Shown: positions 1-64,000 of the stretch, piece by piece
Position numbering within the stretch: the first letter of the stretch is position 1
Layout: every line of letters starts with the position of its first letter
Assembly (NCBI RefSeq): GCF_009363555.1
Contig: NZ_CP045372.1
Coordinates: 558,001-622,000 of the forward strand
Origin: Sulfitobacter sp. THAF37
GTDB taxonomy: Bacteria > Pseudomonadota > Alphaproteobacteria > Rhodobacterales > Rhodobacteraceae
Length of the DNA: 64,000 nucleotides
Direction: 5' to 3'
Notes under the pieces: generated by a model
Told to the model about the DNA's origin: nothing
Database searches by the model: none
The model's input: the letters and a program-made list of their open reading frames with translations, nothing else
Position numbers and translations under genes: made by a program

Positions 1-279
1 CTGCCGCTGCTGCTGGGCATTTCCATGTGGCTTCAGCAAAAGCTGAACCCGGCGCCCACCGATCCCACGCAACAGATGATCTTTGCCTGGATGCCCTGGG
101 TGTTCATGTTCATGCTGGGCAGCTTTGCCAGTGGCCTGGTGGTATACTGGATCGCGAACAACACGATCACCTTCACCCAGCAGTATCTGATCATGCGCAG
201 CCAGGGGTACAAGCCGGACCTGATGGGCAACATCATGGGCACGTTCAAACGCAAACCCAAGCCGGACGCAAAGAAATGA
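1..279 (+). CDS. yidC: Membrane protein insertase YidC, C-terminal end (5' cut by window edge)
   Basis: Only the last 92 codons are inside the window; the reading frame is open from base 1. The segment shows the final YidC/Oxa1 transmembrane helices, with the family-typical run LNPAPTDPTQQMIFAWMPWV, then a hydrophobic helix with a VVYWIANN turn and a basic Lys-rich tail. YidC inserts and folds inner-membrane proteins alone or with SecYEG. The stop overlaps the next gene's start (ATGA), so it is translationally coupled to the MOSC gene and engB, an order common in alphaproteobacteria. Confidence 0.93.
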   Translation: MPLLLGISMWLQQKLNPAPTDPTQQMIFAWMPWVFMFMLGSFASGLVVYWIANNTITFTQQYLIMRSQGYKPDLMGNIMGTFKRKPKPDAKK

Positions 280-1016
280 CCACGGTCACACAGCTCTTCC
301 GTCACCCTTTGAAAAGTCACGGACGCGAAGAGCTGCAGACCGTGGCCCTGACCGCCGGTCAGGCGATGCCCTATGACCGGCTCTGGGCTGTGGCGCATGA
401 CCACTCCAAGGCGGATGGGTCGGAATGGGCGAAATGCGTGAATTTCAGCATCGGCACCAAGGCCCCCAAACTGGCCGCGATCAATGCCGTTCTGCACCCG
501 GATGGCGAAACCCTGACATTGACCCACCCGGACCGGCCCGATCTGAGCTTCCGTCCCGACAGCGAGGGCGCGCGGCTGATCGAATGGGTGCAGCCGCTGG
601 TGCCCGAGGACCGGGCGCAACCCGACCGCATCCTGCGGCTGACAGGCCGCGGTTTCACCGACACCGACTATGCCTCGGTCAGCCTTTGCAACATGGCCTC
701 GCATCGCGCGGTCGAAGGAAAGGCGGGCACCGACCTGTCGAACCTGCGCTGGCGCGGCAACATCTGGTTCGACACCGGCCTGCCCTGGGACGAACTGGAC
801 TGGATCGGCAAGGACGTGACCGTCGGCGGCGCGGTGCTGCGGGTACGCGAACCGATCCGGCGCTGCCTGCATACGGCTGCCAACCCCGCGACCGGGGAAC
901 GCGACGTGGACACGCTGGGCCTTCTCAACACCTGGGACCATCAGGATTTCGGCGTCTACGCCGAGGTGATCCGCTCGGGTCCCGTGGCGACGGGCGACAA
1001 GGTGGAGCTGACCTGA
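276..1016 (+). CDS. MOSC domain-containing protein
   Basis: 246 aa. The N-terminus (PLKSHGREELQTVALTAG, then DRLWAVAHD) resembles the MOSC N-terminal beta-barrel. The C-terminal half carries the MOSC-type stretch RCLHTAANPATGERD followed by HQDFGVYAEVIRSG, with a conserved Cys near residue 190. MOSC proteins are molybdenum-cofactor-sulfurase-related and are often linked to sulfur or molybdenum chemistry; the substrate cannot be told from sequence. The ATG overlaps the yidC stop and the stop overlaps the engB start (TGATG). The start was chosen for that overlap; a longer upstream frame is only a yidC shadow. Confidence 0.85.
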   Translation: MTTVTQLFRHPLKSHGREELQTVALTAGQAMPYDRLWAVAHDHSKADGSEWAKCVNFSIGTKAPKLAAINAVLHPDGETLTLTHPDRPDLSFRPDSEGARLIEWVQPLVPEDRAQPDRILRLTGRGFTDTDYASVSLCNMASHRAVEGKAGTDLSNLRWRGNIWFDTGLPWDELDWIGKDVTVGGAVLRVREPIRRCLHTAANPATGERDVDTLGLLNTWDHQDFGVYAEVIRSGPVATGDKVELT

Positions 1017-1666
1017 TGCAACTGCCCTTCCCCGTCGCAGAGGACCCCGACACCCAGACGCTTGAAAAGGGCCGGTTGCTGTTCGCGGGCGAGACTGTCT
1101 TTGTGAAAGGCGTGGTCGCCATGGACGGGCTGCCGCCCGCCGACCGGATGGAGGTATGTTTTGCCGGGCGGTCAAACGTAGGCAAATCGACGTTGATCAA
1201 CGCGCTGACCGGGACCAAGGCGCTTGCGCGGGCGTCGAACACACCGGGCCGCACGCAGGAGATCAACTATTTCACTGCCGGTGACGGTCACTACCTCGTC
1301 GATCTGCCCGGCTATGGCTATGCCAACGCCCCCCTGCCGGTGGTGGAAAAATGGCAGCGCCTGCTGAAGCAGTACCTCGGCGGCCGCCAGACCCTGCGCA
1401 GGGCCTTTGTGCTGATCGACGCGCGCCACGGGGTCAAGAAGGTCGACGACGAGATCCTGTCGCTGCTGGACAGTGCCGCCGTGACCTTTCAGGTCGTCCT
1501 GACCAAGGCCGACAAGGTCAAGGAAAAGGACCGCGCAAAGGTGCTGGACCAGGTGCGCGGGGCGCTGTCGAAACACCCCGCGGCCTATCCCGAAATCGTC
1601 GTCACCTCTTCGGAAAAGGGCTGGGGCATCCCCACGCTTCGTGCCATCATCGCGACGCTGGAATAG
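1016..1666 (+). CDS. engB: Ribosome biogenesis GTP-binding protein EngB (YsxC/YihA)
   Basis: 216 aa, the usual family length. GTPase motifs are all visible: P-loop GRSNVGKST (residues 51-59), switch region with NTPGRTQ (about 75-81), G3 DLPGYGYA (96-103), G4 TKAD (163-166), and a C-terminal SSEKGWG corresponding to G5. EngB is an essential GTPase for late 50S subunit assembly. It starts inside the TGATG overlap with the MOSC gene and belongs to the same transcript as yidC. The 29-base gap to argB leaves room for read-through. Confidence 0.95.
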
Positions 1667-1695
1667 CTCCGCCACCGATCCCGGAAATACAAGGC

Positions 1696-2559
1696 ATGAG
1701 AAAACAAGACATGAATCGCGACTGGATCGCCACCGCCAAGACCCTCAGCCAGGCTTTGCCCTACATGCAACGCTACGCCGATGCGACCGTTGTGATCAAA
1801 CTTGGCGGTCACGCCATGGGCAGCGACGAGGCGATGGATGAATTCGCCCGCGATGTGACGCTGATGCGCCAGGTCGGGGTGAACCCGGTGATCGTCCACG
1901 GCGGCGGTCCGATGATCAATGCCATGCTGGACCGGCTGAACATCCAGTCCGAATTCGTGGACGGCAAACGGGTCACAGATGCGGCGACCATGGAAGTGGT
2001 CGAGATGGTCCTGTCCGGCCTGGTAAATGCCCGCATCGTGCAGGCCATTTCCGAACAGGGCGGGCGCGCTGTGGGCCTTTCCGGTAAGGATTCCGGCCTG
2101 ATCGTCTGCGAACACGAAGACCCGCGCCTGGGGCTCGTGGGGCGGCCCACCCGCGTGAACCCCCGCATTCTGCGCGACATGGCGGACAAGGGGATCATCC
2201 CGGTGATCGCACCGCTGGGCATGGGCGACGGGGGCGAGACCTTTAACATAAACGGCGACACCGCCGCCGGTGCCATCGCCGCAGCACTCAAGGCCGACCG
2301 GCTGTTGCTGCTGACGGATGTGGCCGGGGTCAAGAACGCCGAAGGCGAGGTCCTGACCGAACTGACCGCCGCGCAAATCCGCGAGATGGTCGTGGACGGC
2401 ACCATCGCGGGCGGCATGATCCCCAAGACCGAGACTGCGCTTGAGGCACTGGAGGGCGGCGTGCGGGCTGCCGTGATCCTGGACGGTCGCGCGCCAAATG
2501 CCTGCCTCCTGGAGCTGTTCACCGAACACGGTGCGGGCAGCATCATCCGGCAGGGATGA
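1696..2559 (+). CDS. argB: Acetylglutamate kinase
   Basis: 287 aa. ArgB phosphorylates N-acetylglutamate, the second step of arginine synthesis. Amino-acid-kinase motifs seen: [11 protein letters not shown] (residues 32-42, phosphate-binding Lys/Gly loop), [10 protein letters not shown] (66-75), [16 protein letters not shown] in the middle, and [11 protein letters not shown] near the C-terminus. Two in-frame ATGs lie 15 bases apart (1696 and 1711). I prefer 1696 because roseobacter homologues as I recall them carry a few residues before MNRDWIATA, but 1711 is possible. The stop overlaps the next start (ATGA). Confidence 0.95.
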
Positions 2560-3209
2560 ACCTGTCCGCGCTTCAGGACGGCGCGCGGGAAAGGTCGCTG
2601 AGCATCCTGGGCGGCTTCCACCCCGTACCTTCAGATGATGTGCCGCGGGCCTCCGAGACGATCCTGCTGCTGGGCCCCGACGAACCGGCCTTCTGGCCCG
2701 CGTTCCGCAACAGCCCGGAGGCGGAAGACGGTGGCGCCGACCCCATGGACCGCTGGTCGCGCCGGGTGATTGGCGGCTGGGCCGAGACACTGGGCGCGCG
2801 GGCGCTTTTTCCCTTTGGCGGCCCGCCGTTCCTGCCCTTTTACAGCTGGGCGCTGCGCAGCGGGCGGGTGCATGCCTCTCCGGTACAGTTCCTTGTGCAC
2901 GACACCGCGGGGATGATGGTGTCCTTCCGGGGGGCATTGGCCCTGACGGAACGGATTGCCCTGCCTGAGCCGCCGCCCGCACCTTGCGACACCTGCGTCG
3001 AAAGGCCCTGTGTCACCGCCTGCCCGGTGGGCGCGCTGACGCCAGCGGGGTACGATGTGCCCGCGTGCAAATCCTACCTCGATACGCCTGCCGGGTCCGC
3101 TTGCCTGACTGGCGGCTGCCGCGTGCGCACCGCCTGCCCCGTCTCGCACCGCTTCGGGCGGCTGGCGGCGCAATCCGAATACCACATGCGCCAGTTCAAA
3201 GGGGCCTGA
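2556..3209 (+). CDS. 4Fe-4S ferredoxin-like protein
   Basis: 217 aa. The C-terminal third has eight cysteines in ferredoxin arrangement: Cys144, 147, 152 and 156 (C-x2-C-x4-C-x3-C-P), then Cys171, 183, 188 and 194, the last also followed by Pro. Two 4Fe-4S clusters are therefore likely. The first 140 residues have no motif I recognise. The spacing recalls the iron-sulfur part of epoxyqueuosine reductase QueG, but the corrin-binding portion is absent, so this is not QueG. It overlaps argB by ATGA and sits 1 base before the phosphatase gene. The redox partner is unknown. Confidence 0.7.
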
Positions 3210-3210
3210 C

Positions 3211-3702
3211 ATGAAACGCCTGATCCTGATGCGTCACGCGAAATCCGACTGGTCGGGCGCAAGCCTGAACGACCATGATCGCAGCCTGAACGCGCGGGGG
3301 CGCAGCAGCGCGCACGCCTTGGGCGACTGGCTGCGGCAGGAGGGTCTGATCCCGGACGAGGTGCTGTGCTCCTCGGCCACGCGCACCCGCGAGACGCTGA
3401 CCCTCCTGGCCCTGCCCGAGGGGATAGAGACGTCCTTTGCCCGCAAGCTCTACCTCGCGTCCATGGACGAGATTCTGGTGCAGTTGCAGCGGGCGCAGGG
3501 CGACACGGTGCTGGTGTTGGGCCACAACCCCGGCATCGGGATGTGCGCGGATGCAATCGTGACCGCACCGCCCGATCACCCGCAGTTCATGGCCTATCCC
3601 ACCGGCGCCACCCTGGTCGCCGATTTCGAGATCGACGACTGGTCCGCCGTCGGCTGGCACAGGGGAAAGTCCGCACATTTTGTCGTGCCACGGGAGCTTT
3701 GA
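3211..3702 (+). CDS. SixA-type histidine phosphatase family protein
   Basis: 163 aa. The N-terminus LILMRHAKSDWS carries the RH(G/A) signature of the histidine phosphatase (phosphoglycerate-mutase-like) superfamily. LVLGHNPGIG around residue 95-104 supplies the second catalytic His, and SSATRTRETL the conserved arginine region. The short length and RHAKS form match SixA-like phosphohistidine phosphatases. The true substrate is not evident. It is last in the operon; its end faces the aap operon across a shared hairpin. Confidence 0.85.
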   Translation: MKRLILMRHAKSDWSGASLNDHDRSLNARGRSSAHALGDWLRQEGLIPDEVLCSSATRTRETLTLLALPEGIETSFARKLYLASMDEILVQLQRAQGDTVLVLGHNPGIGMCADAIVTAPPDHPQFMAYPTGATLVADFEIDDWSAVGWHRGKSAHFVVPREL

Positions 3703-3735
3703 CAAAAAAGGCGCCCGCAGATGCGGACGCCTTCG
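3703..3735 (-). terminator. Factor-independent terminator of the aap operon
   Basis: Near-perfect 12-bp stem at 3708-3733 (AAGGCGTCCGCA read on the minus strand) with one mismatch and a very tight centre, followed on the minus strand by TTTTTTG. It lies 38 bases past the aapP stop. The plus-strand phosphatase gene ends right beside it, so it may work in both directions. Confidence 0.75.
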
Positions 3736-3773
3736 ACCTGCCTGCCTGCGGGTCTGTCTCTGAGAGCCTGATC

Positions 3774-4541
3774 CTAGTGCCCCAGGATCTGACTGAGGAA
3801 CAGCTGTGTCCGGGGCGACTGCGGATTGTTGAAGAACTCTTCCGGTTCGTTCTGCTCCACGATCTGGCCCTGATCCATAAAGATCACGCGGTTCGCCACC
3901 TGACGGGCAAAACCCATCTCGTGCGTCACGCACAGCATGGTCATGCCCTCCTCGGCCAGCTCGATCATCGTGTCCAGGACCTCCTTGATCATCTCGGGGT
4001 CCAGCGCCGACGTCGGCTCATCGAAAAGCATGATCCGGGGCCGCATGCACAAGGACCGCGCGATGGCGACGCGCTGCTGCTGGCCGCCCGACAACTGGCC
4101 GGGGTATTTGTCCGCCTGGTCGGGGATCTTGACCTTTTCGAGGAAATGCATCGCCGTTTCCTCGGCCTCTTTCTTGGGCGTCTTGCGCACCCAGATCGGC
4201 GCCAGCGTGCAGTTTTCAAGGATGGTCAGATGCGGGAAAAGGTTGAAGTGCTGAAAACACATCCCCACCTCCGACCGGATCTTGTCGATGTTCTTGAGGT
4301 CCGAGGACAGCACAGTGCCGTCCACTTCGATCCGGCCCTTCTGGTGTTCCTCCAGCGCGTTGATACAGCGGATCAGCGTGGACTTGCCCGACCCCGAGGG
4401 GCCGCAGATGACGATCCTTTCACCGCGATAGACCGTCAGGTCGATGTCGCGCAGCACATGGAACGTCCCGTACCACTTGTTCATGTTCTGGATCGAGATC
4501 GCGACCTCGTCCGACACTTTCATTTGCGTTGCAGTGGCCAT
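3774..4541 (-). CDS. aapP: General L-amino acid ABC transporter, ATP-binding protein AapP
   Basis: 255 aa. Classic ABC ATPase of the polar amino acid (PAAT) family: Walker [10 protein letters not shown] (47-55), Q-loop [12 protein letters not shown], signature [15 protein letters not shown], Walker [15 protein letters not shown], and switch His in CVTHEMGFA. It energises uptake of many L-amino acids through the AapQM channel. It is the last gene of aapJQMP on the minus strand, 14 bases after aapM, and is followed by a strong terminator. Confidence 0.95.
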
Positions 4542-4555
4542 GTCTCAGCCCTTTC

Positions 4556-5854
4556 TTAACGATGATCTGTCGCAAGGCGGCGTTCGAGCCACTGCGAATA
4601 TTGCGAGATGCCGTAGCAGACGACGAAGAACAGGATCGAGGCGAACATGAACAGTTCCCAGTAGACCCCGTTCCAGTCCGTGGAGGCCAGGATCGGACCC
4701 CGGATCATCCCCACGATGTCGAACAGCGAAATCACCGAAACCAGCGTGGTGTCCTTGAACAGACCCACCGCGATGTTCACGATACCCGGGATCGAGATCT
4801 TCAGCGCCTGGGGCAGGATGATCAGGCGGATGGCCTGGGCATAGTCCAGCCCCAGCGAATCCGCCGCCTCGTACTGACCCTTGGGCAACGCGGCCAGTCC
4901 GCCGCGGATCACTTCGGCGATATAGGCCGAAGCGAACATGGTGATCATGATCACGACCCGCAGGAACAGGTCCACGGTGGATTCGGGCGGAAAGAAATAG
5001 GCCAGCATCACGCTTGCGACGAACAGCAGGGTGATCAGCGGCACACCGCGAATGAACTCGATAAAGACCACGCTGATGCCCTTGATCAGCGGCATGTTCG
5101 ATTGCCGACCCAGCGCCAGCGCGATCCCGATGGGCAGCGACAGCGAAACACAGGTCACGCCCAGCATCAGGTTCAACATGAAGCCGCCCAAATCCCGGCT
5201 GGGGATGGCTTCCAGCATCGCGGAGCTGGAGGCGTCCTCCGGAATGAGAGCGCCGCCGATGAACCAGATGATCAGCGCAGCGGCGATCCCGCCAAAGAAC
5301 CCTTTGGCGAAACTGCTTTTCACGAAACGCGCATAGACAAAATAACCGACGACGAACCCGGCAAGCGCCAGCAATGGGGTCAGGATGGTCCCGCCCCAGA
5401 TCAGCCAATAGGCGATGAACGGGTAGAGCCCGGTAAAGATCAGCAGCTTGCGCGGCAGATCGAAGAACAGGACCGGTGCGGCCGCGAGGAACAGCATCAG
5501 CAGCGCCAGGTTGGGCCGCCAGTAAAGCTCCGACGGATATTTGAAACCGTAGAGCAACTGGTGCCAACGGTCCGTCAGGACGGAGAAACAGGCGGCGGAC
5601 CTGCCGTCGAGGATTTCGCGGCAGGCAGCGAGGCTGTTGGTGTTCCAGATGCCGCCCAGGATCCAGGGCAGGGTCGATGACAGCAGCAGCCAGATCAGAT
5701 AAATCGCGGCGATGGTCAGCAGCGCATTGGCCCAGGTGGGAAACAGATTGTCACGCACCCATTTGACTGGCCCTATCGCGGTCGAGGGCGGCGCAGCGGG
5801 CGGAATTGCGGTTTCCCGAACAAATGCGACGGATTCTGCGTGTGTGTCCGACAT
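4556..5854 (-). CDS. aapM: General L-amino acid ABC transporter, permease AapM
   Basis: 432 aa integral membrane protein with about eight hydrophobic segments. The C-terminal part has the PAAT permease EAA loop (AALPKGQYEAADSLGLDYAQ, then LPQALKISIPGI). It has the long periplasmic region after the first helix typical of AapM (NTNSLAACREIL). It pairs with AapQ to form the channel. The start lies one base from the aapQ stop, so translation is coupled. Confidence 0.95.
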   Translation of the reverse strand: MSDTHAESVAFVRETAIPPAAPPSTAIGPVKWVRDNLFPTWANALLTIAAIYLIWLLLSSTLPWILGGIWNTNSLAACREILDGRSAACFSVLTDRWHQLLYGFKYPSELYWRPNLALLMLFLAAAPVLFFDLPRKLLIFTGLYPFIAYWLIWGGTILTPLLALAGFVVGYFVYARFVKSSFAKGFFGGIAAALIIWFIGGALIPEDASSSAMLEAIPSRDLGGFMLNLMLGVTCVSLSLPIGIALALGRQSNMPLIKGISVVFIEFIRGVPLITLLFVASVMLAYFFPPESTVDLFLRVVIMITMFASAYIAEVIRGGLAALPKGQYEAADSLGLDYAQAIRLIILPQALKISIPGIVNIAVGLFKDTTLVSVISLFDIVGMIRGPILASTDWNGVYWELFMFASILFFVVCYGISQYSQWLERRLATDHR

Positions 5855-5855
5855 C

Positions 5856-7070
5856 TCAACGCTCCTTCAGCTTGGTGGCGTTGTTGTAGACGTTCATGAA
5901 CGCCGAGATCAGAAGCGAGATCGTCAGGTAGAACAGCATCAGCAGCAGGACGCATTCGATGGCCCGACCGGTCTGGTTCAGGGTGATGCCGCCCAGCGTC
6001 GCGGTGACATCGGCATAGCCCACGGCAATTGCCAGCGACGAGTTCTTTGTGATGTTGAGGTACTGCGAAATCAGCGGCGGGATGATCACACGCAGCGCCT
6101 GTGGCAGCACCACGAGGTTCATGATCCGTCCCGGACGCAGACCCAGCGCCGCGGCGGCTTCGGTCTGGCCTTTGGAAACCGACAGGATGCCCGCGCGAAC
6201 GTTTTCGGCGATGAAGGCACCGGTGTAGATGGACAGCGCGAACCACAGCGCGATCAGAGGCGCGCCGATCTTGATGCCGCCACCGAAGTTGAAACCCCTC
6301 AACTCGGGGTACTCAAGACCGATGGGCGACCCCAGGATGAAATACACCAGGATCGAAGGCAGCAGCAGGATCGCCAAGGACGGCCAGAGCATGGGCAGCA
6401 GGCGACCGGTGTCGTAAAGCAGCTTGGTGGCGTAGCGGCGGTAGATGAAAGCGCCGATGACCGACAGAACGAAGACGCCCAACACCACCAAGGACCCTGC
6501 CCCCCAGACCGGCGCGGGGATATAGACACCGCGGTTGGTAAAGGCGAAGGCGCCCAGCAGCATGGTTGAGGCCGGATCGTCCCCGCGGAACGCGCTGGGG
6601 GCGGGCATCGAGGCGGTCATCAGCGTGAAGATGATGATGATCCAGATCAGCACCGGGATGTTGCGGAATATCTCAACGTAGACCGCCATCAGTTTGCGCA
6701 CGAGCCAATTGGGAGAAAGCCGCAGCACGCCGGCGATCACACCGAAGATCGTTGCGGTCAGACAGGCCAGAAAGGCAACCAGCAAGGTGTTCAGGATGCC
6801 GACGACGGCGGCACGCAAATGGCTTGAACGGCTCGAATAGTCGATCAGGGTCTGGTTGATATCGTAATTCGACGGATTGCCAAGAAAATCATACGAGATG
6901 TTCAGCCCGGCAGCCCTGAGATTCTGGATCAGGTTGTTGCCGAGATAGGCGATTGCCAGCGCCAGCAGCAGCGCCGCGATGGCCTGCAAGGTCAGCGACC
7001 GATAGCGCGTGTCGTTCAACAGCATAGAAAGCCGGAACGACTCCTTAGGAGGGTCGGTGAGTGTTGTCAT
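5856..7070 (-). CDS. aapQ: General L-amino acid ABC transporter, permease AapQ
   Basis: 404 aa membrane protein. The N-terminal helix (LQAIAALLLALAIAYLGNNL) is followed by the AapQ-typical periplasmic stretch FLGNPSNYDINQTLIDYSS. The EAA motif is near the C-terminus (VSKGQTEAAAALGLRPG, then VVLPQALRVIIPPL). It lies 144 bases after aapJ, and that gap holds a strong hairpin which probably lowers permease expression relative to the binding protein. Confidence 0.95.
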   Translation of the reverse strand: MTTLTDPPKESFRLSMLLNDTRYRSLTLQAIAALLLALAIAYLGNNLIQNLRAAGLNISYDFLGNPSNYDINQTLIDYSSRSSHLRAAVVGILNTLLVAFLACLTATIFGVIAGVLRLSPNWLVRKLMAVYVEIFRNIPVLIWIIIIFTLMTASMPAPSAFRGDDPASTMLLGAFAFTNRGVYIPAPVWGAGSLVVLGVFVLSVIGAFIYRRYATKLLYDTGRLLPMLWPSLAILLLPSILVYFILGSPIGLEYPELRGFNFGGGIKIGAPLIALWFALSIYTGAFIAENVRAGILSVSKGQTEAAAALGLRPGRIMNLVVLPQALRVIIPPLISQYLNITKNSSLAIAVGYADVTATLGGITLNQTGRAIECVLLLMLFYLTISLLISAFMNVYNNATKLKER

Positions 7071-7176
7071 CAGATTGTTCCCTGTGTCCCAGCCCTGTTT
7101 TTTTTGATGCGCCTTTGCGGCACGGTCGGCGGGGTCATTATTGGTCTTCCTGACGGCCCGAGGGCCGAAAGCTGAG

Positions 7177-7203
7177 AAGGGCGCGGAAATACTCCGCGCC
7201 CTT
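7177..7203 (-). promoter_or_regulatory. Intercistronic hairpin between aapJ and aapQ
   Basis: Perfect 11-bp inverted repeat (AAGGGCGCGGA / TCCGCGCCCTT) with a 5-base loop, 12 bases past the aapJ stop. No T-run follows on the minus strand. Such hairpins after binding-protein genes typically stabilise the 5' transcript or partly terminate it, giving an excess of periplasmic receptor over permease. The role is inferred from structure and position. Confidence 0.75.
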
Positions 7204-7214
7204 CGTCTGTTTTC

Positions 7215-8231
7215 TTACCGGAAGGGCGGGCTGTAAAGCAGGCCGCCGTCTGTCCACTGGGCGTTCAGCCCGCGTGCCAGACCGATGGGAGTGTCTTCGC
7301 CGATGTTCGTGGCAAAAATCTCACCGTAGTTGCCCTGGCTTTCGATTGCGCGCTTGGCCCAGTCCGCGTCGAGGCCCAGCATCTCGCCCAGCGTCCCCTC
7401 GGTGCCCAGAAGGCGCGCGATTTCGGGATTGGTGGTCGAAGATGCCATTTCGTTGACGTTGGCCGAGGACACACCCAGCTCTTCGGCAGAGATCAGCGCG
7501 TTCAGGGTCCAACGGACCACGTCGCCCCATTCGTTGTCGCCGTGACGGACCAGCGGGCCCAGCGGCTCTTTCGAAACGATCTCGGGCAGCAGGACGTGGT
7601 CGCCGGGGTTCTCGAACGCGGCGCGCGTCGCGGCCAGGCCGGATGCGTCTGTCGTGTAGACGTCGCAGGCACCGGCAAGGTACTGCTGTTGCGCTTCGGC
7701 GTTGGTTTCGATCGGAACCGGCTCGTAGCTGATGTTGTTCACGCGGAAGAAGTCCGCGAGGTTCAGCTCGGTGGTTGTGCCGGTCTGGATGCAGACGGTC
7801 GCGCCATCCAGATCCTTGGCCGAGGACACGCCAAGCGCCTTGGGTACCATGAAGCCCTGACCGTCGTAGTAGTTGACGCCGATAAAGTCGAATTTCAGGT
7901 CAACATCGCGGGAGAAGGTCCATGTGGTGTTACGTGCCAGCATGTCGATCTCGCCCGAGGCGAGCGCGGTGAAACGGGTCTTGCCGGTGGTCGGGACGAA
8001 TTCGACAGCTGTCGCATCCCCCAGGACCGCAGCGGCGACTGCGCGGCAGACTGCGACGTCGAAGCCTTTCCATTCGCCGTTTGCATCCGGCGCGGCGAAA
8101 CCGATCAGACCGGTCGTCACGCCACAGTTCAGTGTGCCACGTGCCTTGACGTCGTCAAGCGTGGCGGCACCGGCAGCACCGGCAGCCAGACCCGCAACGG
8201 TCAATGCACCGAAAATTGCAGATTTGTTCAT
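7215..8231 (-). CDS. aapJ: General L-amino acid ABC transporter, periplasmic binding protein AapJ
   Basis: 338 aa. A signal peptide is clear (MNKSAIFGALTVAGLAAGAAG, cut near AGAA-ATLDD). The mature part starts DDVKARGTLNCGVTTGLIGFA, the usual opening of the general amino acid receptor (SBP family 3), and ends in LYSPPFR as AapJ proteins do. An upstream in-frame start would add nine residues ahead of the signal peptide. I chose the ATG at 8231 because AGGAAGAGGT sits just upstream. It is first gene of aapJQMP. Confidence 0.95.
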   Translation of the reverse strand: MNKSAIFGALTVAGLAAGAAGAATLDDVKARGTLNCGVTTGLIGFAAPDANGEWKGFDVAVCRAVAAAVLGDATAVEFVPTTGKTRFTALASGEIDMLARNTTWTFSRDVDLKFDFIGVNYYDGQGFMVPKALGVSSAKDLDGATVCIQTGTTTELNLADFFRVNNISYEPVPIETNAEAQQQYLAGACDVYTTDASGLAATRAAFENPGDHVLLPEIVSKEPLGPLVRHGDNEWGDVVRWTLNALISAEELGVSSANVNEMASSTTNPEIARLLGTEGTLGEMLGLDADWAKRAIESQGNYGEIFATNIGEDTPIGLARGLNAQWTDGGLLYSPPFR

Positions 8232-8426
8232 TTTTACCTCTTCCTGATAATCCGCCACGTTCTGGACGGTTGATCCGACATGGCAATGCCGGAGGCGATA
8301 CTGCGCAGGGTTTCCCGTACTCAGTGTAGGTCAATGTGGTAGGATTCCGCTCGAAAGGTCAAGGGTCCGGTCCGGACTTTTCGCCCGATAACGCCTCACG
8401 AAAACGCGGATCGCCCGGCTTTGCGG

Positions 8427-9140
8427 CTATTCCGCCTGGCACAATGCGAACATGCGCCATGCGTGCAGAAAGGCAGCCTTCTTGACTTCGGCCAGGGCTT
8501 CCGCAGCGTCATCCCGGCCCCATTGCTCGGCCTGCCACGCCTCGTCCAGACGGGAAATATCCCACAGCACCTCGATGTCGCGCGCCCCCATGGTCGCGGC
8601 AAAGCCCAGCACGAGAGACCCCGACAGGCTGACAAGATCGTGGAAGGCGGCCAATTCGAAGTTGTTCATCGCATGGGTCCGGCGACGCAGCACCTCCAGC
8701 GCATCGGGGTCCTGCGGCTGATGCATGATGCCCACGCGGGGTTCCAGCCGCGCGCCCAGCACCTCTGCCGCCCAGTCGAGCATGGGGTCCCAGTGCGCCT
8801 TCTGCCGCTTCACCAGTTCCTCGGGCGTGTCGGCGCGGTAGCACAATAGATCGCTGTCGCCATAGTCGGACAACATCTCTGCCACCTCGGCATGCTGGGA
8901 CGCGACCTTGTCGATCGCGGAATTTGCGGTTCTCGTCACCGGCATCAGGTTGGGATCTATCACCCCCTCCTGCGCGTCCCATTCGGCGGCGACCGCCTTG
9001 GCCATCGCCTGTGTCGGCAGGATCAGCGGCTGTTTCGCGGGCGTCTTGACCGGGCGCCCGTCCAGTTCGACGGTATGCCCTTGCGGCGCGGGCACCACTG
9101 TCGCGTCCTTCCAGAACCTCTTGGCCTTCCAGTCGCTCAT
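8427..9140 (-). CDS. ATP12-family F1-ATPase assembly chaperone
   Basis: 237 aa. It begins MSDWKAKRFWKDATV and contains the ATP12-type features LDGRPVKTPAK, the central DYGDSDLLCYRAD and the C-terminal WDISRLDEAWQAEQWG. In mitochondria Atp12 chaperones the F1 alpha subunit; alphaproteobacteria carry the same family. The start overlaps the stop of the HAD gene (ATGA), so it is coupled to it. Confidence 0.9.
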   Translation of the reverse strand: MSDWKAKRFWKDATVVPAPQGHTVELDGRPVKTPAKQPLILPTQAMAKAVAAEWDAQEGVIDPNLMPVTRTANSAIDKVASQHAEVAEMLSDYGDSDLLCYRADTPEELVKRQKAHWDPMLDWAAEVLGARLEPRVGIMHQPQDPDALEVLRRRTHAMNNFELAAFHDLVSLSGSLVLGFAATMGARDIEVLWDISRLDEAWQAEQWGRDDAAEALAEVKKAAFLHAWRMFALCQAE

Positions 9141-9823
9141 GCGGGCAGCCCCCAAATCTCGTCCAATGCGTCGGGCAGGTCTTCGAACCCGTCGATGACG
9201 CGGCGGGCACCGGTCAGGCGGGAGCGGTCGTGATAGCCCCAGCCAACGCCGACCCCCGACACCCCCGAGGCCTGCGCCATGTCCATGTCAAAGCTGGTGT
9301 CCCCCACCATCACGGCCCTGTCCGCGGTCACACCCGTCTCGGCCAAAGCCGCCAGCAGCATCGACGGATGCGGTTTCGACGGGTGGAAATCCGCACATTG
9401 CAAGGTCTGGAAAACGCCCTGCAACCGGTGGCCCTCGACCAATTTCTCCAAACCCCGTCTGGATTTGCCGGTTGCCACCCCCAGCAATACGTCATCGCGG
9501 GCGCGCAGCGCCTCCAGCGCCTCCAGCGCGCCGGAATAGAGCGGCGAGGATTGCGCCACGCCGGTGGTCGCGCGCAGATCCATGTAGGCGGCCTTGTACC
9601 CCTGCACCATTCGTGCGTGATCCCCCGCGCCCAGCATCGGCGCCAGAACCGTCATTGCAACGTCCAGCGAAAGACCGACGATACCCAGAACCTCGGCCCG
9701 GGGCGGGGCGGGCAAGGCCACCGTATCGAAAGCAGCGGCCATCGCCGCCACGATGTCGCCCTGACTGTCCACCAGCGTGCCATCCACGTCGAAGACAACC
9801 AGGCTGAGCGCGCGTCCGGTCAT
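9137..9823 (-). CDS. HAD-superfamily hydrolase, phosphoglycolate-phosphatase-like
   Basis: 228 aa. HAD motif I VVFDVDGTLVDS is at the N-terminus (residues about 9-20, catalytic Asp pair), motif II LGVATGKS in the middle, the motif III lysine in the DFHPSKPHPSML region, and motif IV VMVGDTSFDMDMA. The helical cap after motif I puts it in the Gph/PGP-like group. The exact substrate cannot be read from sequence. It overlaps the pseudouridine synthase stop at its start (ATGA) and the ATP12 gene at its end. Confidence 0.88.
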   Translation of the reverse strand: MTGRALSLVVFDVDGTLVDSQGDIVAAMAAAFDTVALPAPPRAEVLGIVGLSLDVAMTVLAPMLGAGDHARMVQGYKAAYMDLRATTGVAQSSPLYSGALEALEALRARDDVLLGVATGKSRRGLEKLVEGHRLQGVFQTLQCADFHPSKPHPSMLLAALAETGVTADRAVMVGDTSFDMDMAQASGVSGVGVGWGYHDRSRLTGARRVIDGFEDLPDALDEIWGLPA

Positions 9824-10869
9824 CCCCAGTCTTCCTCGAACGGGTCGTCCGGCACGTCTCCGGGCGACCATTGGAAGGTGTCCCAGGTCCGGGCCATATG
9901 TTCCGGCAACGGCGCGACCAGATTCAGGATCGCCTTGGTCACAGGATGCTCCACCGTCAGGCTGCGCGCATGCAGATGCAGCTTTTTCGAGATGTCGCCG
10001 CCCAGTTGCGCACCCCAGCCGTCACCGGGGTTTTCCTGGCCCGAGCCGCCGTATTTGCCATCCCCCACGATGGGGTGGCCGATCTCGGCCATATGCGCGC
10101 GCAGCTGGTGGGTGCGGCCCGTCACCGGGATCAGCGCGGCCCAGCAGGTCCGGCTACCCGCCTGCGCCAGCACGGCATAGTCGGTGGTGGCGCGTTTGGC
10201 GCCTTCGGTGCTGTCGATGTCAGCGGGATGGACCGCGATCATCTTCTCACCCTCACCCCGCGCGCCGTGCCCTGCAGCCTTGACCAGCCCGAACTTGATC
10301 TGTCCGTTCTTGGGATGCGGAACCCCGGCGATGGCGGCCCAGTAGATCTTGCGTGTTTCACGGTGCCGGAAATTGGCCGTCAACGCCTGTGCCACGGCCC
10401 GGGTCCGCGCCATGATCAAGACGCCCGATGTGTCCTTGTCCAGGCGGTGCACAAGGCGCGGCTTTTCATCCAGATCGAACATCAGCGCCTCGGCCAGCGC
10501 ATCCACATGCCTGTCCGACTGGCCCGATCCCCCCTGCACCGGCAGGCCCGGCGGCTTGTTCAGCGCGATCACGTGATCGTCGCGATAGATCACGCAGGAC
10601 CGGATGAATTTGGCCTCCGCATCGCTGATCCGGGTGCGTTTGGGCGGCGGCGGAGCTTCTCCGTCGGGCAGCGGCGGAATGCGCACCTGCTGGCCGACCT
10701 CCAACCGGGTCGCGCCCTTGACCCGACCGCCATCGACACGGATTTCGCCCTTGCGGCACATCTTTTCGACGCGGCCCTGCGATATTTGCGGAAAGCGTCG
10801 CTTGAACCAGCGGTCCAGGCGCTGGTCGCCCTCGCCTTCTTCCACGGTCAATGTCTGTACACGGCTCAT
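9820..10869 (-). CDS. RluA-family 23S rRNA pseudouridine synthase (RluC-like)
   Basis: 349 aa. An N-terminal S4 RNA-binding domain (residues about 12-75: LDRWFKRRFPQISQGRVEKMCRKG) precedes the catalytic domain. The signature HRLDKDTSGVLIMART carries the catalytic Asp, and GRTHQLRAHMAEIGHPIVGD is the second family motif. Size and the S4 domain fit RluC/RluD rather than RluA, but the target uridines are inferred. It overlaps crcB upstream and the HAD gene downstream by 4 bases each. Confidence 0.9.
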   Translation of the reverse strand: MSRVQTLTVEEGEGDQRLDRWFKRRFPQISQGRVEKMCRKGEIRVDGGRVKGATRLEVGQQVRIPPLPDGEAPPPPKRTRISDAEAKFIRSCVIYRDDHVIALNKPPGLPVQGGSGQSDRHVDALAEALMFDLDEKPRLVHRLDKDTSGVLIMARTRAVAQALTANFRHRETRKIYWAAIAGVPHPKNGQIKFGLVKAAGHGARGEGEKMIAVHPADIDSTEGAKRATTDYAVLAQAGSRTCWAALIPVTGRTHQLRAHMAEIGHPIVGDGKYGGSGQENPGDGWGAQLGGDISKKLHLHARSLTVEHPVTKAILNLVAPLPEHMARTWDTFQWSPGDVPDDPFEEDWG

Positions 10870-11246
10870 CCGAATGCCCCCCGCGCAAGCCAGAGCCCCA
10901 GCATAAGCGCACCTATCGACAGGATCACCGAAGCCCCGATGTAGAGCCCCGCCAGCCCGAACGCCTGCCGTTCGATCAGCGTGACGGTCTCAAGCGAAAA
11001 GGCCGAGAAGGTGGTGAAACCGCCCAGCATGCCGGTCATGACAAGGGGAGAATAGTGGGTCAGCCCCTTTTGCGCGGCGAAGACCACGAAGACCCCCATC
11101 AGGAAGGACCCGACGATATTGACCGTGACGATGGCCAGCGGAAATTCCTGCGGCCCCGTCAGGCGCAGGATGGCCACGCCGGACAGGAACCGCAACGCGG
11201 CTCCGATAGCGCCGCCGAGCGCGACAAGGGACAAGGTCGAGATCAT
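10866..11246 (-). CDS. crcB: Fluoride ion channel CrcB (Fluc)
   Basis: 126 aa, four predicted membrane helices. Family motifs: LGGAIGAALRFL, NIVGSFLMGVF, and GGFTTFSAFSLE with the conserved Phe/Thr/Ser track. Fluc proteins export fluoride as dual-topology dimers. I looked in the upstream 250 bases for a fluoride riboswitch and did not recognise one. It starts the four-gene run crcB, rluC-like, HAD, ATP12 on the minus strand. Confidence 0.92.
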   Translation of the reverse strand: MISTLSLVALGGAIGAALRFLSGVAILRLTGPQEFPLAIVTVNIVGSFLMGVFVVFAAQKGLTHYSPLVMTGMLGGFTTFSAFSLETVTLIERQAFGLAGLYIGASVILSIGALMLGLWLARGAFG

Positions 11247-11512
11247 GGCGCGTCTGTCACGCTTTGCGCGGGGATTGTCAAGAATTCAGGCCCGGACAGG
11301 GGATTTGCGCGTGATCGAGACCTTTTTCCAGCAACCCGCGCCAGTCCGTGACACTCTGCGCCAGTCGTTGTCAGGATCACCCGACGCCCTGCAGCGCCGA
11401 AACCCGATGGACGTCCGAGAACGAAGACATGTCATGGAAGATATGTCAAAAAAGACATGTCTTCCATGACATGTCTTCGCTGCTGATACGGCATCGTCAT
11501 ACTTGGTGCCGG
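11247..11512. other. Intergenic region between crcB and rarA
   Basis: 266 bases with no credible gene. It must hold the crcB promoter, which I could not pin down, and it contains the long AAGACATGTC palindrome described separately. Confidence 0.6.
11422..11479. repeat. Long palindrome built on AAGACATGTC
   Basis: Two 26-base arms (11422-11447 and 11454-11479) pair with a single T/C difference around a six-base loop that is all A on the plus strand. Each arm contains the ACATGTC motif twice, once inverted (ACATGTCATGGAAGA..ATGTC). It begins 34 bases past the rarA stop, so it could act as a terminator or 3' stabiliser of rarA. A shorter relative lies at 37150-37183. Confidence 0.85.
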
Positions 11513-12832
11513 TCAGCCCGTACCGCCCCGCTTGCTGCGCAGCTTCGCGAAGTAGTCCAACCGTTTCTTCAGCTCCCGCTCGAATCCCCGCTCGACCGGG
11601 GCATACAGCGACTGCCGCGCCACCCCTTCGGGAAAGTAATCCTGCCCGGAAAACCCGTCTTCGGCATCGTGGTCATAGGCATAGCCATCGCCATATCCCT
11701 GTTCCTTCATCATCTTGGTGGGCGCGTTCAAGATATGCTTGGGCGGCGGGGCCGATCCGGTTTCCTTCGCCGCACGCCGCGCGCCCTTGTAGGCGACATA
11801 GGCCGCGTTCGACTTGGGCGCGAGCGCGAGATAAGTCACCGCCTGCGCCAGCGCGAGTTCTCCTTCGGGGCTGCCCAGCCGCTCGAAGGTTTCCCAGGAT
11901 TGCAGGCAGACCGCCTGCGCCTGCGGGTCGGCCAGGCCGATGTCCTCTACCGCCATGCGGGTAATCCGCCGCGCCAGATAACGCGGGTCCTCGCCCCCCT
12001 CCAGCATTCGTGCGAACCAGTAGAGCGCCGCATCCGGGTCCGATCCGCGCACCGATTTATGCAGGGCCGAGATCAGGTTGTAATGGGCATCTCCGCTCTT
12101 GTCGTATTGCGCCGCGCGCCGCATCAGCCGCGCCGCCAATGAGGCCCTGTCCAGCTTGCCGTCCACCTTCCAGGCGACCAGTTGCTCGATCAGGTTCAGA
12201 AGGGCGCGGCCATCGCCATCGGCCATTTCGAGCAGCGCCGTGCGCGCATCGGGATGCAGGGGAAGGTCGACACCCAACTCATGCTCGGCCCGTTGCGCCA
12301 TCTGCTCCAGCTCTTCTGTCGACAGCCGTTCCAGGACCATCACCTGCGCGCGCGACAGGACCGCCGCATTCAATTCGAAGCTGGGGTTCTCGGTGGTCGC
12401 CCCCACCAGAAGGATCGTGCCATCCTCCATATGCGGCAGGAACCCGTCCTGCTGTGCCTTGTTGAAACGATGGATCTCGTCCACGAACAGCAGCGTGCCC
12501 TGCCCCTGTCGGCGCCGCAGCTTGGCCGCGTCGAACACCTTGCGCAGCTCCGGCACACCGCTGAAAATGGCGCTGATCTGGACGAAATGCAGGTCCGTCT
12601 CATCCGCCAGCAGGCGCGCGATGGTGGTCTTGCCGACCCCCGGCGGCCCCCAGAAGATCAGCGAGGACAGCGCACCCGACGACAGCATCACCGACAGCGG
12701 CGCATCGCGGCCGAGAATGCTCTGCTGACCGATGACCTCGGTCAGGGCGCGGGGCCGTAACCGGTCCGCCAGGGGCCGGTGGCCGCTGCCGGTGTCCTCG
12801 GGCGCATCGCCGGTATCGAACAGGTCCGGCAC
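11513..12832 (-). CDS. rarA: Replication-associated recombination protein A (MgsA/RarA), AAA+ ATPase
   Basis: 439 aa. It opens with PLADRLRPRALTEVIGQ, the RarA clamp-loader-like start. Walker A is GPPGVGKTT (about 59-67) and Walker B LLFVDEIHRFNKAQQD; sensor 1 is LVGATTENPSFELN. The C-terminal RarA tetramerisation domain ends with YFPEGVARQSLYAPVERGFE. The protein acts at stalled replication forks. The start codon is GTG at 12832; it lies 3 bases after the protease stop, so both genes are probably one transcript. Confidence 0.93.
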   Translation of the reverse strand: MPDLFDTGDAPEDTGSGHRPLADRLRPRALTEVIGQQSILGRDAPLSVMLSSGALSSLIFWGPPGVGKTTIARLLADETDLHFVQISAIFSGVPELRKVFDAAKLRRRQGQGTLLFVDEIHRFNKAQQDGFLPHMEDGTILLVGATTENPSFELNAAVLSRAQVMVLERLSTEELEQMAQRAEHELGVDLPLHPDARTALLEMADGDGRALLNLIEQLVAWKVDGKLDRASLAARLMRRAAQYDKSGDAHYNLISALHKSVRGSDPDAALYWFARMLEGGEDPRYLARRITRMAVEDIGLADPQAQAVCLQSWETFERLGSPEGELALAQAVTYLALAPKSNAAYVAYKGARRAAKETGSAPPPKHILNAPTKMMKEQGYGDGYAYDHDAEDGFSGQDYFPEGVARQSLYAPVERGFERELKKRLDYFAKLRSKRGGTG

Positions 12833-12835
12833 GGA

Positions 12836-14212
12836 TCAGACCCGAAACCGCAGCAGACTGCGCCGGTCGCCGCGCTGGATCAGGATCTCGAACCGGCGCA
12901 GGTCTCCGCCGAACAGCGCCTCCAGGTCCGCCGGTCGCGCCACCTGGGCCCCGTTCACCGACAACACAAGGTCGCCCTTGCGTAGACCGACCCGGGGACC
13001 GAACCGGCCCGGATCCAGCACGACGACCCCTTCCGCCTCCAGCGGCAGGTTCAGTTCGGCGATCACGGCCGGGTTGACCCGTGCGATCCGCAGGGCAGGC
13101 AGGACGCTGCGCGCGGGCAGCACCGCCTCCTCGCGCGGGGGCACGTCGGGCGGGCCGATCAGGGCGACCTCAACCTCCTGATCCGCGCCATCCCGACGGA
13201 AGCGTACCGGCGTGCGGCTGCCCATGCCAGCGACGCTCATCCGGTAGACCATCTCGTTGGGCGTATGCACCGGTTGATCGCCCACATGGGTAATGACGTC
13301 ACCCACTTGCAGCCCGGCCGAAAGGAACGGGCTGGCCTCATGCAGTCCTGAAATGATGATACCGCCCGCCCGATCCAGCCCCAACGGCCCGGCCATATCG
13401 TTATCCACCGGCTGCCCGCTGATCCCCGCCCAGGGACGGGCAAAGGCCACCTCGCCCCCCCGCGCCTGCGTGACAAAGGCGGCCACGAGGTCGGCAGGGA
13501 TGGCAAAGCCGATGCCGTTGGACCCGCCCGACCGGGTCAGGATGGAGGTGTTGATCCCGATCAGCCGCCCCTGCATGTCGATCAGTGCCCCGCCGGAATT
13601 GCCGGGGTTGATCGGCGCATCGGTCTGGATAAAGTAACCCAACCCCGAGTTGCCCCCGCCCGCGCCCGACCGCGCAAGGCCTGACACGATGCCACTGCTT
13701 ACGGTCTGACCCACACCGAAAGGGTTGCCGATTGCAAGAGCCAGCTCGCCCACCTCCACCGTCTCGCTGTCGCGCAGGTCGAGATAAGGCAGCGGCTCAT
13801 TGGCGTCGATCTTGAGGATCGCCAGATCCGCCTCAGCGTCGCCCAGCAACACCTTTGCCGAATATTCGCGGCGGTCGTTCAGCACCACGCGAATTTCGGT
13901 CGCCATGCCGACCACATGATAGTTGGACACGACGATCCCGTCTTCGGACAGGATCACACCGGACCCGAGCGAGTTCTGCACTCTCGGGCGTTCGGAAAAG
14001 GGATCGCGGAAAAATCGTTCAAAGAACGGGTCGCTTTGCAGCGGGGTGCGGCGGGGTGCGGCCATGATCTTGGCGTAGATGTTCACCACCGCCGGGGTCG
14101 CCTGTTTCACCAGCGGCACGAAGCTGAGCTGCATCTGCGCGGCGGATTGCGGCACCTGCTGCGACAGCGCGGGCGCCGCGACGAGGGCAAGGATCATCAA
14201 CAGATATCTCAT
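12836..14212 (-). CDS. Do-family periplasmic serine protease (DegP/DegQ-like)
   Basis: 458 aa with a signal peptide (MRYLLMILALVAAPALS-QQ). The trypsin-like domain shows the triad His99 (SNYHVVG), Asp129 (ADLAILK) and Ser206 (INPGNSGGAL). Two PDZ domains follow (about 265-350 and 375-455), the first beginning near PWAGISGQP. It degrades or refolds damaged envelope proteins. I took the ATG at 14212 because it yields the signal peptide; a frame open further upstream has no such support. Confidence 0.92.
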   Translation of the reverse strand: MRYLLMILALVAAPALSQQVPQSAAQMQLSFVPLVKQATPAVVNIYAKIMAAPRRTPLQSDPFFERFFRDPFSERPRVQNSLGSGVILSEDGIVVSNYHVVGMATEIRVVLNDRREYSAKVLLGDAEADLAILKIDANEPLPYLDLRDSETVEVGELALAIGNPFGVGQTVSSGIVSGLARSGAGGGNSGLGYFIQTDAPINPGNSGGALIDMQGRLIGINTSILTRSGGSNGIGFAIPADLVAAFVTQARGGEVAFARPWAGISGQPVDNDMAGPLGLDRAGGIIISGLHEASPFLSAGLQVGDVITHVGDQPVHTPNEMVYRMSVAGMGSRTPVRFRRDGADQEVEVALIGPPDVPPREEAVLPARSVLPALRIARVNPAVIAELNLPLEAEGVVVLDPGRFGPRVGLRKGDLVLSVNGAQVARPADLEALFGGDLRRFEILIQRGDRRSLLRFRV

Positions 14213-14291
14213 GCCCCAGATATGCGCGGCGGGGGCGGAATGCGCAACTCCCCCGCTCTTTTCGGCAGCGAATATCCCCGTCCTACGGCAA

Positions 14292-14319
14292 CAAAAAACC
14301 CCGCCGAGGGCGGGGCTTT
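14292..14319 (-). terminator. Terminator after rplQ (end of alpha operon)
   Basis: On the minus strand a 7-bp GC stem (CCCCGCC / GGCGGGG, loop CTC) is followed by TTTTTTGT. It lies 24 bases past the rplQ stop and closes the rplO-rplQ transcription unit. Confidence 0.85.
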
Positions 14320-14342
14320 CTATGCGCTGATTGCGAAAGATC

Positions 14343-14759
14343 TTATTCCGCGGCTTCTTCCGCTGCCAGGCGGGCCTTGTCGGCGGCACCCTTGGCATCG
14401 CGGTCGCGGTCGACGAATTCAATGATCGCCATCGGCGCCATGTCGCCATAGCGGAAACCCGCCTTGAGAACGCGCACGTAACCGCCCTGGCGGTCCTTGT
14501 AGCGCGGGCCGAGAACGTCGAACAGTTTCGCCACATAGGCGTCCTGCTTGAGCTTCGCGGCCGCCTGGCGGCGGGCGTGAAGGTCGCCGCGCTTGGCCAG
14601 GGTGATCATCTTTTCGATGATCGGACGCAGTTCTTTTGCCTTGGGCAGGGTCGTTTTGATCTGCTCATGTTCGATGAGCGAGCCGGCCATGTTCGACCAG
14701 AGCGCCTTGCGGTGCTCATGTGTGCGGTTCAGGCGGCGGTATCCACGTGCGTGACGCAT
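14343..14759 (-). CDS. rplQ: 50S ribosomal protein L17
   Basis: 138 aa. It starts [27 protein letters not shown], the invariant L17 opening, and contains [29 protein letters not shown]. The C-terminal 18 residues are an Ala/Glu/Asp-rich tail, common in alphaproteobacteria. It is the last gene of the alpha operon, separated from rpoA by a 194-base gap containing a palindromic repeat. Confidence 0.96.
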
Positions 14760-14922
14760 ATTTATTCTCCTAATGTGCCCTCTACGGGCGGTTTTGCTTT
14801 GTCCGGCTGGCGTGCGTAGCGCCAGCTCTCCTTGGGGTCAGCGTCATCCGGAGGGAGCCGCGTAACCCGGTAGTTGTCCGCCCTCGGGCGGGCAATGAAA
14901 GGGCAGGATGCCCGGGGTGCAA

Positions 14923-14943
14923 GGTGCGCAATGAATGCGCACC
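14923..14943. repeat. GGTGCGCA-type palindromic repeat, copy 1
   Basis: GGTGCGCA / TGCGCACC stem of 8 bp with a 5-base loop, followed by CTACG. It sits between rplQ and rpoA, 11 bases past the rpoA stop on the minus strand. The same arms and CTAC flank recur at 23684-23704 and 23726-23746. Confidence 0.8.
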
Positions 14944-14953
14944 CTACGGGTTC

Positions 14954-15970
14954 TTAAAAGTTGTCTTCGAACTTCTTGGCCAGGTCTTCGATGTTGTCTG
15001 GCGGCCAGTCCTCGACGTCCATGCCAAGGTGCAGACCCATGCCGGACAACACTTCCTTGATCTCGTTCAGGGACTTGCGGCCAAAGTTCGGCGTGCGCAG
15101 CATCTCTGCTTCGGTCTTCTGAATCAGATCGCCGATGTAGACAATGTTGTCGTTCTTCAGGCAGTTCGCGGAACGTACCGAAAGCTCCAGCTCGTCCACT
15201 TTCTTGAGCAGCAACGGGTTGAATTCCAGCCCGTCGTCGTCGTCCTGACGGGAGGCGCTTTCCGGCTCGTCGAAGTTGACGAAGATGCCCAGCTGGTCCT
15301 GCAGGATACGCGCGGCGAAAGCCACCGCATCATCCGGAGTGATCGACCCGTCTGTTTCCACCTTCATGGTCAGCTTGTCATAATCCAGCACCTGGCCCTC
15401 GCGGGTGGGCTGCACGTCATAGCTGACTTTCTTGACCGGGGAATAGATCGCGTCGATCGGGATCAGGCCGATCGGTGCATCCTCGGGCTTGTTCTTGTCG
15501 GCAGAGACATAGCCCTTGCCGGTGTTGACGGTCAGTTCCATGTAGACATCCGCACCATCGTCGAGGTGACAGATGACGTGATCGCGGTTCAGGATCTCGA
15601 TGCCGGCGGATTCGCTGATGTCGCCCGCGGTGACGACGCCGGGCCCCTTGGCCGAGATCGACAGGCGCTTGGGCCCTTCGACTTCCATGCGGATCGACAC
15701 GCCCTTGAGGTTCAGCACGATGTCGGTGACATCTTCGCGGACACCGGCAACCGAAGAGAATTCGTGCAGCACGTTGTCAATCTGCACAGAGGTAATGGCC
15801 GCCCCCTGAAGGGAGGACATCAGAACGCGGCGCAGCGCGTTGCCCATTGTCAGGCCAAAGCCCCGCTCCAGCGGTTCGGCGACCACGGTGGCCTGCCGCG
15901 CGGGGTCGTTGCCCGGCTTGACGTCAAGCTGCTGCGGCTTGATCAACTCGGCCCAGTTCTTGTGGATCAT
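14954..15970 (-). CDS. rpoA: DNA-directed RNA polymerase subunit alpha
   Basis: 338 aa, the usual alphaproteobacterial length. The start [13 protein letters not shown] is standard and excludes a 34-codon upstream extension. N-terminal dimerisation domain: [22 protein letters not shown]. The C-terminal domain has the HhH region [27 protein letters not shown]. It is the core RNA polymerase scaffold and a contact for activators. It is flanked by rpsK and rplQ. Confidence 0.97.
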
Positions 15971-16083
15971 GTGTCCCTCCATCCTTGTATCTGCCGCATG
16001 TCCGGTCGGCTGATACGCTCGAGGTTTAAGTAAAGCGGTATGGGGCCGCGCGAAAACACGCAGCCCCGTCAAAATACAGATGC

Positions 16084-16473
16084 TTAGACGCGGCGGCGCT
16101 TGGGCGGACGGCAGCCGTTGTGGGCCATCGGGGTCACATCACGGATCGACGTGATGTTGAAACCGGCAGCCGCCAGGGCGCGCAGGGCGCTCTCACGGCC
16201 GGAGCCGGGCCCCTGAACTTCGACTTCAAGGGTCTTGACGCCGTGTTCCTGTGCCTTGCGGCCTGCGTCCTCGGCAGCCATCTGGGCTGCGTAGGGGGTG
16301 GACTTCCGAGAGCCCTTGAAACCGCATGTCCCGGCGGACGACCAGCTGATCGCATTGCCCTGGACGTCGGAGATCAGGATCTTGGTGTTGTTGAAGCTCG
16401 AATTCACATGCGCCACGCCTGCGGCGATGTTCTTGGAGACCTTGCGCTTGGTGCGGGTACGATCGCGTGCCAT
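16084..16473 (-). CDS. rpsK: 30S ribosomal protein S11
   Basis: 129 aa. Diagnostic stretches are [23 protein letters not shown] and the C-terminal [19 protein letters not shown]11 lies on the 30S platform by the mRNA exit. It is spaced 15 bases from rpsM and about 110 from rpoA. Confidence 0.97.
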
Positions 16474-16488
16474 GTTCTCAGCCCTCCC

Positions 16489-16857
16489 TTATTTCTTCTT
16501 GCCGGCAATGGCCTTTGCGGGGCCTTTGCGGGTGCGTGCGTTTGTATGGGTGCGCTGGCCACGGACCGGCAGGTTGCGGCGGTGGCGCAGGCCACGGTAG
16601 CAGCCCAGGTCCATCAGGCGCTTGACGTTCATCTGCACGTCACGGCGCAGGTCGCCTTCGACAGTGTAGTTTTCGTCGATGTATTCGCGCACTTTCAGGA
16701 CTTCCGCGTCGCTGAGTTCGTTGACCCGGCGGGTCAGGTCGATACCGACCGCTTCGCAGATCGCGCGGGCGGAGGCGTTACCGATACCGGTGATATAGGT
16801 GAGGGCGATGGGAACCCGCTTTGCAGTCGGGATGTTAACGCCGGCAATACGTGCCAC
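16489..16857 (-). CDS. rpsM: 30S ribosomal protein S13
   Basis: 122 aa with a GTG start ([15 protein letters not shown]). It shows ALTYITGIG, the [25 protein letters not shown] block and a Lys-rich tail. S13 sits in the 30S head and contacts tRNA and the 50S subunit. It has its own leader of about 150 bases with two hairpins and a good promoter upstream, so the rpsM-rpsK-rpoA-rplQ part can be transcribed apart from adk. Confidence 0.96.
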
Positions 16858-17121
16858 GTGTCATATTCCTTTTCGTTGCGAGCCCGTGATGCCGGGCCCT
16901 TTTTTCACAACATAAGCCCGATGCGTTTTGGGCGCGTCGGGCCTGGCTGATCAGGTGATCTTGCGGCACGGGTGCGACCCGAAACCACAAATTGATTCTC
17001 TTTCGAGATAGCGCTGACTATGGGGTTTTGGCCAAGCCGTCAACCCATGCCGGACGGTTCGCAGAAGGTGTCGTTTCCTTCGAAAAAACCGGTCAGGATT
17101 CTCGCAGGTTCCGACCCCGGA
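16858..17121 (-). promoter_or_regulatory. Leader region of rpsM with two hairpins
   Basis: 264 bases between adk and rpsM with no gene. Downstream of the promoter at 17015-17043 the leader can fold two small hairpins, GCCCGA/TCGGGC arms at 16916-16921 and 16937-16942, and GCCCG/CGGGC arms at 16882-16886 and 16893-16897. In E. coli the equivalent leader is bound by S4. rpsD is not in this window, so such control here is only a possibility. Confidence 0.45.
17015..17043 (-). promoter_or_regulatory. sigma70-like promoter for rpsM-rpsK-rpoA-rplQ
   Basis: Reading the minus strand: -35 TTGACG (17043-17038), 17-base spacer, -10 TAGTCA (17020-17015). The position, 158 bases ahead of rpsM in an otherwise empty gap, supports it. 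Confidence 0.6.
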
Positions 17122-17700
17122 TCAGGCGTCGAGCAATCCGGCGATCTCGCCCTGCACCGCGTCGATGCTGCCCAATCCGTCCACTGCGCTCAGCATATCC
17201 TTGGCATAGTAATAGCCGATCAGGGGCGACGTCTGCTTGTAATAGGCCAGCAGCCGGATCTTCAGGCTTTCGGCATTGTCGTCTGCACGCACGGGCTCGC
17301 CCGCTGCACGGGCCTCTTCGGCACGGCCGACGATACGGTCCACCAGCACCTCGTCGTTGACCCGCAACTCGATTACCCGGTCGATCTCCTGGCCCTGTTC
17401 CGCCATCAGCCGGTTCAGCGCATCCGCCTGTTCCAGCGTGCGGGGGAAGCCATCAAAGATGAACCCGCCCTTGTTGTCGCCTTCCAGCTTTTCGCGGATC
17501 AGGCCGATCACGATCTCGTCGGTTACCAGATCGCCGCGGGCCATGACGTCCGCTACCATCTTGCCCATTTCGGTGCCCGAATCCTTGGCTTCGCGCAGCA
17601 TGTCACCGGTGGACAGCTGGACCATGTTCCGGGTTTCGACCAGGTGACGTGCTTGTGTGCCTTTACCGGCGCCGGGCGGTCCAAGGAGAATAATGTTCAT
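17122..17700 (-). CDS. adk: Adenylate kinase (short form)
   Basis: 192 aa. P-loop [11 protein letters not shown] (residues about 7-17), NMP domain with STGDMLREA, and [13 protein letters not shown] in the core. The LID region is short, going straight from VDRIVGR to a small loop, so it lacks the zinc-type LID of long adenylate kinases. It balances ATP, ADP and AMP. It is translationally coupled to secY (ATGA overlap), the conserved order. Confidence 0.96.
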
Positions 17701-19070
17701 CGACGTACAGGGCTCCGTTTCTTGCGTGGTTTTCCTTTGCCGGCACCTTTACCGCGCAATTGCGATTTTTCCAGCAGACCTTCGTACTGGTGCGCCAGAA
17801 GATGACTTTGCACCTGCTGGATCGTGTCCATCGTGACCGATACAACAATCAGTACCGAGGTGCCGCCGAAGTAGAAGGGGATCGCAAACTGTCCGCGCAG
17901 GACCTCGGGCAGGACACAGACCAGGGCCAGGTAGGCCGAGCCAAGCACCAGAACCCGGTTCACGACATATTCCAGGTATTCGGCTGTCTTCTTGCCCGGT
18001 CTGATGCCCGGAACGAACCCGTTCTGGCTTTTCAGGTTTTCCGCGACATCATCGGGTTTGAAGCTGACGTTGAAGGTATAGAAATAGGCGAAGAAGACGA
18101 TCATCGCCACGAAGAACAGCAGGTAGAGCGGCTGCCCCGGGCCGAAGTTCGCCAGCAGGAGCGACATCACCGGCCCCGTGGAATTGCCCGAGAACGTGCT
18201 GATCGTCACCGGCAGCAGCAGCAGCGACGAGGCGAAAATCGCCGGGATCACGCCCGCCGGGTTCACCTTGACCGGCAGATGGCTGGACCCGCCATCATAC
18301 ATCTTCATCCCGACCTGGCGGCGGGGGTACTGGATGTGGATCTTGCGCAGTGCGCGTTCCATGAAGACGACAAACATGATCGTCAGGACGACCATCAGCA
18401 GGACACCGACAATCACCGCCGGGCTGATCGCCCCCGACCGGCCGGAAGCAAAGAACTGGGCAATCGCGGCGGGCACTTCGGCGATGATGCCGACGAAGAT
18501 GATCAATGAGATGCCATTGCCGATCCCGCGGGAGGTGATCTGTTCACCCAGCCACATCAGGAACATGGTGCCGCCGACCAGCGTGATCATGCAGGCAATG
18601 CGGAAGTAAAGCCCCGGATCCGCGGCGATATCGCCGGCCTCCAGGCTGACCGCCAGCCCGTAGGCCTGCAATGTTGCCAGCGCCACGGTGCCGTACCGCG
18701 TGTACTGGTTGATTTTCTTGCGCCCCTGTTCGCCCTCTTTCTTGAGCTGCTCAAGAGCAGGCACCATCGAGGTCATCAGCTGAACGATGATCGAGGCGGA
18801 AATATAAGGCATGATGCCAAGGGCAAAGATGCCCATCCGCCCCAGCGCGCCGCCTGTGAACATGGACACCATGCCACCGATCCCCTGCCCCGCGCTTTCC
18901 ATGAAATCGCGCAGCGCCTGGCCGTCGATCCCCGGCACCGGAATGAAGGTGCCCAACCGGTAGACGATCAGCAAACCCAGCGTGAACAGGATCCGGTTGC
19001 GCAGGTCTGTCGCCTTGCCCAATGCGGACCAGCTGGTGTTGGCGGCCATGTTTTCGACGGCTGATACCAT
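17697..19070 (-). CDS. secY: Protein translocase subunit SecY
   Basis: 457 aa, ten membrane helices. Landmarks: [26 protein letters not shown] at helix 1, the plug-region [23 protein letters not shown], and the cytoplasmic loops with [13 protein letters not shown] and [18 protein letters not shown]. It forms the protein-conducting channel with SecE and SecG. The start [14 protein letters not shown] fits Rhodobacterales homologues. It lies 122 bases downstream of rplO. Confidence 0.97.
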
Positions 19071-19192
19071 GAGGGGTCTCTTTTTTTGCTATGCAAACGC
19101 CGCCCCGACCGTTTTCCGGCGGGCGGCGTTCTGGGAAAACTCGAAGAAACATGTAAGCGGGTCGCTGCCCGCCCACAAGCCTTGAGGACCGA

Positions 19193-19675
19193 TTACTCGG
19201 CCGAAGCCGCCGCCGCGGGCGCGGTGACGGTCACGGAACCGCCCGCCTTTTCCACAGCTTCGACAGCCGACTTTGACGCGCCTGCGACGTGCAGGTCGAT
19301 CTTGGACGTAATGTCGCCCTTGGCCAGAACGCGGATGCCGTCCAGGCTGCGGCGGACAAGGCCGGAAGCGACCAGCGCATCGGAGTCGATCGCCTTGCCT
19401 GCGTCCAGTTTCTTCGCGTCGATGAATTTCTGGATCAGGCCCAGGTTCACAACGGCAAAGCTCTTGCGGTTCGGCTTGTTGAAGCCACGCTTGGGCAGAC
19501 GCTGGTAGAGCGGCATCTGGCCGCCTTCGTAGCCCTTGATCGCCACGCCGGAGCGGGACTTCTGACCCTTGATACCACGGCCACCCATCTTGCCCTTGCC
19601 GGAGCCGGGGCCGCGACCGACGCGCATCCGCTTCTTGGCGGCACCGGGATTGTCGGAAAGTTCGTTCAGTTTCAT
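19193..19675 (-). CDS. rplO: 50S ribosomal protein L15
   Basis: 160 aa. It starts [12 protein letters not shown] and has the L15 core [24 protein letters not shown] Gly/Lys/Arg stretch. The C-terminal half ends in an Ala-rich tail. An upstream in-frame start would add 28 unrelated residues. It is the first gene of the third ribosomal block: its normal upstream neighbour rpmD is 3.1 kb away, and it has its own promoter at 19774-19802. Confidence 0.96.
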
Positions 19676-19773
19676 GTCGCTTCTCCTTTTGCCGGAATTG
19701 GCCCCCAGCGACGGGAGCGGCCAAACGCGGCGTTCACGAATCTCAGGCGGACACGGCATGCGTCCACCGGGCG

Positions 19774-19802
19774 CGTATAGACGAGCCCCGCCGCAGGATC
19801 AA
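19774..19802 (-). promoter_or_regulatory. sigma70-like promoter for rplO-secY-adk
   Basis: Minus strand: -35 TTGATC (19802-19797), 17-base spacer, -10 TATACG (19779-19774), about 100 bases ahead of the rplO start. The gap between rpmD and rplO is filled by plus-strand coding sequence and a terminator, so a promoter here is expected. Confidence 0.65.
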
Positions 19803-19836
19803 GCGGGGTCAACAGTCCCCCCGCGCGACCCGGTCA

Positions 19837-20121
19837 TCATAGCCTGCGCGCCACAACAAAGTGACCGGGCGGCGAGGCCGGATAATCCCCCGTCTCGATG
19901 ATCTCGAACCCGGCCTCTTCGATGGCGCGGTCCGGATCGGCGATCCTGAGAAAGCGGACAAACGGCGCCTTGCCGGTCAGCCGGATCATGCCAGGCACAT
20001 GGGTGTGGCCGCCGAACGCATATCGCCGGCCACCTGGCTTGTGGCGCACCGAGAGATGCACATCAATCCGCGCATCCGGCTGGTGTTCGACTTTCCCGCC
20101 GATCACCTGCCACGCCGACAC
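19837..20121 (-). pseudogene. 3' remnant of a class I SAM-dependent methyltransferase gene
   Basis: A 94-codon frame whose last 45 residues (KAPFVRFL...AIEEAGFEIIETGDYPA...HFVVARR) look like the C-terminus of small class I SAM-dependent methyltransferases. The SAM-binding N-terminal half, with its Gly-rich motif, is absent. Only about 60 bases separate this frame from the divergent aldehyde dehydrogenase start, so there is no room for it. It is probably a truncated leftover next to the site where foreign genes entered the ribosomal cluster. Confidence 0.5.
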
Positions 20122-20183
20122 CTCTCGACACGGCGGGGCGGCGCGGTATCCTGCCCCGACATCCTTTTCCCGGAGTATACCCG

Positions 20184-21635
20184 ATGCCGCTACGCCCGCT
20201 CGATATCGACCCTGCGCTTTGCCTGATCAATGGCCAGTGGCAACCCCCCGCAGGTGGCGAGGCCTTGCCGCTGACAAACCCGTCGGACGGCAGCCCCCTT
20301 TGCGACATTGCGCGGGGCAAGGCGGAGGATGTCGACCGCGCCGTCGCGGCCGCAACGGCGGCACATGCCGGGGCCTGGGGCCGCGCCACAGCGGTCGAAC
20401 GCGGGCGCATACTGTCGCGGATCGGCGCGCTGGTGCTAGAACACGCCGACGCGTTGGCGCGGCTTGAGGCGCTGGACGTGGGCAAGCCCCTGAAACAGGC
20501 CCTTGCGGACGTCAACGCCCTGGCCCGCTACATGGAATTCTACGCCGGTGCCGTGGACAAGCTGCACGGGACGACGATCCCTTATCTCGACGGGTACACC
20601 GTCTATACCCTGCGCGAGGCGCATGGCGTCACCGGGCACATCATCCCCTGGAACTACCCGATGCAGATCATCGGCAGATCGGTGGGTGCGGCGCTGGCCA
20701 CCGGCAACGCGGCTGTCCTGAAACCCGCGGAGGAAGCCTGCCTGACCGCGCTCGCCTTTGGCGAACTGGCGCGGCGGGCGGGTCTGCCGGACGGTGCGCT
20801 GAACGTGGTGCCCGGACTGGGGGCCGAAGCGGGCGCGGCGCTGGCTGGCCATCCGGGGGTGAACCACGTCTCTTTCACCGGCTCGGTCGGGGTCGGCAAG
20901 CTGATCCAGAAGGCGGCGGGCAACAACGTGGTGCCGGTCACGCTGGAGTTGGGGGGCAAATCCCCGCAACTGGTATTTGACGATGCAGACATCGACGCGG
21001 CGCTGCCTTTCCTTGTCAACGCGGGAATCCAGAATGCGGGGCAGACCTGCTCGGCCTCTTCCCGCATTCTCGTCCAGCGCGGCGTCTATGACCGGGTGGT
21101 CAGCGCAATGGCCGAACGCTATGCCGCGCTGCGGGTCGGGCCCGCACTGGACGATCTGGACGTGGGGCCGCTGATCTCGGCCCGCCAACAGGACATCGTA
21201 AAAGGTTTCATCGCCCGCGGCACGGACCTGGAGGTGGCCGCACAGGCGCGGCTGGGTGATCTGCCCGACGCGGGGGCTTACGTGGCGCCGACCCTGTTTG
21301 CCGGAGTGAAGGCGGATCACCCGCTGGCGCAGGACGAGATTTTCGGCCCCGTGCAGGTCATCATCCCCTTCGAGGACGAGGCCGAGGCACTGGCCATCGC
21401 CAACGGTACGGATTACGGGCTTGTGGCGTCCGTTTGGACACGGGACGGCGCGCGGCAGATGCGGCTGGCCCGCGCGTTGCGCTCGGGGCAGGTCTTTGTG
21501 AACAATTATGGCGCCGGGGGCGGCGTGGAGCTGCCTTTTGGCGGAACAGGCCTGTCGGGTCATGGCCGCGAAAAGGGATTCGAGGCGCTGTACGGGTTTA
21601 CGTCGCTCAAGACCGTGGCGGCCTTTCACGGTTAG
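20184..21635 (+). CDS. Aldehyde dehydrogenase family protein (NAD-dependent)
   Basis: 483 aa. ALDH landmarks: IIPWNYP, FTGSVGVGKLIQ (coenzyme loop), VTLELGGKSPQLV with catalytic Glu255, NAGQTCSASSR with catalytic Cys289, and EIFGPVQVIIPF. Closest in feel to betaine or 4-aminobutyraldehyde-type ALDHs; the substrate is undetermined. It lies on the plus strand inside the interruption of the ribosomal cluster, and its TAG stop overlaps the convergent stop of the acyltransferase gene (TTAG). Confidence 0.9.
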   Translation: MPLRPLDIDPALCLINGQWQPPAGGEALPLTNPSDGSPLCDIARGKAEDVDRAVAAATAAHAGAWGRATAVERGRILSRIGALVLEHADALARLEALDVGKPLKQALADVNALARYMEFYAGAVDKLHGTTIPYLDGYTVYTLREAHGVTGHIIPWNYPMQIIGRSVGAALATGNAAVLKPAEEACLTALAFGELARRAGLPDGALNVVPGLGAEAGAALAGHPGVNHVSFTGSVGVGKLIQKAAGNNVVPVTLELGGKSPQLVFDDADIDAALPFLVNAGIQNAGQTCSASSRILVQRGVYDRVVSAMAERYAALRVGPALDDLDVGPLISARQQDIVKGFIARGTDLEVAAQARLGDLPDAGAYVAPTLFAGVKADHPLAQDEIFGPVQVIIPFEDEAEALAIANGTDYGLVASVWTRDGARQMRLARALRSGQVFVNNYGAGGGVELPFGGTGLSGHGREKGFEALYGFTSLKTVAAFHG

Positions 21636-22609
21636 AACCCCAGCACTCGCGTCAGTCTAAGCCGCGCCGCGGCATGGTAAAGGATGATCGGGCCGATGAT
21701 ACCGACCGCCATGGTGGCCACAAGGTGTATCGGCAGGTTCGTCACGCCCGCGACGATCAGCACCTCCCGCAGACCTGCGGAGAAAATCGTGTGCGCAAGG
21801 TAGATCGGCATCGAAAGCCCGCCCAGCAGGGCCAGCCCGGCCAGTGCGGCACCGGGCCGGTCCCCAGCAGCGGCGCAGACCGCCGTGATCGCCAGCCACA
21901 GCAAAAGCAGGATCACCATGGTCAGCGGCAGCGGCGGATAGGGCACCGCGGCACGACCGATCAACACCACCGCCGCAATGAGGGCCACTGGCGCCACCCA
22001 TAGCGGCGGGCGCAACCCGACCAGCCCGGCGCAGGCCAGCCCGCCCAGAAAAAAGGGGAGATGATGCACCGCCGCACCGAACAGCGCCGATGGCAGCTCG
22101 ACCCAAGGCATCGCGAAACCCAGCGCAAGCGCCGCGCCGCCCATGGCCAGCCGGAAACCCGTGCTCCGCAGGTGCGCGGCGGACAGCGGCTGCAAGAGCA
22201 GGATCAGGGCAATCTGGATCAGGAAAAGCGCCCAGAGAAACCAGAAATGCGCATAGGGTGGCAGCGGGATCACCGGGAAATCGCTCAGGCTGGTCGGCGT
22301 GTTCTGAAGATCGCCCACCACAACCTTGGTGCCAAAGAAAATCCAGGTCCAGATCACCATCGGCCAGAGCAGGCGAATGACCCTGTTGATCATCAGAGCG
22401 CCAACCGGCCTGCGCAGCGCGCTGACAAACAGCAGAGCAGAAAGAAAGAAGAAAAGCGGCATGTGAAAGGCATAGATCGCGTTGTCGATCAGCCGGTACA
22501 TCCCCTGGGATATCGCAAGGCCCGCATCGAAGGCGCCACGCCAGACATGCCCGAAGACGACCAAAAGAATGCCAACGCCCTTCGCAACATCCAACGCGAG
22601 GATCCGCAT
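21632..22609 (-). CDS. Acyltransferase 3 family membrane protein
   Basis: 325 aa with about ten hydrophobic segments. The N-terminus RILALDVAKGVGILLVVFGHVWRG carries the family His in helix 1, and FHMPLFFFLSALLF follows, both typical of acyltransferase-3 (OafA/NolL/WecH-type) proteins that O-acylate surface sugars. I chose ATG 22609 over a TTG six bases upstream because AAGG then lies about nine bases ahead. There are no glycan genes nearby. It lies just after rpmD on the same strand but beyond a terminator. Confidence 0.85.
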   Translation of the reverse strand: MRILALDVAKGVGILLVVFGHVWRGAFDAGLAISQGMYRLIDNAIYAFHMPLFFFLSALLFVSALRRPVGALMINRVIRLLWPMVIWTWIFFGTKVVVGDLQNTPTSLSDFPVIPLPPYAHFWFLWALFLIQIALILLLQPLSAAHLRSTGFRLAMGGAALALGFAMPWVELPSALFGAAVHHLPFFLGGLACAGLVGLRPPLWVAPVALIAAVVLIGRAAVPYPPLPLTMVILLLLWLAITAVCAAAGDRPGAALAGLALLGGLSMPIYLAHTIFSAGLREVLIVAGVTNLPIHLVATMAVGIIGPIILYHAAARLRLTRVLGF

Positions 22610-22769
22610 CTCCAAAAACCTTCACTCAGAACGAACCGACCACAATCCGACAGCGCCGCCGCATTGCCGCGCCAGTATTATCTGAAAATTGCGCCAACGT
22701 CGGACAATTTTTCACGCCCTGCTCAAAAAGAGCAGGCCATCCCCCTGCGCAAAAGATATCCGAATGCAA

Positions 22770-22797
22770 AGCGCCCCGCAGTTTCCTGCGGGGCGCT
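22770..22797 (-). terminator. Hairpin terminator after rpmD
   Basis: Perfect 11-bp stem AGCGCCCCGCA / TGCGGGGCGCT with a 6-base loop, 33 bases past the rpmD stop. Only a short TTTG follows on the minus strand, so termination may be incomplete. Confidence 0.6.
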
Positions 22798-22829
22798 CGA
22801 TGCCGGGGCCGGAGTTCCGAGAACTCGGG

Positions 22830-23018
22830 TCAGCCTTTTTCTTCGATGATCTCGACCATATGGGGGATGGAATTGATCATACCGCGCACGGAAGGCGTAT
22901 CTTCCAGTTCACGAGTGCGGTTCATCTTGTTCAGGCCCAGCCCGATCAGCGTGGCACGCTGTTTTGCGGGGCGGCGGATCGGCGAGCCGATCTGCTTTAC
23001 GACAATGGTTTTCGCCAT
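22830..23018 (-). CDS. rpmD: 50S ribosomal protein L30
   Basis: 62 aa. [33 protein letters not shown] sequence, the diagnostic L30 pattern, then [17 protein letters not shown]. It starts 3 bases after rpsE. Downstream the operon is interrupted: the next ribosomal gene rplO lies 3.1 kb away. Confidence 0.95.
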
Positions 23019-23021
23019 GAT

Positions 23022-23603
23022 TTAGGCCTCCTCGGCTACGTGCGAAGACGCTTCATTCGTGTCTTCACGCTTGGGCAGGATGTCCGCGACCTTTTTGCCG
23101 CGACGCTGCGCGACGGCACGGGGGGACTGCTCTTTCTTCAGGCCGTCCATGGTGGCGCGGATCATGTTGTAGGGGTTCTGCGAGCCGACGGACTTGGACA
23201 CAACGTCCTTCACGCCCAGCATTTCGAACACGGCACGCATCGGACCACCGGCGATGATCCCGGTCCCTTCGGGAGCGGTCCGCATCACGACCTTGCCAGC
23301 ACCCCAGCGACCGTTCATGTCGTGGTGCAGGGTGCGGCCTTCGCGCAGCTGCACGCGGATCATCTGGCGCTTGGCCTGCTCGGTCGCCTTGCGGATCGCC
23401 TCGGGGACCTCCTTGGCCTTGCCCTTGCCGAAGCCGACGCGGCCCTTCTGATCGCCGACGACGACCAGCGCGGCAAAGCCGAAACGCTTGCCGCCCTTGA
23501 CGGTCTTGGACACACGGTTGATCGCCACGAGGCGGTCTGCGAATTCAGGGGTCTCATCGCGCTGATTGCGGCGGTTGCCCCCACGGTTGTCGTCTCTGGC
23601 CAT
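23022..23603 (-). CDS. rpsE: 30S ribosomal protein S5
   Basis: 193 aa. Core motifs: [24 protein letters not shown] and [21 protein letters not shown]. The N-terminal 20 residues are Arg/Asn/Asp-rich ([14 protein letters not shown]), as in other Rhodobacterales. S5 helps decoding fidelity. It is preceded by a 148-base gap holding two palindromic repeats. Confidence 0.96.
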
Positions 23604-23683
23604 CTGCGGCCTCCTTGATCTGCGGACGCAAGCGCCCTTATTTGGGTCAATCTTGGTGAGCGGAAGGCTCCCGGATCATCGAA

Positions 23684-23704
23684 GGTGCGCATCGCATGCG
23701 CACC
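23684..23704. repeat. GGTGCGCA-type palindromic repeat, copy 2
   Basis: GGTGCGCA / TGCGCACC stem, 5-base loop, followed by CTACAG. It lies in the rplR-rpsE gap and is arranged head to head with copy 3, so GCGCACCCTAC and GTAGGGTGCGC can also pair across 13 bases. Confidence 0.8.
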
Positions 23705-23725
23705 CTACAGCTTTCTCAATCGTAG

Positions 23726-23746
23726 GGTGCGCATTCACTGCGCACC
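23726..23746. repeat. GGTGCGCA-type palindromic repeat, copy 3 (inverted)
   Basis: Same 8-bp arms around TTCAC, here preceded by CGTAG rather than followed by CTACG, so it is the inverted orientation of copies 1 and 2. It starts 6 bases before the rplR stop on the other side. Confidence 0.8.
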
Positions 23747-23751
23747 GCCAC

Positions 23752-24111
23752 TTAGATCTTCAGACCGCCTTCGCGGGCTGCATCGGCCAATGCCTTGACT
23801 TTCCCGTGGTACAGGAAACCGCCACGGTCGAAATAGGCTTCTTCCACTCCGGCTTTCTTGGCGCGTTCGGCGATCGTCGCGCCGACCTTGGTCGCCGCTT
23901 CGATGTTGTTCTTGCCGACCATGCCCAGGTCCTTTTCGAGTGTCGAAGCGGCGGCAATCGTCTTGCCGGCCAGATCGTCGATCAGCTGAACGCTGATGTT
24001 CTTCGACGACCGGTGCACCGAAAGACGCATGCGGCCCGCATTGACGCGGCGAAGTTTGTTCCGAACGCGCAGGCGGCGTTTGATAAACAACTGTCTTTTC
24101 GTGTTTGCCAT
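23752..24111 (-). CDS. rplR: 50S ribosomal protein L18
   Basis: 119 aa. It starts [20 protein letters not shown]. It contains [20 protein letters not shown] and [30 protein letters not shown], the L18 C-terminus. L18 binds 5S rRNA. The longer in-frame start upstream falls within rplF and was rejected. Confidence 0.96.
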
Positions 24112-24122
24112 CTGTGCGTTCC

Positions 24123-24656
24123 TTACTTCTTCTTGCCTTCTTTGCGGAAGATGAACTCGCCCTTGTAGCGGATGCCTTTGCCCTTGTAGGGCTCGGGCTT
24201 GCGCCACGCGCGGATGTTCGAAGCGACTTGACCAACCAGCTGTTCGTCAATGCCTTCCACAACGATTTCGGTCTGCTTGGGCGCGGATACGGTCACGCCG
24301 TCGGGCGCGACATAGTCCACGTCATGGGACAGGCCGAGGTTCAGTTTCAGCGTGTTGCCGGTCATTGCGGCACGATAACCCACACCCTGGATCTCCAGCT
24401 CTTTCTTGAAGCCTTCGGTCACGCCGGTGACGAGGTTCGCCACCATGGTGCGGGACATGCCCCACTGCTGGCGGGCGCGCTTGGACTTGCCGCGCGGGGT
24501 CACGGTGACAACGTTGTCCTCGACCGACAGGGTGACGTCGTCGGTCGCCTTGAAGCTGCGGCTGCCCTTGGGGCCCTTCACTTCAATGGTCTGGCCCGAG
24601 ACGGACGCGGAGACGCCGCTGGGCAGTTCGACCGGTTTTTTACCAATACGAGACAT
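24123..24656 (-). CDS. rplF: 50S ribosomal protein L6
   Basis: 177 aa. [15 protein letters not shown] opening, GPKGSRSF in the first repeat, and the C-terminal motif [19 protein letters not shown]. Standard L6 at the factor-binding site of the 50S subunit. It is spaced 10 bases from rpsH and 11 from rplR. Confidence 0.97.
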
Positions 24657-24666
24657 CGAATTCTCC

Positions 24667-25059
24667 TTAGAATACGGTGCAGAGCACTTCGCCGCCAACA
24701 TTGGCAGTCCGTGCAGCGGCATCCGACATCACACCCTTGGGGGTGGAGACAATCGACACACCCAGGCCCTGACGGACCGACGGGAGGTCTTGTGCGCCCA
24801 TGTAGACGCGGCGACCGGGCTTGGACACCCGCTTGAGCTCGCGGATCACGGGCTCGCCCTCGTAGTATTTCAGGCTGATTTCGATGGCGGGGTGGCCGTC
24901 GGCGCCCGTCACTTTCTCGTAACCGCGAATGTAGCCTTCGTCGGCCAGCACATCCAGCACCCAGGCACGCAGCTTGGAGGCCGGTGTCATGACGGTGGAT
25001 TTGCCGCGCATCTGGCTGTTGCGGATGCGGGTCAGCATATCTGCGATAGGATCGTTCAT
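24667..25059 (-). CDS. rpsH: 30S ribosomal protein S8
   Basis: 130 aa. [20 protein letters not shown] start and the invariant C-terminal block [21 protein letters not shown]8 binds central-domain 16S rRNA and in enterobacteria autoregulates the spc operon; the site for that is not evident here. Confidence 0.97.
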
Positions 25060-25071
25060 TGCATGCGCTCC

Positions 25072-25377
25072 TTACCAGCTCGACTTGACCATGCCGGGGA
25101 TCTGACCGGCAGAGCCGAGATCACGCAGCGCGATACGCGAGATTTTGAGTTTACGGTAATAGGCGTGCGGACGGCCCGTCAGCTGGCAGCGGTTGTGCAG
25201 GCGCACCGCGCTGGAGTTGCGGGGCAGTTTCGCCAGCTTCAGGGAGGCGCGGAAACGCTCTTCCATCGGCTTGCTTTCGTCGCTGATGATGTCCTTCAGC
25301 GCGGCACGCTTCGCTGCGTATTTCTTGACCATTGCTTCGCGCTTCTTCTCGCGCTCGATCATGGATTTCTTAGCCAT
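25072..25377 (-). CDS. rpsN: 30S ribosomal protein S14 (zinc-free type)
   Basis: 101 aa. [20 protein letters not shown] start and the C-terminal [23 protein letters not shown]. Only one Cys is present, so it is the long, zinc-independent S14 form, as usual in Proteobacteria. Confidence 0.97.
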
Positions 25378-25396
25378 ATCTAATCCTTCCCCGCGC

Positions 25397-25960
25397 TCAG
25401 GAATTGAAAGGCATGTTGAACGCTTTCAACAATGCTTTCGCTTCTGCGTCGGTTTTCGCCGTCGTGGCGATGACGATGTCCATACCCCAGCTTTCATCGA
25501 CCTTGTCGAAGTCGATTTCAGGGAACACGATGTGCTCTTTCAGGCCCATGGCATAGTTGCCACGACCGTCGAAAGACTTGCCCGAAATGCCGCGGAAGTC
25601 GCGGATACGGGGCATTGCGATCGTGATCAGACGATCCAGGAATTCATACATGCGCTCACCGCGCAGGGTCACTTTCGCACCCAGCGGCATGTCTTCGCGC
25701 ACACGGAAACCGGCGATGGATTTCTTGGCGACCGTGGTCAGCGCCTTCTGGCCTGCGATACGCGTCAGATCTTCCTGCGCGCTCTTGGCTTTCTTGCTGT
25801 CGCGCACGGCTTCGGCACCACACCCGATGTTCAGCACGATCTTGTCGAGGCGCGGAATCATCATGTCGTTCTTGTAGCCGAATTCTTCCTTCAGCTTCGC
25901 CCGGATCTCGTCGCGGTAAACGCTCAGGAGGCGGGGTGTGTAGGTTGCGGTATCAAGCAT
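25397..25960 (-). CDS. rplE: 50S ribosomal protein L5
   Basis: 187 aa. Motifs: [38 protein letters not shown], and [21 protein letters not shown]5 holds 5S rRNA in the central protuberance. The start overlaps the end of rplX by 8 bases, implying coupled translation. Confidence 0.97.
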
Positions 25961-26264
25961 CGATCACGTCCCCCGTGGTTTTGGCAAAGCGCACTTTCTT
26001 GTCGCCTTCAATCTTGAAGCCCACGCGCGTCGCCTTGCCGTTGGCATCGACGATGGCGAGGTTGCTCAGGTCGATCGGCATCGCCTTGGGGATGCGGCCG
26101 CCCTGGCTTTCCTGGGACTGGCGGGTTGCGCGGATGGCCATGTTGATGCCTTCCACGACGGCCTTGCCGGACTTGGGATCCACGGACTGGATATTGCCCG
26201 TCTTGCCCTTGTCCTTGCCGGCCAGAACGATGACCTTGTCACCTTTGCGAAGTTTGGCAGCCAT
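25953..26264 (-). CDS. rplX: 50S ribosomal protein L24
   Basis: 103 aa. KOW motif near the N-terminus ([22 protein letters not shown]) and [19 protein letters not shown]24 is an assembly initiator of the 50S subunit. The start overlaps the rplN stop by one base; the end overlaps rplE. Confidence 0.97.
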
Positions 26265-26632
26265 TACAGCACCTCCGGCGCGAGCGAGATGATCTTCATG
26301 AAGTTTTTGCCGCGCAGCTCGCGAACCACCGGCCCGAAGATCCGGGTGCCGATCGGCTCGTTGTTGTTGTTCAGGATGACGGCGGCGTTGCGATCGAAAC
26401 GGATGGCGGTGCCATCGTCGCGACGTACTTCCTTGGCGGTGCGCACGACAACGGCCTTGCGGACGTCGCCTTTCTTCACACGACCGCGGGGGATGGCTTC
26501 CTTGACCGACACGACGATGATGTCGCCGACGGACGCGTACTTACGCTTGGAACCACCCAGTACCTTGATGCACTGAACACGGCGTGCGCCGCTGTTGTCA
26601 GCAACATCCAGGTTGGTCTGCATCTGGATCAT
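26264..26632 (-). CDS. rplN: 50S ribosomal protein L14
   Basis: 122 aa. [27 protein letters not shown] and the C-terminal [19 protein letters not shown] are diagnostic. It is the first gene of the classical spc operon; here it follows rpmC and rpsQ on the same strand as expected, though those two are cut off from the rest of S10. Confidence 0.97.
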
Positions 26633-26701
26633 TTGGTTTCTCCCGACCTTTGGGGGGCGATGCGTGCCTGATCCCCAGGGTTTCGATTAACGGTTGGTGC
26701 G

Positions 26702-26941
26702 TCAGGCCTCAGCGGCTTGCAGCACTTCCCAACGTTTGGTCTTAGACTTCGGCGCACATTCGATGATGCGAACGCTGTCGCCTACCTTGTAGGTGTTGTT
26801 CTCATCGTGGGCCCGGTATTTCTTGGACTTACGAATGGTCTTTTTCAGAACCGGATGCGTAAAGCGGCGCTCTACGGAAACGGTGACGGTCTGTGCGTTT
26901 GCGTCGGAGGTCACGACACCGGACAAGATACGCTTGGGCAT
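26702..26941 (-). CDS. rpsQ: 30S ribosomal protein S17
   Basis: 79 aa. [26 protein letters not shown] and the H-E-N-x-Y-K-V-G-D pattern followed by [15 protein letters not shown]. The 69-base gap to rplN shows no clear terminator. In the normal order it belongs to the end of the S10 operon. Confidence 0.96.
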
Positions 26942-26952
26942 TGGTGCTCTCC

Positions 26953-27156
26953 TTATTCCGCAGCGGCCGCTTGGGCCTTTTGATTCAACACTGTCTTGAC
27001 GCGGGCGACGTCACGCTTGACGGTACGCAGGCGCGCGGGGTTTTCCAGCTGGCCGGTGGCTTGCTGGAAGCGCAGGTTGAAGGCTTCTTTCTTCAGTGTG
27101 ACAAGCTCGTCCCGGAGCTGGTCCGGTGTCTTGTCTTGCAGTTCCTTGGCGTTCAT
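26953..27156 (-). CDS. rpmC: 50S ribosomal protein L29
   Basis: 67 aa. [31 protein letters not shown] is the L29 pattern, with [19 protein letters not shown] behind it. An in-frame start upstream would add 38 residues with no L29 similarity. It is the first gene of the second ribosomal block. Its expected upstream neighbour, rplP, is 9 kb away on the opposite strand. Confidence 0.95.
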
Positions 27157-27223
27157 TGACGCTTTCCTTTCAACATCACCAGTAGGCCCCCGAGGGGTGA
27201 CCATGATTCTGGTGGAGTTCATG

Positions 27224-27270
27224 ATGAGGGGTGCCAATACGCCGGGAGCCTTCGCAACGCAACCCCTCAT
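27224..27270. promoter_or_regulatory. Possible rpmC promoter flanked by a 9-bp inverted repeat
   Basis: ATGAGGGGT (27224-27232) and ACCCCTCAT (27262-27270) form a perfect inverted repeat. Between them, on the minus strand, lie -35 TTGCGT (27262-27257), 17 bases, and -10 TATTGG (27239-27234). The hexamers are weak, but this is the only region from which rpmC-rpmD can be transcribed after the rearrangement. Confidence 0.35.
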
Positions 27271-27358
27271 ATCGAATCCCCTGAATAATCGCGGGTTTCG
27301 CCGTCAGCCGGTCCGCTTCCCTCTCGCCTTGCGGCGGGTGCTGGGATATCCAGCCGTC

Positions 27359-27979
27359 ATGACTGATATCAGATCCCTCTTCGTGACCCGCCTTTACCAT
27401 GCCGCCCTGTCGGCGCATGGGCCTGCCATCGACCCGGACGAGATGGAGGCGTCGTGCTACTCCATCGCGGAAGATGACGAGGCAGGGCAGCAATGGTCCG
27501 AGGATAACGGTTATCCCGGCTACACCTCCTATGCATCGCTGACCGACCTGCCCTACCGCTTTCCGATCTTCAAGGATCTGGTCGAGGCGCTGGACAGACA
27601 TGTCGCCGCCTTTGCCGAGGATCTGCAATTCGACCTGGACGGCAAGACGCTCAAGCTGGAGGACCTATGGATCAACATCCTGCCCGAAGGCGGCATCCAC
27701 ACCGGACACCTTCACCCGCATTCGGTGATTTCAGGCACCACTTATGTCGCCATGCCTGACGGGGCCAGCGCCATCAGGTTCGAGGACCCGCGCCTGCCGA
27801 TGATGATGGCCGCACCGGGACGGGTAAAGGATGCGCGGCCCGAGATGCGCACATTCGCTTATGTCGCCCCCAAGGTCGGCGATGTGCTGCTGTGGGAAAG
27901 CTGGCTGAGGCATGAGGTGCCGATGAACATGTCCGAGGACGACCGCATTTCCGTCAGCTTCAACTACAGCTGGGGCTGA
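27359..27979 (+). CDS. 2OG-Fe(II) oxygenase family protein (TIGR02466-like)
   Basis: 206 aa. The cupin-like core has GGIHTGHLHPHSVISGTTYV with candidate iron-ligand His118 and His121, then RHEVPMN with His185 and RISVSFN with Arg196 for 2-oxoglutarate. This layout matches the putative 2OG-Fe(II) oxygenases grouped as TIGR02466. The substrate is unknown. It is a single gene on the plus strand, divergent from rpmC, followed by a strong terminator. Confidence 0.8.
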   Translation: MTDIRSLFVTRLYHAALSAHGPAIDPDEMEASCYSIAEDDEAGQQWSEDNGYPGYTSYASLTDLPYRFPIFKDLVEALDRHVAAFAEDLQFDLDGKTLKLEDLWINILPEGGIHTGHLHPHSVISGTTYVAMPDGASAIRFEDPRLPMMMAAPGRVKDARPEMRTFAYVAPKVGDVLLWESWLRHEVPMNMSEDDRISVSFNYSWG

Positions 27980-27990
27980 CACGGAAACGC

Positions 27991-28027
27991 AAGACACCGC
28001 CGGTTTCGAACCGGCGGGGTCTTTTCA
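27991..28027 (+). terminator. Terminator shared by the oxygenase and the coiled-coil gene
   Basis: A 15-bp stem with one mismatch (AAGACACCGCCGGTT, loop TCG, matching arm) followed by TTTTC on the plus strand; the minus strand also has a short T-run. It lies 12 bases after the plus-strand stop and 17 before the minus-strand stop, so it probably works both ways. Confidence 0.8.
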
Positions 28028-28043
28028 GTGTCATCCGGCGATA

Positions 28044-29582
28044 TCAGTTATCCGTCTGCCGTGGTGTTTCCCCGGACTGATCCGTGTCCGTGTCCGTCGT
28101 GCCGCTTTCCTCTTCCGAAGCGTCAGGGGAACCCGTGTCAGCCTCTTCGCTGTCCGCGCTTTCGTCCTGCGCACTGCTGTCGGTAGCGGCTTGCGCATCG
28201 TCTGAGCCTTCGGAAGTCTCAGATGCCGTCTGGCCAGCCTCAGACCCCTCTTCGGTGCTGGCAGAAGTTTCGCCGTCGGTCTCCGGTGCGGTGTCCTGAC
28301 CCGTCGACGCATCGTCCTGCTGTGCGCTCGACGCGTCGGATCCACCTTCGCTCGTGGCGTCAGTCTGGCCTGCACCTTCGGACGCAGCCTGGTCATCACC
28401 TGAGGCAGGTTCATCATTCCCGTTCGTTGTCGCGGCCTGATCGTCCTGCGCGCTGTCATCGCTGCCTTCGGTCGCGCCTTGCTGCTGGCTGTCGCCTTCG
28501 GCAGCCGTGGTATTGTCGTCTCCGGACTGGGATGACGCCTGGCCGCCCTGCTCTTCCGCGCCTTCACCTTCGGATTGCGCCGCCGCATCGCTTCCGCTCT
28601 CGGACTGTGCCGCTGGATCGCTCTGCTCGGAATCCGCATCGGCAGCCTGACCGGTCTCAGCGCCGGACTGGCGGCTGGTCGCGCTGTCGCCCTCAGCCGC
28701 CTCTTGTTCGGACCCGGCGGCAGCGCCGCTGTCAGACATGTCCTCACCCTGCATTTCGCTGATGCGCTTTTCGATTTCCAGCAGCTTGTTCGACCGGTCC
28801 TCCACGTTGGAGGTCAGCTCCGTTACCAGCTGCTGCACTTCCTGACGCTGCGCCTCGGCCTCCTCCACGTCTGCCGCCAGCGCCGTGCGCTCCTGCGTCA
28901 TTCTGTCGATGTCCGAGGTCAACGTCTCCTGGCGTTGCTCCATCTCGGTGATGCTGGTTTCCATCGAGTTGACCTGTTCGCGCAGATCGCTTTCCTGCTG
29001 GCTCAGTTCCTGCATCTTGGCCTCGGACGCCGCCACCTCGTCGGACAAACGCGCGCTGTCGTCCGTCAGGGAGGCCAGCGTCTCGCGCACGTCAGCTTCT
29101 TCCTGCCGCGCCTCTTCAAGGCGGGCATTCACGTCGCTCAGCTCTTGCGTCTGGGTTTCGATCTCGGAGTTCAGTTCGCTGCGACGCGCCTCGAAATTGG
29201 TGATCTCCTCGCGCATGGGGGCCAGCTGCGCCTCCAGCTCGTCGGCGCGTTGCTGCTGGGTCGCGACTTCGCTTTCAGCGGCGGCCTGCTGGGCCTGCAT
29301 TTCCTCCAGCTGCGGCTGCAGGGTGTCGATCTCGCCCTGCACCGCGTCACGTTCCCCTTCGAGCGTTTCGATCTCGGGCTGCATGCCGTCGATCTGTGCC
29401 CGCAGCTCTTCTATCGTGCCCTCGGCGTTCTCACGCTGGGTGATGTCGCTCTCAAGACGCTGGATCGCGCGGTCGGACTGGCCATTTTCTGTCACGAAAT
29501 AGAGCGCCGTGCCCCAGCCCAGAACCGCCACCGCGCCAACGGCCACCAGTTCCTTGTTCCACGATGTCTTGCTGTCAGCCAT
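28044..29582 (-). CDS. Membrane-anchored coiled-coil protein with long acidic low-complexity tail
   Basis: 512 aa. A single hydrophobic segment lies near residues 13-31 (AVGAVAVLGWGTALYFV). A long coiled coil follows, about residues 35-270, rich in Glu, Gln, Leu and Arg. The last 230 residues are almost only Ser, Gln, Asp, Glu, Gly, Ala and Thr, and should be disordered and strongly acidic. I do not recognise a family; an envelope or cell-wall-spanning role is possible. The start at 29582 has an AGGGGG box nine bases upstream; an ATG nine bases earlier is less well placed. Confidence 0.75.
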   Translation of the reverse strand: MADSKTSWNKELVAVGAVAVLGWGTALYFVTENGQSDRAIQRLESDITQRENAEGTIEELRAQIDGMQPEIETLEGERDAVQGEIDTLQPQLEEMQAQQAAAESEVATQQQRADELEAQLAPMREEITNFEARRSELNSEIETQTQELSDVNARLEEARQEEADVRETLASLTDDSARLSDEVAASEAKMQELSQQESDLREQVNSMETSITEMEQRQETLTSDIDRMTQERTALAADVEEAEAQRQEVQQLVTELTSNVEDRSNKLLEIEKRISEMQGEDMSDSGAAAGSEQEAAEGDSATSRQSGAETGQAADADSEQSDPAAQSESGSDAAAQSEGEGAEEQGGQASSQSGDDNTTAAEGDSQQQGATEGSDDSAQDDQAATTNGNDEPASGDDQAASEGAGQTDATSEGGSDASSAQQDDASTGQDTAPETDGETSASTEEGSEAGQTASETSEGSDDAQAATDSSAQDESADSEEADTGSPDASEEESGTTDTDTDQSGETPRQTDN

Positions 29583-29755
29583 TCTGTGCATCCCCCTGCC
29601 GGCCCCGTCGAGCCGTGAAATAATGTCAATATAAACCTAGGAACGCCAAGACCCGGCCAACGGTTCCACCAATTCAAGCCTCAGCGGTAAAGTCATGTGA
29701 CAGCCACGGCACCCAGCCAGCTGGCCCGGGCTCTGGACCCATTAGCCCGAAACGC

Positions 29756-30241
29756 TCAGTTTCCAGAGCCCGCCTCCAGCCGCTTGCGCGAGCCGCTCAT
29801 CGCGCCGGTCGCCGGTACCAGAGACGCGGCCTTGCCCAAGCCGAAGTCGGGCATCCCACTATATACCGTCTCGTACTCGCCTGCCCGCACCAGGTAGGTC
29901 TCGTGCCAGATCCCCACATCGGCACGTGAATTGCGCGCCCGCTTGTTGAACGCCTTCCACGCCGGAAAATGCGCCGCGTCCGGCGCATTGGCATAGGTCT
30001 CAAGATGATCGTAGCTGCGCCAGTACTGGACCAGCGTGCCAAACCCCAACGTGGTGTACCCAAGAAACCCGGTCTCTGCCGCCGGGCGGGCTTGCAGTTC
30101 GCGCAGCATTCGGGGCATCGCCAATACTGCCGGCAGCCATTTCTGCGGCTTCCAAGGGCGGTTGATCCGTATGCCGATCAGAAAGACCACGAAATCGCCC
30201 TCGATCCTCGCGCTCAGTCGCTTGTCATTTATCTGCGCCAC
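29756..30241 (-). CDS. DUF4188-like protein
   Basis: 161 aa from a GTG at 30241, preceded by AGGGG. The core [39 protein letters not shown] is the pattern I associate with DUF4188, followed by GFLGYTTLG and [14 protein letters not shown], which resembles dimeric alpha-beta-barrel (monooxygenase or aldoxime-dehydratase-like) folds. Function unknown. A longer frame reaches 30337 but its extra residues look non-coding. It is divergent from the secreted-protein gene at 30367. Confidence 0.65.
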
Positions 30242-30366
30242 CTGCCGCCCCTTTTGCCGACTGTTGCCACCAGAGGGTACACCCTGAGAGCCATCTCGCC
30301 TATGGCCTTCGGCAAGGGCCAGAATGACACCTGACACCGCAACGATAATCGCGGTATGGTGGGGAC

Positions 30367-30936
30367 ATGATGCACCTACGCTCCACGCCCCGAATTGCCC
30401 CGGCCTTTCTGCTGGTCAGCCTTATCGCCCTCTTTTCGCTGCTGGCACCGGCTGCGGGCCGCGCCGCCGGTATCGGCGCTTTCATCGGCGACTACGAAGG
30501 CGAAGCAACAGTGCTCATAGACGGCGAGACCCTGCACCGTGACCTGAGCGTCACCATTAAGGCAGAGGACGACGACGGCTTTACCCTGAGCTGGACAACG
30601 GCCACCCTGCGCGAAGACGGTCGCCGCAAGGAAAAGAGATACACCATCACCTTTCTCCCCAGTGCCCGCCAGGGCATCTACCAGTCCGCAATGAAAACGA
30701 ACCTCTTTGGCAAGGCCACGCCGCTGGATCCGTTGCAGGGCGAACCCTTTGTCTGGGCACGGATCGAGGAAGATACGCTGTCGGTGTTTTCACTGTTCAT
30801 CGACCCCACGGGCGACTACGAGGTTCAGGAATATCACCGCACGCTGGCGCCGGGCGGGCTGGAGCTGATGTTTCGCCGTATCCGCGACGGCGAAGCCGAA
30901 CGCGAGATCAGCACCCTGCTGCGCCGACGGGACTGA
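30367..30936 (+). CDS. Hypothetical secreted protein
   Basis: 189 aa. Residues 1-34 form a signal peptide (hydrophobic core [18 protein letters not shown], Ala-x-Ala near the end). The rest is soluble, beta-rich in appearance ([31 protein letters not shown]), with no Cys and no family I know. Two adjacent ATGs (30367, 30370) could start it. It lies directly upstream of the S10 promoter. Confidence 0.6.
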
Positions 30937-30982
30937 AACCGGCGAAAACCACGCGGAAGGCGGGGCGGCCCGAACTGACCCC

Positions 30983-31011
30983 TTGCCACGTTCCGGTGCA
31001 TCCCCTATAGC
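30983..31011 (+). promoter_or_regulatory. sigma70-like promoter of the S10 block
   Basis: -35 TTGCCA (30983-30988), 17-base spacer, -10 TATAGC (31006-31011). It sits about 125 bases ahead of rpsJ in a gap with no other gene. Confidence 0.65.
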
Positions 31012-31135
31012 ACGGCCATTGAGTCGGGGTGCGTCCACACGCGCCCCGTTTCACTTACACACCAAGACGCGACGAGGGCGTGCGATGAGCGCCGTCCTCC
31101 AATCCGTTGACATCCCAAAGACAAGGGATTTGCAC

Positions 31136-31453
31136 ATGGCTCAAAGCCAGAACATCCGCATTCGCCTGAAGGCGTTTGACTACCGGGTGCTTGACAGCTC
31201 CACCCAAGAAATTGTTAACACCGCCAAACGCACCGGCGCCTCTGTTCGCGGCCCGATTCCGCTGCCGAACAAGATCGAGAAATTCACCGTTCTGCGTGGC
31301 CCCCACGTCGACAAGAAATCCCGTGACCAATTCGAAATCCGCACGCACAAGCGTCTGCTGGATATCGTCGATCCGACCCCCCAGACCGTGGACGCGCTGA
31401 TGAAGCTCGACCTCGCCGCTGGCGTGGACGTCGAGATCAAGCTGCAATCGTAA
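31136..31453 (+). CDS. rpsJ: 30S ribosomal protein S10
   Basis: 105 aa. [15 protein letters not shown] and [36 protein letters not shown] are invariant S10 sequence; S10 also serves in Nus antitermination. The start MAQSQNIR fits the family and has AAGGG nine bases upstream. A second in-frame ATG at 31085 with its own GAGGG box would add 17 residues (see findings). First gene of the S10 block. Confidence 0.97.
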
Positions 31454-31466
31454 GGAGGGCAAGAAC

Positions 31467-32339
31467 ATGTTGCGCTCAGGCGTTATTGCTAAGAAAGTCG
31501 GCATGACCCGGCTGTTCATGGAAGACGGGCGTCAGATCCCCGTTACCGTTCTTCAACTCGACAAGCTTCAGGTCGTTGCACAGCGCACCGCAGAGAAAGA
31601 CGGCTACACCGCCGTTCAGCTCGGCGCGGGCACTGCAAAGGTCAAGCGGACCTCCAAGGCGATGCGCGGCCACTTTGCCGCCGCTTCCGTGGAACCCAAG
31701 CGCAAGGTTGCCGAATTCCGCGTGGACGCGGACAACCTGATCGCGGTGGGCGAGGAAATCATCGCCGACCATTACTTTGCCGGTCAGTATGTTGACGTTG
31801 CGGGCACCTCCATCGGTAAAGGTTTTGCCGGTGCGATGAAGCGCCACAACTTCGGCGGTCTGCGCGCCTCGCACGGCGTGTCGATCTCGCACCGTTCGCA
31901 CGGTTCCACCGGCCAGTGCCAGGACCCCGGCAAGGTGTTCAAGGGCAAGAAGATGGCCGGCCACATGGGTGCCGCCCGTGTCACCACGCAGAACCTCGAA
32001 GTCGTCAAGACCGACAGCGCGCGTGGTCTGATCATGGTCAAGGGCGCCGTTCCCGGCTCCAAGGGTGGCTGGGTCACTGTCAAGGACGCGGTCAAGAAAC
32101 CGTTCCCCGATGACGCGATCCTGCCCGCCGCGCTGAAGTCCGCCGCCGACGAAGCCGCGAAAGCCGCCGAAGAGGCAGCCGCCGCAGCCGCAGCCGAGGC
32201 AGAGGCCGAAGCAAAGCGTCTGGCCGAAGAGCAGGCCGCGCAGGAAGCCGAGGCGCTGAAGGCAGCCGAAGAGGAAATCGCAGCCGAAGGTTCCGATGAA
32301 CCGGCCGCTGACGAAGACAAGAAAGAAGGTGACGCATGA
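31467..32339 (+). CDS. rplC: 50S ribosomal protein L3 with acidic Ala/Glu-rich C-terminal extension
   Basis: 290 aa. Residues 1-215 are ordinary L3 ([38 protein letters not shown]-type loop; [13 protein letters not shown]). From about 218 a tail of some 70 residues follows, almost only Ala, Glu, Lys and Asp ([20 protein letters not shown] and more), predicted helical or disordered. L3 lies near the peptidyl-transferase centre. It overlaps rplD by ATGA. Confidence 0.96.
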
Positions 32340-32953
32340 AACTCGATGTCATCAAACTCGACGGCGGCAAGGCCGGTTCGGTAGATCTGGACGAGGCCCT
32401 GTTCGGCCTTGAGCCACGCGCCGACATCCTGCACCGCGTCGTGCGCTGGCAGCGTAACAACGCCCAGCAAGGCACGCACAAGGTCAAGACACGGTCCGAA
32501 GTCAGCTACTCGACCAAGAAGATCTACCGTCAGAAAGGCACCGGCGGCGCACGCCACGGCGCGCGCTCTGCTCCGATCTTCCGCAAGGGTGGTATCTACA
32601 AGGGTCCGACCCCGCGCAGCCACGGCCACGAGCTGACCAAGAAGTTCCGCAAGCTGGGCCTGCGCCACGCGCTGTCGGCCAAGGCGAAAGCGGGCGCTCT
32701 TGTCATCATCGACGAGGCGACTTCGGAAGGGAAGACCGCCGCACTGGCCAAGCAGATCAGCTCTCTGGGCTGGAAGCGCGCGCTGGTGATCGACGGAGCC
32801 TCAGTCAATGAAAACTTCGCCCAGGCGGCCCGCAACATCGAAGGTCTCGATGTGCTGCCCTCCATGGGTGCAAATGTCTATGACATCCTCAAGCGTGATA
32901 CCCTGGTGATCACGAAAGCGGGTGTCGAAGCACTGGAGGCCCGTTTGAAATGA
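32336..32953 (+). CDS. rplD: 50S ribosomal protein L4
   Basis: 205 aa. L4 pattern: [40 protein letters not shown] block (the exit-tunnel loop) and [25 protein letters not shown]. In enterobacteria L4 represses its own operon; the needed leader structure is not obvious here. Overlaps rplC and rplW by 4 bases each. Confidence 0.97.
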
Positions 32954-33246
32954 GCGCCAAGCACGAACATTACGATGTGATCCGCAAGCCGATCATCACC
33001 GAAAAAGCGACCATGGCATCCGAAGCCAACGCGGTTGTTTTCGAAGTGGCGATGGACAGCAACAAGCCCCAGATCAAAGAGGCCGTCGAGGCGCTCTTCG
33101 GTGTCAAGGTGAAGGCCGTGAACACGACCATCACCAAGGGCAAGGTCAAGCGTTTCCGCGGCCAGATCGGCACGCGCAAAGACGTCAAGAAGGCCTATGT
33201 GACGCTGGAAGAAGGCAACACGATCGACGTGACCACCGGTCTCTGA
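32950..33246 (+). CDS. rplW: 50S ribosomal protein L23
   Basis: 98 aa. [19 protein letters not shown] opening, [18 protein letters not shown], and [14 protein letters not shown] at the end. L23 docks trigger factor and SRP at the tunnel exit. It is followed by an unusual 398-base gap with two terminator-like hairpins before rplB. Confidence 0.97.
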
Positions 33247-33252
33247 TCGGCT

Positions 33253-33270
33253 GGTGGGTCGCAACCCACC
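33253..33270. repeat. Divergent GGTGGGT palindrome related to the GGTGCGCA repeats
   Basis: GGTGGGT / ACCCACC stem of 7 bp with loop CGCA, followed by CTACC. The layout (GGTG..., stem, CTAC flank, position between ribosomal genes) is like copies 1-3, with the arm changed on both sides so that pairing is kept. Confidence 0.5.
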
Positions 33271-33287
33271 CTACCGCAAGAACGCAA

Positions 33288-33317
33288 GGCCCCTGACCGC
33301 AAGGTCGGGGGCTTTTT
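33288..33317 (+). terminator. Terminator-like hairpin after rplW
   Basis: GCCCCTGACC (33289-33298) and GGTCGGGGGC (33303-33312) pair with one G-T wobble around GCAA and are followed by TTTTT. It has the form of a factor-independent terminator although it lies inside the S10 gene series. Confidence 0.7.
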
Positions 33318-33523
33318 CTGTGCCGGGGTCGCGGGATGGACTGCTTGCTAGGCCCTTGGGAAAGGCACAGAGGGGACAACCTGAAGGCTTCTGCAGGCAT
33401 GTCTGCTCCCTACGGCCCGGTCATGCGATGTTTCATTGTCCAGGTGAAAGGGATATTGGTGAATGCAACGCCTTCGGCCCCTTGACCCCCCACTCAATCC
33501 CCCCTAAACGACCCCATCGGCCT

Positions 33524-33549
33524 AGCCCCGGATTCGTCCGGGGCTTTGC
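33524..33549 (+). terminator. Second terminator-like hairpin ahead of rplB
   Basis: Perfect 9-bp stem AGCCCCGGA / TCCGGGGCT with a TTCG tetraloop (33533-33536), followed by a broken T-rich stretch TTGCCTTTG. It may be a terminator or, given its place about 100 bases before rplB, a leader structure. Confidence 0.5.
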
Positions 33550-33644
33550 CTTTGTTCGCATGGACACAAAATCGGGGACCTTCGGGGCCCTATAACCATA
33601 GCCGCCCTTCGGGGTGGCGCACAGCTAAACGGAAGACAGACAAC

Positions 33645-34487
33645 ATGGCACTCAAGTCGTACAAACCGACGACGCCGGGCCAGCGTGGGCTGGTACTGAT
33701 CGACCGTTCGGAGCTTTGGAAAGGACGCCCCGTCAAGGCCCTCACGCAGGGTCTGACGAAATCGGGCGGTCGGAACAACACCGGACGGATCACAATGCGT
33801 CGTACAGGTGGTGGTGCAAAGCGCCTCTACCGTATCGTTGATTTCAAGCGCAACAAGCTGGACATGTCCGCTGTTGTCGCGCGGATCGAATATGACCCGA
33901 ACCGGACAGCCTTCATTGCCCTGATCCAGTACGAAGATGGCGAACAGGCCTATATCCTGGCGCCTCAGCGTCTGGCCGTCGGTGACAAGGTCATCGCGGG
34001 CGCGAAGGTCGACATCAAGCCGGGCAACGCGATGCCCTTCTCCGGCATGCCCATCGGCACGATCGTCCACAACATCGAAATGAAACCCGGCAAAGGCGGT
34101 CAGATCGCCCGTGCCGCAGGCACCTACGCACAATTCGTGGGCCGCGATGGCGGCTACGCCCAGATCCGTCTGAGCAGCGGCGAACTGCGCCTGGTGCGTC
34201 AGGAATGCATGGCCACCGTCGGTGCCGTCAGCAACCCCGACAACTCCAACCAGAACTACGGCAAAGCGGGCCGCATGCGTCACAAGGGCATCCGCCCGTC
34301 TGTGCGTGGTGTGGTGATGAACCCGATCGACCACCCGCACGGTGGTGGTGAAGGCCGGACCTCTGGTGGTCGTCACCCGGTGACGCCTTGGGGCAAGCCG
34401 ACCAAGGGTGCCAAGACCCGCAACAAGAACAAAGCGTCCAGCAAGCTGATCATCCGCTCGCGGCACGCCAAGAAGAAGGGGCGTTAA
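33645..34487 (+). CDS. rplB: 50S ribosomal protein L2
   Basis: 280 aa. [15 protein letters not shown] start, [17 protein letters not shown] and the invariant C-terminal [22 protein letters not shown] with the catalytic-centre His. L2 joins the subunits and supports peptidyl transfer. A 33-codon upstream extension in the same frame was rejected. It opens the second half of the S10 block. Confidence 0.97.
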
Positions 34488-34490
34488 TAG

Positions 34491-34769
34491 ATGTCTCGTT
34501 CAGTATGGAAAGGCCCTTTTGTCGACTCTTATGTCCTCAAGAAGGCCGAAGCGTCGCGTGAGAGCGGCCGGAACGAAGTGATCAAGATCTGGTCCCGCCG
34601 TTCCACGATCCTCCCGCAGTTTGTCGGCCTGACGTTCGGCGTCTACAACGGTCACAAGCACATTCCCGTCAACGTCAGCGAAGACATGATCGGTCAGAAG
34701 TTCGGTGAATATTCCCCGACACGGACCTACTACGGTCATGCCGCAGACAAAAAAGCAAAGCGGAAATAA
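34491..34769 (+). CDS. rpsS: 30S ribosomal protein S19
   Basis: 92 aa. [20 protein letters not shown], then [40 protein letters not shown] S19 sequence. It binds the 30S head beside S13. It is tightly spaced, 3 bases after rplB and 3 before rplV. Confidence 0.97.
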
Positions 34770-34772
34770 GCC

Positions 34773-35153
34773 ATGAGCAAGGATAAGAATCCCCGCCGCG
34801 TGGCAGACAACGAAGCGCGCGCAAAGCTGCGCATGCTCAAGACGTCGCCGCAGAAACTGAACCTCGTTGCTGGCCTCATCCGCGGCAAGAAGGTGGAGCG
34901 TGCCCTCACGGACCTCACCTTCTCCAAGAAGCGGATCGCGGTGGACGTGAAGAAATGCCTTCAGTCCGCCATCGCCAACGCCGAAAACAACCACAACCTG
35001 GACGTGGACGAGCTGATCGTGGCCGAAGCCTATGTCGGCAAGAACCTGACCATGAAGCGCGGTCGCCCGCGTGCGCGTGGCCGGTTCGGCAAGATCATGA
35101 AGCCGTTTGCCGAAGTCACCATCGTCGTGCGTCAAGTTGAGGAGCAAGCATAA
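34773..35153 (+). CDS. rplV: 50S ribosomal protein L22
   Basis: 126 aa. [31 protein letters not shown] and the tunnel-loop [14 protein letters not shown]. The C-terminal EEQA end overlaps the rpsC start (TAATG), so the two are coupled. Mutations in the tunnel loop are a known route to macrolide resistance in the family; nothing unusual is seen here. Confidence 0.97.
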
Positions 35154-35860
35154 TGGGTAACAAAGTAAACCCGATCGGCATGCGCCTGCAGGTCAACCGC
35201 ACTTGGGACAGCCGCTGGTATGCCGATACGAAGGACTACGGCGATCTGCTGCTGGAAGACCTGGCCATCCGCGCCTTCATCAAGGAAGAGTGCAAGCAGG
35301 CCGGCGTAGCCCGTGTGATCATCGAACGCCCGCACAAGAAGTGCCGTGTGACGATCCACACCGCGCGTCCCGGCGTCATCATCGGCAAGAAAGGTGCGGA
35401 CATCGAAGGCCTGCGCCAGAAGATCGCCAAGATGACCAGCTCGGAACTGCACCTCAACATCGTCGAGGTCCGCAAACCCGAACTGGACGCCGCCCTGGTC
35501 GGTGAGAGCATCGCACAGCAGCTGGAGCGCCGGGTGTCTTTCCGCCGCGCCATGAAGCGTGCGGTTCAGAACGCCATGCGCATGGGTGCCCTGGGTATCC
35601 GTGTGAACCTCGCAGGCCGCCTCGGCGGTGCCGAGATTGCCCGGACCGAATGGTACCGCGAGGGCCGCGTGCCCCTGCACACCCTGCGCGCGGACATCGA
35701 TTATGCGCATGTCGAGGCATCCACCGCCTATGGCATCATCGGGATCAAGACCTGGATCTTCAAAGGCGAGATCATGGAACATGACCCGGGCGCCCGTGAC
35801 CGCAAGCACCAGGAACTTCAAGACGGCCCAGCACCTCGCGGTGCCGGCGGTCGCCGGTAA
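35153..35860 (+). CDS. rpsC: 30S ribosomal protein S3
   Basis: 235 aa. [23 protein letters not shown] start, KH domain with [16 protein letters not shown], and [30 protein letters not shown]. The tail is Gly/Arg-rich. S3 lines the mRNA entry channel. Confidence 0.97.
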
Positions 35861-35871
35861 GGAGTAGATAG

Positions 35872-36285
35872 ATGCTACAGCCAAAACGGACGAAATTCCG
35901 CAAGCAGTTCAAAGGCTCGATCAAGGGTCTGGCAAAGGGCGGGTCTGACCTGAACTTTGGCACCTACGGCCTGAAGGCGCTGCAGCCGGAGCGTGTGACA
36001 GCACGTCAGATCGAAGCCGCACGCCGTGCCATGACGCGCCACATGAAGCGTCAGGGCCGCGTCTGGATCCGCATCTTCCCGGATGTACCCGTGACCTCCA
36101 AGCCCGTCGAAGTGCGTATGGGTAAGGGTAAAGGTTCTGTCGACTTCTGGGCAGCCAAGGTCAAGCCCGGCCGGATCATGTTCGAAATCGACGGTGTCGG
36201 TGACGACGTGGCCCGCGAGGCGCTGCGCCTGGCCGCGATGAAGCTGCCGATCAAGACACGGGTTGTCGTACGCGAAGATTGGTAA
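35872..36285 (+). CDS. rplP: 50S ribosomal protein L16
   Basis: 137 aa. [24 protein letters not shown] and [33 protein letters not shown] are diagnostic. It is the last gene of the plus-strand S10 block. In the usual order rpmC follows; here a terminator, then a toxin-antitoxin module, follow instead. Confidence 0.97.
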
Positions 36286-36370
36286 GCCGGACTGCCCCGC
36301 CTTCGGGGCCTGTCCAGCCGGAGGCAGGGTATTTCCCAGAAATGCCCGTTCCGGCCCCGGCAGAAATGAC

Positions 36371-36406
36371 AAGCCCCCGCTGAGACATCAGCGGGGGCTT
36401 TCTTTT
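36371..36406 (+). terminator. Terminator after rplP
   Basis: Perfect 13-bp stem AAGCCCCCGCTGA / TCAGCGGGGGCTT around GACA, followed by TCTTTTT. It ends the S10 transcript 86 bases past the rplP stop, where in other genomes transcription would go on into rpmC. Confidence 0.9.
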
Positions 36407-36429
36407 TGCATGCCGCTTCTTACAGATTC

Positions 36430-36458
36430 TTGCGCAACGATACCTCGCATATGATATA
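36430..36458 (+). promoter_or_regulatory. Possible promoter and operator of the toxin-antitoxin module
   Basis: -35 TTGCGC (36430-36435), 17 bases, -10 GATATA (36453-36458) in a markedly AT-rich stretch. The -10 region lies inside an imperfect palindrome (CGCATATGATATATAGCG), a plausible site for autorepression. Confidence 0.4.
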
Positions 36459-36493
36459 TAGCGTTGAAGCGTTTTAGTGTCTGAGTGGAGAGC

Positions 36494-36679
36494 ATGGCGA
36501 ACAATACGAAAAAAACCGTAGTAAACGGGGGATGGATCGCCCGTAACGCAAAAAGCGGTAAGTTCGTCGCCGTCGGGACGAGCGTGAGTACGTCGAAAAG
36601 CAACCCGAAGACGGTTAAGACGATCAAAGAAGTCTCCAGCAAGCGAGGCGTTGCGTTGCAGCGACTTGCGGATCGGTAA
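36494..36679 (+). CDS. Putative antitoxin of a Doc-type toxin-antitoxin module
   Basis: 61 aa, rich in Lys, Ser, Thr and Val (MANNTKKTVVNGGWIARNAK...KEVSSKRGVALQRLADR). I recall similar small proteins beside Doc toxins but see no standard DNA-binding motif. It lies just ahead of the toxin and its end overlaps the toxin frame by 29 bases. GGAG lies 3 bases from the ATG, which is close; a GTG nine bases upstream is possible. Confidence 0.6.
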   Translation: MANNTKKTVVNGGWIARNAKSGKFVAVGTSVSTSKSNPKTVKTIKEVSSKRGVALQRLADR

Positions 36680-37061
36680 ACGCCATTACCGGATAACTCT
36701 CGCCGACGCGATGGCCGCTCACGATGAGGCCCTGATCTATGGTGGTCGTGATGGTGTTTCCAGCCTTCACCTCATCCAGTCCGCAATTTCAAGGCCATAC
36801 TCTGGATATCACCGTTCGATCGCGGCAAAGGCTTCTGCGCTTTTGGAAAGCGTGGTTGGCAACCACGGGTTTGTTGACGGTAACAAGCGCACAGCCTGGA
36901 TTCTGGTGGAGCTGTTGATCGAACGAAGTGGCTATACGCTTAATATTTCAGATGATGAACCGATTGATGATTTCGTCGTCGCCGTTGCGAATAGCACTCT
37001 TGGCTTTCCTGGAATCAGGCTCTGGTTTGAAAGTCGAATTGTCCAGACAGGCTATCGATGA
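36651..37061 (+). CDS. Death-on-curing (Doc/Fic) family toxin
   Basis: 136 aa. The Fic-fold motif NHGFVDGNKRTA (residues 71-82) with His72, Asp76, Gly77, Asn78, Lys79 and Arg80 matches Doc H-x-F-x-[DE]-x-N-K-R, the form that phosphorylates EF-Tu in phage P1 Doc. The upstream SAISRPY also fits Doc. The start is uncertain: a TTG at 36651 with GAGG close by keeps the whole family core. The next gene downstream is tuf, the known Doc target, on the opposite strand; that may be chance. Confidence 0.8.
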   Translation: MRCSDLRIGKRHYRITLADAMAAHDEALIYGGRDGVSSLHLIQSAISRPYSGYHRSIAAKASALLESVVGNHGFVDGNKRTAWILVELLIERSGYTLNISDDEPIDDFVVAVANSTLGFPGIRLWFESRIVQTGYR

Positions 37062-37149
37062 GGCAACAGACCGACCAAGGGAGAAAAAGTGGCGAAAAAA
37101 GCCAAGTAGCTCTCTTTCCTAGACCAATCCCTCCTCCGCCAGCTCTACC

Positions 37150-37183
37150 AAAGAAGACATGTCATATTTGACATGTCTTCTTT
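37150..37183. repeat. Short AAGACATGTC hairpin
   Basis: Perfect 15-bp stem (AAAGAAGACATGTCA and its complement) with a TATT loop, followed by T and GCG on the plus strand. Shares the core AAGACATGTCA with the long palindrome at 11422-11479. Placed 88 bases after the toxin stop, it may serve as its terminator. Confidence 0.85.
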
Positions 37184-37299
37184 TGCGTTCGGGGCAGCCG
37201 CATCGGCCAAGGGCTGCCGCCGGAGCTGCGGGGGGCTTCCGGACCTTGCACCGCAACCGGTGGCCCGGTGTCCCTCCTTGTCACACCTCCCCGAACGAC

Positions 37300-37325
37300 A
37301 AAGGCCGCCCCGAGGGGCGGCCTTT
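37300..37325 (-). terminator. Terminator after tuf
   Basis: AAAGGCCGCCCC arm with its complement (about 11 bp, loop centred at 37312-37313), then TTTGTCG on the minus strand. It lies 42 bases past the tuf stop. Confidence 0.8.
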
Positions 37326-37366
37326 GCTTTACTGTGATCAGGCGCGCCCGTGCGGGCGCATGCCGA

Positions 37367-38542
<1,176 letters not shown>

Positions 38543-38600
38543 GGTATTAGCACCCTTTTTGAATTGAGGGGCCGCATGGGCCCGGTCCTATCTGGCGCGC

Positions 38601-38629
38601 GATGTATTGGGTCTGAGCGGTAAAATCAA
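38601..38629 (-). promoter_or_regulatory. sigma70-like promoter of tuf
   Basis: Minus strand: -35 TTGATT (38629-38624), 17-base spacer, -10 TACATC (38606-38601), about 59 bases ahead of the tuf start. Confidence 0.5.
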
Positions 38630-38660
38630 GCGCGACTTCGCACCGCGACGTTCAGCACCT

Positions 38661-39239
38661 TCAGGCGTCGGTATCCGCCACAACGGCCGCCGGGGCGCCG
38701 TTGCCCCGGAACCAGCCCTTTTCCTTGTTCATCTTCACCAGATAGCTCTCGATCGCCTTGGCGGCGTTCTGGCTGAGGTTCTTGAGCTGCTCCTCGGCTG
38801 ATTTGGTATAGCCCGACCCGACAACCGGCCCCTGGTCGAGGGATTCGAAAACCGTGATCTGATGCGGTTTTTCGGTCAGCTTGACGTTCTTCGCATCGTC
38901 CCAGACGGTCAGGTTGATGATCAGGATCGACTTGGGCGCGAACACCACGGGAATGCCCGGCTGCGCCAGCACGTAACCTTCGATGCTCATGCCGAAATGA
39001 TAGTCGCGGCTGCCATTGTAGCGGCCAAACCGCTCTTCGGTGGCGTCGGTCAGCGCCTTGGTCAGCTGCGCCTTGGAGACCTCCCGGCTCAGTGGACCCT
39101 TCACCGCCTTGGGCGCCACCGCGATGTTATGCACAAGGTTGAAGTCGCCCAGAGGCACCGGCGCCTTGTTCAGATCCGCCGCGCCATTGCAGGCGGCCAG
39201 GAACACCACGGAAATCAATACGGCAAGTACGCGGATCAT
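38661..39239 (-). CDS. Putative lipoprotein, family not recognised
   Basis: 192 aa. The N-terminus MIRVLAVLISVVFLAAC is a lipoprotein signal with Cys17 as lipidation site. The mature part includes IPVVFAPKSILIINLTVWDDAKNVKL and a conserved-looking FGMSIEGYVLAQPGIPVV; I do not know the family. An in-frame start 60 bases upstream would bury the signal peptide and was rejected. Single gene between tuf and the P450 gene, divergent from the latter. Confidence 0.7.
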   Translation of the reverse strand: MIRVLAVLISVVFLAACNGAADLNKAPVPLGDFNLVHNIAVAPKAVKGPLSREVSKAQLTKALTDATEERFGRYNGSRDYHFGMSIEGYVLAQPGIPVVFAPKSILIINLTVWDDAKNVKLTEKPHQITVFESLDQGPVVGSGYTKSAEEQLKNLSQNAAKAIESYLVKMNKEKGWFRGNGAPAAVVADTDA

Positions 39240-39368
39240 CTCTATCCCCTTCAGCACCAAGCTTTCAATGGCGATACCCGATGGCTGCCGCCGGTGCAAT
39301 CAATTGCCGCGTTGGCCAAGCGGTGCCGGCCCCCTATCTTTCACGGCAGATGCCCAAAGGAGCGACCC

Positions 39369-40724
39369 ATGACAACCACCCTGCCCGTCCGCGTGCCCCT
39401 TGTCACCGAACCCTGGGGCATATTCAAAAGCCTCACCGAAGCGCGGCGTAACGTGCTGAGCATCATACCGGACATCGCGACCCGGCAGCCCATGGTGTCG
39501 GGCAAGACCGGCAAACGCTGGCACATGGTCATGGACCCCGGCGCAATCCGCGAGGTGTTGTTGGACCGGCTGGACGACTATCCCAAATCGCTGGTGACGA
39601 AGAACCTGCTGAAACCGGCCATCGGAGAGAGCCTGTTCATTGCCGAAGGCGCGCACTGGCGCTGGCAGCGCAGGGCGGCGGCGCCGGTGTTCTCGCACCG
39701 CAACGTGATGAACCTGTCGCCGATCATGACGGCAGCCGCCGAACGTGCCGCCGCCCGGATCGGCGCGGCGGGGCCGCGCGCGGTGAACATGCTGGACGAG
39801 ATGGTCACCACGACCTTCGACGTGATCGGCGATGTGACGTTTTCGGGCGGCGACACCTTCGATCGCGACAAGGTACACGGCGCCATCGACGATTACATCG
39901 CCGAAGCCGGAAAGATCAGCCTGTTCGACGTACTGGGTTTCCCCGACTGGGTGCCGCGCCCCGGTCGGCTGATGTCGGGGGCCGCGCTGAAGGAGATGAA
40001 GTCGATGGCCGACAGTGCCATCGAGGCGCGCGCCCAACGCGGGCACGAGGGCGTGCCCGACCTGCTGGACCTGCTGCTGGAGGGCGTCGACCCCAAGACC
40101 AAGCGCCAGATGTCCACGGCGGAACTGCGTGACAATCTGCTGACCTTTATCGTGGCGGGTCATGAAACCACCGCGCTGACCCTGTCCTGGGCAATGTATC
40201 TGCTGGGCTTTGACCCGCAGGTGCAGGCCCGCGCCCGCAAGGAAGTCCAGGAGGTGCTGCAAGGTCGTGCCTGCACCGGCGACGACGTCGAGAAGCTGCC
40301 CTATGTCCGCATGATCATCGACGAGACCCTGCGCCTTTATCCCGCTGCCGGGATCATCTCCCGCACCGCGCAGAAGCACGACACCCTTTGCGACCGCGAA
40401 ATCAGGCCCGGCGACACGGTGATGATCCCGATCTACGCCTTGGGTCGGAACGCGCTGCTGTGGGACGACCCCGACCGTTTCGACCCAGAGCGATTTGCCG
40501 ACCGCAAGTCGATCGACCGCTATGCCTATCTGCCTTTTGGCGATGGCCCCCGCATCTGCATCGGCGCATCCTTTGCCCTGCAGGAAGCGGTGATCATCCT
40601 CGCCACCCTTCTGTCCCGGTTCGAGTTCACCCCTGTCCCCGGAAAGCAACCCAAGCCGGTGATGATTCTGACCCTGCGCCCCGAAGGCGGTGTCTGGATG
40701 ACAGCCAAACCGCTTGAAGGCTAG
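39369..40724 (+). CDS. Cytochrome P450
   Basis: 451 aa. The I-helix motif AGHETT (263-268), the K-helix ExxR in DETLRLYP, the PERF-type stretch (FDPERFADRKS) and the heme loop FGDGPRICIGASFALQEA with Cys397 are all present, so it should bind heme. No signal or membrane anchor is clear. There is no ferredoxin or reductase gene alongside, so its electron partner must be elsewhere. Its TAG stop and the TAG stop of the convergent M48 gene share the palindrome CTAG. Confidence 0.92.
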   Translation: MTTTLPVRVPLVTEPWGIFKSLTEARRNVLSIIPDIATRQPMVSGKTGKRWHMVMDPGAIREVLLDRLDDYPKSLVTKNLLKPAIGESLFIAEGAHWRWQRRAAAPVFSHRNVMNLSPIMTAAAERAAARIGAAGPRAVNMLDEMVTTTFDVIGDVTFSGGDTFDRDKVHGAIDDYIAEAGKISLFDVLGFPDWVPRPGRLMSGAALKEMKSMADSAIEARAQRGHEGVPDLLDLLLEGVDPKTKRQMSTAELRDNLLTFIVAGHETTALTLSWAMYLLGFDPQVQARARKEVQEVLQGRACTGDDVEKLPYVRMIIDETLRLYPAAGIISRTAQKHDTLCDREIRPGDTVMIPIYALGRNALLWDDPDRFDPERFADRKSIDRYAYLPFGDGPRICIGASFALQEAVIILATLLSRFEFTPVPGKQPKPVMILTLRPEGGVWMTAKPLEG

Positions 40725-41815
40725 TCACAGATGGCGCGCAGCGCGGTCCAGTCCGCGGCGCTCATCGACGGCCGGTAGTCGGCTTCGGCGTCGACGGCCT
40801 CGCGTGCCGCCGCAATCCGTTCTGCCAGCCTCGGGTGGCTCAGGAAATGCGCGGTCACGCCGTCATGATCCCCGAACCGGCGGCGGAACCCTTCGAACAT
40901 ATCGCCCAGCGCGGCGGGGCTGATGCCCGCCCGGTGCAGCTGGTCATGGGCGAAACGATCGGCGCCCGCCTCGGCCTCCTGCGCATATTGCGCGGAAATC
41001 AGTCTTTCAGTCAGAAACAGCACCGCCGCGCCGCCGGCGAAATCGCCAAAGAGCAGCCCCAGCACCCCGATGGATCCCGCGGATCGCAGCGCATGACGGG
41101 TCGGATCACGGCTGACCACATGGCCGATCTCGTGCGCCAGCACCGCTGCGACCTGGTCAGGACCCTCCGCCGCGTCGATGAGCCCGCGAAAGAGCACGAC
41201 AAACCCACCCGGCAAGGCAAAGGCGTTGACCATTTCATGATCCAGCACCGCGACAGTGACCTTCTGTCCTTCCGCGGCCGGCGGGTCGAGCCGACCCAGC
41301 AACCGATCCAGCGCCGCCGTACCTTCCGGCGCTTCGCATAGCGGGACGGGGTTGAGGCCCGACTCATTCAGGGCTTCGCGAATATGGCCAAAGGTCGCCT
41401 CCCCCAACGCGCGTTCGCCTGCCGGGGGAATATAGGCCGCCATGTTGTCCGCCAGCAGCGGGATCAGCACACCGATTTGCAGACCAACCGCTGCCACCGC
41501 CGCCACGGCCCAGGCCGCCAGCCGACCGCGGCCATTCGGCGGGCTGCGGCGCAGCCGGTTGGTCAGACGCGGCAACAGGCTGGTGTCAGTAACATACAGC
41601 CGCGCCAACGGGTCGCCGACCAATCGCAGAATGACGCCGTTTCTGCCTGCCATATCGGGCAGTTGCCGCACATCCCCCACCGGCCAGCGCAGGATGCGCC
41701 CGTCGTCCAGCCCGATCTGCAGGATCCCGGATGCGATGTGCAGGCTGACTTCCTCGGCCACCGGCCTGTCGCCTTCGAAGTAGGCCGCGCCCATACCGTC
41801 GAAGCCAACGCTCAT
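40721..41815 (-). CDS. M48 family metallopeptidase
   Basis: 364 aa. Zinc motif HEIGH at 228-232 (AVLAHEIGHVVSRDP) with the downstream Glu in QEAEAGADRFA. One membrane helix lies near 100-122. The first 90 residues form a beta-rich region of unknown role. M48 enzymes are HtpX- or Oma1-like membrane or periplasmic proteases. The start MSVGFDGMG overlaps the DUF898 gene stop (ATGA), a pairing I recall from other Proteobacteria. Confidence 0.88.
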   Translation of the reverse strand: MSVGFDGMGAAYFEGDRPVAEEVSLHIASGILQIGLDDGRILRWPVGDVRQLPDMAGRNGVILRLVGDPLARLYVTDTSLLPRLTNRLRRSPPNGRGRLAAWAVAAVAAVGLQIGVLIPLLADNMAAYIPPAGERALGEATFGHIREALNESGLNPVPLCEAPEGTAALDRLLGRLDPPAAEGQKVTVAVLDHEMVNAFALPGGFVVLFRGLIDAAEGPDQVAAVLAHEIGHVVSRDPTRHALRSAGSIGVLGLLFGDFAGGAAVLFLTERLISAQYAQEAEAGADRFAHDQLHRAGISPAALGDMFEGFRRRFGDHDGVTAHFLSHPRLAERIAAAREAVDAEADYRPSMSAADWTALRAICD

Positions 41816-43158
41816 ATCGCCACCCCCAGGTCCAGCGCCTCGGCAAAGCCTTCGGCTTCGGCAAAGGCGTCCCGGTCGCGCTGGCTGATCATGTGCAGGC
41901 CCGCCGTGGTCGGCAGGGTCGTGGTCCGCGCCAGGTGCCGCATGATCGGGAATGTGACGAAGGTATTGTGCAGCACCCCCCACATCAGAAACACCGACAG
42001 GTAGAGCACGCCAAGGATACCGAAGGACAGCCAGCGCGGCAGGTCGCCGAAGCCGCCCAGGCCCATGCTGTCGGCGGGGTCAAGCCAGCCCAGCTGCCCG
42101 TACATCGCAAGGCCCAGCATCACCAGGAGGCTGATGCCAAACAGCAATACGATGTAGGAGATGAAAATGCCGAGCGTGTAGATCATCGCTATTCGCGGCC
42201 CCCGCAGACGGGACGCAAAGCTGATGCCGTAGGCGGCCTTTTGATTCGCCATGATCCGCTTGGCCACCCAGCGGTAGTGGATCGCGCCATAGACGAGGGC
42301 GGACAGCAGCACCGGCACAGCCCAAAGCCGTTGCGGATCCTGCCAGGACGGCGGCCAATGGCCCTGACGAACGGCAAGGACGAACTCGCCCGGCATGTCG
42401 TCGATCCGCGCAAGGACAGGTGGCACAACCGGCTCTATCAGCGCAACCCAGAGGCCGAATGCCAAACAGGCGAGCAGCGCCAGCATCAAGGGAACCGCCG
42501 CCCGGTAGAGCGTCTGCCAGCGCCCCTGCTGCACCAACCGGGCAGAACCGAAGAATGTGCGGTCGGTGCGGTATTTCTCAAGTGCGAAGGTCATCCGGGG
42601 CCAGAGAATGCCAAGGGACAGGATCGTGACCGCCCAGTGTACCAGCGCCCGCGCGGCATAGCCCCAGGCGCCTTTCTCAAGACCGAAGCGCACGCCGCGC
42701 CAACGGGTCCGGGCCAGCACGTAGCGCCGCGCGCGATAGCGGGCGTAGAACCAGATGGGGATCACACCGGCGAAGCTGGCGACATATCCCAGCCAGGACG
42801 AACTGAAGACCGAGAAACTGACGAACATCAGCAGCAGATTCACGATGCCGATGTAGAAGGTCAGCACCACCACCGCGATGAAGAAGCCCAGCAGCTTTTC
42901 CAGCGGATCGCCCACATATTCCAGCGGATGCCCGCCGGGACGGATCGCGGACCAGTACCAGCGCCGCAACCGCGTCTTCATCCAGAACCGGTAGAAACCC
43001 AGCGTCAGGATGGTGAATAATCCGGTCTTGAGCGCCAGCCAGAACAGCGCCCAGCGCCTGCCGGTGAATTCGACCTGCATTCCTGCGGGTTTGTGGTCAG
43101 GCGTGGCCGTCGCGGGCGACACCGGCCAGGGGCTGTCCGGCACTGCGCTCTCGCTCAT
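41812..43158 (-). CDS. YjgN family (DUF898) membrane protein
   Basis: 448 aa. Repeated DUF898 units: FTGRRWALFWLALKTGLFTILTLGFYRFWMKTRLRRWYWSAI near the N-terminus and a related VHWAVTILSLGILWPRMTFALEKYRT later. About eight to ten membrane helices. Function unknown; the coupled M48 protease downstream suggests they act together at the membrane. It starts 16 bases after parC's stop. Confidence 0.85.
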   Translation of the reverse strand: MSESAVPDSPWPVSPATATPDHKPAGMQVEFTGRRWALFWLALKTGLFTILTLGFYRFWMKTRLRRWYWSAIRPGGHPLEYVGDPLEKLLGFFIAVVVLTFYIGIVNLLLMFVSFSVFSSSWLGYVASFAGVIPIWFYARYRARRYVLARTRWRGVRFGLEKGAWGYAARALVHWAVTILSLGILWPRMTFALEKYRTDRTFFGSARLVQQGRWQTLYRAAVPLMLALLACLAFGLWVALIEPVVPPVLARIDDMPGEFVLAVRQGHWPPSWQDPQRLWAVPVLLSALVYGAIHYRWVAKRIMANQKAAYGISFASRLRGPRIAMIYTLGIFISYIVLLFGISLLVMLGLAMYGQLGWLDPADSMGLGGFGDLPRWLSFGILGVLYLSVFLMWGVLHNTFVTFPIMRHLARTTTLPTTAGLHMISQRDRDAFAEAEGFAEALDLGVAI

Positions 43159-43173
43159 GCCTGAACGGTCCGG

Positions 43174-45492
43174 TCAGGTGAACTTGTTGTCACGTGGAAA
43201 GCCGCGCGGCGCCATGCGTCCGGCAGAGGCGCGTTTGCCGGTCCATTCCGTCAGCTCGATCTCCGTCCGGGTGCGGCCCGCCGGATCCAGCCAGGTCAGC
43301 CCGGTTGCGCCATCGAAAGTGGTGGCGTCGGATAGCCCGCCATCCTTGTACTTTTGCAGGCGCACCCCCTTGCCCCGACCCATTTCGGGCAGTTCGTCAA
43401 GCCCGAAGACCAGCACCTTGCGGTTCTCGCCCACCACGGCGACGCGGTCGCCCCGGACCGGCTTGCAGACCAGCGCCCGTGCGTCACCGCGTACGTTCAG
43501 CACCTGCTTGCCGCTGCGGGTCTGGGCCACGACGTCGGTCTCAGGCACGACAAAGCCGTCCCCCGCGGTTGAGGCCACCAGCAGCTTGCGATCCGGCTGG
43601 TGGATGAACAAGTCCACGATCCGCACCTCGTTCGGCAGGTCCACCATCAGACGCAGGGGTTCGCCCATGCCACGTCCGCCAGGAAGGTTCGCCGCCGAAA
43701 TCGTATAAAAACGTCCGTTCGACCCGAACACCAGCAGCCGGTCGGTCGTTTCGGCATGGAATATGAACCGGGGGCCGTCACCGTCCTTGAACTTCAACTC
43801 GCGGTTCAGGTCGATATGGCCGGTCATGGCCCGTATCCATCCCATCTCGGAACAGACGACGGTGATCGGCTCGCGGTCGATCATCGCCTCGATCGGCACA
43901 TCCTCGACCACACCTGCCTCGGCGAAATCGGTCCGCCGCTTGCCGCAGTCCACACCGTCGATGATCCAGTCCTTGCCGAATTGCTTCTTGGTGGCACGCA
44001 GCTGTTCGGTGATGCTGTCCCATTGCAGGTCTTCGCTTTCCAGCAAATCCTCCAGCCCCGCGCGTTCCTCCATCAATTCGGACTGCTCGCGCAGCAGCTC
44101 CAGCTCTTCGAGCCGCCGCAAGGATCGCAGGCGCATGTTCAGGATCGCATCGACCTGCACTTCGGACAATTCGCCGTCGCCCGGTACGGGGCTGACGTAG
44201 TCCTTTTCGTCCATCGCCCGGACGTGGTCCTTGCCCCAATCCTCGCGCATGAGCGCGGCCTTGGGGTCGTCGTCGTAGCGGATGATATCGATCACGCGGT
44301 CAAGGTTGAGGAAGGCAACGATGAAGCCTTCCAGCACTTGCAGCCGGTTGTCGATCTTGTCCATCCGGTGGCGGGATCGGCGTTGCAGCACCTCGCGGCG
44401 ATGATCGAGAAAGGCGCGCAGCACTTCCTTCATGCTGCAGACCTTGGGCGTCACCCCGTCGATCAGCACGTTCATGTTCAGCGAAAACCGCACCTCAAGA
44501 TCGGAGTTGCGGAACAGCATCCCCATCAGCACCTCAGGGTCCACCGAACGCGACCGCGGTTCGATGATCATACGGACGTCGTCGGCGGATTCGTCACGCA
44601 CATCGCCCAGGATCGGGATCTTCTTGGTCTGGATCAGTTCCGCGATCTTTTCGATCAGCTTGGACTTCTGCACCTGGTAGGGAATCTCAGTGACGACGAT
44701 CTGCCACTGGCCCCGGCCCAGGTCCTCGATCTGCCAGCGGCAGCGCAGACGGAAGCCGCCCTTGCCGGTGCGGTAGGCCTGCGCGATGCTCTCGGCCGGT
44801 TCCACGATGACGCCGCCGGTGGGGAAATCCGGGCCGGGCACATATTTCAGCAACGTGTCGTCCCGCGCATCCGGTGTCTTGATCAGATGGATGCAGGCAT
44901 CGCAAAGCTCCGCGATGTTGTGCGGTGGAATGTTCGTGGCCATGCCCACGGCGATGCCGCTCGACCCATTGGCCAGAAGGTTCGGGAACTGCGCGGGCAA
45001 CACCGCCGGTTCGGTCAGCGTGCCGTCGTAATTCTCGCGGAAATCGACGGCATTCTCGTTCAGACCCTCCAGCATGGCCTCGGCCACGGCGGTCATCCGC
45101 GCCTCGGTGTAGCGGCTGGCGGCGGGATTGTCGCCGTCGATATTGCCAAAGTTGCCCTGCCCGTCCACCAGCGGGTAACGCACGTTGAAATCCTGGGCGA
45201 GACGCGCCATCGCGTCATAGATCGCGGCATCCCCGTGCGGGTGGTAGTTGCCCATCACGTCGCCCGAGATCTTGGCCGACTTGCGGAAACCGCCGGTCGA
45301 GGACAACCGCAATTCGCGCATCGCAAAAAGGATGCGGCGGTGCACCGGTTTCAGGCCATCACGGGCATCGGGCAGCGCCCGGTGCATGATCGTGCTGAGC
45401 GCGTAGGTGAGATACCTGTCGCCCAGCGCGCGGCGCAGCGGTTCGGACATGTTGTGCGGGTCCGCTGGGGGAGGATCGGTAACATCAGACAT
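43174..45492 (-). CDS. parC: DNA topoisomerase IV subunit A
   Basis: 772 aa. [32 protein letters not shown] (N-terminal winged helix), and [13 protein letters not shown] active-site region with SRYTEAR carrying the catalytic Tyr. The C-terminal part is shorter than GyrA's and lacks a complete GyrA-box series, in keeping with ParC. It decatenates daughter chromosomes. parE is not in the window. The start MSDVTDPPP is used; a 12-codon extension is possible. Confidence 0.93.
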
Positions 45493-45673
45493 GGAGGACT
45501 TTCTATCCAAGCGCCGCTTGTCCGGCAAGCGTACGAATGCCGCTGGCTTCTTATTTTCAGCGGTTCAGTAACCCGACGGATATTATGGGTAGCGTGGGTT
45601 TATTTTTCGGGTATGGAACCAAACGGTGCGGGAACTGTGTTAGTATCCTGACACGCGTACATTGGGGGATGTC

Positions 45674-46336
45674 ATGAAACGCTTTATCCTGCTGAGCTTC
45701 GGTTTTCTGGGCTGGGCCTTTTATGAAATGAGCGGCGGCCCGGATTTCGAACCGCGCAGCGCGCAGATCGCCAGTATGGCCTCCGCAGCGCAGCCGCAGG
45801 AGCGGTCACAGCCGACCGTGATCACAAACATCGAAAGCGACGCGTCGGCACCCACGCGCAGTGCCTTCGTCGATACCGACCCGCCTTTCGACGATTCCGC
45901 CGACAGCGACGTCGTGACACGCGTCTCTTTGAACCTGACGACGCTGACCGATGTGCCGAACAAAACAGAGGCCGCAGAGCGGAAGATTACGCCGGCGGTC
46001 GCAAAAGTATCCGTGAATAACACCGGTGTGCCGCAGAATGCGGGCGTGCTGACCGCCAGCGCCGACACCCCGGCCATCATCCCAAGCCTGATCGACCCGA
46101 ACGATGGTGTGAACATGGCGACCTCCGCCGCGACGGGTGGAGATGTGCGGATTGTATCGGGCAGTCGCGTAAATGTGCGCGGCGGGCCGGGTACGGATCA
46201 CGGCGTGGTGGCAAAACTCACCGAAGGCGACGAGGTGCGCGTCCTGCTCGACAACGGCAACGGCTGGGTCAAGATGCAGCCGCTCGATGGCAGCCCGGAG
46301 GGCTGGATGGCCGATTGGTTGCTGACCGGCGGCTGA
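45674..46336 (+). CDS. SH3-domain (SH3b) protein with N-terminal membrane segment
   Basis: 220 aa. Hydrophobic N-terminus MKRFILLSFGFLGWAFY, a low-complexity middle rich in Asp, Thr and Ala, and a C-terminal bacterial SH3 fold from about residue 158 (VRIVSGSRVNVRGGPGTDHGVVAKLTEGDEVRV...GNGWVKMQ...GWMADWLL). Such domains often bind the cell wall. GGGGGAT is well placed before the ATG. A single gene, divergent from parC. Confidence 0.8.
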   Translation: MKRFILLSFGFLGWAFYEMSGGPDFEPRSAQIASMASAAQPQERSQPTVITNIESDASAPTRSAFVDTDPPFDDSADSDVVTRVSLNLTTLTDVPNKTEAAERKITPAVAKVSVNNTGVPQNAGVLTASADTPAIIPSLIDPNDGVNMATSAATGGDVRIVSGSRVNVRGGPGTDHGVVAKLTEGDEVRVLLDNGNGWVKMQPLDGSPEGWMADWLLTGG

Positions 46337-46398
46337 GCCCGCCTTGCCAAAGCCTGCAGGGCACGCGATGAAGGGTCTCCAGTGCGGGGGCCCTTTTC

Positions 46399-47292
46399 AT
46401 GTCGACACGTTCCATCCTGATCACCGGCTGTTCCAGCGGCATCGGGCTGGCCTGTGCGCGGGGCATGCGTGCCCGTGGCTGGCGTGTCTTTGCCAGTTGC
46501 CGCAAGCAGGAAGACTGCGACCGTCTGCGCGCCGAGGGGTTCGAGGCACCCCGCCTTGACTATGCGGACGAGGACAGCATTCGCACGGCACTGGACGAGG
46601 TGCTTGCGGCGACAGGCGGAACGCTGGACGCGCTCTTTAACAACGGTGCCTTCGCCTTGCCCGGCGCGGTAGAGGATCTGCCCACCGACGGCTTGCGCAG
46701 CATTTTCGAAACCAACTTCTTTGGCTGGCACAGCCTGACCCGTGCGGTCATCCCCGTGATGCGAGGCCAGGGGCACGGGCGGATCGTGCAGTGTTCTTCC
46801 GTTCTCGGCATGGTCACGATGCCTTGGCGCGGCGCCTACAGTGCCACCAAATTCGCGCTCGAAGGGCTGACCGACACCCTGCGGATCGAAATGCGCGGCA
46901 CCGGGTTGCATATCTGCCTGATCGAACCGGGACCGGTCACGTCGAAAATCAGGGTCAACTCGATCCCCCATTTCGAACGCTGGATCGACTGGGAAGCCTC
47001 GCCGCGCGCCGCGCAGTACCGCAGCCAGCTGCGCAAACGGTTGTATGCCTCCACCGGTCCCGACCGGTTCGAACTGGGGCCGGAGGCCGTGCTGAAGCGC
47101 CTCATTCACGCCTGCGAAGCCCGCAAACCCCGCCCGCGCTATTACGTCACAACGCCAACCTACCTTGCCGGCGCACTGCGCCGCCTGCTGCCGACGCGCC
47201 TGCTGGATCGGATCACCGGCGCAGGTCAGGGGTTGCGCCGCGACGCTACCCCGCTACGTTCCGACCCAAGGGAAGGGAAAGATCATGTTTGA
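46399..47292 (+). CDS. Short-chain dehydrogenase/reductase (SDR) family protein
   Basis: 297 aa. Cofactor motif TGCSSGIG (9-16), NNGA (81-84), and the catalytic Ser134, Tyr147, Lys151 (YSATK). Long for a classical SDR, with a basic C-terminal extension (LRRLLPTRLLDRITGAG). The substrate is unknown. Its end overlaps the start of the small membrane protein by 8 bases. Confidence 0.88.
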   Translation: MSTRSILITGCSSGIGLACARGMRARGWRVFASCRKQEDCDRLRAEGFEAPRLDYADEDSIRTALDEVLAATGGTLDALFNNGAFALPGAVEDLPTDGLRSIFETNFFGWHSLTRAVIPVMRGQGHGRIVQCSSVLGMVTMPWRGAYSATKFALEGLTDTLRIEMRGTGLHICLIEPGPVTSKIRVNSIPHFERWIDWEASPRAAQYRSQLRKRLYASTGPDRFELGPEAVLKRLIHACEARKPRPRYYVTTPTYLAGALRRLLPTRLLDRITGAGQGLRRDATPLRSDPREGKDHV

Positions 47293-47491
47293 AGACCCTC
47301 TATTCATCGTCGTGCTACTGGCGGTACTGGCCGTCGCCGTGATCCTGCTGATCGGGTTGGGCGGCTTTGCCGGTGGCGGCGAATTCAACAAGCGCAACGC
47401 CAACAAGCTGATGCGCTGGCGAATCATCGCGCAGTTCATCGCAGTGCTGCTGATCCTCGGGTTCATCTGGTTGCGCGGGGGGCTGGGCTGA
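47285..47491 (+). CDS. Small twin-transmembrane HIG1-like protein
   Basis: 68 aa. Two hydrophobic helices (PLFIVVLLAVLAVAVILLIGL and IIAQFIAVLLILGFIWL) joined by a GGEFNKRNANKLMRWR loop, the pattern of the HIG_1_N/twin-transmembrane family seen throughout Rhodobacterales. HIG1 proteins in mitochondria associate with respiratory complexes; any such role here is inferred. Overlaps the adenosyltransferase start (TGATG). Confidence 0.8.
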   Translation: MFEDPLFIVVLLAVLAVAVILLIGLGGFAGGGEFNKRNANKLMRWRIIAQFIAVLLILGFIWLRGGLG

Positions 47492-48066
47492 TGGTCGTTC
47501 TCAACAAGATCTACACCCTAACCGGCGACTCCGGCACCACGGCCCTGGGCAACGGCGACCGCGTGGTCAAACACAGCGTCCGGGTCGAGGCCTATGGCAC
47601 CTGCGACGAATTGAACTGTTTCGTCGGGGTGGCGCGACAGGAGGCCAAGAGCGAAACGGACGCGGCCCTCAGCCGCATTCAGAACGACCTGTTCGATCTT
47701 GGTGCCGATCTGTGCCGCCCCGACATGGCCGCCGATGACAAGGCGGACTATCCGCCGCTTCGCGTCACGACGGGACAGGTCAAACGGCTGGAAGACGAGA
47801 TCGACCTGATGAACGCCGAGCTGGAGCCGCTGCGCAGTTTCGTTCTGCCCGGCGGCAGTGCGCTTGCCGCCCATCTGCATGTCTGCCGCACCGTCGCCCG
47901 CCGCGCCGAGCGCCTGACCGTTCACCTGGCGGGACAGGAGGACGTGAACGAGGCGGCGGTGAAATATCTGAACCGACTCAGCGACTGGTTCTTCGTCGCG
48001 GCGCGGATGGCAAACAACGCGGGCAAGGATGACGTGCTCTGGGTGCCCGGCGCGAACCGCGACTGA
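47491..48066 (+). CDS. PduO-type cob(I)alamin adenosyltransferase
   Basis: 191 aa. It starts VVLNKIYTLTGDSGTTALGNGDRV (ATP-binding N-terminus), with AYGTCDELNCFVG and the C-terminal RTVARRAERLTVHLAG and YLNRLSDWFFVAARMAN. It makes adenosylcobalamin, the cofactor of methylmalonyl-CoA and ethylmalonyl-CoA mutases, which fits the methylsuccinyl-CoA dehydrogenase later in the window. Confidence 0.93.
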   Translation: MVVLNKIYTLTGDSGTTALGNGDRVVKHSVRVEAYGTCDELNCFVGVARQEAKSETDAALSRIQNDLFDLGADLCRPDMAADDKADYPPLRVTTGQVKRLEDEIDLMNAELEPLRSFVLPGGSALAAHLHVCRTVARRAERLTVHLAGQEDVNEAAVKYLNRLSDWFFVAARMANNAGKDDVLWVPGANRD

Positions 48067-48233
48067 CCCGGCGCTCGGGGAATGTCGGCGCTAACATCCC
48101 AAAACGCGGCGTCCCGACACCCGCAATTGCCGATTTTGTCCTGTTTTGCCACGAAAGCTTTCGCTAAACCGACACAAGACAATTCCATCGCTCGCGCCAT
48201 CCGGTCGAGCAGCAACCAAGGAGAAAAACGCAC

Positions 48234-48992
48234 ATGAAGGTATTGGTGCCTGTCAAACGCGTGATCGACTACAACGTGAAGGTCCGTGTGAAATCGGACG
48301 GCTCGGGTGTCGATCTTGCCAACGTGAAAATGTCGATGAACCCGTTTGACGAGATTTCCGTCGAACAGGCGATCCGGTTGAAAGAAGCCGGACAGGCCGA
48401 TGAGGTCGTCGCGGTTTCCATCGGGGTCAAGCAGGCGCAGGAAACCCTGCGCACGGCGCTGGCGATGGGCGCGGACCGTGCGATCCTGGTGGTCGCCGCC
48501 GAGGATGTGCACAACGACATCGAACCGCTGACCGTCGCCAAGATCCTCAAGGGCGTCGTCGACGAAGAGCAGCCCGGTCTGGTCCTCTGCGGCAAGCAGG
48601 CGATCGACAACGACATGAACGCCACCGGTCAAATGCTGGCGGCGCTCATGGGCTGGAGCCAGGCGACCTTCGCATCCGAGATCAGCATCGACGGCGACAA
48701 GGCCAAGGTCACGCGCGAAGTGGACGGCGGTTTGCAGACCATCGAAGTCTCGATGCCCACCGTCGTCACCGTGGACCTGCGCCTGAACGAGCCGCGCTAT
48801 GCCTCGCTGCCCAACATCATGAAGGCCAAGAAAAAGCCGCTGGATGAAAAAACCCCCGCCGATTACGGCGTCGAGGTTTCCAACCGGCTTGAGATCGTCA
48901 AGACGGCAGAGCCCGAGGCGCGCGCCGCGGGTGAAATGGTGCCCGATGTGGACACGCTGGTGGCGAAACTCAAAGAAAAGGGAGTTGTGTAA
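48234..48992 (+). CDS. etfB: Electron transfer flavoprotein subunit beta
   Basis: 252 aa. [55 protein letters not shown] and the C-terminal recognition-loop region [16 protein letters not shown] are typical. ETF accepts electrons from acyl-CoA dehydrogenases. AAGGAG lies nine bases upstream. The stop overlaps etfA (TAATG). Confidence 0.97.
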
Positions 48993-49918
48993 TGGCTGTT
49001 CTTCTTCTCGCGGAAGTCACCGACGGCGAACTGTCGATGGATGCCACCGCCAAGGCCGTGACCGCGGCCAAGTCGCTGGGTGACGTGACCGTGCTCTGCG
49101 CTGGCGGGTCTGCCGCCGCCGCGGGCGAAGCCGCCGCCAAAATCGACGGTGTCGCCAAGGTTCTGGTGGCCGAGGACGCGACACTGGGCCACCGGCTGGC
49201 GGAATCCACCGCTGCGCTGATCGTAAGCCTTGCGGATGACTACGAGCACATCGTCGCCCCCGCCACCACCGACGCCAAGAACGTCATGCCCCGTGTTGCG
49301 GCGCTGCTGGACGTGATGATCATCTCCGACGCCTCGGGCGTGGTCGACGGCGACACTTTCGAGCGTCCGATCTATGCGGGCAACGCGATCCAGACCGTCA
49401 AATCCTCCGACGCGAAAAAGGTCGTCACCTTCCGTACCTCTACTTTCGACGCGGCGGGCGACGGCGGCTCCGCCTCGGTCGAGACGGTGAACGCAGCGGA
49501 CGATCCCGGCCTGTCGAGCTGGGTCGAGGACAAAGTCGCCGAAAGCGACCGCCCCGACCTGACCTCGGCTGGCGTGGTTGTCTCCGGCGGCCGTGGCGTT
49601 GGCTCCGAAGAGGACTTTGCCCTGATCGAGAAACTGGCGGACAAGCTCGGCGCCGCCGTCGGCGCGTCACGCGCGGCGGTCGACAGCGGTTATGCCCCGA
49701 ACGACTGGCAGGTCGGCCAGACCGGCAAGGTCGTGGCACCGGATCTCTACGTGGCCGTCGGCATCTCCGGCGCGATCCAGCACCTTGCGGGCATGAAGGA
49801 TTCCAAGGTCATCGTCGCCATCAACAAGGACGAGGAAGCGCCGATCTTCCAGGTGGCGGACTATGGCCTGGTCGCGGACCTCTTCGAGGCCGTGCCCGAG
49901 CTGATGGAGAAACTCTGA
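48992..49918 (+). CDS. etfA: Electron transfer flavoprotein subunit alpha
   Basis: 308 aa. The FAD-domain stretch [36 protein letters not shown] and the C-terminal [30 protein letters not shown] are diagnostic. It forms the heterodimer with EtfB and passes electrons to ETF-ubiquinone oxidoreductase. A terminator hairpin follows. Confidence 0.97.
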
Positions 49919-49956
49919 TCTGAGCCGGTCCGCCGGACCGTTTCGGAAACATGTTC

Positions 49957-49985
49957 AAGGCCCGCCCCTTTGGCGGGCCTTGTCC
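49957..49985 (+). terminator. Terminator after etfA
   Basis: Stem GGCCCGCC / GGCGGGCC (extendable by AA/TT to 10 bp) around a 5-base loop, about 40 bases past etfA. The T-run is short (TTGTCC). It faces the convergent gene ending at 50005. Confidence 0.6.
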
Positions 49986-50004
49986 GTTTCAGGTGCCTGG
50001 CCCG

Positions 50005-50835
50005 TCAGGCGCCGCGGAATGCCCCGGCCAGCACTTTGGCGCATTCCGCATGGGCCATCGGCCCCAGCATCCGGCGCGCGGCCAACTCCTCCATCGGGGC
50101 GAAAACCATTCCTTCCGTTCCGCTGGCCAACGCCTCGGGCGACACCACCGCCTCGACCAGGTTTGCGGCACGGTCCGCCACCTCAGCCAGCATCCCCGCG
50201 GTCACAAAGAACGGGCCGAAGCCCGCCTCCCCCACAGTGGCGAGATCGACAGGCGACGGACGGCGATCCGAAAACCAGAGCAACGTACACTTCCTGCCAA
50301 TCTGCCCCAGCAGCAATTTCATTCGTGCCACCCATGCCCGCTGCAACTCGCGGCGGACAACCGCGAACCGCTCTGCAGACACTTTCTCCAGACGGCTCAG
50401 TAAATGGCCGGTGAAATGAAAATCTGCGAAATCCACCTCCGGATAGATGGACTGCAACAATGGCGAGGGGGCCACGAACCGGTCGTTGCGGCGCGGATGG
50501 ACGGTATAGAACCGGTTCGACATGTTCTGCACCCCCATGACCTGCAGAACGACCGCATCTGCCCGCTGAGCCGCACCGACCACAAAAGGATCATGCACGA
50601 AGGTGTCGATCCCGGCATTGGGCTGACCGAAATTCACGCAAGGCCGTTCCAGCACCTGCTCGACCAAGGCGGGGAACGGCGTTTCGATGAACCTGCCGTA
50701 GGTTCGCGTCCCGCCCAGAAAGGCGATGTAGGGGTCCGTCAGATCGCGCGCCGGCCCCCGGAACATCAGTTTCGACCGCGCATATCGGCACGGAAAGTAA
50801 TCAAGGGCCCCCGGCCCCAGCATATCATAGGTCAT
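50005..50835 (-). CDS. Hypothetical protein (DUF6473-like)
   Basis: 276 aa, soluble, with no signal peptide. It starts MTYDMLGPGALDYFPCRYARSKLMFRGP, then IAFLGGTRTYGRF and CVNFGQPNAGIDTF, the opening I associate with the uncharacterised DUF6473 group of Rhodobacterales; an SGNH-hydrolase-like loop is conceivable but unproven. ATG 50835 has GAGGTGGG upstream; a longer frame to 50946 was rejected. It lies between etfBA and the dehydrogenase gene, on the opposite strand. Confidence 0.6.
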   Translation of the reverse strand: MTYDMLGPGALDYFPCRYARSKLMFRGPARDLTDPYIAFLGGTRTYGRFIETPFPALVEQVLERPCVNFGQPNAGIDTFVHDPFVVGAAQRADAVVLQVMGVQNMSNRFYTVHPRRNDRFVAPSPLLQSIYPEVDFADFHFTGHLLSRLEKVSAERFAVVRRELQRAWVARMKLLLGQIGRKCTLLWFSDRRPSPVDLATVGEAGFGPFFVTAGMLAEVADRAANLVEAVVSPEALASGTEGMVFAPMEELAARRMLGPMAHAECAKVLAGAFRGA

Positions 50836-50995
50836 CCAACCCACCTCATCTAACTCACCCGCAGACAAGATGACCCGCACCGGCTTGCGATTCCGTAAAT
50901 GGCAGAATTTGCCGAGCCTTTTAGGCACCGGCGGCCCTTGCGGCACCCTGCCCGCAGGCCTTAATGTGACCTGAACTCAGAAAAAGGGACGGGTC

Positions 50996-51871
50996 ATGGG
51001 CATCCAGACAATCGGTATCGTAGGCGCAGGACAGATGGGCAATGGCATCGCCCACGTGATGGCGCTTGCCGGTTACGACGTCAAACTCACGGATGTTTCG
51101 GAAGATGCCCTGCGCAAGGCGATTGAGGTCATTGACGGAAACCTCGAACGCCAGGTCAAGCGCGAGAAAGTCACCGCCGAAGACAAGGCCGCGGCCATGG
51201 GTCGCATCCAGACGACGACCACCTTGTCCGACCTCGGGGCGAGCGATCTGATCATCGAAGCCGCGACCGAGCGCGAGACGGTGAAACAGGCCATCTTCGA
51301 AGACCTGATCCCCCATCTGAAACCAGAGACGATCCTGACATCGAACACCTCTTCGATCTCGATCACCCGGCTGGCAAGCCGGACGGACCGGCCGGAGAAA
51401 TTCATGGGGTTCCACTTCATGAATCCGGTCCCGGTGATGCAGCTGGTGGAATTGATCCGCGGAATTGCCACGGATGAGGAGACCTTCAAGGCCTGCGCCG
51501 AAGTGGTTGAGAAGCTGAACAAGACCGCCGCCTCAGCCGAGGATTTTCCGGCCTTCATCGTCAACCGCATCCTGATGCCGATGATCAACGAGGCGGTCTA
51601 TACGCTGTACGAAGGCGTGGGGTCGGTGAAATCCATCGACAGTTCCATGAAGCTGGGCGCGAACCATCCGATGGGGCCGCTGGAACTGGCCGATTTCATC
51701 GGGCTGGACACCTGCCTTGCGATCATGAACGTCCTGCACGACGGGCTGGCGGACACCAAGTACCGCCCCTGCCCGCTGCTGACCAAGTATGTCGAGGCCG
51801 GCTGGCTGGGACGCAAGACCCAGCGCGGCTTCTATGACTACCGCGGCGACGAGCCCATACCGACCCGCTGA
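50996..51871 (+). CDS. 3-hydroxybutyryl-CoA dehydrogenase
   Basis: 291 aa. NAD-binding GAGQMGNGIA (10-19), catalytic-domain SNTSSISIT, HFMNPVPVMQLVE with the catalytic His, and the C-terminal NRILMPMINEA, GANHPMGPLELADFIGLD. The stand-alone length fits Hbd/PaaH-type (S)-3-hydroxyacyl-CoA dehydrogenase rather than a FadB fusion. Near etfBA, consistent with acyl-CoA or polyhydroxybutyrate-linked metabolism. Confidence 0.93.
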   Translation: MGIQTIGIVGAGQMGNGIAHVMALAGYDVKLTDVSEDALRKAIEVIDGNLERQVKREKVTAEDKAAAMGRIQTTTTLSDLGASDLIIEAATERETVKQAIFEDLIPHLKPETILTSNTSSISITRLASRTDRPEKFMGFHFMNPVPVMQLVELIRGIATDEETFKACAEVVEKLNKTAASAEDFPAFIVNRILMPMINEAVYTLYEGVGSVKSIDSSMKLGANHPMGPLELADFIGLDTCLAIMNVLHDGLADTKYRPCPLLTKYVEAGWLGRKTQRGFYDYRGDEPIPTR

Positions 51872-51890
51872 CGCCCCGTCAGCGGCGCTG

Positions 51891-52787
51891 TCAGTCCTTC
51901 AGGGCAAGGGTCTGCGCCCGGAGCCAGGTCATGAAACCGCGCGGGTCATCGGCAAAGCGGTCGATTTCGGCCTGGTCGATCGGATGGCCCACTACGGGCG
52001 CCTGCGGCTTGTTGCAGGCATGAACGATCTCATGCAACAGCAGCCCCTGGCGCAGTATCGGGCTAAGCTGATTGGCGATCTGGTAGGCACGGCTGTTCTG
52101 CCCGGGAAACTTCATCGGCACCACCGTGGCACCCGAGCGGCGGATCATCTTGGCGGTGAACACGTTCCATTCCGCCTCGACGGCGGGACCCCACCATGTC
52201 TCTGACGCGGCCACCACGCCCGAGGGGAACAGCGCGACAACACCCCCGTCCCTCAGGTGCGCCATCGCTTTTGCCCGCATCTCAACCCCTTTGCGCTGCG
52301 CATCCGGGTCGTGCGGAAACGGCACCGGGATCATGAAGCTGCCCGCCACCTCGTCGATGGAGGTCAGCAGCGACCTTGTCAGGATGCGATAATCCGACCG
52401 GACACGCCCGATCAGGTCGGCAAAGATCATCCCGTCGACCATCCCATGCGGATGGTTCGCCACAACCACCACCGGACCCTCACGCGGAATACGGTCCAGT
52501 TGTTCCTGTGGTGTGGTCAGGTCGATGCCCATCGTATCGAGCGCCGCGCGCCAGAACGCCTGACCCGACGGCGCGCCACGTTTCTCGAACTGGCGGATCA
52601 TGCGCAGGATTGACAGCTTGCCCGTAAAAAGCTCCATCACGCTGATGACGCGCGCCTTCCAGGGATCATCGAACGTGGAGGCATACGACAGGCTGCGACG
52701 GTCATATTTGTTGAACGAAACCGTCTCGCCTTGGGCGGTGTTCACCCTTGCATTCCCGTTCGTCAAAGATTGGGTCTCATCCGCCAA
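51891..52787 (-). CDS. Lysophospholipid acyltransferase (PlsC-like) family protein
   Basis: 298 aa. The acyltransferase motif NHPHGMVDG (H-x4-D) lies near residues 109-117, with FPSGVVAAS as the later glycine/proline block. No clear membrane helix, so probably membrane-peripheral. Start TTG 52787: an in-frame TAA lies just upstream and AGAGG lies nine bases ahead. The same box also precedes an out-of-frame ATG with a five-codon frame. Last gene of the chvI operon, on the minus strand. Confidence 0.78.
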   Translation of the reverse strand: MADETQSLTNGNARVNTAQGETVSFNKYDRRSLSYASTFDDPWKARVISVMELFTGKLSILRMIRQFEKRGAPSGQAFWRAALDTMGIDLTTPQEQLDRIPREGPVVVVANHPHGMVDGMIFADLIGRVRSDYRILTRSLLTSIDEVAGSFMIPVPFPHDPDAQRKGVEMRAKAMAHLRDGGVVALFPSGVVAASETWWGPAVEAEWNVFTAKMIRRSGATVVPMKFPGQNSRAYQIANQLSPILRQGLLLHEIVHACNKPQAPVVGHPIDQAEIDRFADDPRGFMTWLRAQTLALKD

Positions 52788-52822
52788 GCAACATTACCTC
52801 TGTCATAGGGGCATCGGCGGAG

Positions 52823-53092
52823 TCAGTATCCTTCCCCGAACTTATCCGCAACCAGTGCCGTCAGCGCCTCGGCCAGTGCATCTGCATCGGGGCCCGAGGT
52901 CTGGATGTCAATAGTGCTACCACGGGAGGCCGCCAACATCAAAAGACCCATGATGCTGTCACCCGAGGCCGACATGCCGCCCTTGCTGACCTCGGCGCGC
53001 GCGTCAAAGGCTTCTACCACCTCCACGAGCTTTGCCGAGGCACGGGCATGCAGCCCCTTTTCATTCACGATCTTGACGGAAATTTCTGTCAT
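52823..53092 (-). CDS. ptsH: Phosphocarrier protein HPr
   Basis: 89 aa. KGLHARASAKLVEVV with phospho-acceptor His15, and GDSIMGLLML with the regulatory Ser46 targeted by HPr kinase. In alphaproteobacteria this HPr belongs to a regulatory phosphotransfer chain, not to sugar uptake. EI (ptsP/ptsI) is not in the window. It lies 17 bases from the EIIA gene, which has the same direction. Confidence 0.95.
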   Translation of the reverse strand: MTEISVKIVNEKGLHARASAKLVEVVEAFDARAEVSKGGMSASGDSIMGLLMLAASRGSTIDIQTSGPDADALAEALTALVADKFGEGY

Positions 53093-53109
53093 CTGACTGG
53101 TCGGGCTTT

Positions 53110-53502
53110 CTAATGCGTGCTCACATTCTGGCTGTCGATGTATTTCTTACCAGCTTCGAGCGCCGCGCGCACGGCATCAGGTACATCCATTTGGCGGGAT
53201 TTGGCCAGTTTGATCAGCATGGGAAGATTGGCCCCGTATAGGATCCGCCGGTTGGCCTGTTTGCAGGCCAGAAGCGACAGATTCGAAGGTGAGCCGCCGA
53301 AAAGGTCCGTCACCACCACCACGCCCGCACCCTGATCAACCTCGTCCGCCGCCACACAGATCTCTTTCTGCTTGGCCTCGCGGTCGTGATCGGCGTGGAT
53401 CGCGATGGCGCGGACCCCATTTTGCGACCCCACGACATGTTCGATGGCCGACAGATACTCCTGTGCCAATCCTCCATGCGCTACGATCACGATACCAATC
53501 AA
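53110..53502 (-). CDS. PTS EIIA-mannose-type regulatory protein
   Basis: 130 aa. MIGIVIVAHGGLAQEYL with active His9, and VVVVTDLFGGSPSNLSLLA is the EIIA-Man (ManX) fold signature. There is no EIIB/C/D nearby, so it is a regulatory stand-alone subunit. The start codon is TTG inside a TTGA overlap with the rapZ stop, with GAGG a few bases upstream. Confidence 0.92.
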   Translation of the reverse strand: MIGIVIVAHGGLAQEYLSAIEHVVGSQNGVRAIAIHADHDREAKQKEICVAADEVDQGAGVVVVTDLFGGSPSNLSLLACKQANRRILYGANLPMLIKLAKSRQMDVPDAVRAALEAGKKYIDSQNVSTH

Positions 53503-54416
53503 GTGGGGGCCTCTGCTATCCGTTGGCGGTCCAGTTCGCGATGCCTAATTGACACCGGCCACCCGGCCTCTGCAAGACGCAAAGCATGATCTTCGGCCAT
53601 GGTCACGGAACGGTGTTGCCCGCCGGTACAGCCGAAGGCGATGGAAATATGCGACTTACCTTCCTCCCGGTAGGCTGGCAACAGATACACGCTGAGGTCC
53701 AGTACCTTTTGCGCAAAATCCGCGAAACGAGTGTCTTGTTTCACATAGTCGGCAACTGCCGCGTCGGTTCCGTTCAACGCCTTCAGCGGCTTCTCGTAAT
53801 GCGGATTGCGCAGGAAACGACAGTCGTAGACAATATCGACCCCCCTTGGCACCCCGCGCTTGTAGGAGAAAGACTGCACCGATACGGCAAGGTGGTGCTG
53901 ACCGCCGGGCACGAACCATTTTTCGATGTCTTCGCGCAGGCGGTGAATACTGTAGGACGTCGTGTCGATCAGGATGTCCGCGCGGTTGCGGATCGGCGCC
54001 AGCAGGTCACGTTCGCGCCGGATTCCTTCCTCCGGCTGGTCCACAGGGGCAAGCGGATGGCGGCGGCGGGTCTCGGAAAACCGTTGCAGCAGCACATCCG
54101 TCGAACAGTCGAGATACAGCAGTTCCGAAATCACGTCGGGTGCCGCCGCAAGCTGACGCAGCAGGTCCATCATCGCATCGAGCGAAAAGTCCCGGTTGCG
54201 CGGGTCGATCCCCAGCGCCATCGGGCTTTCCCGGGCAGGCGCGGCCAGCAAGGCGGGCATCAATCGCAGGGGCAGGTTGTCAATCGCCTCGAACCCCGCA
54301 TCCTCCAGCACATTGAGGGCGGTCGATCGCCCCGCACCGGCCTGCCCCGTGACCAGCACGATATGCGGTCGCGTGCTGCGCGGATCGGTCGGCCCGGCTG
54401 ATTCACTTTGGCTCAT
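53499..54416 (-). CDS. rapZ: RNase adapter protein RapZ
   Basis: 305 aa. Walker A GQAGAGRST (24-32), SYKRGVPRGVDIVYDCRFLRNPHYE, and the C-terminal ISIAFGCTGGQHRSV. In enterobacteria RapZ controls GlmZ and so amino-sugar synthesis; in alphaproteobacteria its role is less clear. The start MSQSESAG overlaps the hprK stop (ATGA); seven more upstream codons are possible. Confidence 0.93.
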   Translation of the reverse strand: MSQSESAGPTDPRSTRPHIVLVTGQAGAGRSTALNVLEDAGFEAIDNLPLRLMPALLAAPARESPMALGIDPRNRDFSLDAMMDLLRQLAAAPDVISELLYLDCSTDVLLQRFSETRRRHPLAPVDQPEEGIRRERDLLAPIRNRADILIDTTSYSIHRLREDIEKWFVPGGQHHLAVSVQSFSYKRGVPRGVDIVYDCRFLRNPHYEKPLKALNGTDAAVADYVKQDTRFADFAQKVLDLSVYLLPAYREEGKSHISIAFGCTGGQHRSVTMAEDHALRLAEAGWPVSIRHRELDRQRIAEAPT

Positions 54417-54844
54417 GGCGCCGAATTTATGCTGCAACGCAGATAAAGCAAGATGGCGGGTGCAAACTGTGGTCCCTCAACCCGGTGCAGGCAGGGCAGT
54501 TCACGCCCGTGAACAAAGGCGGTCCGCTGCGGCGGCAGCCGCTCTTCCTCGGTGTGTGACATGTCGACAACCAGCGCCAGCGGGGTCGGTCCCGCAGAAG
54601 GCAGCCGCAGGATGCCGACACCCCGCGCCTCGATCAGGCCCGAAATGGTTTCAGGAGCCTGCGCAATCACATTGTCGCCCTCCCGCACAACCCGCGTTCT
54701 GTCGTCCGCGACCAGGTCCGCGCCCAGGGCAATCAATTGCAGCGCCAGAGCGGATTTGCCCGACCCGGAAGGTCCGATAATCAGAACACCCCGATCGCCC
54801 ACACGGACGGTGCTGCCATGCAGGATGTCGGCGCCTTGGGTCAG
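54413..54844 (-). CDS. hprK: HPr kinase/phosphorylase, short alphaproteobacterial form
   Basis: 143 aa if started at CTG 54844. Walker A GPSGSGKS (24-31), DLVADDRT, and the C-terminal kinase motif region (GILRLPSAGPTPLALVVDM). It lacks the N-terminal domain of Gram-positive HprK, as is normal in alphas. No ATG, GTG or TTG in frame precedes the needed DILHGSTVRV strand; the only GTG (54802) starts after it and has no ribosome-binding box. The CTG forms a CTGA overlap with the chvG stop, like the ATGA overlaps elsewhere. Confidence 0.85.
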   Translation of the reverse strand: MTQGADILHGSTVRVGDRGVLIIGPSGSGKSALALQLIALGADLVADDRTRVVREGDNVIAQAPETISGLIEARGVGILRLPSAGPTPLALVVDMSHTEEERLPPQRTAFVHGRELPCLHRVEGPQFAPAILLYLRCSINSAP

Positions 54845-56532
54845 GTCGGCAAACCGACAACGAAACGCGCACCCAGCGGATCGGAGGTGATGTCGGCTTC
54901 TGTCGGGCGGATATTTTCGGCCCAGATCACGCCGCCATGTGCCTCTACAATCTGTTTGGAAATCGCGAGGCCAAGGCCCGAGTTGTTTCCGAAATGCTCT
55001 TCGGGCCGCTGCGAATAGAAGCGGGTAAAGATCTTGGAGAGCGCCTGTTCGGGGATGCCGGGTCCTGTATCCTCGACCACAACCAGCACACGGTTCTCGC
55101 GCTTGCGCGCCCAGACCCGGATGGCATCGCCGTCCTCGCAGAAGGAAATCGCATTGGTGATCAGGTTGACAAATACCTGTGCCAGCCGGGCCTCCAGCCC
55201 ATGCACAAGGATCGGATCGGGCGGCAGATCGGTGATAAAGTCGATGCCTTTCGCCTTCGCTTCCTCGCCCAGATACTGGTTGAGGTTGCCGATCATGTTG
55301 AGCAGGTTGAACTGCTCTTCCTCTTCCTTGACCAGTTCCGAATCCAGCCGCGAGGCGTTTGAAATGTCGCTGACCAGCCGATCCAGCCGCCGCACGTCAT
55401 GGTCGATCACGTCCAGCAGCTTTTCGCGCTGATCCTCACGCTTGACCATCCGCAGCGTGCCCACCGCCGACCGCAGAGAGGCGAGAGGATTCTTGATCTC
55501 GTGCGCCACGTCCGCCGCGAATTGTTCGTTGCCGTCGATCCGATTGTACAGTGCCGACACCATGCCGCGCAGCGCACCCGACAGGCGGCCGATCTCGTCC
55601 GGGCGGGCCGTCAGATCGGGGATGCGGATGCGGCCCGGGTTCATCTTGCGCGCATTCTTGTCGCGGCCCAGCTCCGCCGCCGCCGACAGATCCGCAAGGG
55701 GATTGGCGATGGTCGATGCCAGCACAAGGCTCAGCCCGATGGACACGACAGTTGCGATCACGAACATTTGCAGCACGCGCTCACGCTCGCCGCGCACCAG
55801 ACGATCGATTTCGCCGGCGGCCGACGCGATGGCCACGAACCCAACAGCCTGGCCGTTCTGCAGGATCGGCGTCATCACCGTGAACAATGTACCGCCGTCC
55901 GCGTCGAGTTCTTTTTCGATCCGGGTACCGCTTTCGGCCACGGCGGGGATCATGACCTTCAAACGGTCTTCTATGGGAACGTCTGCTTCTTCGGCCCCGC
56001 CAAAGGGCGCCGACAGCTTGGCCCACAACCAGCTCAGGGCGTCGGTCAGAACGGTGCGGTCGTCGATCCCCTCTGCGCCGACCACGGGAATCATCGCGCC
56101 CTCAACCTGAGAAACGAGAGTTTCGGCGGCGTCATAGACATAGACGTCAACACCGCTGCGCAGATCAAGCGCCGCCAGTGTCCCGGCGACATCCACACCG
56201 TCGCCAGTGGCCATGTTCACCGGCGCGTTGGCGGGCAGCTGCGCCTCGAAAACGTCCGCGATCAGTTCGCTCTCTGAAACGAGGGCGGAGGCACGCTGCA
56301 CGGCGAGGCTGTCGCGCGAGGAATTGAGATAGAGGATGCCCGCCACCAGCACGTTCAGCGCAATCAGGTTGAACGTGATGATCTTGCGGGTCAGCGGGGA
56401 TGAGCGCAACGAGAACAGGCTGCGCCGCTCCCGGCGCGACCGCATTTCGTCGGGCGACTCATTGTCCGGCGCGATCCAGTCGTCGCCCAGAACAATGTCG
56501 CCGTCGCGCGAAGATGTGCTCGTGTCCCGCAC
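54841..56532 (-). CDS. chvG: Sensor histidine kinase ChvG (ExoS)
   Basis: 563 aa. An N-terminal membrane segment (KIITFNLIALNVLVAGILYL), a periplasmic sensor of about 200 residues, a second helix (MFVIATVVSIGLSLVLA), HAMP domain, H-box ADVAHEIKNPLASLRSA with phospho-acceptor His344, and the N, G1 and G2 boxes (NLITNAISF, VEDTGPGIPE, NNSGLGLAISKQI). It senses acidity or envelope stress in rhizobia. GTG 56532 is preceded by GAAAGGAA at ideal distance; a TTG 24 bases upstream lacks a box. Confidence 0.93.
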   Translation of the reverse strand: MRDTSTSSRDGDIVLGDDWIAPDNESPDEMRSRRERRSLFSLRSSPLTRKIITFNLIALNVLVAGILYLNSSRDSLAVQRASALVSESELIADVFEAQLPANAPVNMATGDGVDVAGTLAALDLRSGVDVYVYDAAETLVSQVEGAMIPVVGAEGIDDRTVLTDALSWLWAKLSAPFGGAEEADVPIEDRLKVMIPAVAESGTRIEKELDADGGTLFTVMTPILQNGQAVGFVAIASAAGEIDRLVRGERERVLQMFVIATVVSIGLSLVLASTIANPLADLSAAAELGRDKNARKMNPGRIRIPDLTARPDEIGRLSGALRGMVSALYNRIDGNEQFAADVAHEIKNPLASLRSAVGTLRMVKREDQREKLLDVIDHDVRRLDRLVSDISNASRLDSELVKEEEEQFNLLNMIGNLNQYLGEEAKAKGIDFITDLPPDPILVHGLEARLAQVFVNLITNAISFCEDGDAIRVWARKRENRVLVVVEDTGPGIPEQALSKIFTRFYSQRPEEHFGNNSGLGLAISKQIVEAHGGVIWAENIRPTEADITSDPLGARFVVGLPT

Positions 56533-56565
56533 AAAATTCCTTTCGGCAATCGCCAAGGGCCCGCT

Positions 56566-57267
56566 CTATTCTTCGTTATACCTGTAGCCGATACCGTAGA
56601 GCGTCTCAATCGCAGAGAATTCCGAGTCGGCTGAGCGCATCTTCTTGCGCAGGCGCTTGATGTGGCTGTCGATGGTCCGGTCATCCACATAGACCTGATC
56701 ATCATAGGCCACGTCCATCAGCTGATCCCGCGACTTCACGAAACCGGGGCGTTGCGCCAGTGCCTGAAGCAGCAGGAACTCTGTCACCGTCAGCGACACT
56801 TCCTTGCCCTTCCAGCTGACCGCGTGGCGCAGCGGGTCCATGCGCAGATCGCCGCGTTCCATCACCTTGGTCTCTTCGGTATCGCCGACTTCGCCGGTTT
56901 CCACCGCGTCCTGACGACGCAAGAGTGCGCGGATGCGTTCAACCAGCAGACGCTGCGAGAACGGCTTTTTCACGTAGTCGTCAGCCCCCATCCGCAGACC
57001 CAGAACTTCGTCGATCTCGTCATCCTTCGAGGTCAGAAAGATAATCGGCATTGCGGTCTTCTGGCGCAGACGCTGCAACAGGTCCATTCCATCCATACGC
57101 GGCATCTTGATGTCGAGCACCGCCATGTCCGGCAGCTTTTTGTTGAAGGCGTCCAGCGCCGCCTGTCCATCATTGTAGGTTTCCACTTCGAAACCTTCGG
57201 CCTCCAGAGTCATCGAGACGGACGTCAGGATATTCCTGTCGTCGTCAACCAATGCAATTTTAGACAT
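56566..57267 (-). CDS. chvI: Response regulator ChvI
   Basis: 233 aa. Receiver domain with phospho-acceptor Asp52 ([12 protein letters not shown]), Thr79 and Lys101 (VKKPF), and an OmpR-type winged-helix output domain ending [14 protein letters not shown]. It is the partner of ChvG. First gene of the seven-gene minus-strand operon chvI-chvG-hprK-rapZ-EIIA-HPr-acyltransferase, and divergent from pckA, as in rhizobia. Confidence 0.95.
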
Positions 57268-57648
57268 TGCCTGCTTCCTTGTGCTGCTCAATAATCGTTT
57301 TTGATTTTTGACCATAAGACCCCGATTGTGGCGGGCGAATCAATCTCAAACTACGAATCACCGCGTTTCCTCACATAATTCGGCCATAATTTGGTTAGGG
57401 ATGACTAAATTGCCGCACTTCACCACGCCTTCAGGCATCTACCCTTGGGTGGTCCGCGGGAAAGGCAAGGCCGGTATCTGCTCGCATTTCGGCAAAGTTT
57501 GCGATGGTGGCGCTAACGTCGTCAAACCTGCCTGTTCATATCAGAAGACCTCGTGCTAAGAGGCGCTGCATGACCCCAGATGGTCGTGGGCAGACCGCCT
57601 GACCAACGTTGATTTGCGCACTCCCAGCGCGCCTGCAGGAGAAATTAC
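57268..57648. promoter_or_regulatory. Divergent control region between chvI and pckA
   Basis: 381 bases with no gene (an 83-codon plus-strand frame has no homology or box). It must hold both promoters. A weak candidate for chvI on the minus strand is TTGATT near 57342 with TCTTAT 18 bases downstream. No confident pckA promoter was found. The pckA side has a purine box (CAGGAGAAATTAC) just before the ATG. Confidence 0.4.
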
Positions 57649-59247
57649 ATGACATTTGGACGGGTAAACCCGCAGTTCCGCCTCGAAGATCAGCAGATCA
57701 CCGGGCTGGGCAATGTCTATTACAACCTGATGGAACCGGCCCTGGTCGAGACCGCACTCAAGCGCGGCGAAGGCACGCTGGGCCAAGGCGGGTCCTTTCT
57801 TGTGACCACGGGCAAGTTTACCGGTCGGTCGCCCAAGGACAAGCACGTTGTCAAAACCGACAGCGTCGCCGACACGATCTGGTGGGAAAACAACGCCGCC
57901 ATGTCTCCTGAAGGTTTCGACGCGCTTTATGACGACATGATCGCGCACATGCAGGGCAAAGACTACTTCGTTCAGGATCTCGTTGGCGGTGCCGACCCGC
58001 GTCATGCAATCAATGTTCGCATGATCACGGAACTGGCATGGCACGGTCTGTTCATCCGCACCATGCTGCGCCGCCCCGATCGCACCGACCTCGACGATTT
58101 CATCGCCGATTTCACAGTCATCAACTGCCCGACCTTCCTGGCCGACCCGAAGAAACACGACTGCCGGTCGGAAACCGTCATCGCAATGAACTTTGACCGC
58201 AAGATGATTTTGATCGGCGGCACCGAATACGCGGGCGAAAACAAGAAGTCGGTGTTCACTCTGCTGAATTACCTGCTGCCGGAAAAGAACATCATGCCGA
58301 TGCATTGTTCCGCCAACCACGCCACCGGAAACCCGGTGGACACGGCGGTTTTCTTTGGCCTGTCGGGCACCGGCAAAACGACCCTGTCCGCCGATCCGCA
58401 GCGCACGTTGATCGGGGACGACGAACACGGCTGGTCTGATAACGGCACCTTCAACTTCGAAGGGGGCTGCTATGCCAAGACCATCAACCTGTCGCCCGAG
58501 GCCGAGCCGGAGATCTATGCCACAACGACCAAGTTCGGCACCGTGATCGAAAACATGGTGTACGATGAAGACACCAAGGAACTGGATTTCGAGGACGACA
58601 GCCTGACCGCAAACATGCGCTGCGCCTATCCGCTGCATTATATCTCCAACGCGAGCAAGAAAGCGGTTGGCGGGCATCCCAAGAACATCATCATGCTGAC
58701 CTGCGATGCCTTTGGCGTCCTGCCCCCGATCGCGCGGCTGACCCCGGCACAGGCGATGTACCACTTCCTGTCCGGCTTCACGTCCAAGGTCGCGGGCACC
58801 GAGCGCGGCGTGACCGAGCCTGAGCCGACCTTTTCCACCTGCTTCGGCGCGCCCTTCATGCCGCGTCGGCCTGAAGTCTATGGCAACCTGCTGCGCGAAA
58901 AGATCGCGCAGCACGGCGCGACTTGCTGGCTGGTCAATACCGGCTGGACCGGCGGCGCCTACGGCACCGGCAGCCGGATGCCGATCATGGCCACCCGCAA
59001 TTTGCTGACCGCAGCACTTGAAGGATCGCTGGCTGACGTGAAATATCGCAAGGACCCGAACTTCGGCTTCGAAGTTCCCGTGGCCGTCGACGGTGTTCCG
59101 GACATCCTTCTGGACCCGCGCCGCACATGGGACAATCCCGAAAGCTACGACCGCCAGGCGGCCAAGCTTGTCGCCATGTTCTCCGAGAATTTCGGCCAGT
59201 ACATGCCGCATATCGATGACGACGTTAAGGCTGCCGCTCTGGGCTGA
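57649..59247 (+). CDS. pckA: Phosphoenolpyruvate carboxykinase (ATP)
   Basis: 532 aa. [10 protein letters not shown] (substrate), P-loop [11 protein letters not shown] (237-247), GDDEHGWSD, and [11 protein letters not shown]; the ATP-dependent type. It turns oxaloacetate into PEP, the first committed step of gluconeogenesis, needed for growth on acetate, amino acids and other C2/C4 sources. Divergent from chvI. Confidence 0.97.
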
Positions 59248-59275
59248 CGACCATAACGCCTCAGACCGAAATAAG

Positions 59276-59308
59276 AACGCCCCCGCATTCTCTGCGGGGG
59301 CGTTTTTC
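59276..59308 (+). terminator. Terminator after pckA
   Basis: Perfect 12-bp stem AACGCCCCCGCA / TGCGGGGGCGTT with a 5-base loop and TTT run; 29 bases past the pckA stop. Confidence 0.9.
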
Positions 59309-59361
59309 ATTTGGGGCGGGACACATCACATCCTGCCCCAAGGCAACAAGAACGGCCTTCG

Positions 59362-60069
59362 TCAGGCCACCAGTTCTTCCACCGGAATATCCAGCATGAA
59401 CTTGGCATCCTCCCGGCTGAGATAAACCATGAAAGCCTCAAGCAGCTGTTCGCGCCCGTGGATGGCCCACTTCAGCGCCCCCGGCTCGGTGTGCATATAT
59501 CCCACACGCTCGGAAAACCCCTTGAAGGCGACGGCGCGCAGCATGAAACCAAAGATCCAATCTGGGTCCCAGCGGTTGACCGCCTCCAGCAGGCCGGCGC
59601 GTGTCAGTACGCTGGACAGCCCCGTACCGCGGTAAAGCCCGTCGTCGGGCGCCATCCAGACCTCGCCGTGGTAAACGGCTTCGCCCCTGATCCGATGCGC
59701 GCCGGGAGAGGCGCGGTACCGCGACCGGCCCAGATCGACGCCCGGAATTGGCGGTGGGAAATTCTGATAATTGCGCATCAAGTAGGAACTCAGCGCGATG
59801 TCGTTCAGGCCGATGGTCTTGAACGCCTGAGTGTGAATCAGCTCGCCAAACTGGTTGCGACCGATCAGCCAAAAGCCATTCTCGGCGTTCAAATCATGGA
59901 GCTCTGGATTGAACGGATCTCCCAGCTTTTGCGCGGGACGCTCTTGTTCGATCACCGTCCGGTAGATGTCGAAGTCGCTGCCCACCGAGATCTCGATCTT
60001 GTGCGCATCGAGAATACTACCGCTGGTCGCAATGAAGGGCGCAGCATTGCTTGGAAATTGTATAGTCAT
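59362..60069 (-). CDS. GNAT-like acyltransferase of unknown function
   Basis: 235 aa. The central part GEVWMAPDDGLYRGTGLSSVLTRAGLLEAV resembles the GNAT beta4-motif A region (acyl-CoA pyrophosphate loop as R-G-T-G-L), with variable regions on both sides. I compared it with LuxI-type autoinducer synthases, which are also GNAT-like, and did not find their conserved Arg/Phe/Trp/Glu/Asp pattern. The start MTIQFPSN has AAGGAG upstream; a frame reaching 60126 was rejected. Same strand as the regulator 101 bases upstream. Confidence 0.6.
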   Translation of the reverse strand: MTIQFPSNAAPFIATSGSILDAHKIEISVGSDFDIYRTVIEQERPAQKLGDPFNPELHDLNAENGFWLIGRNQFGELIHTQAFKTIGLNDIALSSYLMRNYQNFPPPIPGVDLGRSRYRASPGAHRIRGEAVYHGEVWMAPDDGLYRGTGLSSVLTRAGLLEAVNRWDPDWIFGFMLRAVAFKGFSERVGYMHTEPGALKWAIHGREQLLEAFMVYLSREDAKFMLDIPVEELVA

Positions 60070-60170
60070 GTCTTCCGGTCTCCTTGGCCACCTGAGTGCA
60101 GAATACGCCAAAAAGTAGAAAAACACCCGCGAATTTAGTCGAATTTGTCAAAATTGTGGCCACGGCACGT

Positions 60171-61109
60171 TCAAGTCATGGTTTCCTCCTCAAATCTTGC
60201 CTCATTTTTGCCGAAATCTGGAGCCTTCAGCTCGGCCAGACCGGCCAGTTTTTCGGGCTCAAGATCCCGGATCGAAACCGTCCGGCTTGGGACAACCAAG
60301 GTCAGGACAGCGGGCGATCCGTCGGGAAAAAATCCAGCCATCATAAGGCGTTGGTAGGCCATCGGCTGCCACCCCGACCCATCGGGAAGGGGCATTCGCG
60401 TGAACACATGGTCAAGCCTGGCCAATTGGGTTGCTTGCACGTCAAAGAAGGCCTGGTTCAGCATGTGCCCAAATTCTTCGCCTGCAGGTAGCGTCGCGAT
60501 AGGCCGACCGATGCTCGACCGTGCATAATCCAGGCCAAACCACTCCACATAGGCCGAACGCTCACCGAACTCCACGCAGATCCACTCGGCCCCTGATTCG
60601 CGGTAAACGAGAAGATACGGCCGAACATGGGCGAGATTTGGACTTTCGATCTGGCCCGACGACAGGGCCCAGGCGCGAAATGACTCCCGCAGCAACAGCG
60701 AGGTTTCCTCCCAGATCAGACCGATTGGTTTTTGCTCTTGATAGAAATCCCACTCTCCGACGTGGGCTTTGAGGAACTGGAGATTGCCATGCGCCAAAGA
60801 CGCGCCCCGTAACCAGGTCTTGCCGCGGGCAAGAATATCTTTCGCCCCTGCAAGGCTGGCTGCGCCTTTTTCTGTCAGTTTGTAGCGGCGTTCATCCACG
60901 GTAAAGAGCGGGCCGCCCAACTCGGCTTCCAGCGTTGCAATATGCCGACGTAAAGTCTGCCGGGTCGAACCCAGCTCTTTCACGGCATGGCTCAGGTTGA
61001 GTGTTCGGGCCAGGGTTTCAAATGACCGCACCATCTCGAACAGCAGCGCGGGCGGCGGTGCTTCGACCTCGCTCTCAGACTGTTCAATGGTGCTCATTGG
61101 GACATTCAT
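60171..61109 (-). CDS. Transcriptional regulator with LysR-type HTH and PAS-like domain
   Basis: 312 aa. An N-terminal winged HTH of LysR type (about 25-85: LNLSHAVKELGSTRQTLRRHIATLEAELGGPLFT). The rest lacks the LysR periplasmic-binding-like effector domain. Instead residues 140-295 (RPYLLVYRESGAEWICVEFGERSAYVEWFGLDYARSSIGRPI...YQRLMMAGFFPDGSPAVLTLVV) look PAS-like. Start ATG 61109 is uncertain; 61097 and 61133 are also in frame. Likely controls the GNAT-like gene downstream. Confidence 0.65.
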   Translation of the reverse strand: MNVPMSTIEQSESEVEAPPPALLFEMVRSFETLARTLNLSHAVKELGSTRQTLRRHIATLEAELGGPLFTVDERRYKLTEKGAASLAGAKDILARGKTWLRGASLAHGNLQFLKAHVGEWDFYQEQKPIGLIWEETSLLLRESFRAWALSSGQIESPNLAHVRPYLLVYRESGAEWICVEFGERSAYVEWFGLDYARSSIGRPIATLPAGEEFGHMLNQAFFDVQATQLARLDHVFTRMPLPDGSGWQPMAYQRLMMAGFFPDGSPAVLTLVVPSRTVSIRDLEPEKLAGLAELKAPDFGKNEARFEEETMT

Positions 61110-61128
61110 GAACCGAAATCGTAAACTA

Positions 61129-61158
61129 ATCACCCATTAACGCAACATTTATCACCCA
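61129..61158. promoter_or_regulatory. Direct repeat ATCACCCA in the regulator intergenic region
   Basis: ATCACCCA at 61129-61136 and again at 61151-61158, 22 bases apart (about two helical turns), in the AT-rich 150-base gap between the PAS-like regulator and the divergent XRE gene. A possible operator for either regulator. Confidence 0.4.
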
Positions 61159-61201
61159 CTGAAAGTAAAAATTTAAACGGAAAATGATAGAAACTACTCA
61201 A

Positions 61202-61230
61202 TTGAACGGAATCTGGATTCTCGCGATTAA
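61202..61230 (+). promoter_or_regulatory. Possible promoter of the XRE regulator
   Basis: -35 TTGAAC (61202-61207), 17 bases, -10 GATTAA (61225-61230), 30 bases before the start of the XRE gene. Confidence 0.35.
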
Positions 61231-61259
61231 AGTGTATGTTCAACCAGAGGTTCCAAATT

Positions 61260-61619
61260 ATGACCCATCCCGTAGATATTCATGTCGGAAAAAAATTGAA
61301 ACAGATCCGCACTTTGCGCCGCCTGTCCCAAACAGACGTGGCCCGCCAACTCAACCTGTCCTTTCAACAAATTCAGAAATATGAAATCGGATCGAACCGA
61401 GTTGCCGCCAGCCGCCTTTTCGAATTGGCACAGATTCTTGATGTTCCCCCCTCGTACTTCTTCGACGGGCTTCACGACAATTCCAATGCGGCGCCCCAGG
61501 GCGACCCCGGCATGGAAATTGTCTCCGCTCTTGCCGCCATCAAGGATGACGCGGTCAAGACCCGGATCGTCACCTTTATCGAAGACATCGCCGGCGTCAC
61601 AGTCGCCCGCCAGGGCTGA
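61260..61619 (+). CDS. XRE-family transcriptional regulator (PraR-like)
   Basis: 119 aa. One helix-turn-helix domain, about residues 10-65 (DIHVGKKLKQIRTLRRLSQTDVARQLNLSFQQIQKYEIGSNRVAASRLFELAQILDVPPSYFF). This is the pattern of rhizobial PraR and its relatives, repressors of quorum-sensing and biofilm genes; the target here is unknown. The start MTHPVD has AGAGGT nine bases upstream. Divergent from the PAS-like regulator. Confidence 0.8.
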   Translation: MTHPVDIHVGKKLKQIRTLRRLSQTDVARQLNLSFQQIQKYEIGSNRVAASRLFELAQILDVPPSYFFDGLHDNSNAAPQGDPGMEIVSALAAIKDDAVKTRIVTFIEDIAGVTVARQG

Positions 61620-61910
61620 AGCTGGCGTTGTCGCGCCGAGATCCACATGAATTTCCAGCGGGGCGGGGAGGTTGGGCCCTGACCAGATTTTCTGAATCAC
61701 CTTCTCAATTTCAGCATATTCTCGCCCACTTCCGCTCGGCGCCAGTGAACAGGTCAAAACCGCTAGCCCCCCTTCCCCGCTGGAAGCCTGCCCGGATCTC
61801 GGCGCCCGGCGCGCAACTTTAGAACAAATTGACGCACATAATTGCATCTTTGTTGTGCTGCGCCTGCGAAGGCGCTAAGTGGCTAGCCAGCACAACAGGG
61901 GACGATAGCC

Positions 61911-63599
61911 ATGCCACACGACGGTCAGGACCTGAAAACGATGAACGCGCCGGTGATCCTTGAAGATCTGCTGTCGCTAACCGCTGCCGCAATCGGCCCG
62001 GTGGACGATATTCTTGAAAGAGCACGCACTTCGGTGCGCGAGTTGGTCAGCCGCGATGGCCGGGTTGCAGCAGACCTGATCGAACAGAACCAGACTGCCG
62101 CCCACGGGCTGGCCTGGCTGGCGACCTACGCACAATCCCTTCGCCAGATGCAGAAATGGGCCGAAGCCCTGAATAAGGACGGCAAGTTCGGCGAGGCCGA
62201 GCAGCTTATCCACCAGATCGCCTTTGGCGAATACCTCTGGCAGATTTACGGCGGCATCCAGATGAACCAGGGCGAGATCCTGCGCCTTCAGGACCTTGGC
62301 CTGTCGCAGGACGATGCGCGCAGTCTGATGGCGCCCGCGATCATGACCCTGACCCAGGGCGGCAACACGCAGGCGGCGCGCAGCCGTCTCGTCGCCCTGA
62401 TGCAGGACCACGCCGCCAACATCACAGTCGGCGCAACCGGGCTCGACGAAGAGCTTGAGATGATTCGCGAGCAGTTCCGCCGCTATGCGGTGGAAAAGGT
62501 CGAACCCCACGCCCACGATTGGCACCTGAAAGACGAACTGATCCCGATGGAGGTGATCACCGAACTGGCCGAAATGGGCGTCTTCGGCCTGACCATTCCA
62601 GAGGAATACGGCGGCTTTGGCCTGTCCAAGGCTTCCATGTGTGTCGTCTCGGAAGAACTGTCGCGCGGATACATCGGCGTCGGATCCCTTGGCACCCGTT
62701 CAGAGATCGCGGCAGAGCTGATCATCGCGGGCGGCACGGCGGAGCAGAAGGAAAAATGGCTGCCCCGCATCGCCTCGGCCGAAACGCTGCCAACGGCGGT
62801 CTTTACCGAACCCAACACCGGCTCCGATCTGGGCAGCCTGCGCACCCGTGCGGTAAAGGACGGCGAAGATTACCGCATCACCGGCAACAAGACCTGGATT
62901 ACCCACGCCGCGCGCACGCATGTCATGACACTCCTGGCCAGAACCGATCCGGAGACCACCGATTACCGGGGGCTGTCCATGTTCCTGGCCGAAAAGACCC
63001 CCGGCACCGACACCGACCCCTTCCCGACCGAGGGAATGACCGGCGGCGAGATTGAAGTGCTGGGCTACCGCGGCATGAAGGAATACGAACTGGGCTTCGA
63101 CGGCTTCCATGTAAAAGGTGAGAACCTGCTCGGCGGTGAAGAAGGCAAGGGCTTCAAACAACTGATGGAGACCTTCGAATCCGCCCGCATCCAGACCGCC
63201 GCGCGCGCCATCGGCGTGGCACAGTCCGCGCTGGACATCTCCATGCAATATGCTCAGGACCGGAAGCAGTTTGGCAAATCGCTGATCAACTTCCCCCGCG
63301 TATCGTCAAAACTGGCCATGATGGCAGTGGAAATCATGGTGGCGCGCCAGCTCACATATTTCTCTGCCTTCGAAAAGGATGAAGGCCGGCGGTGCGACGT
63401 TGAGGCCGGGATGGCAAAGCTGCTGGGGGCGCGGGTCGCCTGGGCCGCCGCAGACAATGGCCTGCAAATCCACGGCGGCAACGGATTTGCCCTGGAATAC
63501 AAGATCAGCCGCGTGCTCTGCGATGCCCGCATCCTTAACATTTTCGAGGGTGCCGCCGAGATCCAGGCTCAGGTTATCGCCAGACGGCTGCTGGGCTGA
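61911..63599 (+). CDS. mcd: Acyl-CoA dehydrogenase, methylsuccinyl-CoA dehydrogenase type
   Basis: 562 aa, about 170 residues longer than ordinary acyl-CoA dehydrogenases. The extra part is N-terminal and helical (to about residue 165: ...GLAWLATYAQSLRQ...GEYLWQIYGGIQMNQGE). The standard FAD-dependent core follows (IPEEYGGFGLS; PNTGSDLGSLRT; YAQDRKQFGKSL; QIHGGNGFALEY). The N-terminal extension and Rhodobacterales origin match (2S)-methylsuccinyl-CoA dehydrogenase of the ethylmalonyl-CoA pathway. An alternative ATG lies at 61941. ETF from this window would take its electrons. Confidence 0.75.
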   Translation: MPHDGQDLKTMNAPVILEDLLSLTAAAIGPVDDILERARTSVRELVSRDGRVAADLIEQNQTAAHGLAWLATYAQSLRQMQKWAEALNKDGKFGEAEQLIHQIAFGEYLWQIYGGIQMNQGEILRLQDLGLSQDDARSLMAPAIMTLTQGGNTQAARSRLVALMQDHAANITVGATGLDEELEMIREQFRRYAVEKVEPHAHDWHLKDELIPMEVITELAEMGVFGLTIPEEYGGFGLSKASMCVVSEELSRGYIGVGSLGTRSEIAAELIIAGGTAEQKEKWLPRIASAETLPTAVFTEPNTGSDLGSLRTRAVKDGEDYRITGNKTWITHAARTHVMTLLARTDPETTDYRGLSMFLAEKTPGTDTDPFPTEGMTGGEIEVLGYRGMKEYELGFDGFHVKGENLLGGEEGKGFKQLMETFESARIQTAARAIGVAQSALDISMQYAQDRKQFGKSLINFPRVSSKLAMMAVEIMVARQLTYFSAFEKDEGRRCDVEAGMAKLLGARVAWAAADNGLQIHGGNGFALEYKISRVLCDARILNIFEGAAEIQAQVIARRLLG

Positions 63600-63617
63600 C
63601 GAACGGGTAACAGGCGT

Positions 63618-64000
63618 TCAGGTCACGAACTGCGAACGGGCCTGTCCAAGGCGCGGGTGCAATCCCCGCGCCAACCATGCCGCCCACAACATTCCGGCCC
63701 CGCAGACTGCGAAGAGCCCGGCAATCGGCATCGCAATCAGGATCACGCCGGCCACCGCGGGGGTGACGATGCCCGACGCATCGCGGTAGCTGGCGTAGAC
63801 CGCCGACATTTCCGTCCGCTCCGAAGGTTTCACCGCCATCAGGAAAGGCAGCGATCCGCAGACATCCAGCATGATCAGCAGAACAGAAGCGAGATAGAGG
63901 CTCGCCACCACCATCCAGGGCGACATCGTCAGCGCCCATCCTCCGACAAAAAATGCGCCTCCTACAGCAAAGGCACCGCTGACCGCATTGCGCACCCCCA
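63618..64000 (-). CDS. MFS transporter, C-terminal part (5' end outside window)
   Basis: About 127 codons visible, open to the window edge. Four or five hydrophobic helices, including MVVASLYLASVLLIMLDVCG, PAVAGVILIAMPIAGLFAVC and AGMLWAAWLA, with the intracellular loop MAVKPSERTEMSAVYASYRD typical of major facilitator proteins. Substrate unknown. Its stop is 18 bases from the convergent acyl-CoA dehydrogenase stop. Confidence 0.65.
   Translation of the reverse strand, partial: GVRNAVSGAFAVGGAFFVGGWALTMSPWMVVASLYLASVLLIMLDVCGSLPFLMAVKPSERTEMSAVYASYRDASGIVTPAVAGVILIAMPIAGLFAVCGAGMLWAAWLARGLHPRLGQARSQFVT

Follow-up and report, generated by a model that had tools for sequence, protein, structure and literature searches.

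The window analyzed here, a stretch of 64,000 nucleotides of Sulfitobacter sp. THAF37 (contig NZ_CP045372.1, positions 558,001 to 622,000), carries the S10 and spc ribosomal-protein genes on opposite strands, as an earlier note on this DNA had described: the open reading frames from rpsJ (31136-31453) to rplP (35872-36285) are read on the + strand and those from rpmC (26953-27156) to rpmD (22830-23018) on the - strand. The gene for L29 is present as a single copy in the genome. The S10-spc order is a textbook example of a conserved bacterial gene order, and the reason for its conservation is debated. Genes and other features of the locus are collected in Table 1.

Table 1. Ribosomal gene blocks, neighboring genes and regulatory elements in the window.
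Feature	Position	Strand	Remarks
Block 1: rpsJ rplC rplD rplW	31136..33246	+	inner gaps <=23 bp in the genomes measured
Block 2: rplB rpsS rplV rpsC rplP	33645..36285	+	inner gaps <=46 bp
Block 3: rpmC rpsQ rplN rplX rplE rpsN rpsH rplF rplR rpsE rpmD	22830..27156	-	
Block 4: rplO secY	17697..19675	-	may extend further
2OG-Fe(II) oxygenase	27359..27979	+	TIGR02466/PF13759; divergent neighbor of rpmC
p515	28044..29591	-	515-aa coiled-coil protein, acidic tail
mono	29756..30337	-	PF13826 monooxygenase-like; provisional start codon
orf189	30367..30936	+	
Small ORF and Doc-like toxin gene	36494..37061	+	36494-36679 and 36651-37061; TIGR01550, PF02661
tuf (EF-Tu)	37367..38542	-	
Intrinsic terminator-like hairpin after rplP	36372..36407	+	
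Promoter-like TTGCGT-N17-TATTGG upstream of rpmC	27234..27262	-	same in other inverted genomes
Promoter-like TTGCCA-N17-TATAGC upstream of rpsJ	30983..31011	+	read from sequence
Candidate rpmC leader RNA (new)	27154..27240	-	core hairpin ~27177-27214; covariation over 89 sequences
Candidate rplO leader RNA (new)	19673..19783	-	stem 19691-19731; covariation over 54 sequences
Candidate rpsJ leader RNA (new)	31021..31135	+	covariation over 39 Sulfitobacter sequences
L2-Alphaproteobacteria ribosomal leader RF03142	33574..33642	+	68.5 bits, E 2.4e-14
Inverted segment	30340..37200	.	~6.8 kb; gene order in 53 Sulfitobacter genomes; holds orf189, rpsJ-rplW, rplB-rplP, small ORF and doc-like gene

The oxygenase scores 287.8 bits against TIGR02466, with a curated cut-off of 62.5 bits, and its nearest folds are its own uncharacterized homologues 3BVC and 2RG4 and, besides these, diverse 2OG oxygenases including prolyl hydroxylases. 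YcfD-like ribosomal oxygenases are the kind of enzyme with which it was compared. Gene association as an argument for a ribosome-modifying enzyme was rejected, since, outside the family, four strong orthologues with >200 bits are located away from rplP; two long loci (L157 and L164) among the best 80 of an oxygenase-based scan, hereafter the named loci, which partly repeat genomes of our other samples, also hold the oxygenase without any ribosomal gene match. A ribosome-modifying role may still be compatible with the rejection of that association.

The earlier note had attributed the layout to an inversion that split S10 from spc. The split, however, predates the inversion: in 49 of the 53 Sulfitobacter genomes rplP and rpmC are co-oriented and yet separated by 1.2-28.8 kb, with the maximum in genome G028. 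The same was observed in the family sample, in which both genes were among the matches listed for 127 of 198 genomes; 19 of those 127 had rplP and rpmC on separate contigs and were left out of the gap counts, and of the 104 genomes with the pair co-oriented, 80 had 0.8-20 kb between the two. In the class sample the distance was <=122 bp in 99 of 103 genomes. The description of the arrangement as rare thus holds for the inversion (4/53 Sulfitobacter) and fails for the split, at least among the matches listed for the family.

Within S10-spc, the only open joints in the genomes measured are rplW|rplB, rplP|rpmC and rpmD|rplO, and the block that begins at each of them has a structured leader at its head. 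From tuf to rpsQ in Sulfitobacter, only tuf|rpsJ (n=32), rplW|rplB (>1 kb in 41/47) and rplP|rpmC (>1 kb in each of the 49 genomes with the pair co-oriented) are open, while the remaining eight joints are <=23 bp (n=46-53). Likewise, rplW|rplB exceeds 300 bp in 49 of 59 named loci, the other block-internal joints being <=46 bp. In both data sets the rplB query included 33 residues upstream of the true start, and the rplW|rplB gaps given here are therefore underestimated by 99 bp. In the spc part only rpmD|rplO is open, with >300 bp in 22/22 Sulfitobacter and 45/53 named loci. Independent moves in genomes G066 and G102 break at the same joints: in both of them the rplB-rplP block moved as a unit together with the L2 leader, and in G066 it is reversed.

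Besides the known L2 leader, three new candidate elements were found, before rpmC, rplO and rpsJ, none of which matched Rfam at or above the gathering score. Covariation supports a conserved RNA structure for all three (for rpsJ, within Sulfitobacter only). For the rpmC element, 98.3% of cells are paired, against 39-60% in slid controls, and eight pairs show changes on both sides, a result reached by 0/500 shuffles; its covariance model gives a single match in the THAF37 genome, in the window (71.6 bits, E 6.5e-19, the window being a training row). The rplO model matches the window with 101.7 bits (E 1.7e-18, again a training row). Its covariation score is 0.345 versus 0.126 when shuffled (0/500), with a weaker control for its six both-side pairs, which were reached in 10/500 shuffles, and 0/500 in the other four measures. 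One rplO leader pair is unpaired in 32 of the 54 rows, the outer stem is uninformative because it is invariant, and the loop is complementary to the ribosome-binding region. The rpsJ element, evaluated in Sulfitobacter only, is 96% paired, with 14 both-side pairs and 0/500 shuffles.

The rpmC leader consistently lies just upstream of the ribosomal-protein gene and co-occurs with the split. It was present in 52/52 other Sulfitobacter loci, in 73/73 named loci holding rpmC and in 79/79 split family loci (all training rows), as well as in 15 of 24 unsplit family genomes (4 of the 15 being training rows). Thus, the nine family genomes without it are all unsplit, and every split genome tested has it. 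Outside the family, under stricter filters, there were no credible matches among 113 class genomes. The association of leader and split gives a Fisher p of 5e-7, a value that overstates independence because both traits share the phylogeny. The family tree, built from 366 columns, has 7 starred branches among 101, too little support to tell whether leader gain or split came first; on it the leader state needs five changes, and a single clade for the leader-less rows was not rejected (AU p 0.653).

In our view these data probably reflect an S10-spc cluster that in Rhodobacteraceae consists of four separately started, leader-headed blocks, whose autonomy permitted insertion, inversion and relocation. 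With a structured leader in front of each, the blocks rpsJ-rplW, rplB-rplP, rpmC-rpmD and rplO-secY would be made autonomous by their own promoters and leaders; with no block dependent on read-through from the preceding one, the joints could accept inserted genes and whole blocks could flip or move. The candidate leaders are presumably transcribed and would bind ribosomal proteins, and they may have been the enabling step, in an order of events that starts with them. An unlikely but not negligible alternative sees in the rplP|rpmC gap no more than a hotspot for neutral or mobile-element insertions, and in the conserved hairpins ordinary elements of promoters, terminators or RNA stability that bind no ribosomal protein. 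The toxin-antitoxin-like pair and the variable gene content of the gap, and its extension up to 28.8 kb, would fit this explanation, as would the lack of an rRNA-like counterpart: the rpmC model gave no meaningful match in the 16S and 23S rRNA of THAF37 (best 7.6 bits, E 1.3). Against a hotspot, the genomes measured are open at the same joints only; the structured element after each open joint goes with the ribosomal gene downstream of it rather than with the inserted DNA, and covariation near the start codons is strong.

The inversion is real and involves 4 of the 53 Sulfitobacter genomes, which form one clade (FastTree support 1.000 in a genus tree of 47 genomes, six of the 53 being left out), in agreement with the single event that had been proposed. 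The segment is reversed with its inner order kept and its neighbors exchanged at both ends, as in a chromosomal inversion. The first cut lies between mono and orf189 (~30338-30366) and the second between doc and tuf (37062-37366), so that the junction genes place both outside rpsJ-rplP and away from rpmC, and the rpmC-side stretch of 27.2-30.3 kb, with the oxygenase, p515 and the monooxygenase, is not inverted. One inversion of ~6.8 kb in the ancestor of this clade, cut only between genes, would therefore have flipped blocks 1 and 2 together with orf189 and the doc-like pair. The ancestral order deduced in this way is a composite, no single non-inverted genome having every gene.

That the inversion instead ended directly upstream of rpmC and directly downstream of rplP and split an intact operon, as the earlier note had it, agrees with the opposite strands and reading directions and is nevertheless very improbable. 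The oxygenase lies upstream of rpmC, divergent and 0.15-2.2 kb away, in 53/53 Sulfitobacter; orf189 precedes rpsJ in 8 of the 49 non-inverted genomes and directly follows tuf in 6/6 non-inverted genomes whose stretch includes tuf; a similar doc-like pair follows rplP in the non-inverted genome G014; and none of the 53 has rplP adjoining rpmC, the split occurring in 49 without inversion. These junction gene orders rule out ends at rpmC and rplP. Promoter-like and terminator-like sequences do exist in the two arms, as had been stated, but the inversion did not create them, since non-inverted relatives also have the rpmC leader, the promoter region of rpsJ and a hairpin after rplP (in 47/53 Sulfitobacter).

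A programmed switch, with the block turned over by a dedicated recombinase or by way of inverted repeats, appears slightly less probable still. The independently reversed block in G066 could speak for it, and a 17-nt inverted pair of 88% identity (29796/37449) flanks both cuts; this pair, however, lies inside mono and tuf, where exchange would break genes that are found intact, and all four clade members share one orientation. Inverted repeats at inversion ends are common and not required; of the 43 inverted pairs, the 25 longest all lie away from the intergenic cuts, and repeats there were discarded as the cause. Assembly error can practically be dismissed, with nothing found in its favor: the window lies wholly within one contig (C1 of G000, this genome), with no contig break at either of the points the note had singled out, and the same order appears in the three other assemblies of the clade, G053, G057 and G007, on contigs of 1.0 Mb, 3.84 Mb and 25.7 kb.

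Of the four inverted genomes, three have dnaA on the same contig, and in these the S10 block is apparently head-on to replication. The GC skew at four-fold sites of the S10 coding strand averaged -0.260 in inverted and -0.198 in non-inverted genomes (4 versus 18, a comparison resting on a single inversion origin), while that of spc was -0.192 and -0.206, respectively. The lower S10 value would be expected after a strand change, an agreement that is weak, and the values of the non-inverted G031, G054, G039 and G052 come close to it. TA skew did not differ between the inverted clade and non-inverted genomes.

A more far-reaching version of the autonomous-block explanation, for which we see the chances as evenly balanced, is that Rhodobacteraceae evolved new autoregulatory leaders (rpmC, rplO and rpsJ, besides L2) that provide each block with its own feedback. 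Such blockwise feedback would have dissolved the constraint that fixes the S10-spc order elsewhere and let nine ribosomal-protein genes persist head-on in one Sulfitobacter clade. A whole family that breaks this order repeatedly and, in the genomes measured, at no more than three internal joints turns co-transcription and shared feedback as keepers of gene order into a directly testable question; the leaders become candidates for spc control outside E. coli-like bacteria, and the inverted clade offers a natural experiment on ribosomal genes transcribed head-on.

Among the matches listed in literature searches of titles and abstracts and of open-access full text, neither the split nor the new leaders appeared. 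The closest known element is RF03142 (Eckert and Weinberg, 2020; PMC7247131), as far as its published description is considered here, a structured RNA directly before a ribosomal-protein gene within the S10 cluster, which in THAF37 heads the rplB-rplP block. Unlike it, the rpmC, rplO and rpsJ leaders precede other genes and lack an Rfam match; for Alphaproteobacteria, Table 1 of that paper contains none of the three, and rpmC and L29 go unmentioned in its main text. In E. coli, according to the relevant passages of PMC10931766, S8 exerts feedback on the spc operon and L4 on the S10 operon, so that mRNA structures act within the same gene cluster, as the elements described here putatively do. 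The comparison with S8-type control differs in that no rRNA-like site was recognized in the rpmC leader, and the cluster here is divided into four blocks, with rpsJ, rplB, rpmC and rplO each preceded by an element. Finally, pathogenic Leptospira, as portrayed in PMC2481283, have a plastic genome and yet keep this ribosomal gene cluster, the S10-spc-alpha locus, with no sign of disruption, whereas Rhodobacteraceae open theirs at fixed joints.

The separation of rplP from rpmC is older and wider than the inversion to which the earlier note had attributed the splitting of S10 from spc. L16 and L29 were searched in 58 Sulfitobacter genomes, 53 of which carried both on one contig (of the remaining five, three were without both, one without L29 and one had the genes on separate contigs). 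In 49 of these 53 non-inverted and inverted genomes rplP and rpmC are co-oriented and nevertheless 1.2-28.8 kb apart, so the inversion is not the cause of the split; the 28.8 kb distance is that of G028 (L083-L084). An inversion did take place, since the two genes are opposed in the other four (G000, the genome of the window, G007, G053 and G057), and a FastTree phylogeny of 47 of the 53 genomes, six with missing genes being omitted, joins these four in a single clade (support 1.000). The strands and coordinates previously described for rpsJ-rplP and rpmC-rpmD were correct (table below).

Features of the window, from right to left
Feature	Window position	Strand	Remarks
tuf		-	right end of the described stretch
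doc-like pair	36494-37061	+	Doc-like toxin gene and a small ORF that overlaps it; adjoins rplP
rplP-rplB, rplW-rpsJ	31136-36285	+	right to left, against reading direction
hairpin CCCCGGATTCGTCCGGGG or close variant	33526-33544	+	T-rich tail
orf189		+	follows rpsJ leftward
mono (PF13826 monooxygenase-like)		-	left of orf189
p515 (515-aa coiled-coil)	28044-29591	-	left of orf189; long coiled coil, tail highly acidic and Ser/Gly-rich
2OG oxygenase (TIGR02466)	27359-27979	+	between p515 and rpmC; two uncharacterised crystal structures (2RG4, 3BVC)
rpmC to rpmD	22830-27156	-	leftward of the oxygenase
aldehyde dehydrogenase, acyltransferase	20184-22615	+, -	between rpmD and rplO

Beyond the genus, 198 genomes of the family were sampled, at about one per genus. 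At least 127 had both genes among the matches listed; 19 with the genes on different contigs were dropped. Among the 108 genomes thus taken from the matches listed, 104 were co-oriented within 20 kb, with gaps below 350 bp in 24 and of 0.8-20 kb in 80; in the other four the genes were opposed (G000, G066, G102) or on the same strand 249 kb apart (G184, where the oxygenase accompanies rplP). Both genes were found in 103 of 115 genomes sampled across the class and were adjacent, at 18-122 bp, in 99. The remaining four are G000; G275, of the same family, with 7.2 kb; G327, with 440 bp; and G270, whose genome is 0.6 Mb and whose L29 match is weak.

The ends of the inversion had been placed just before rpmC and just after rplP. 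The oxygenase, however, lies upstream of rpmC and divergent from it in all 53 Sulfitobacter genomes, at 151-2237 bp (up to 300 bp in 29). Among the 49 non-inverted genomes orf189 was found in eight, always upstream of rpsJ, and directly follows tuf in all six whose stretch includes tuf; a doc-like pair follows rplP in G014, and the interval from rplP to the oxygenase contains mono-like genes in G018, G033 and G055 and a p515-like gene in G021. In the inverted four, doc faces tuf (the G007 contig stops inside the last codons of tuf), and orf189 faces mono in G000 and p515 in the other three. Comparison of these neighbours indicates that the flipped piece is instead orf189-rpsJ...rplP-doc, of about 6.8 kb, with both cuts intergenic; the ancestral order used is a composite, the full gene set occurring in no single non-inverted genome.

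Of the 80 family loci fetched (78 split, G066 and one unsplit locus, the latter without it), 70 contain an oxygenase homologue, in either orientation. Among the weaker fold neighbours of the window's oxygenase is a prolyl hydroxylase from Pseudomonas putida whose structure was solved with EF-Tu. For p515, the generic coiled-coil PF10473 was the sole Pfam or NCBIfam model above cut-off. A Doc-like pair resembling that of the window also occupies the rplP-rpmC gap of L202, from another genus, and a doc-like gene alone that of L192.

In G000, dnaA is about 378 kb rightward of rplP. G053 and G057, once oriented alike, show the same relation at 389 and 394 kb, and the dnaA of G007 is on a different contig. 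The + strand of the window has negative GC skew in 14 of its 16 bins. Should the origin lie near dnaA, the inverted block would be head-on to replication; the block is co-directional in the non-inverted G009 and G031. The G000 assembly (C1 and C3) gave two 23S rRNA matches and only one 16S match, which may mean that an rRNA operon is incomplete.

From tuf to rpsQ, the joints open in Sulfitobacter are rplW-rplB, rplP-rpmC and, upstream, tuf-rpsJ, the other eight measuring 23 bp or less (46-53 genomes measured). The same joints are open among the best 80 loci of the scan, chosen by the oxygenase, with 46 bp or less at the rest. From rpmC to secY, only rpmD-rplO is open. Block moves in other genera respect these joints: rplB-rplP lies about 207 kb from its partner blocks in G102 and is reversed in G066 (rpsJ-rplW being outside the fetched 12.4 kb), and in both the L2 leader still precedes it.

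Each block appears to be headed by a structured leader, the known L2 leader for rplB and candidate RNAs, predicted from alignments, for rpsJ, rpmC and rplO; none of these three had an Rfam match. The rpmC leader alignment (89 sequences, the window and 88 family loci) has 12 pairs, with 98.3% of cells paired and changes on both sides at eight pairs; none of 500 shuffles scored as high, and shifted alignments gave 39-60%. Its model has a single match in its own genome and matches all 52 other Sulfitobacter loci, all 79 split family loci (all of them training rows) and 74 of the best 80 oxygenase-chosen loci, the other six being without rpmC. It was found in 15 of the 24 unsplit family genomes (four being training rows) and was absent from nine, all with rplP-rpmC gaps of 133 bp or less. 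In the 115 class genomes credible matches were confined to the two family members, five others reaching 19-22 bits. The rplO leader covaries (54 sequences; 10 of 500 shuffles reached it on one of five measures), and either type of its hairpin loop (33 rows and 21 rows of the 54) shows complementarity to the ribosome-binding region, which suggests translation control via a pseudoknot. The rpsJ leader also covaries (39 sequences, Sulfitobacter only). In 45 of 47 Sulfitobacter genomes a CCCCGGATTCGTCCGGGG-type hairpin lies about 95-210 nt upstream of the start of rplB, whatever the insert size; it is possibly an attenuator preceding the L2 leader.

With its own promoter and leader, each block would become an independent unit, and foreign genes between blocks, or the flipping of a block pair, would then cost little. 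A terminator-like hairpin was found after rplP in 47 of the 53 Sulfitobacter genomes, among them the four inverted genomes and most of the non-inverted. Gain of the leader as the first event would be compatible with these tables, the family tree being weak.

In the parts of the literature consulted, the main text of Eckert and Weinberg 2020 (PMC7247131) holds no mention of rpmC or L29 and classes the alphaproteobacterial L2 leader as borderline, spc regulation in B. is addressed by a 2024 review (PMC10931766), and a paper on Leptospira (PMC2481283) describes the usual conservation of the S10-spc locus.
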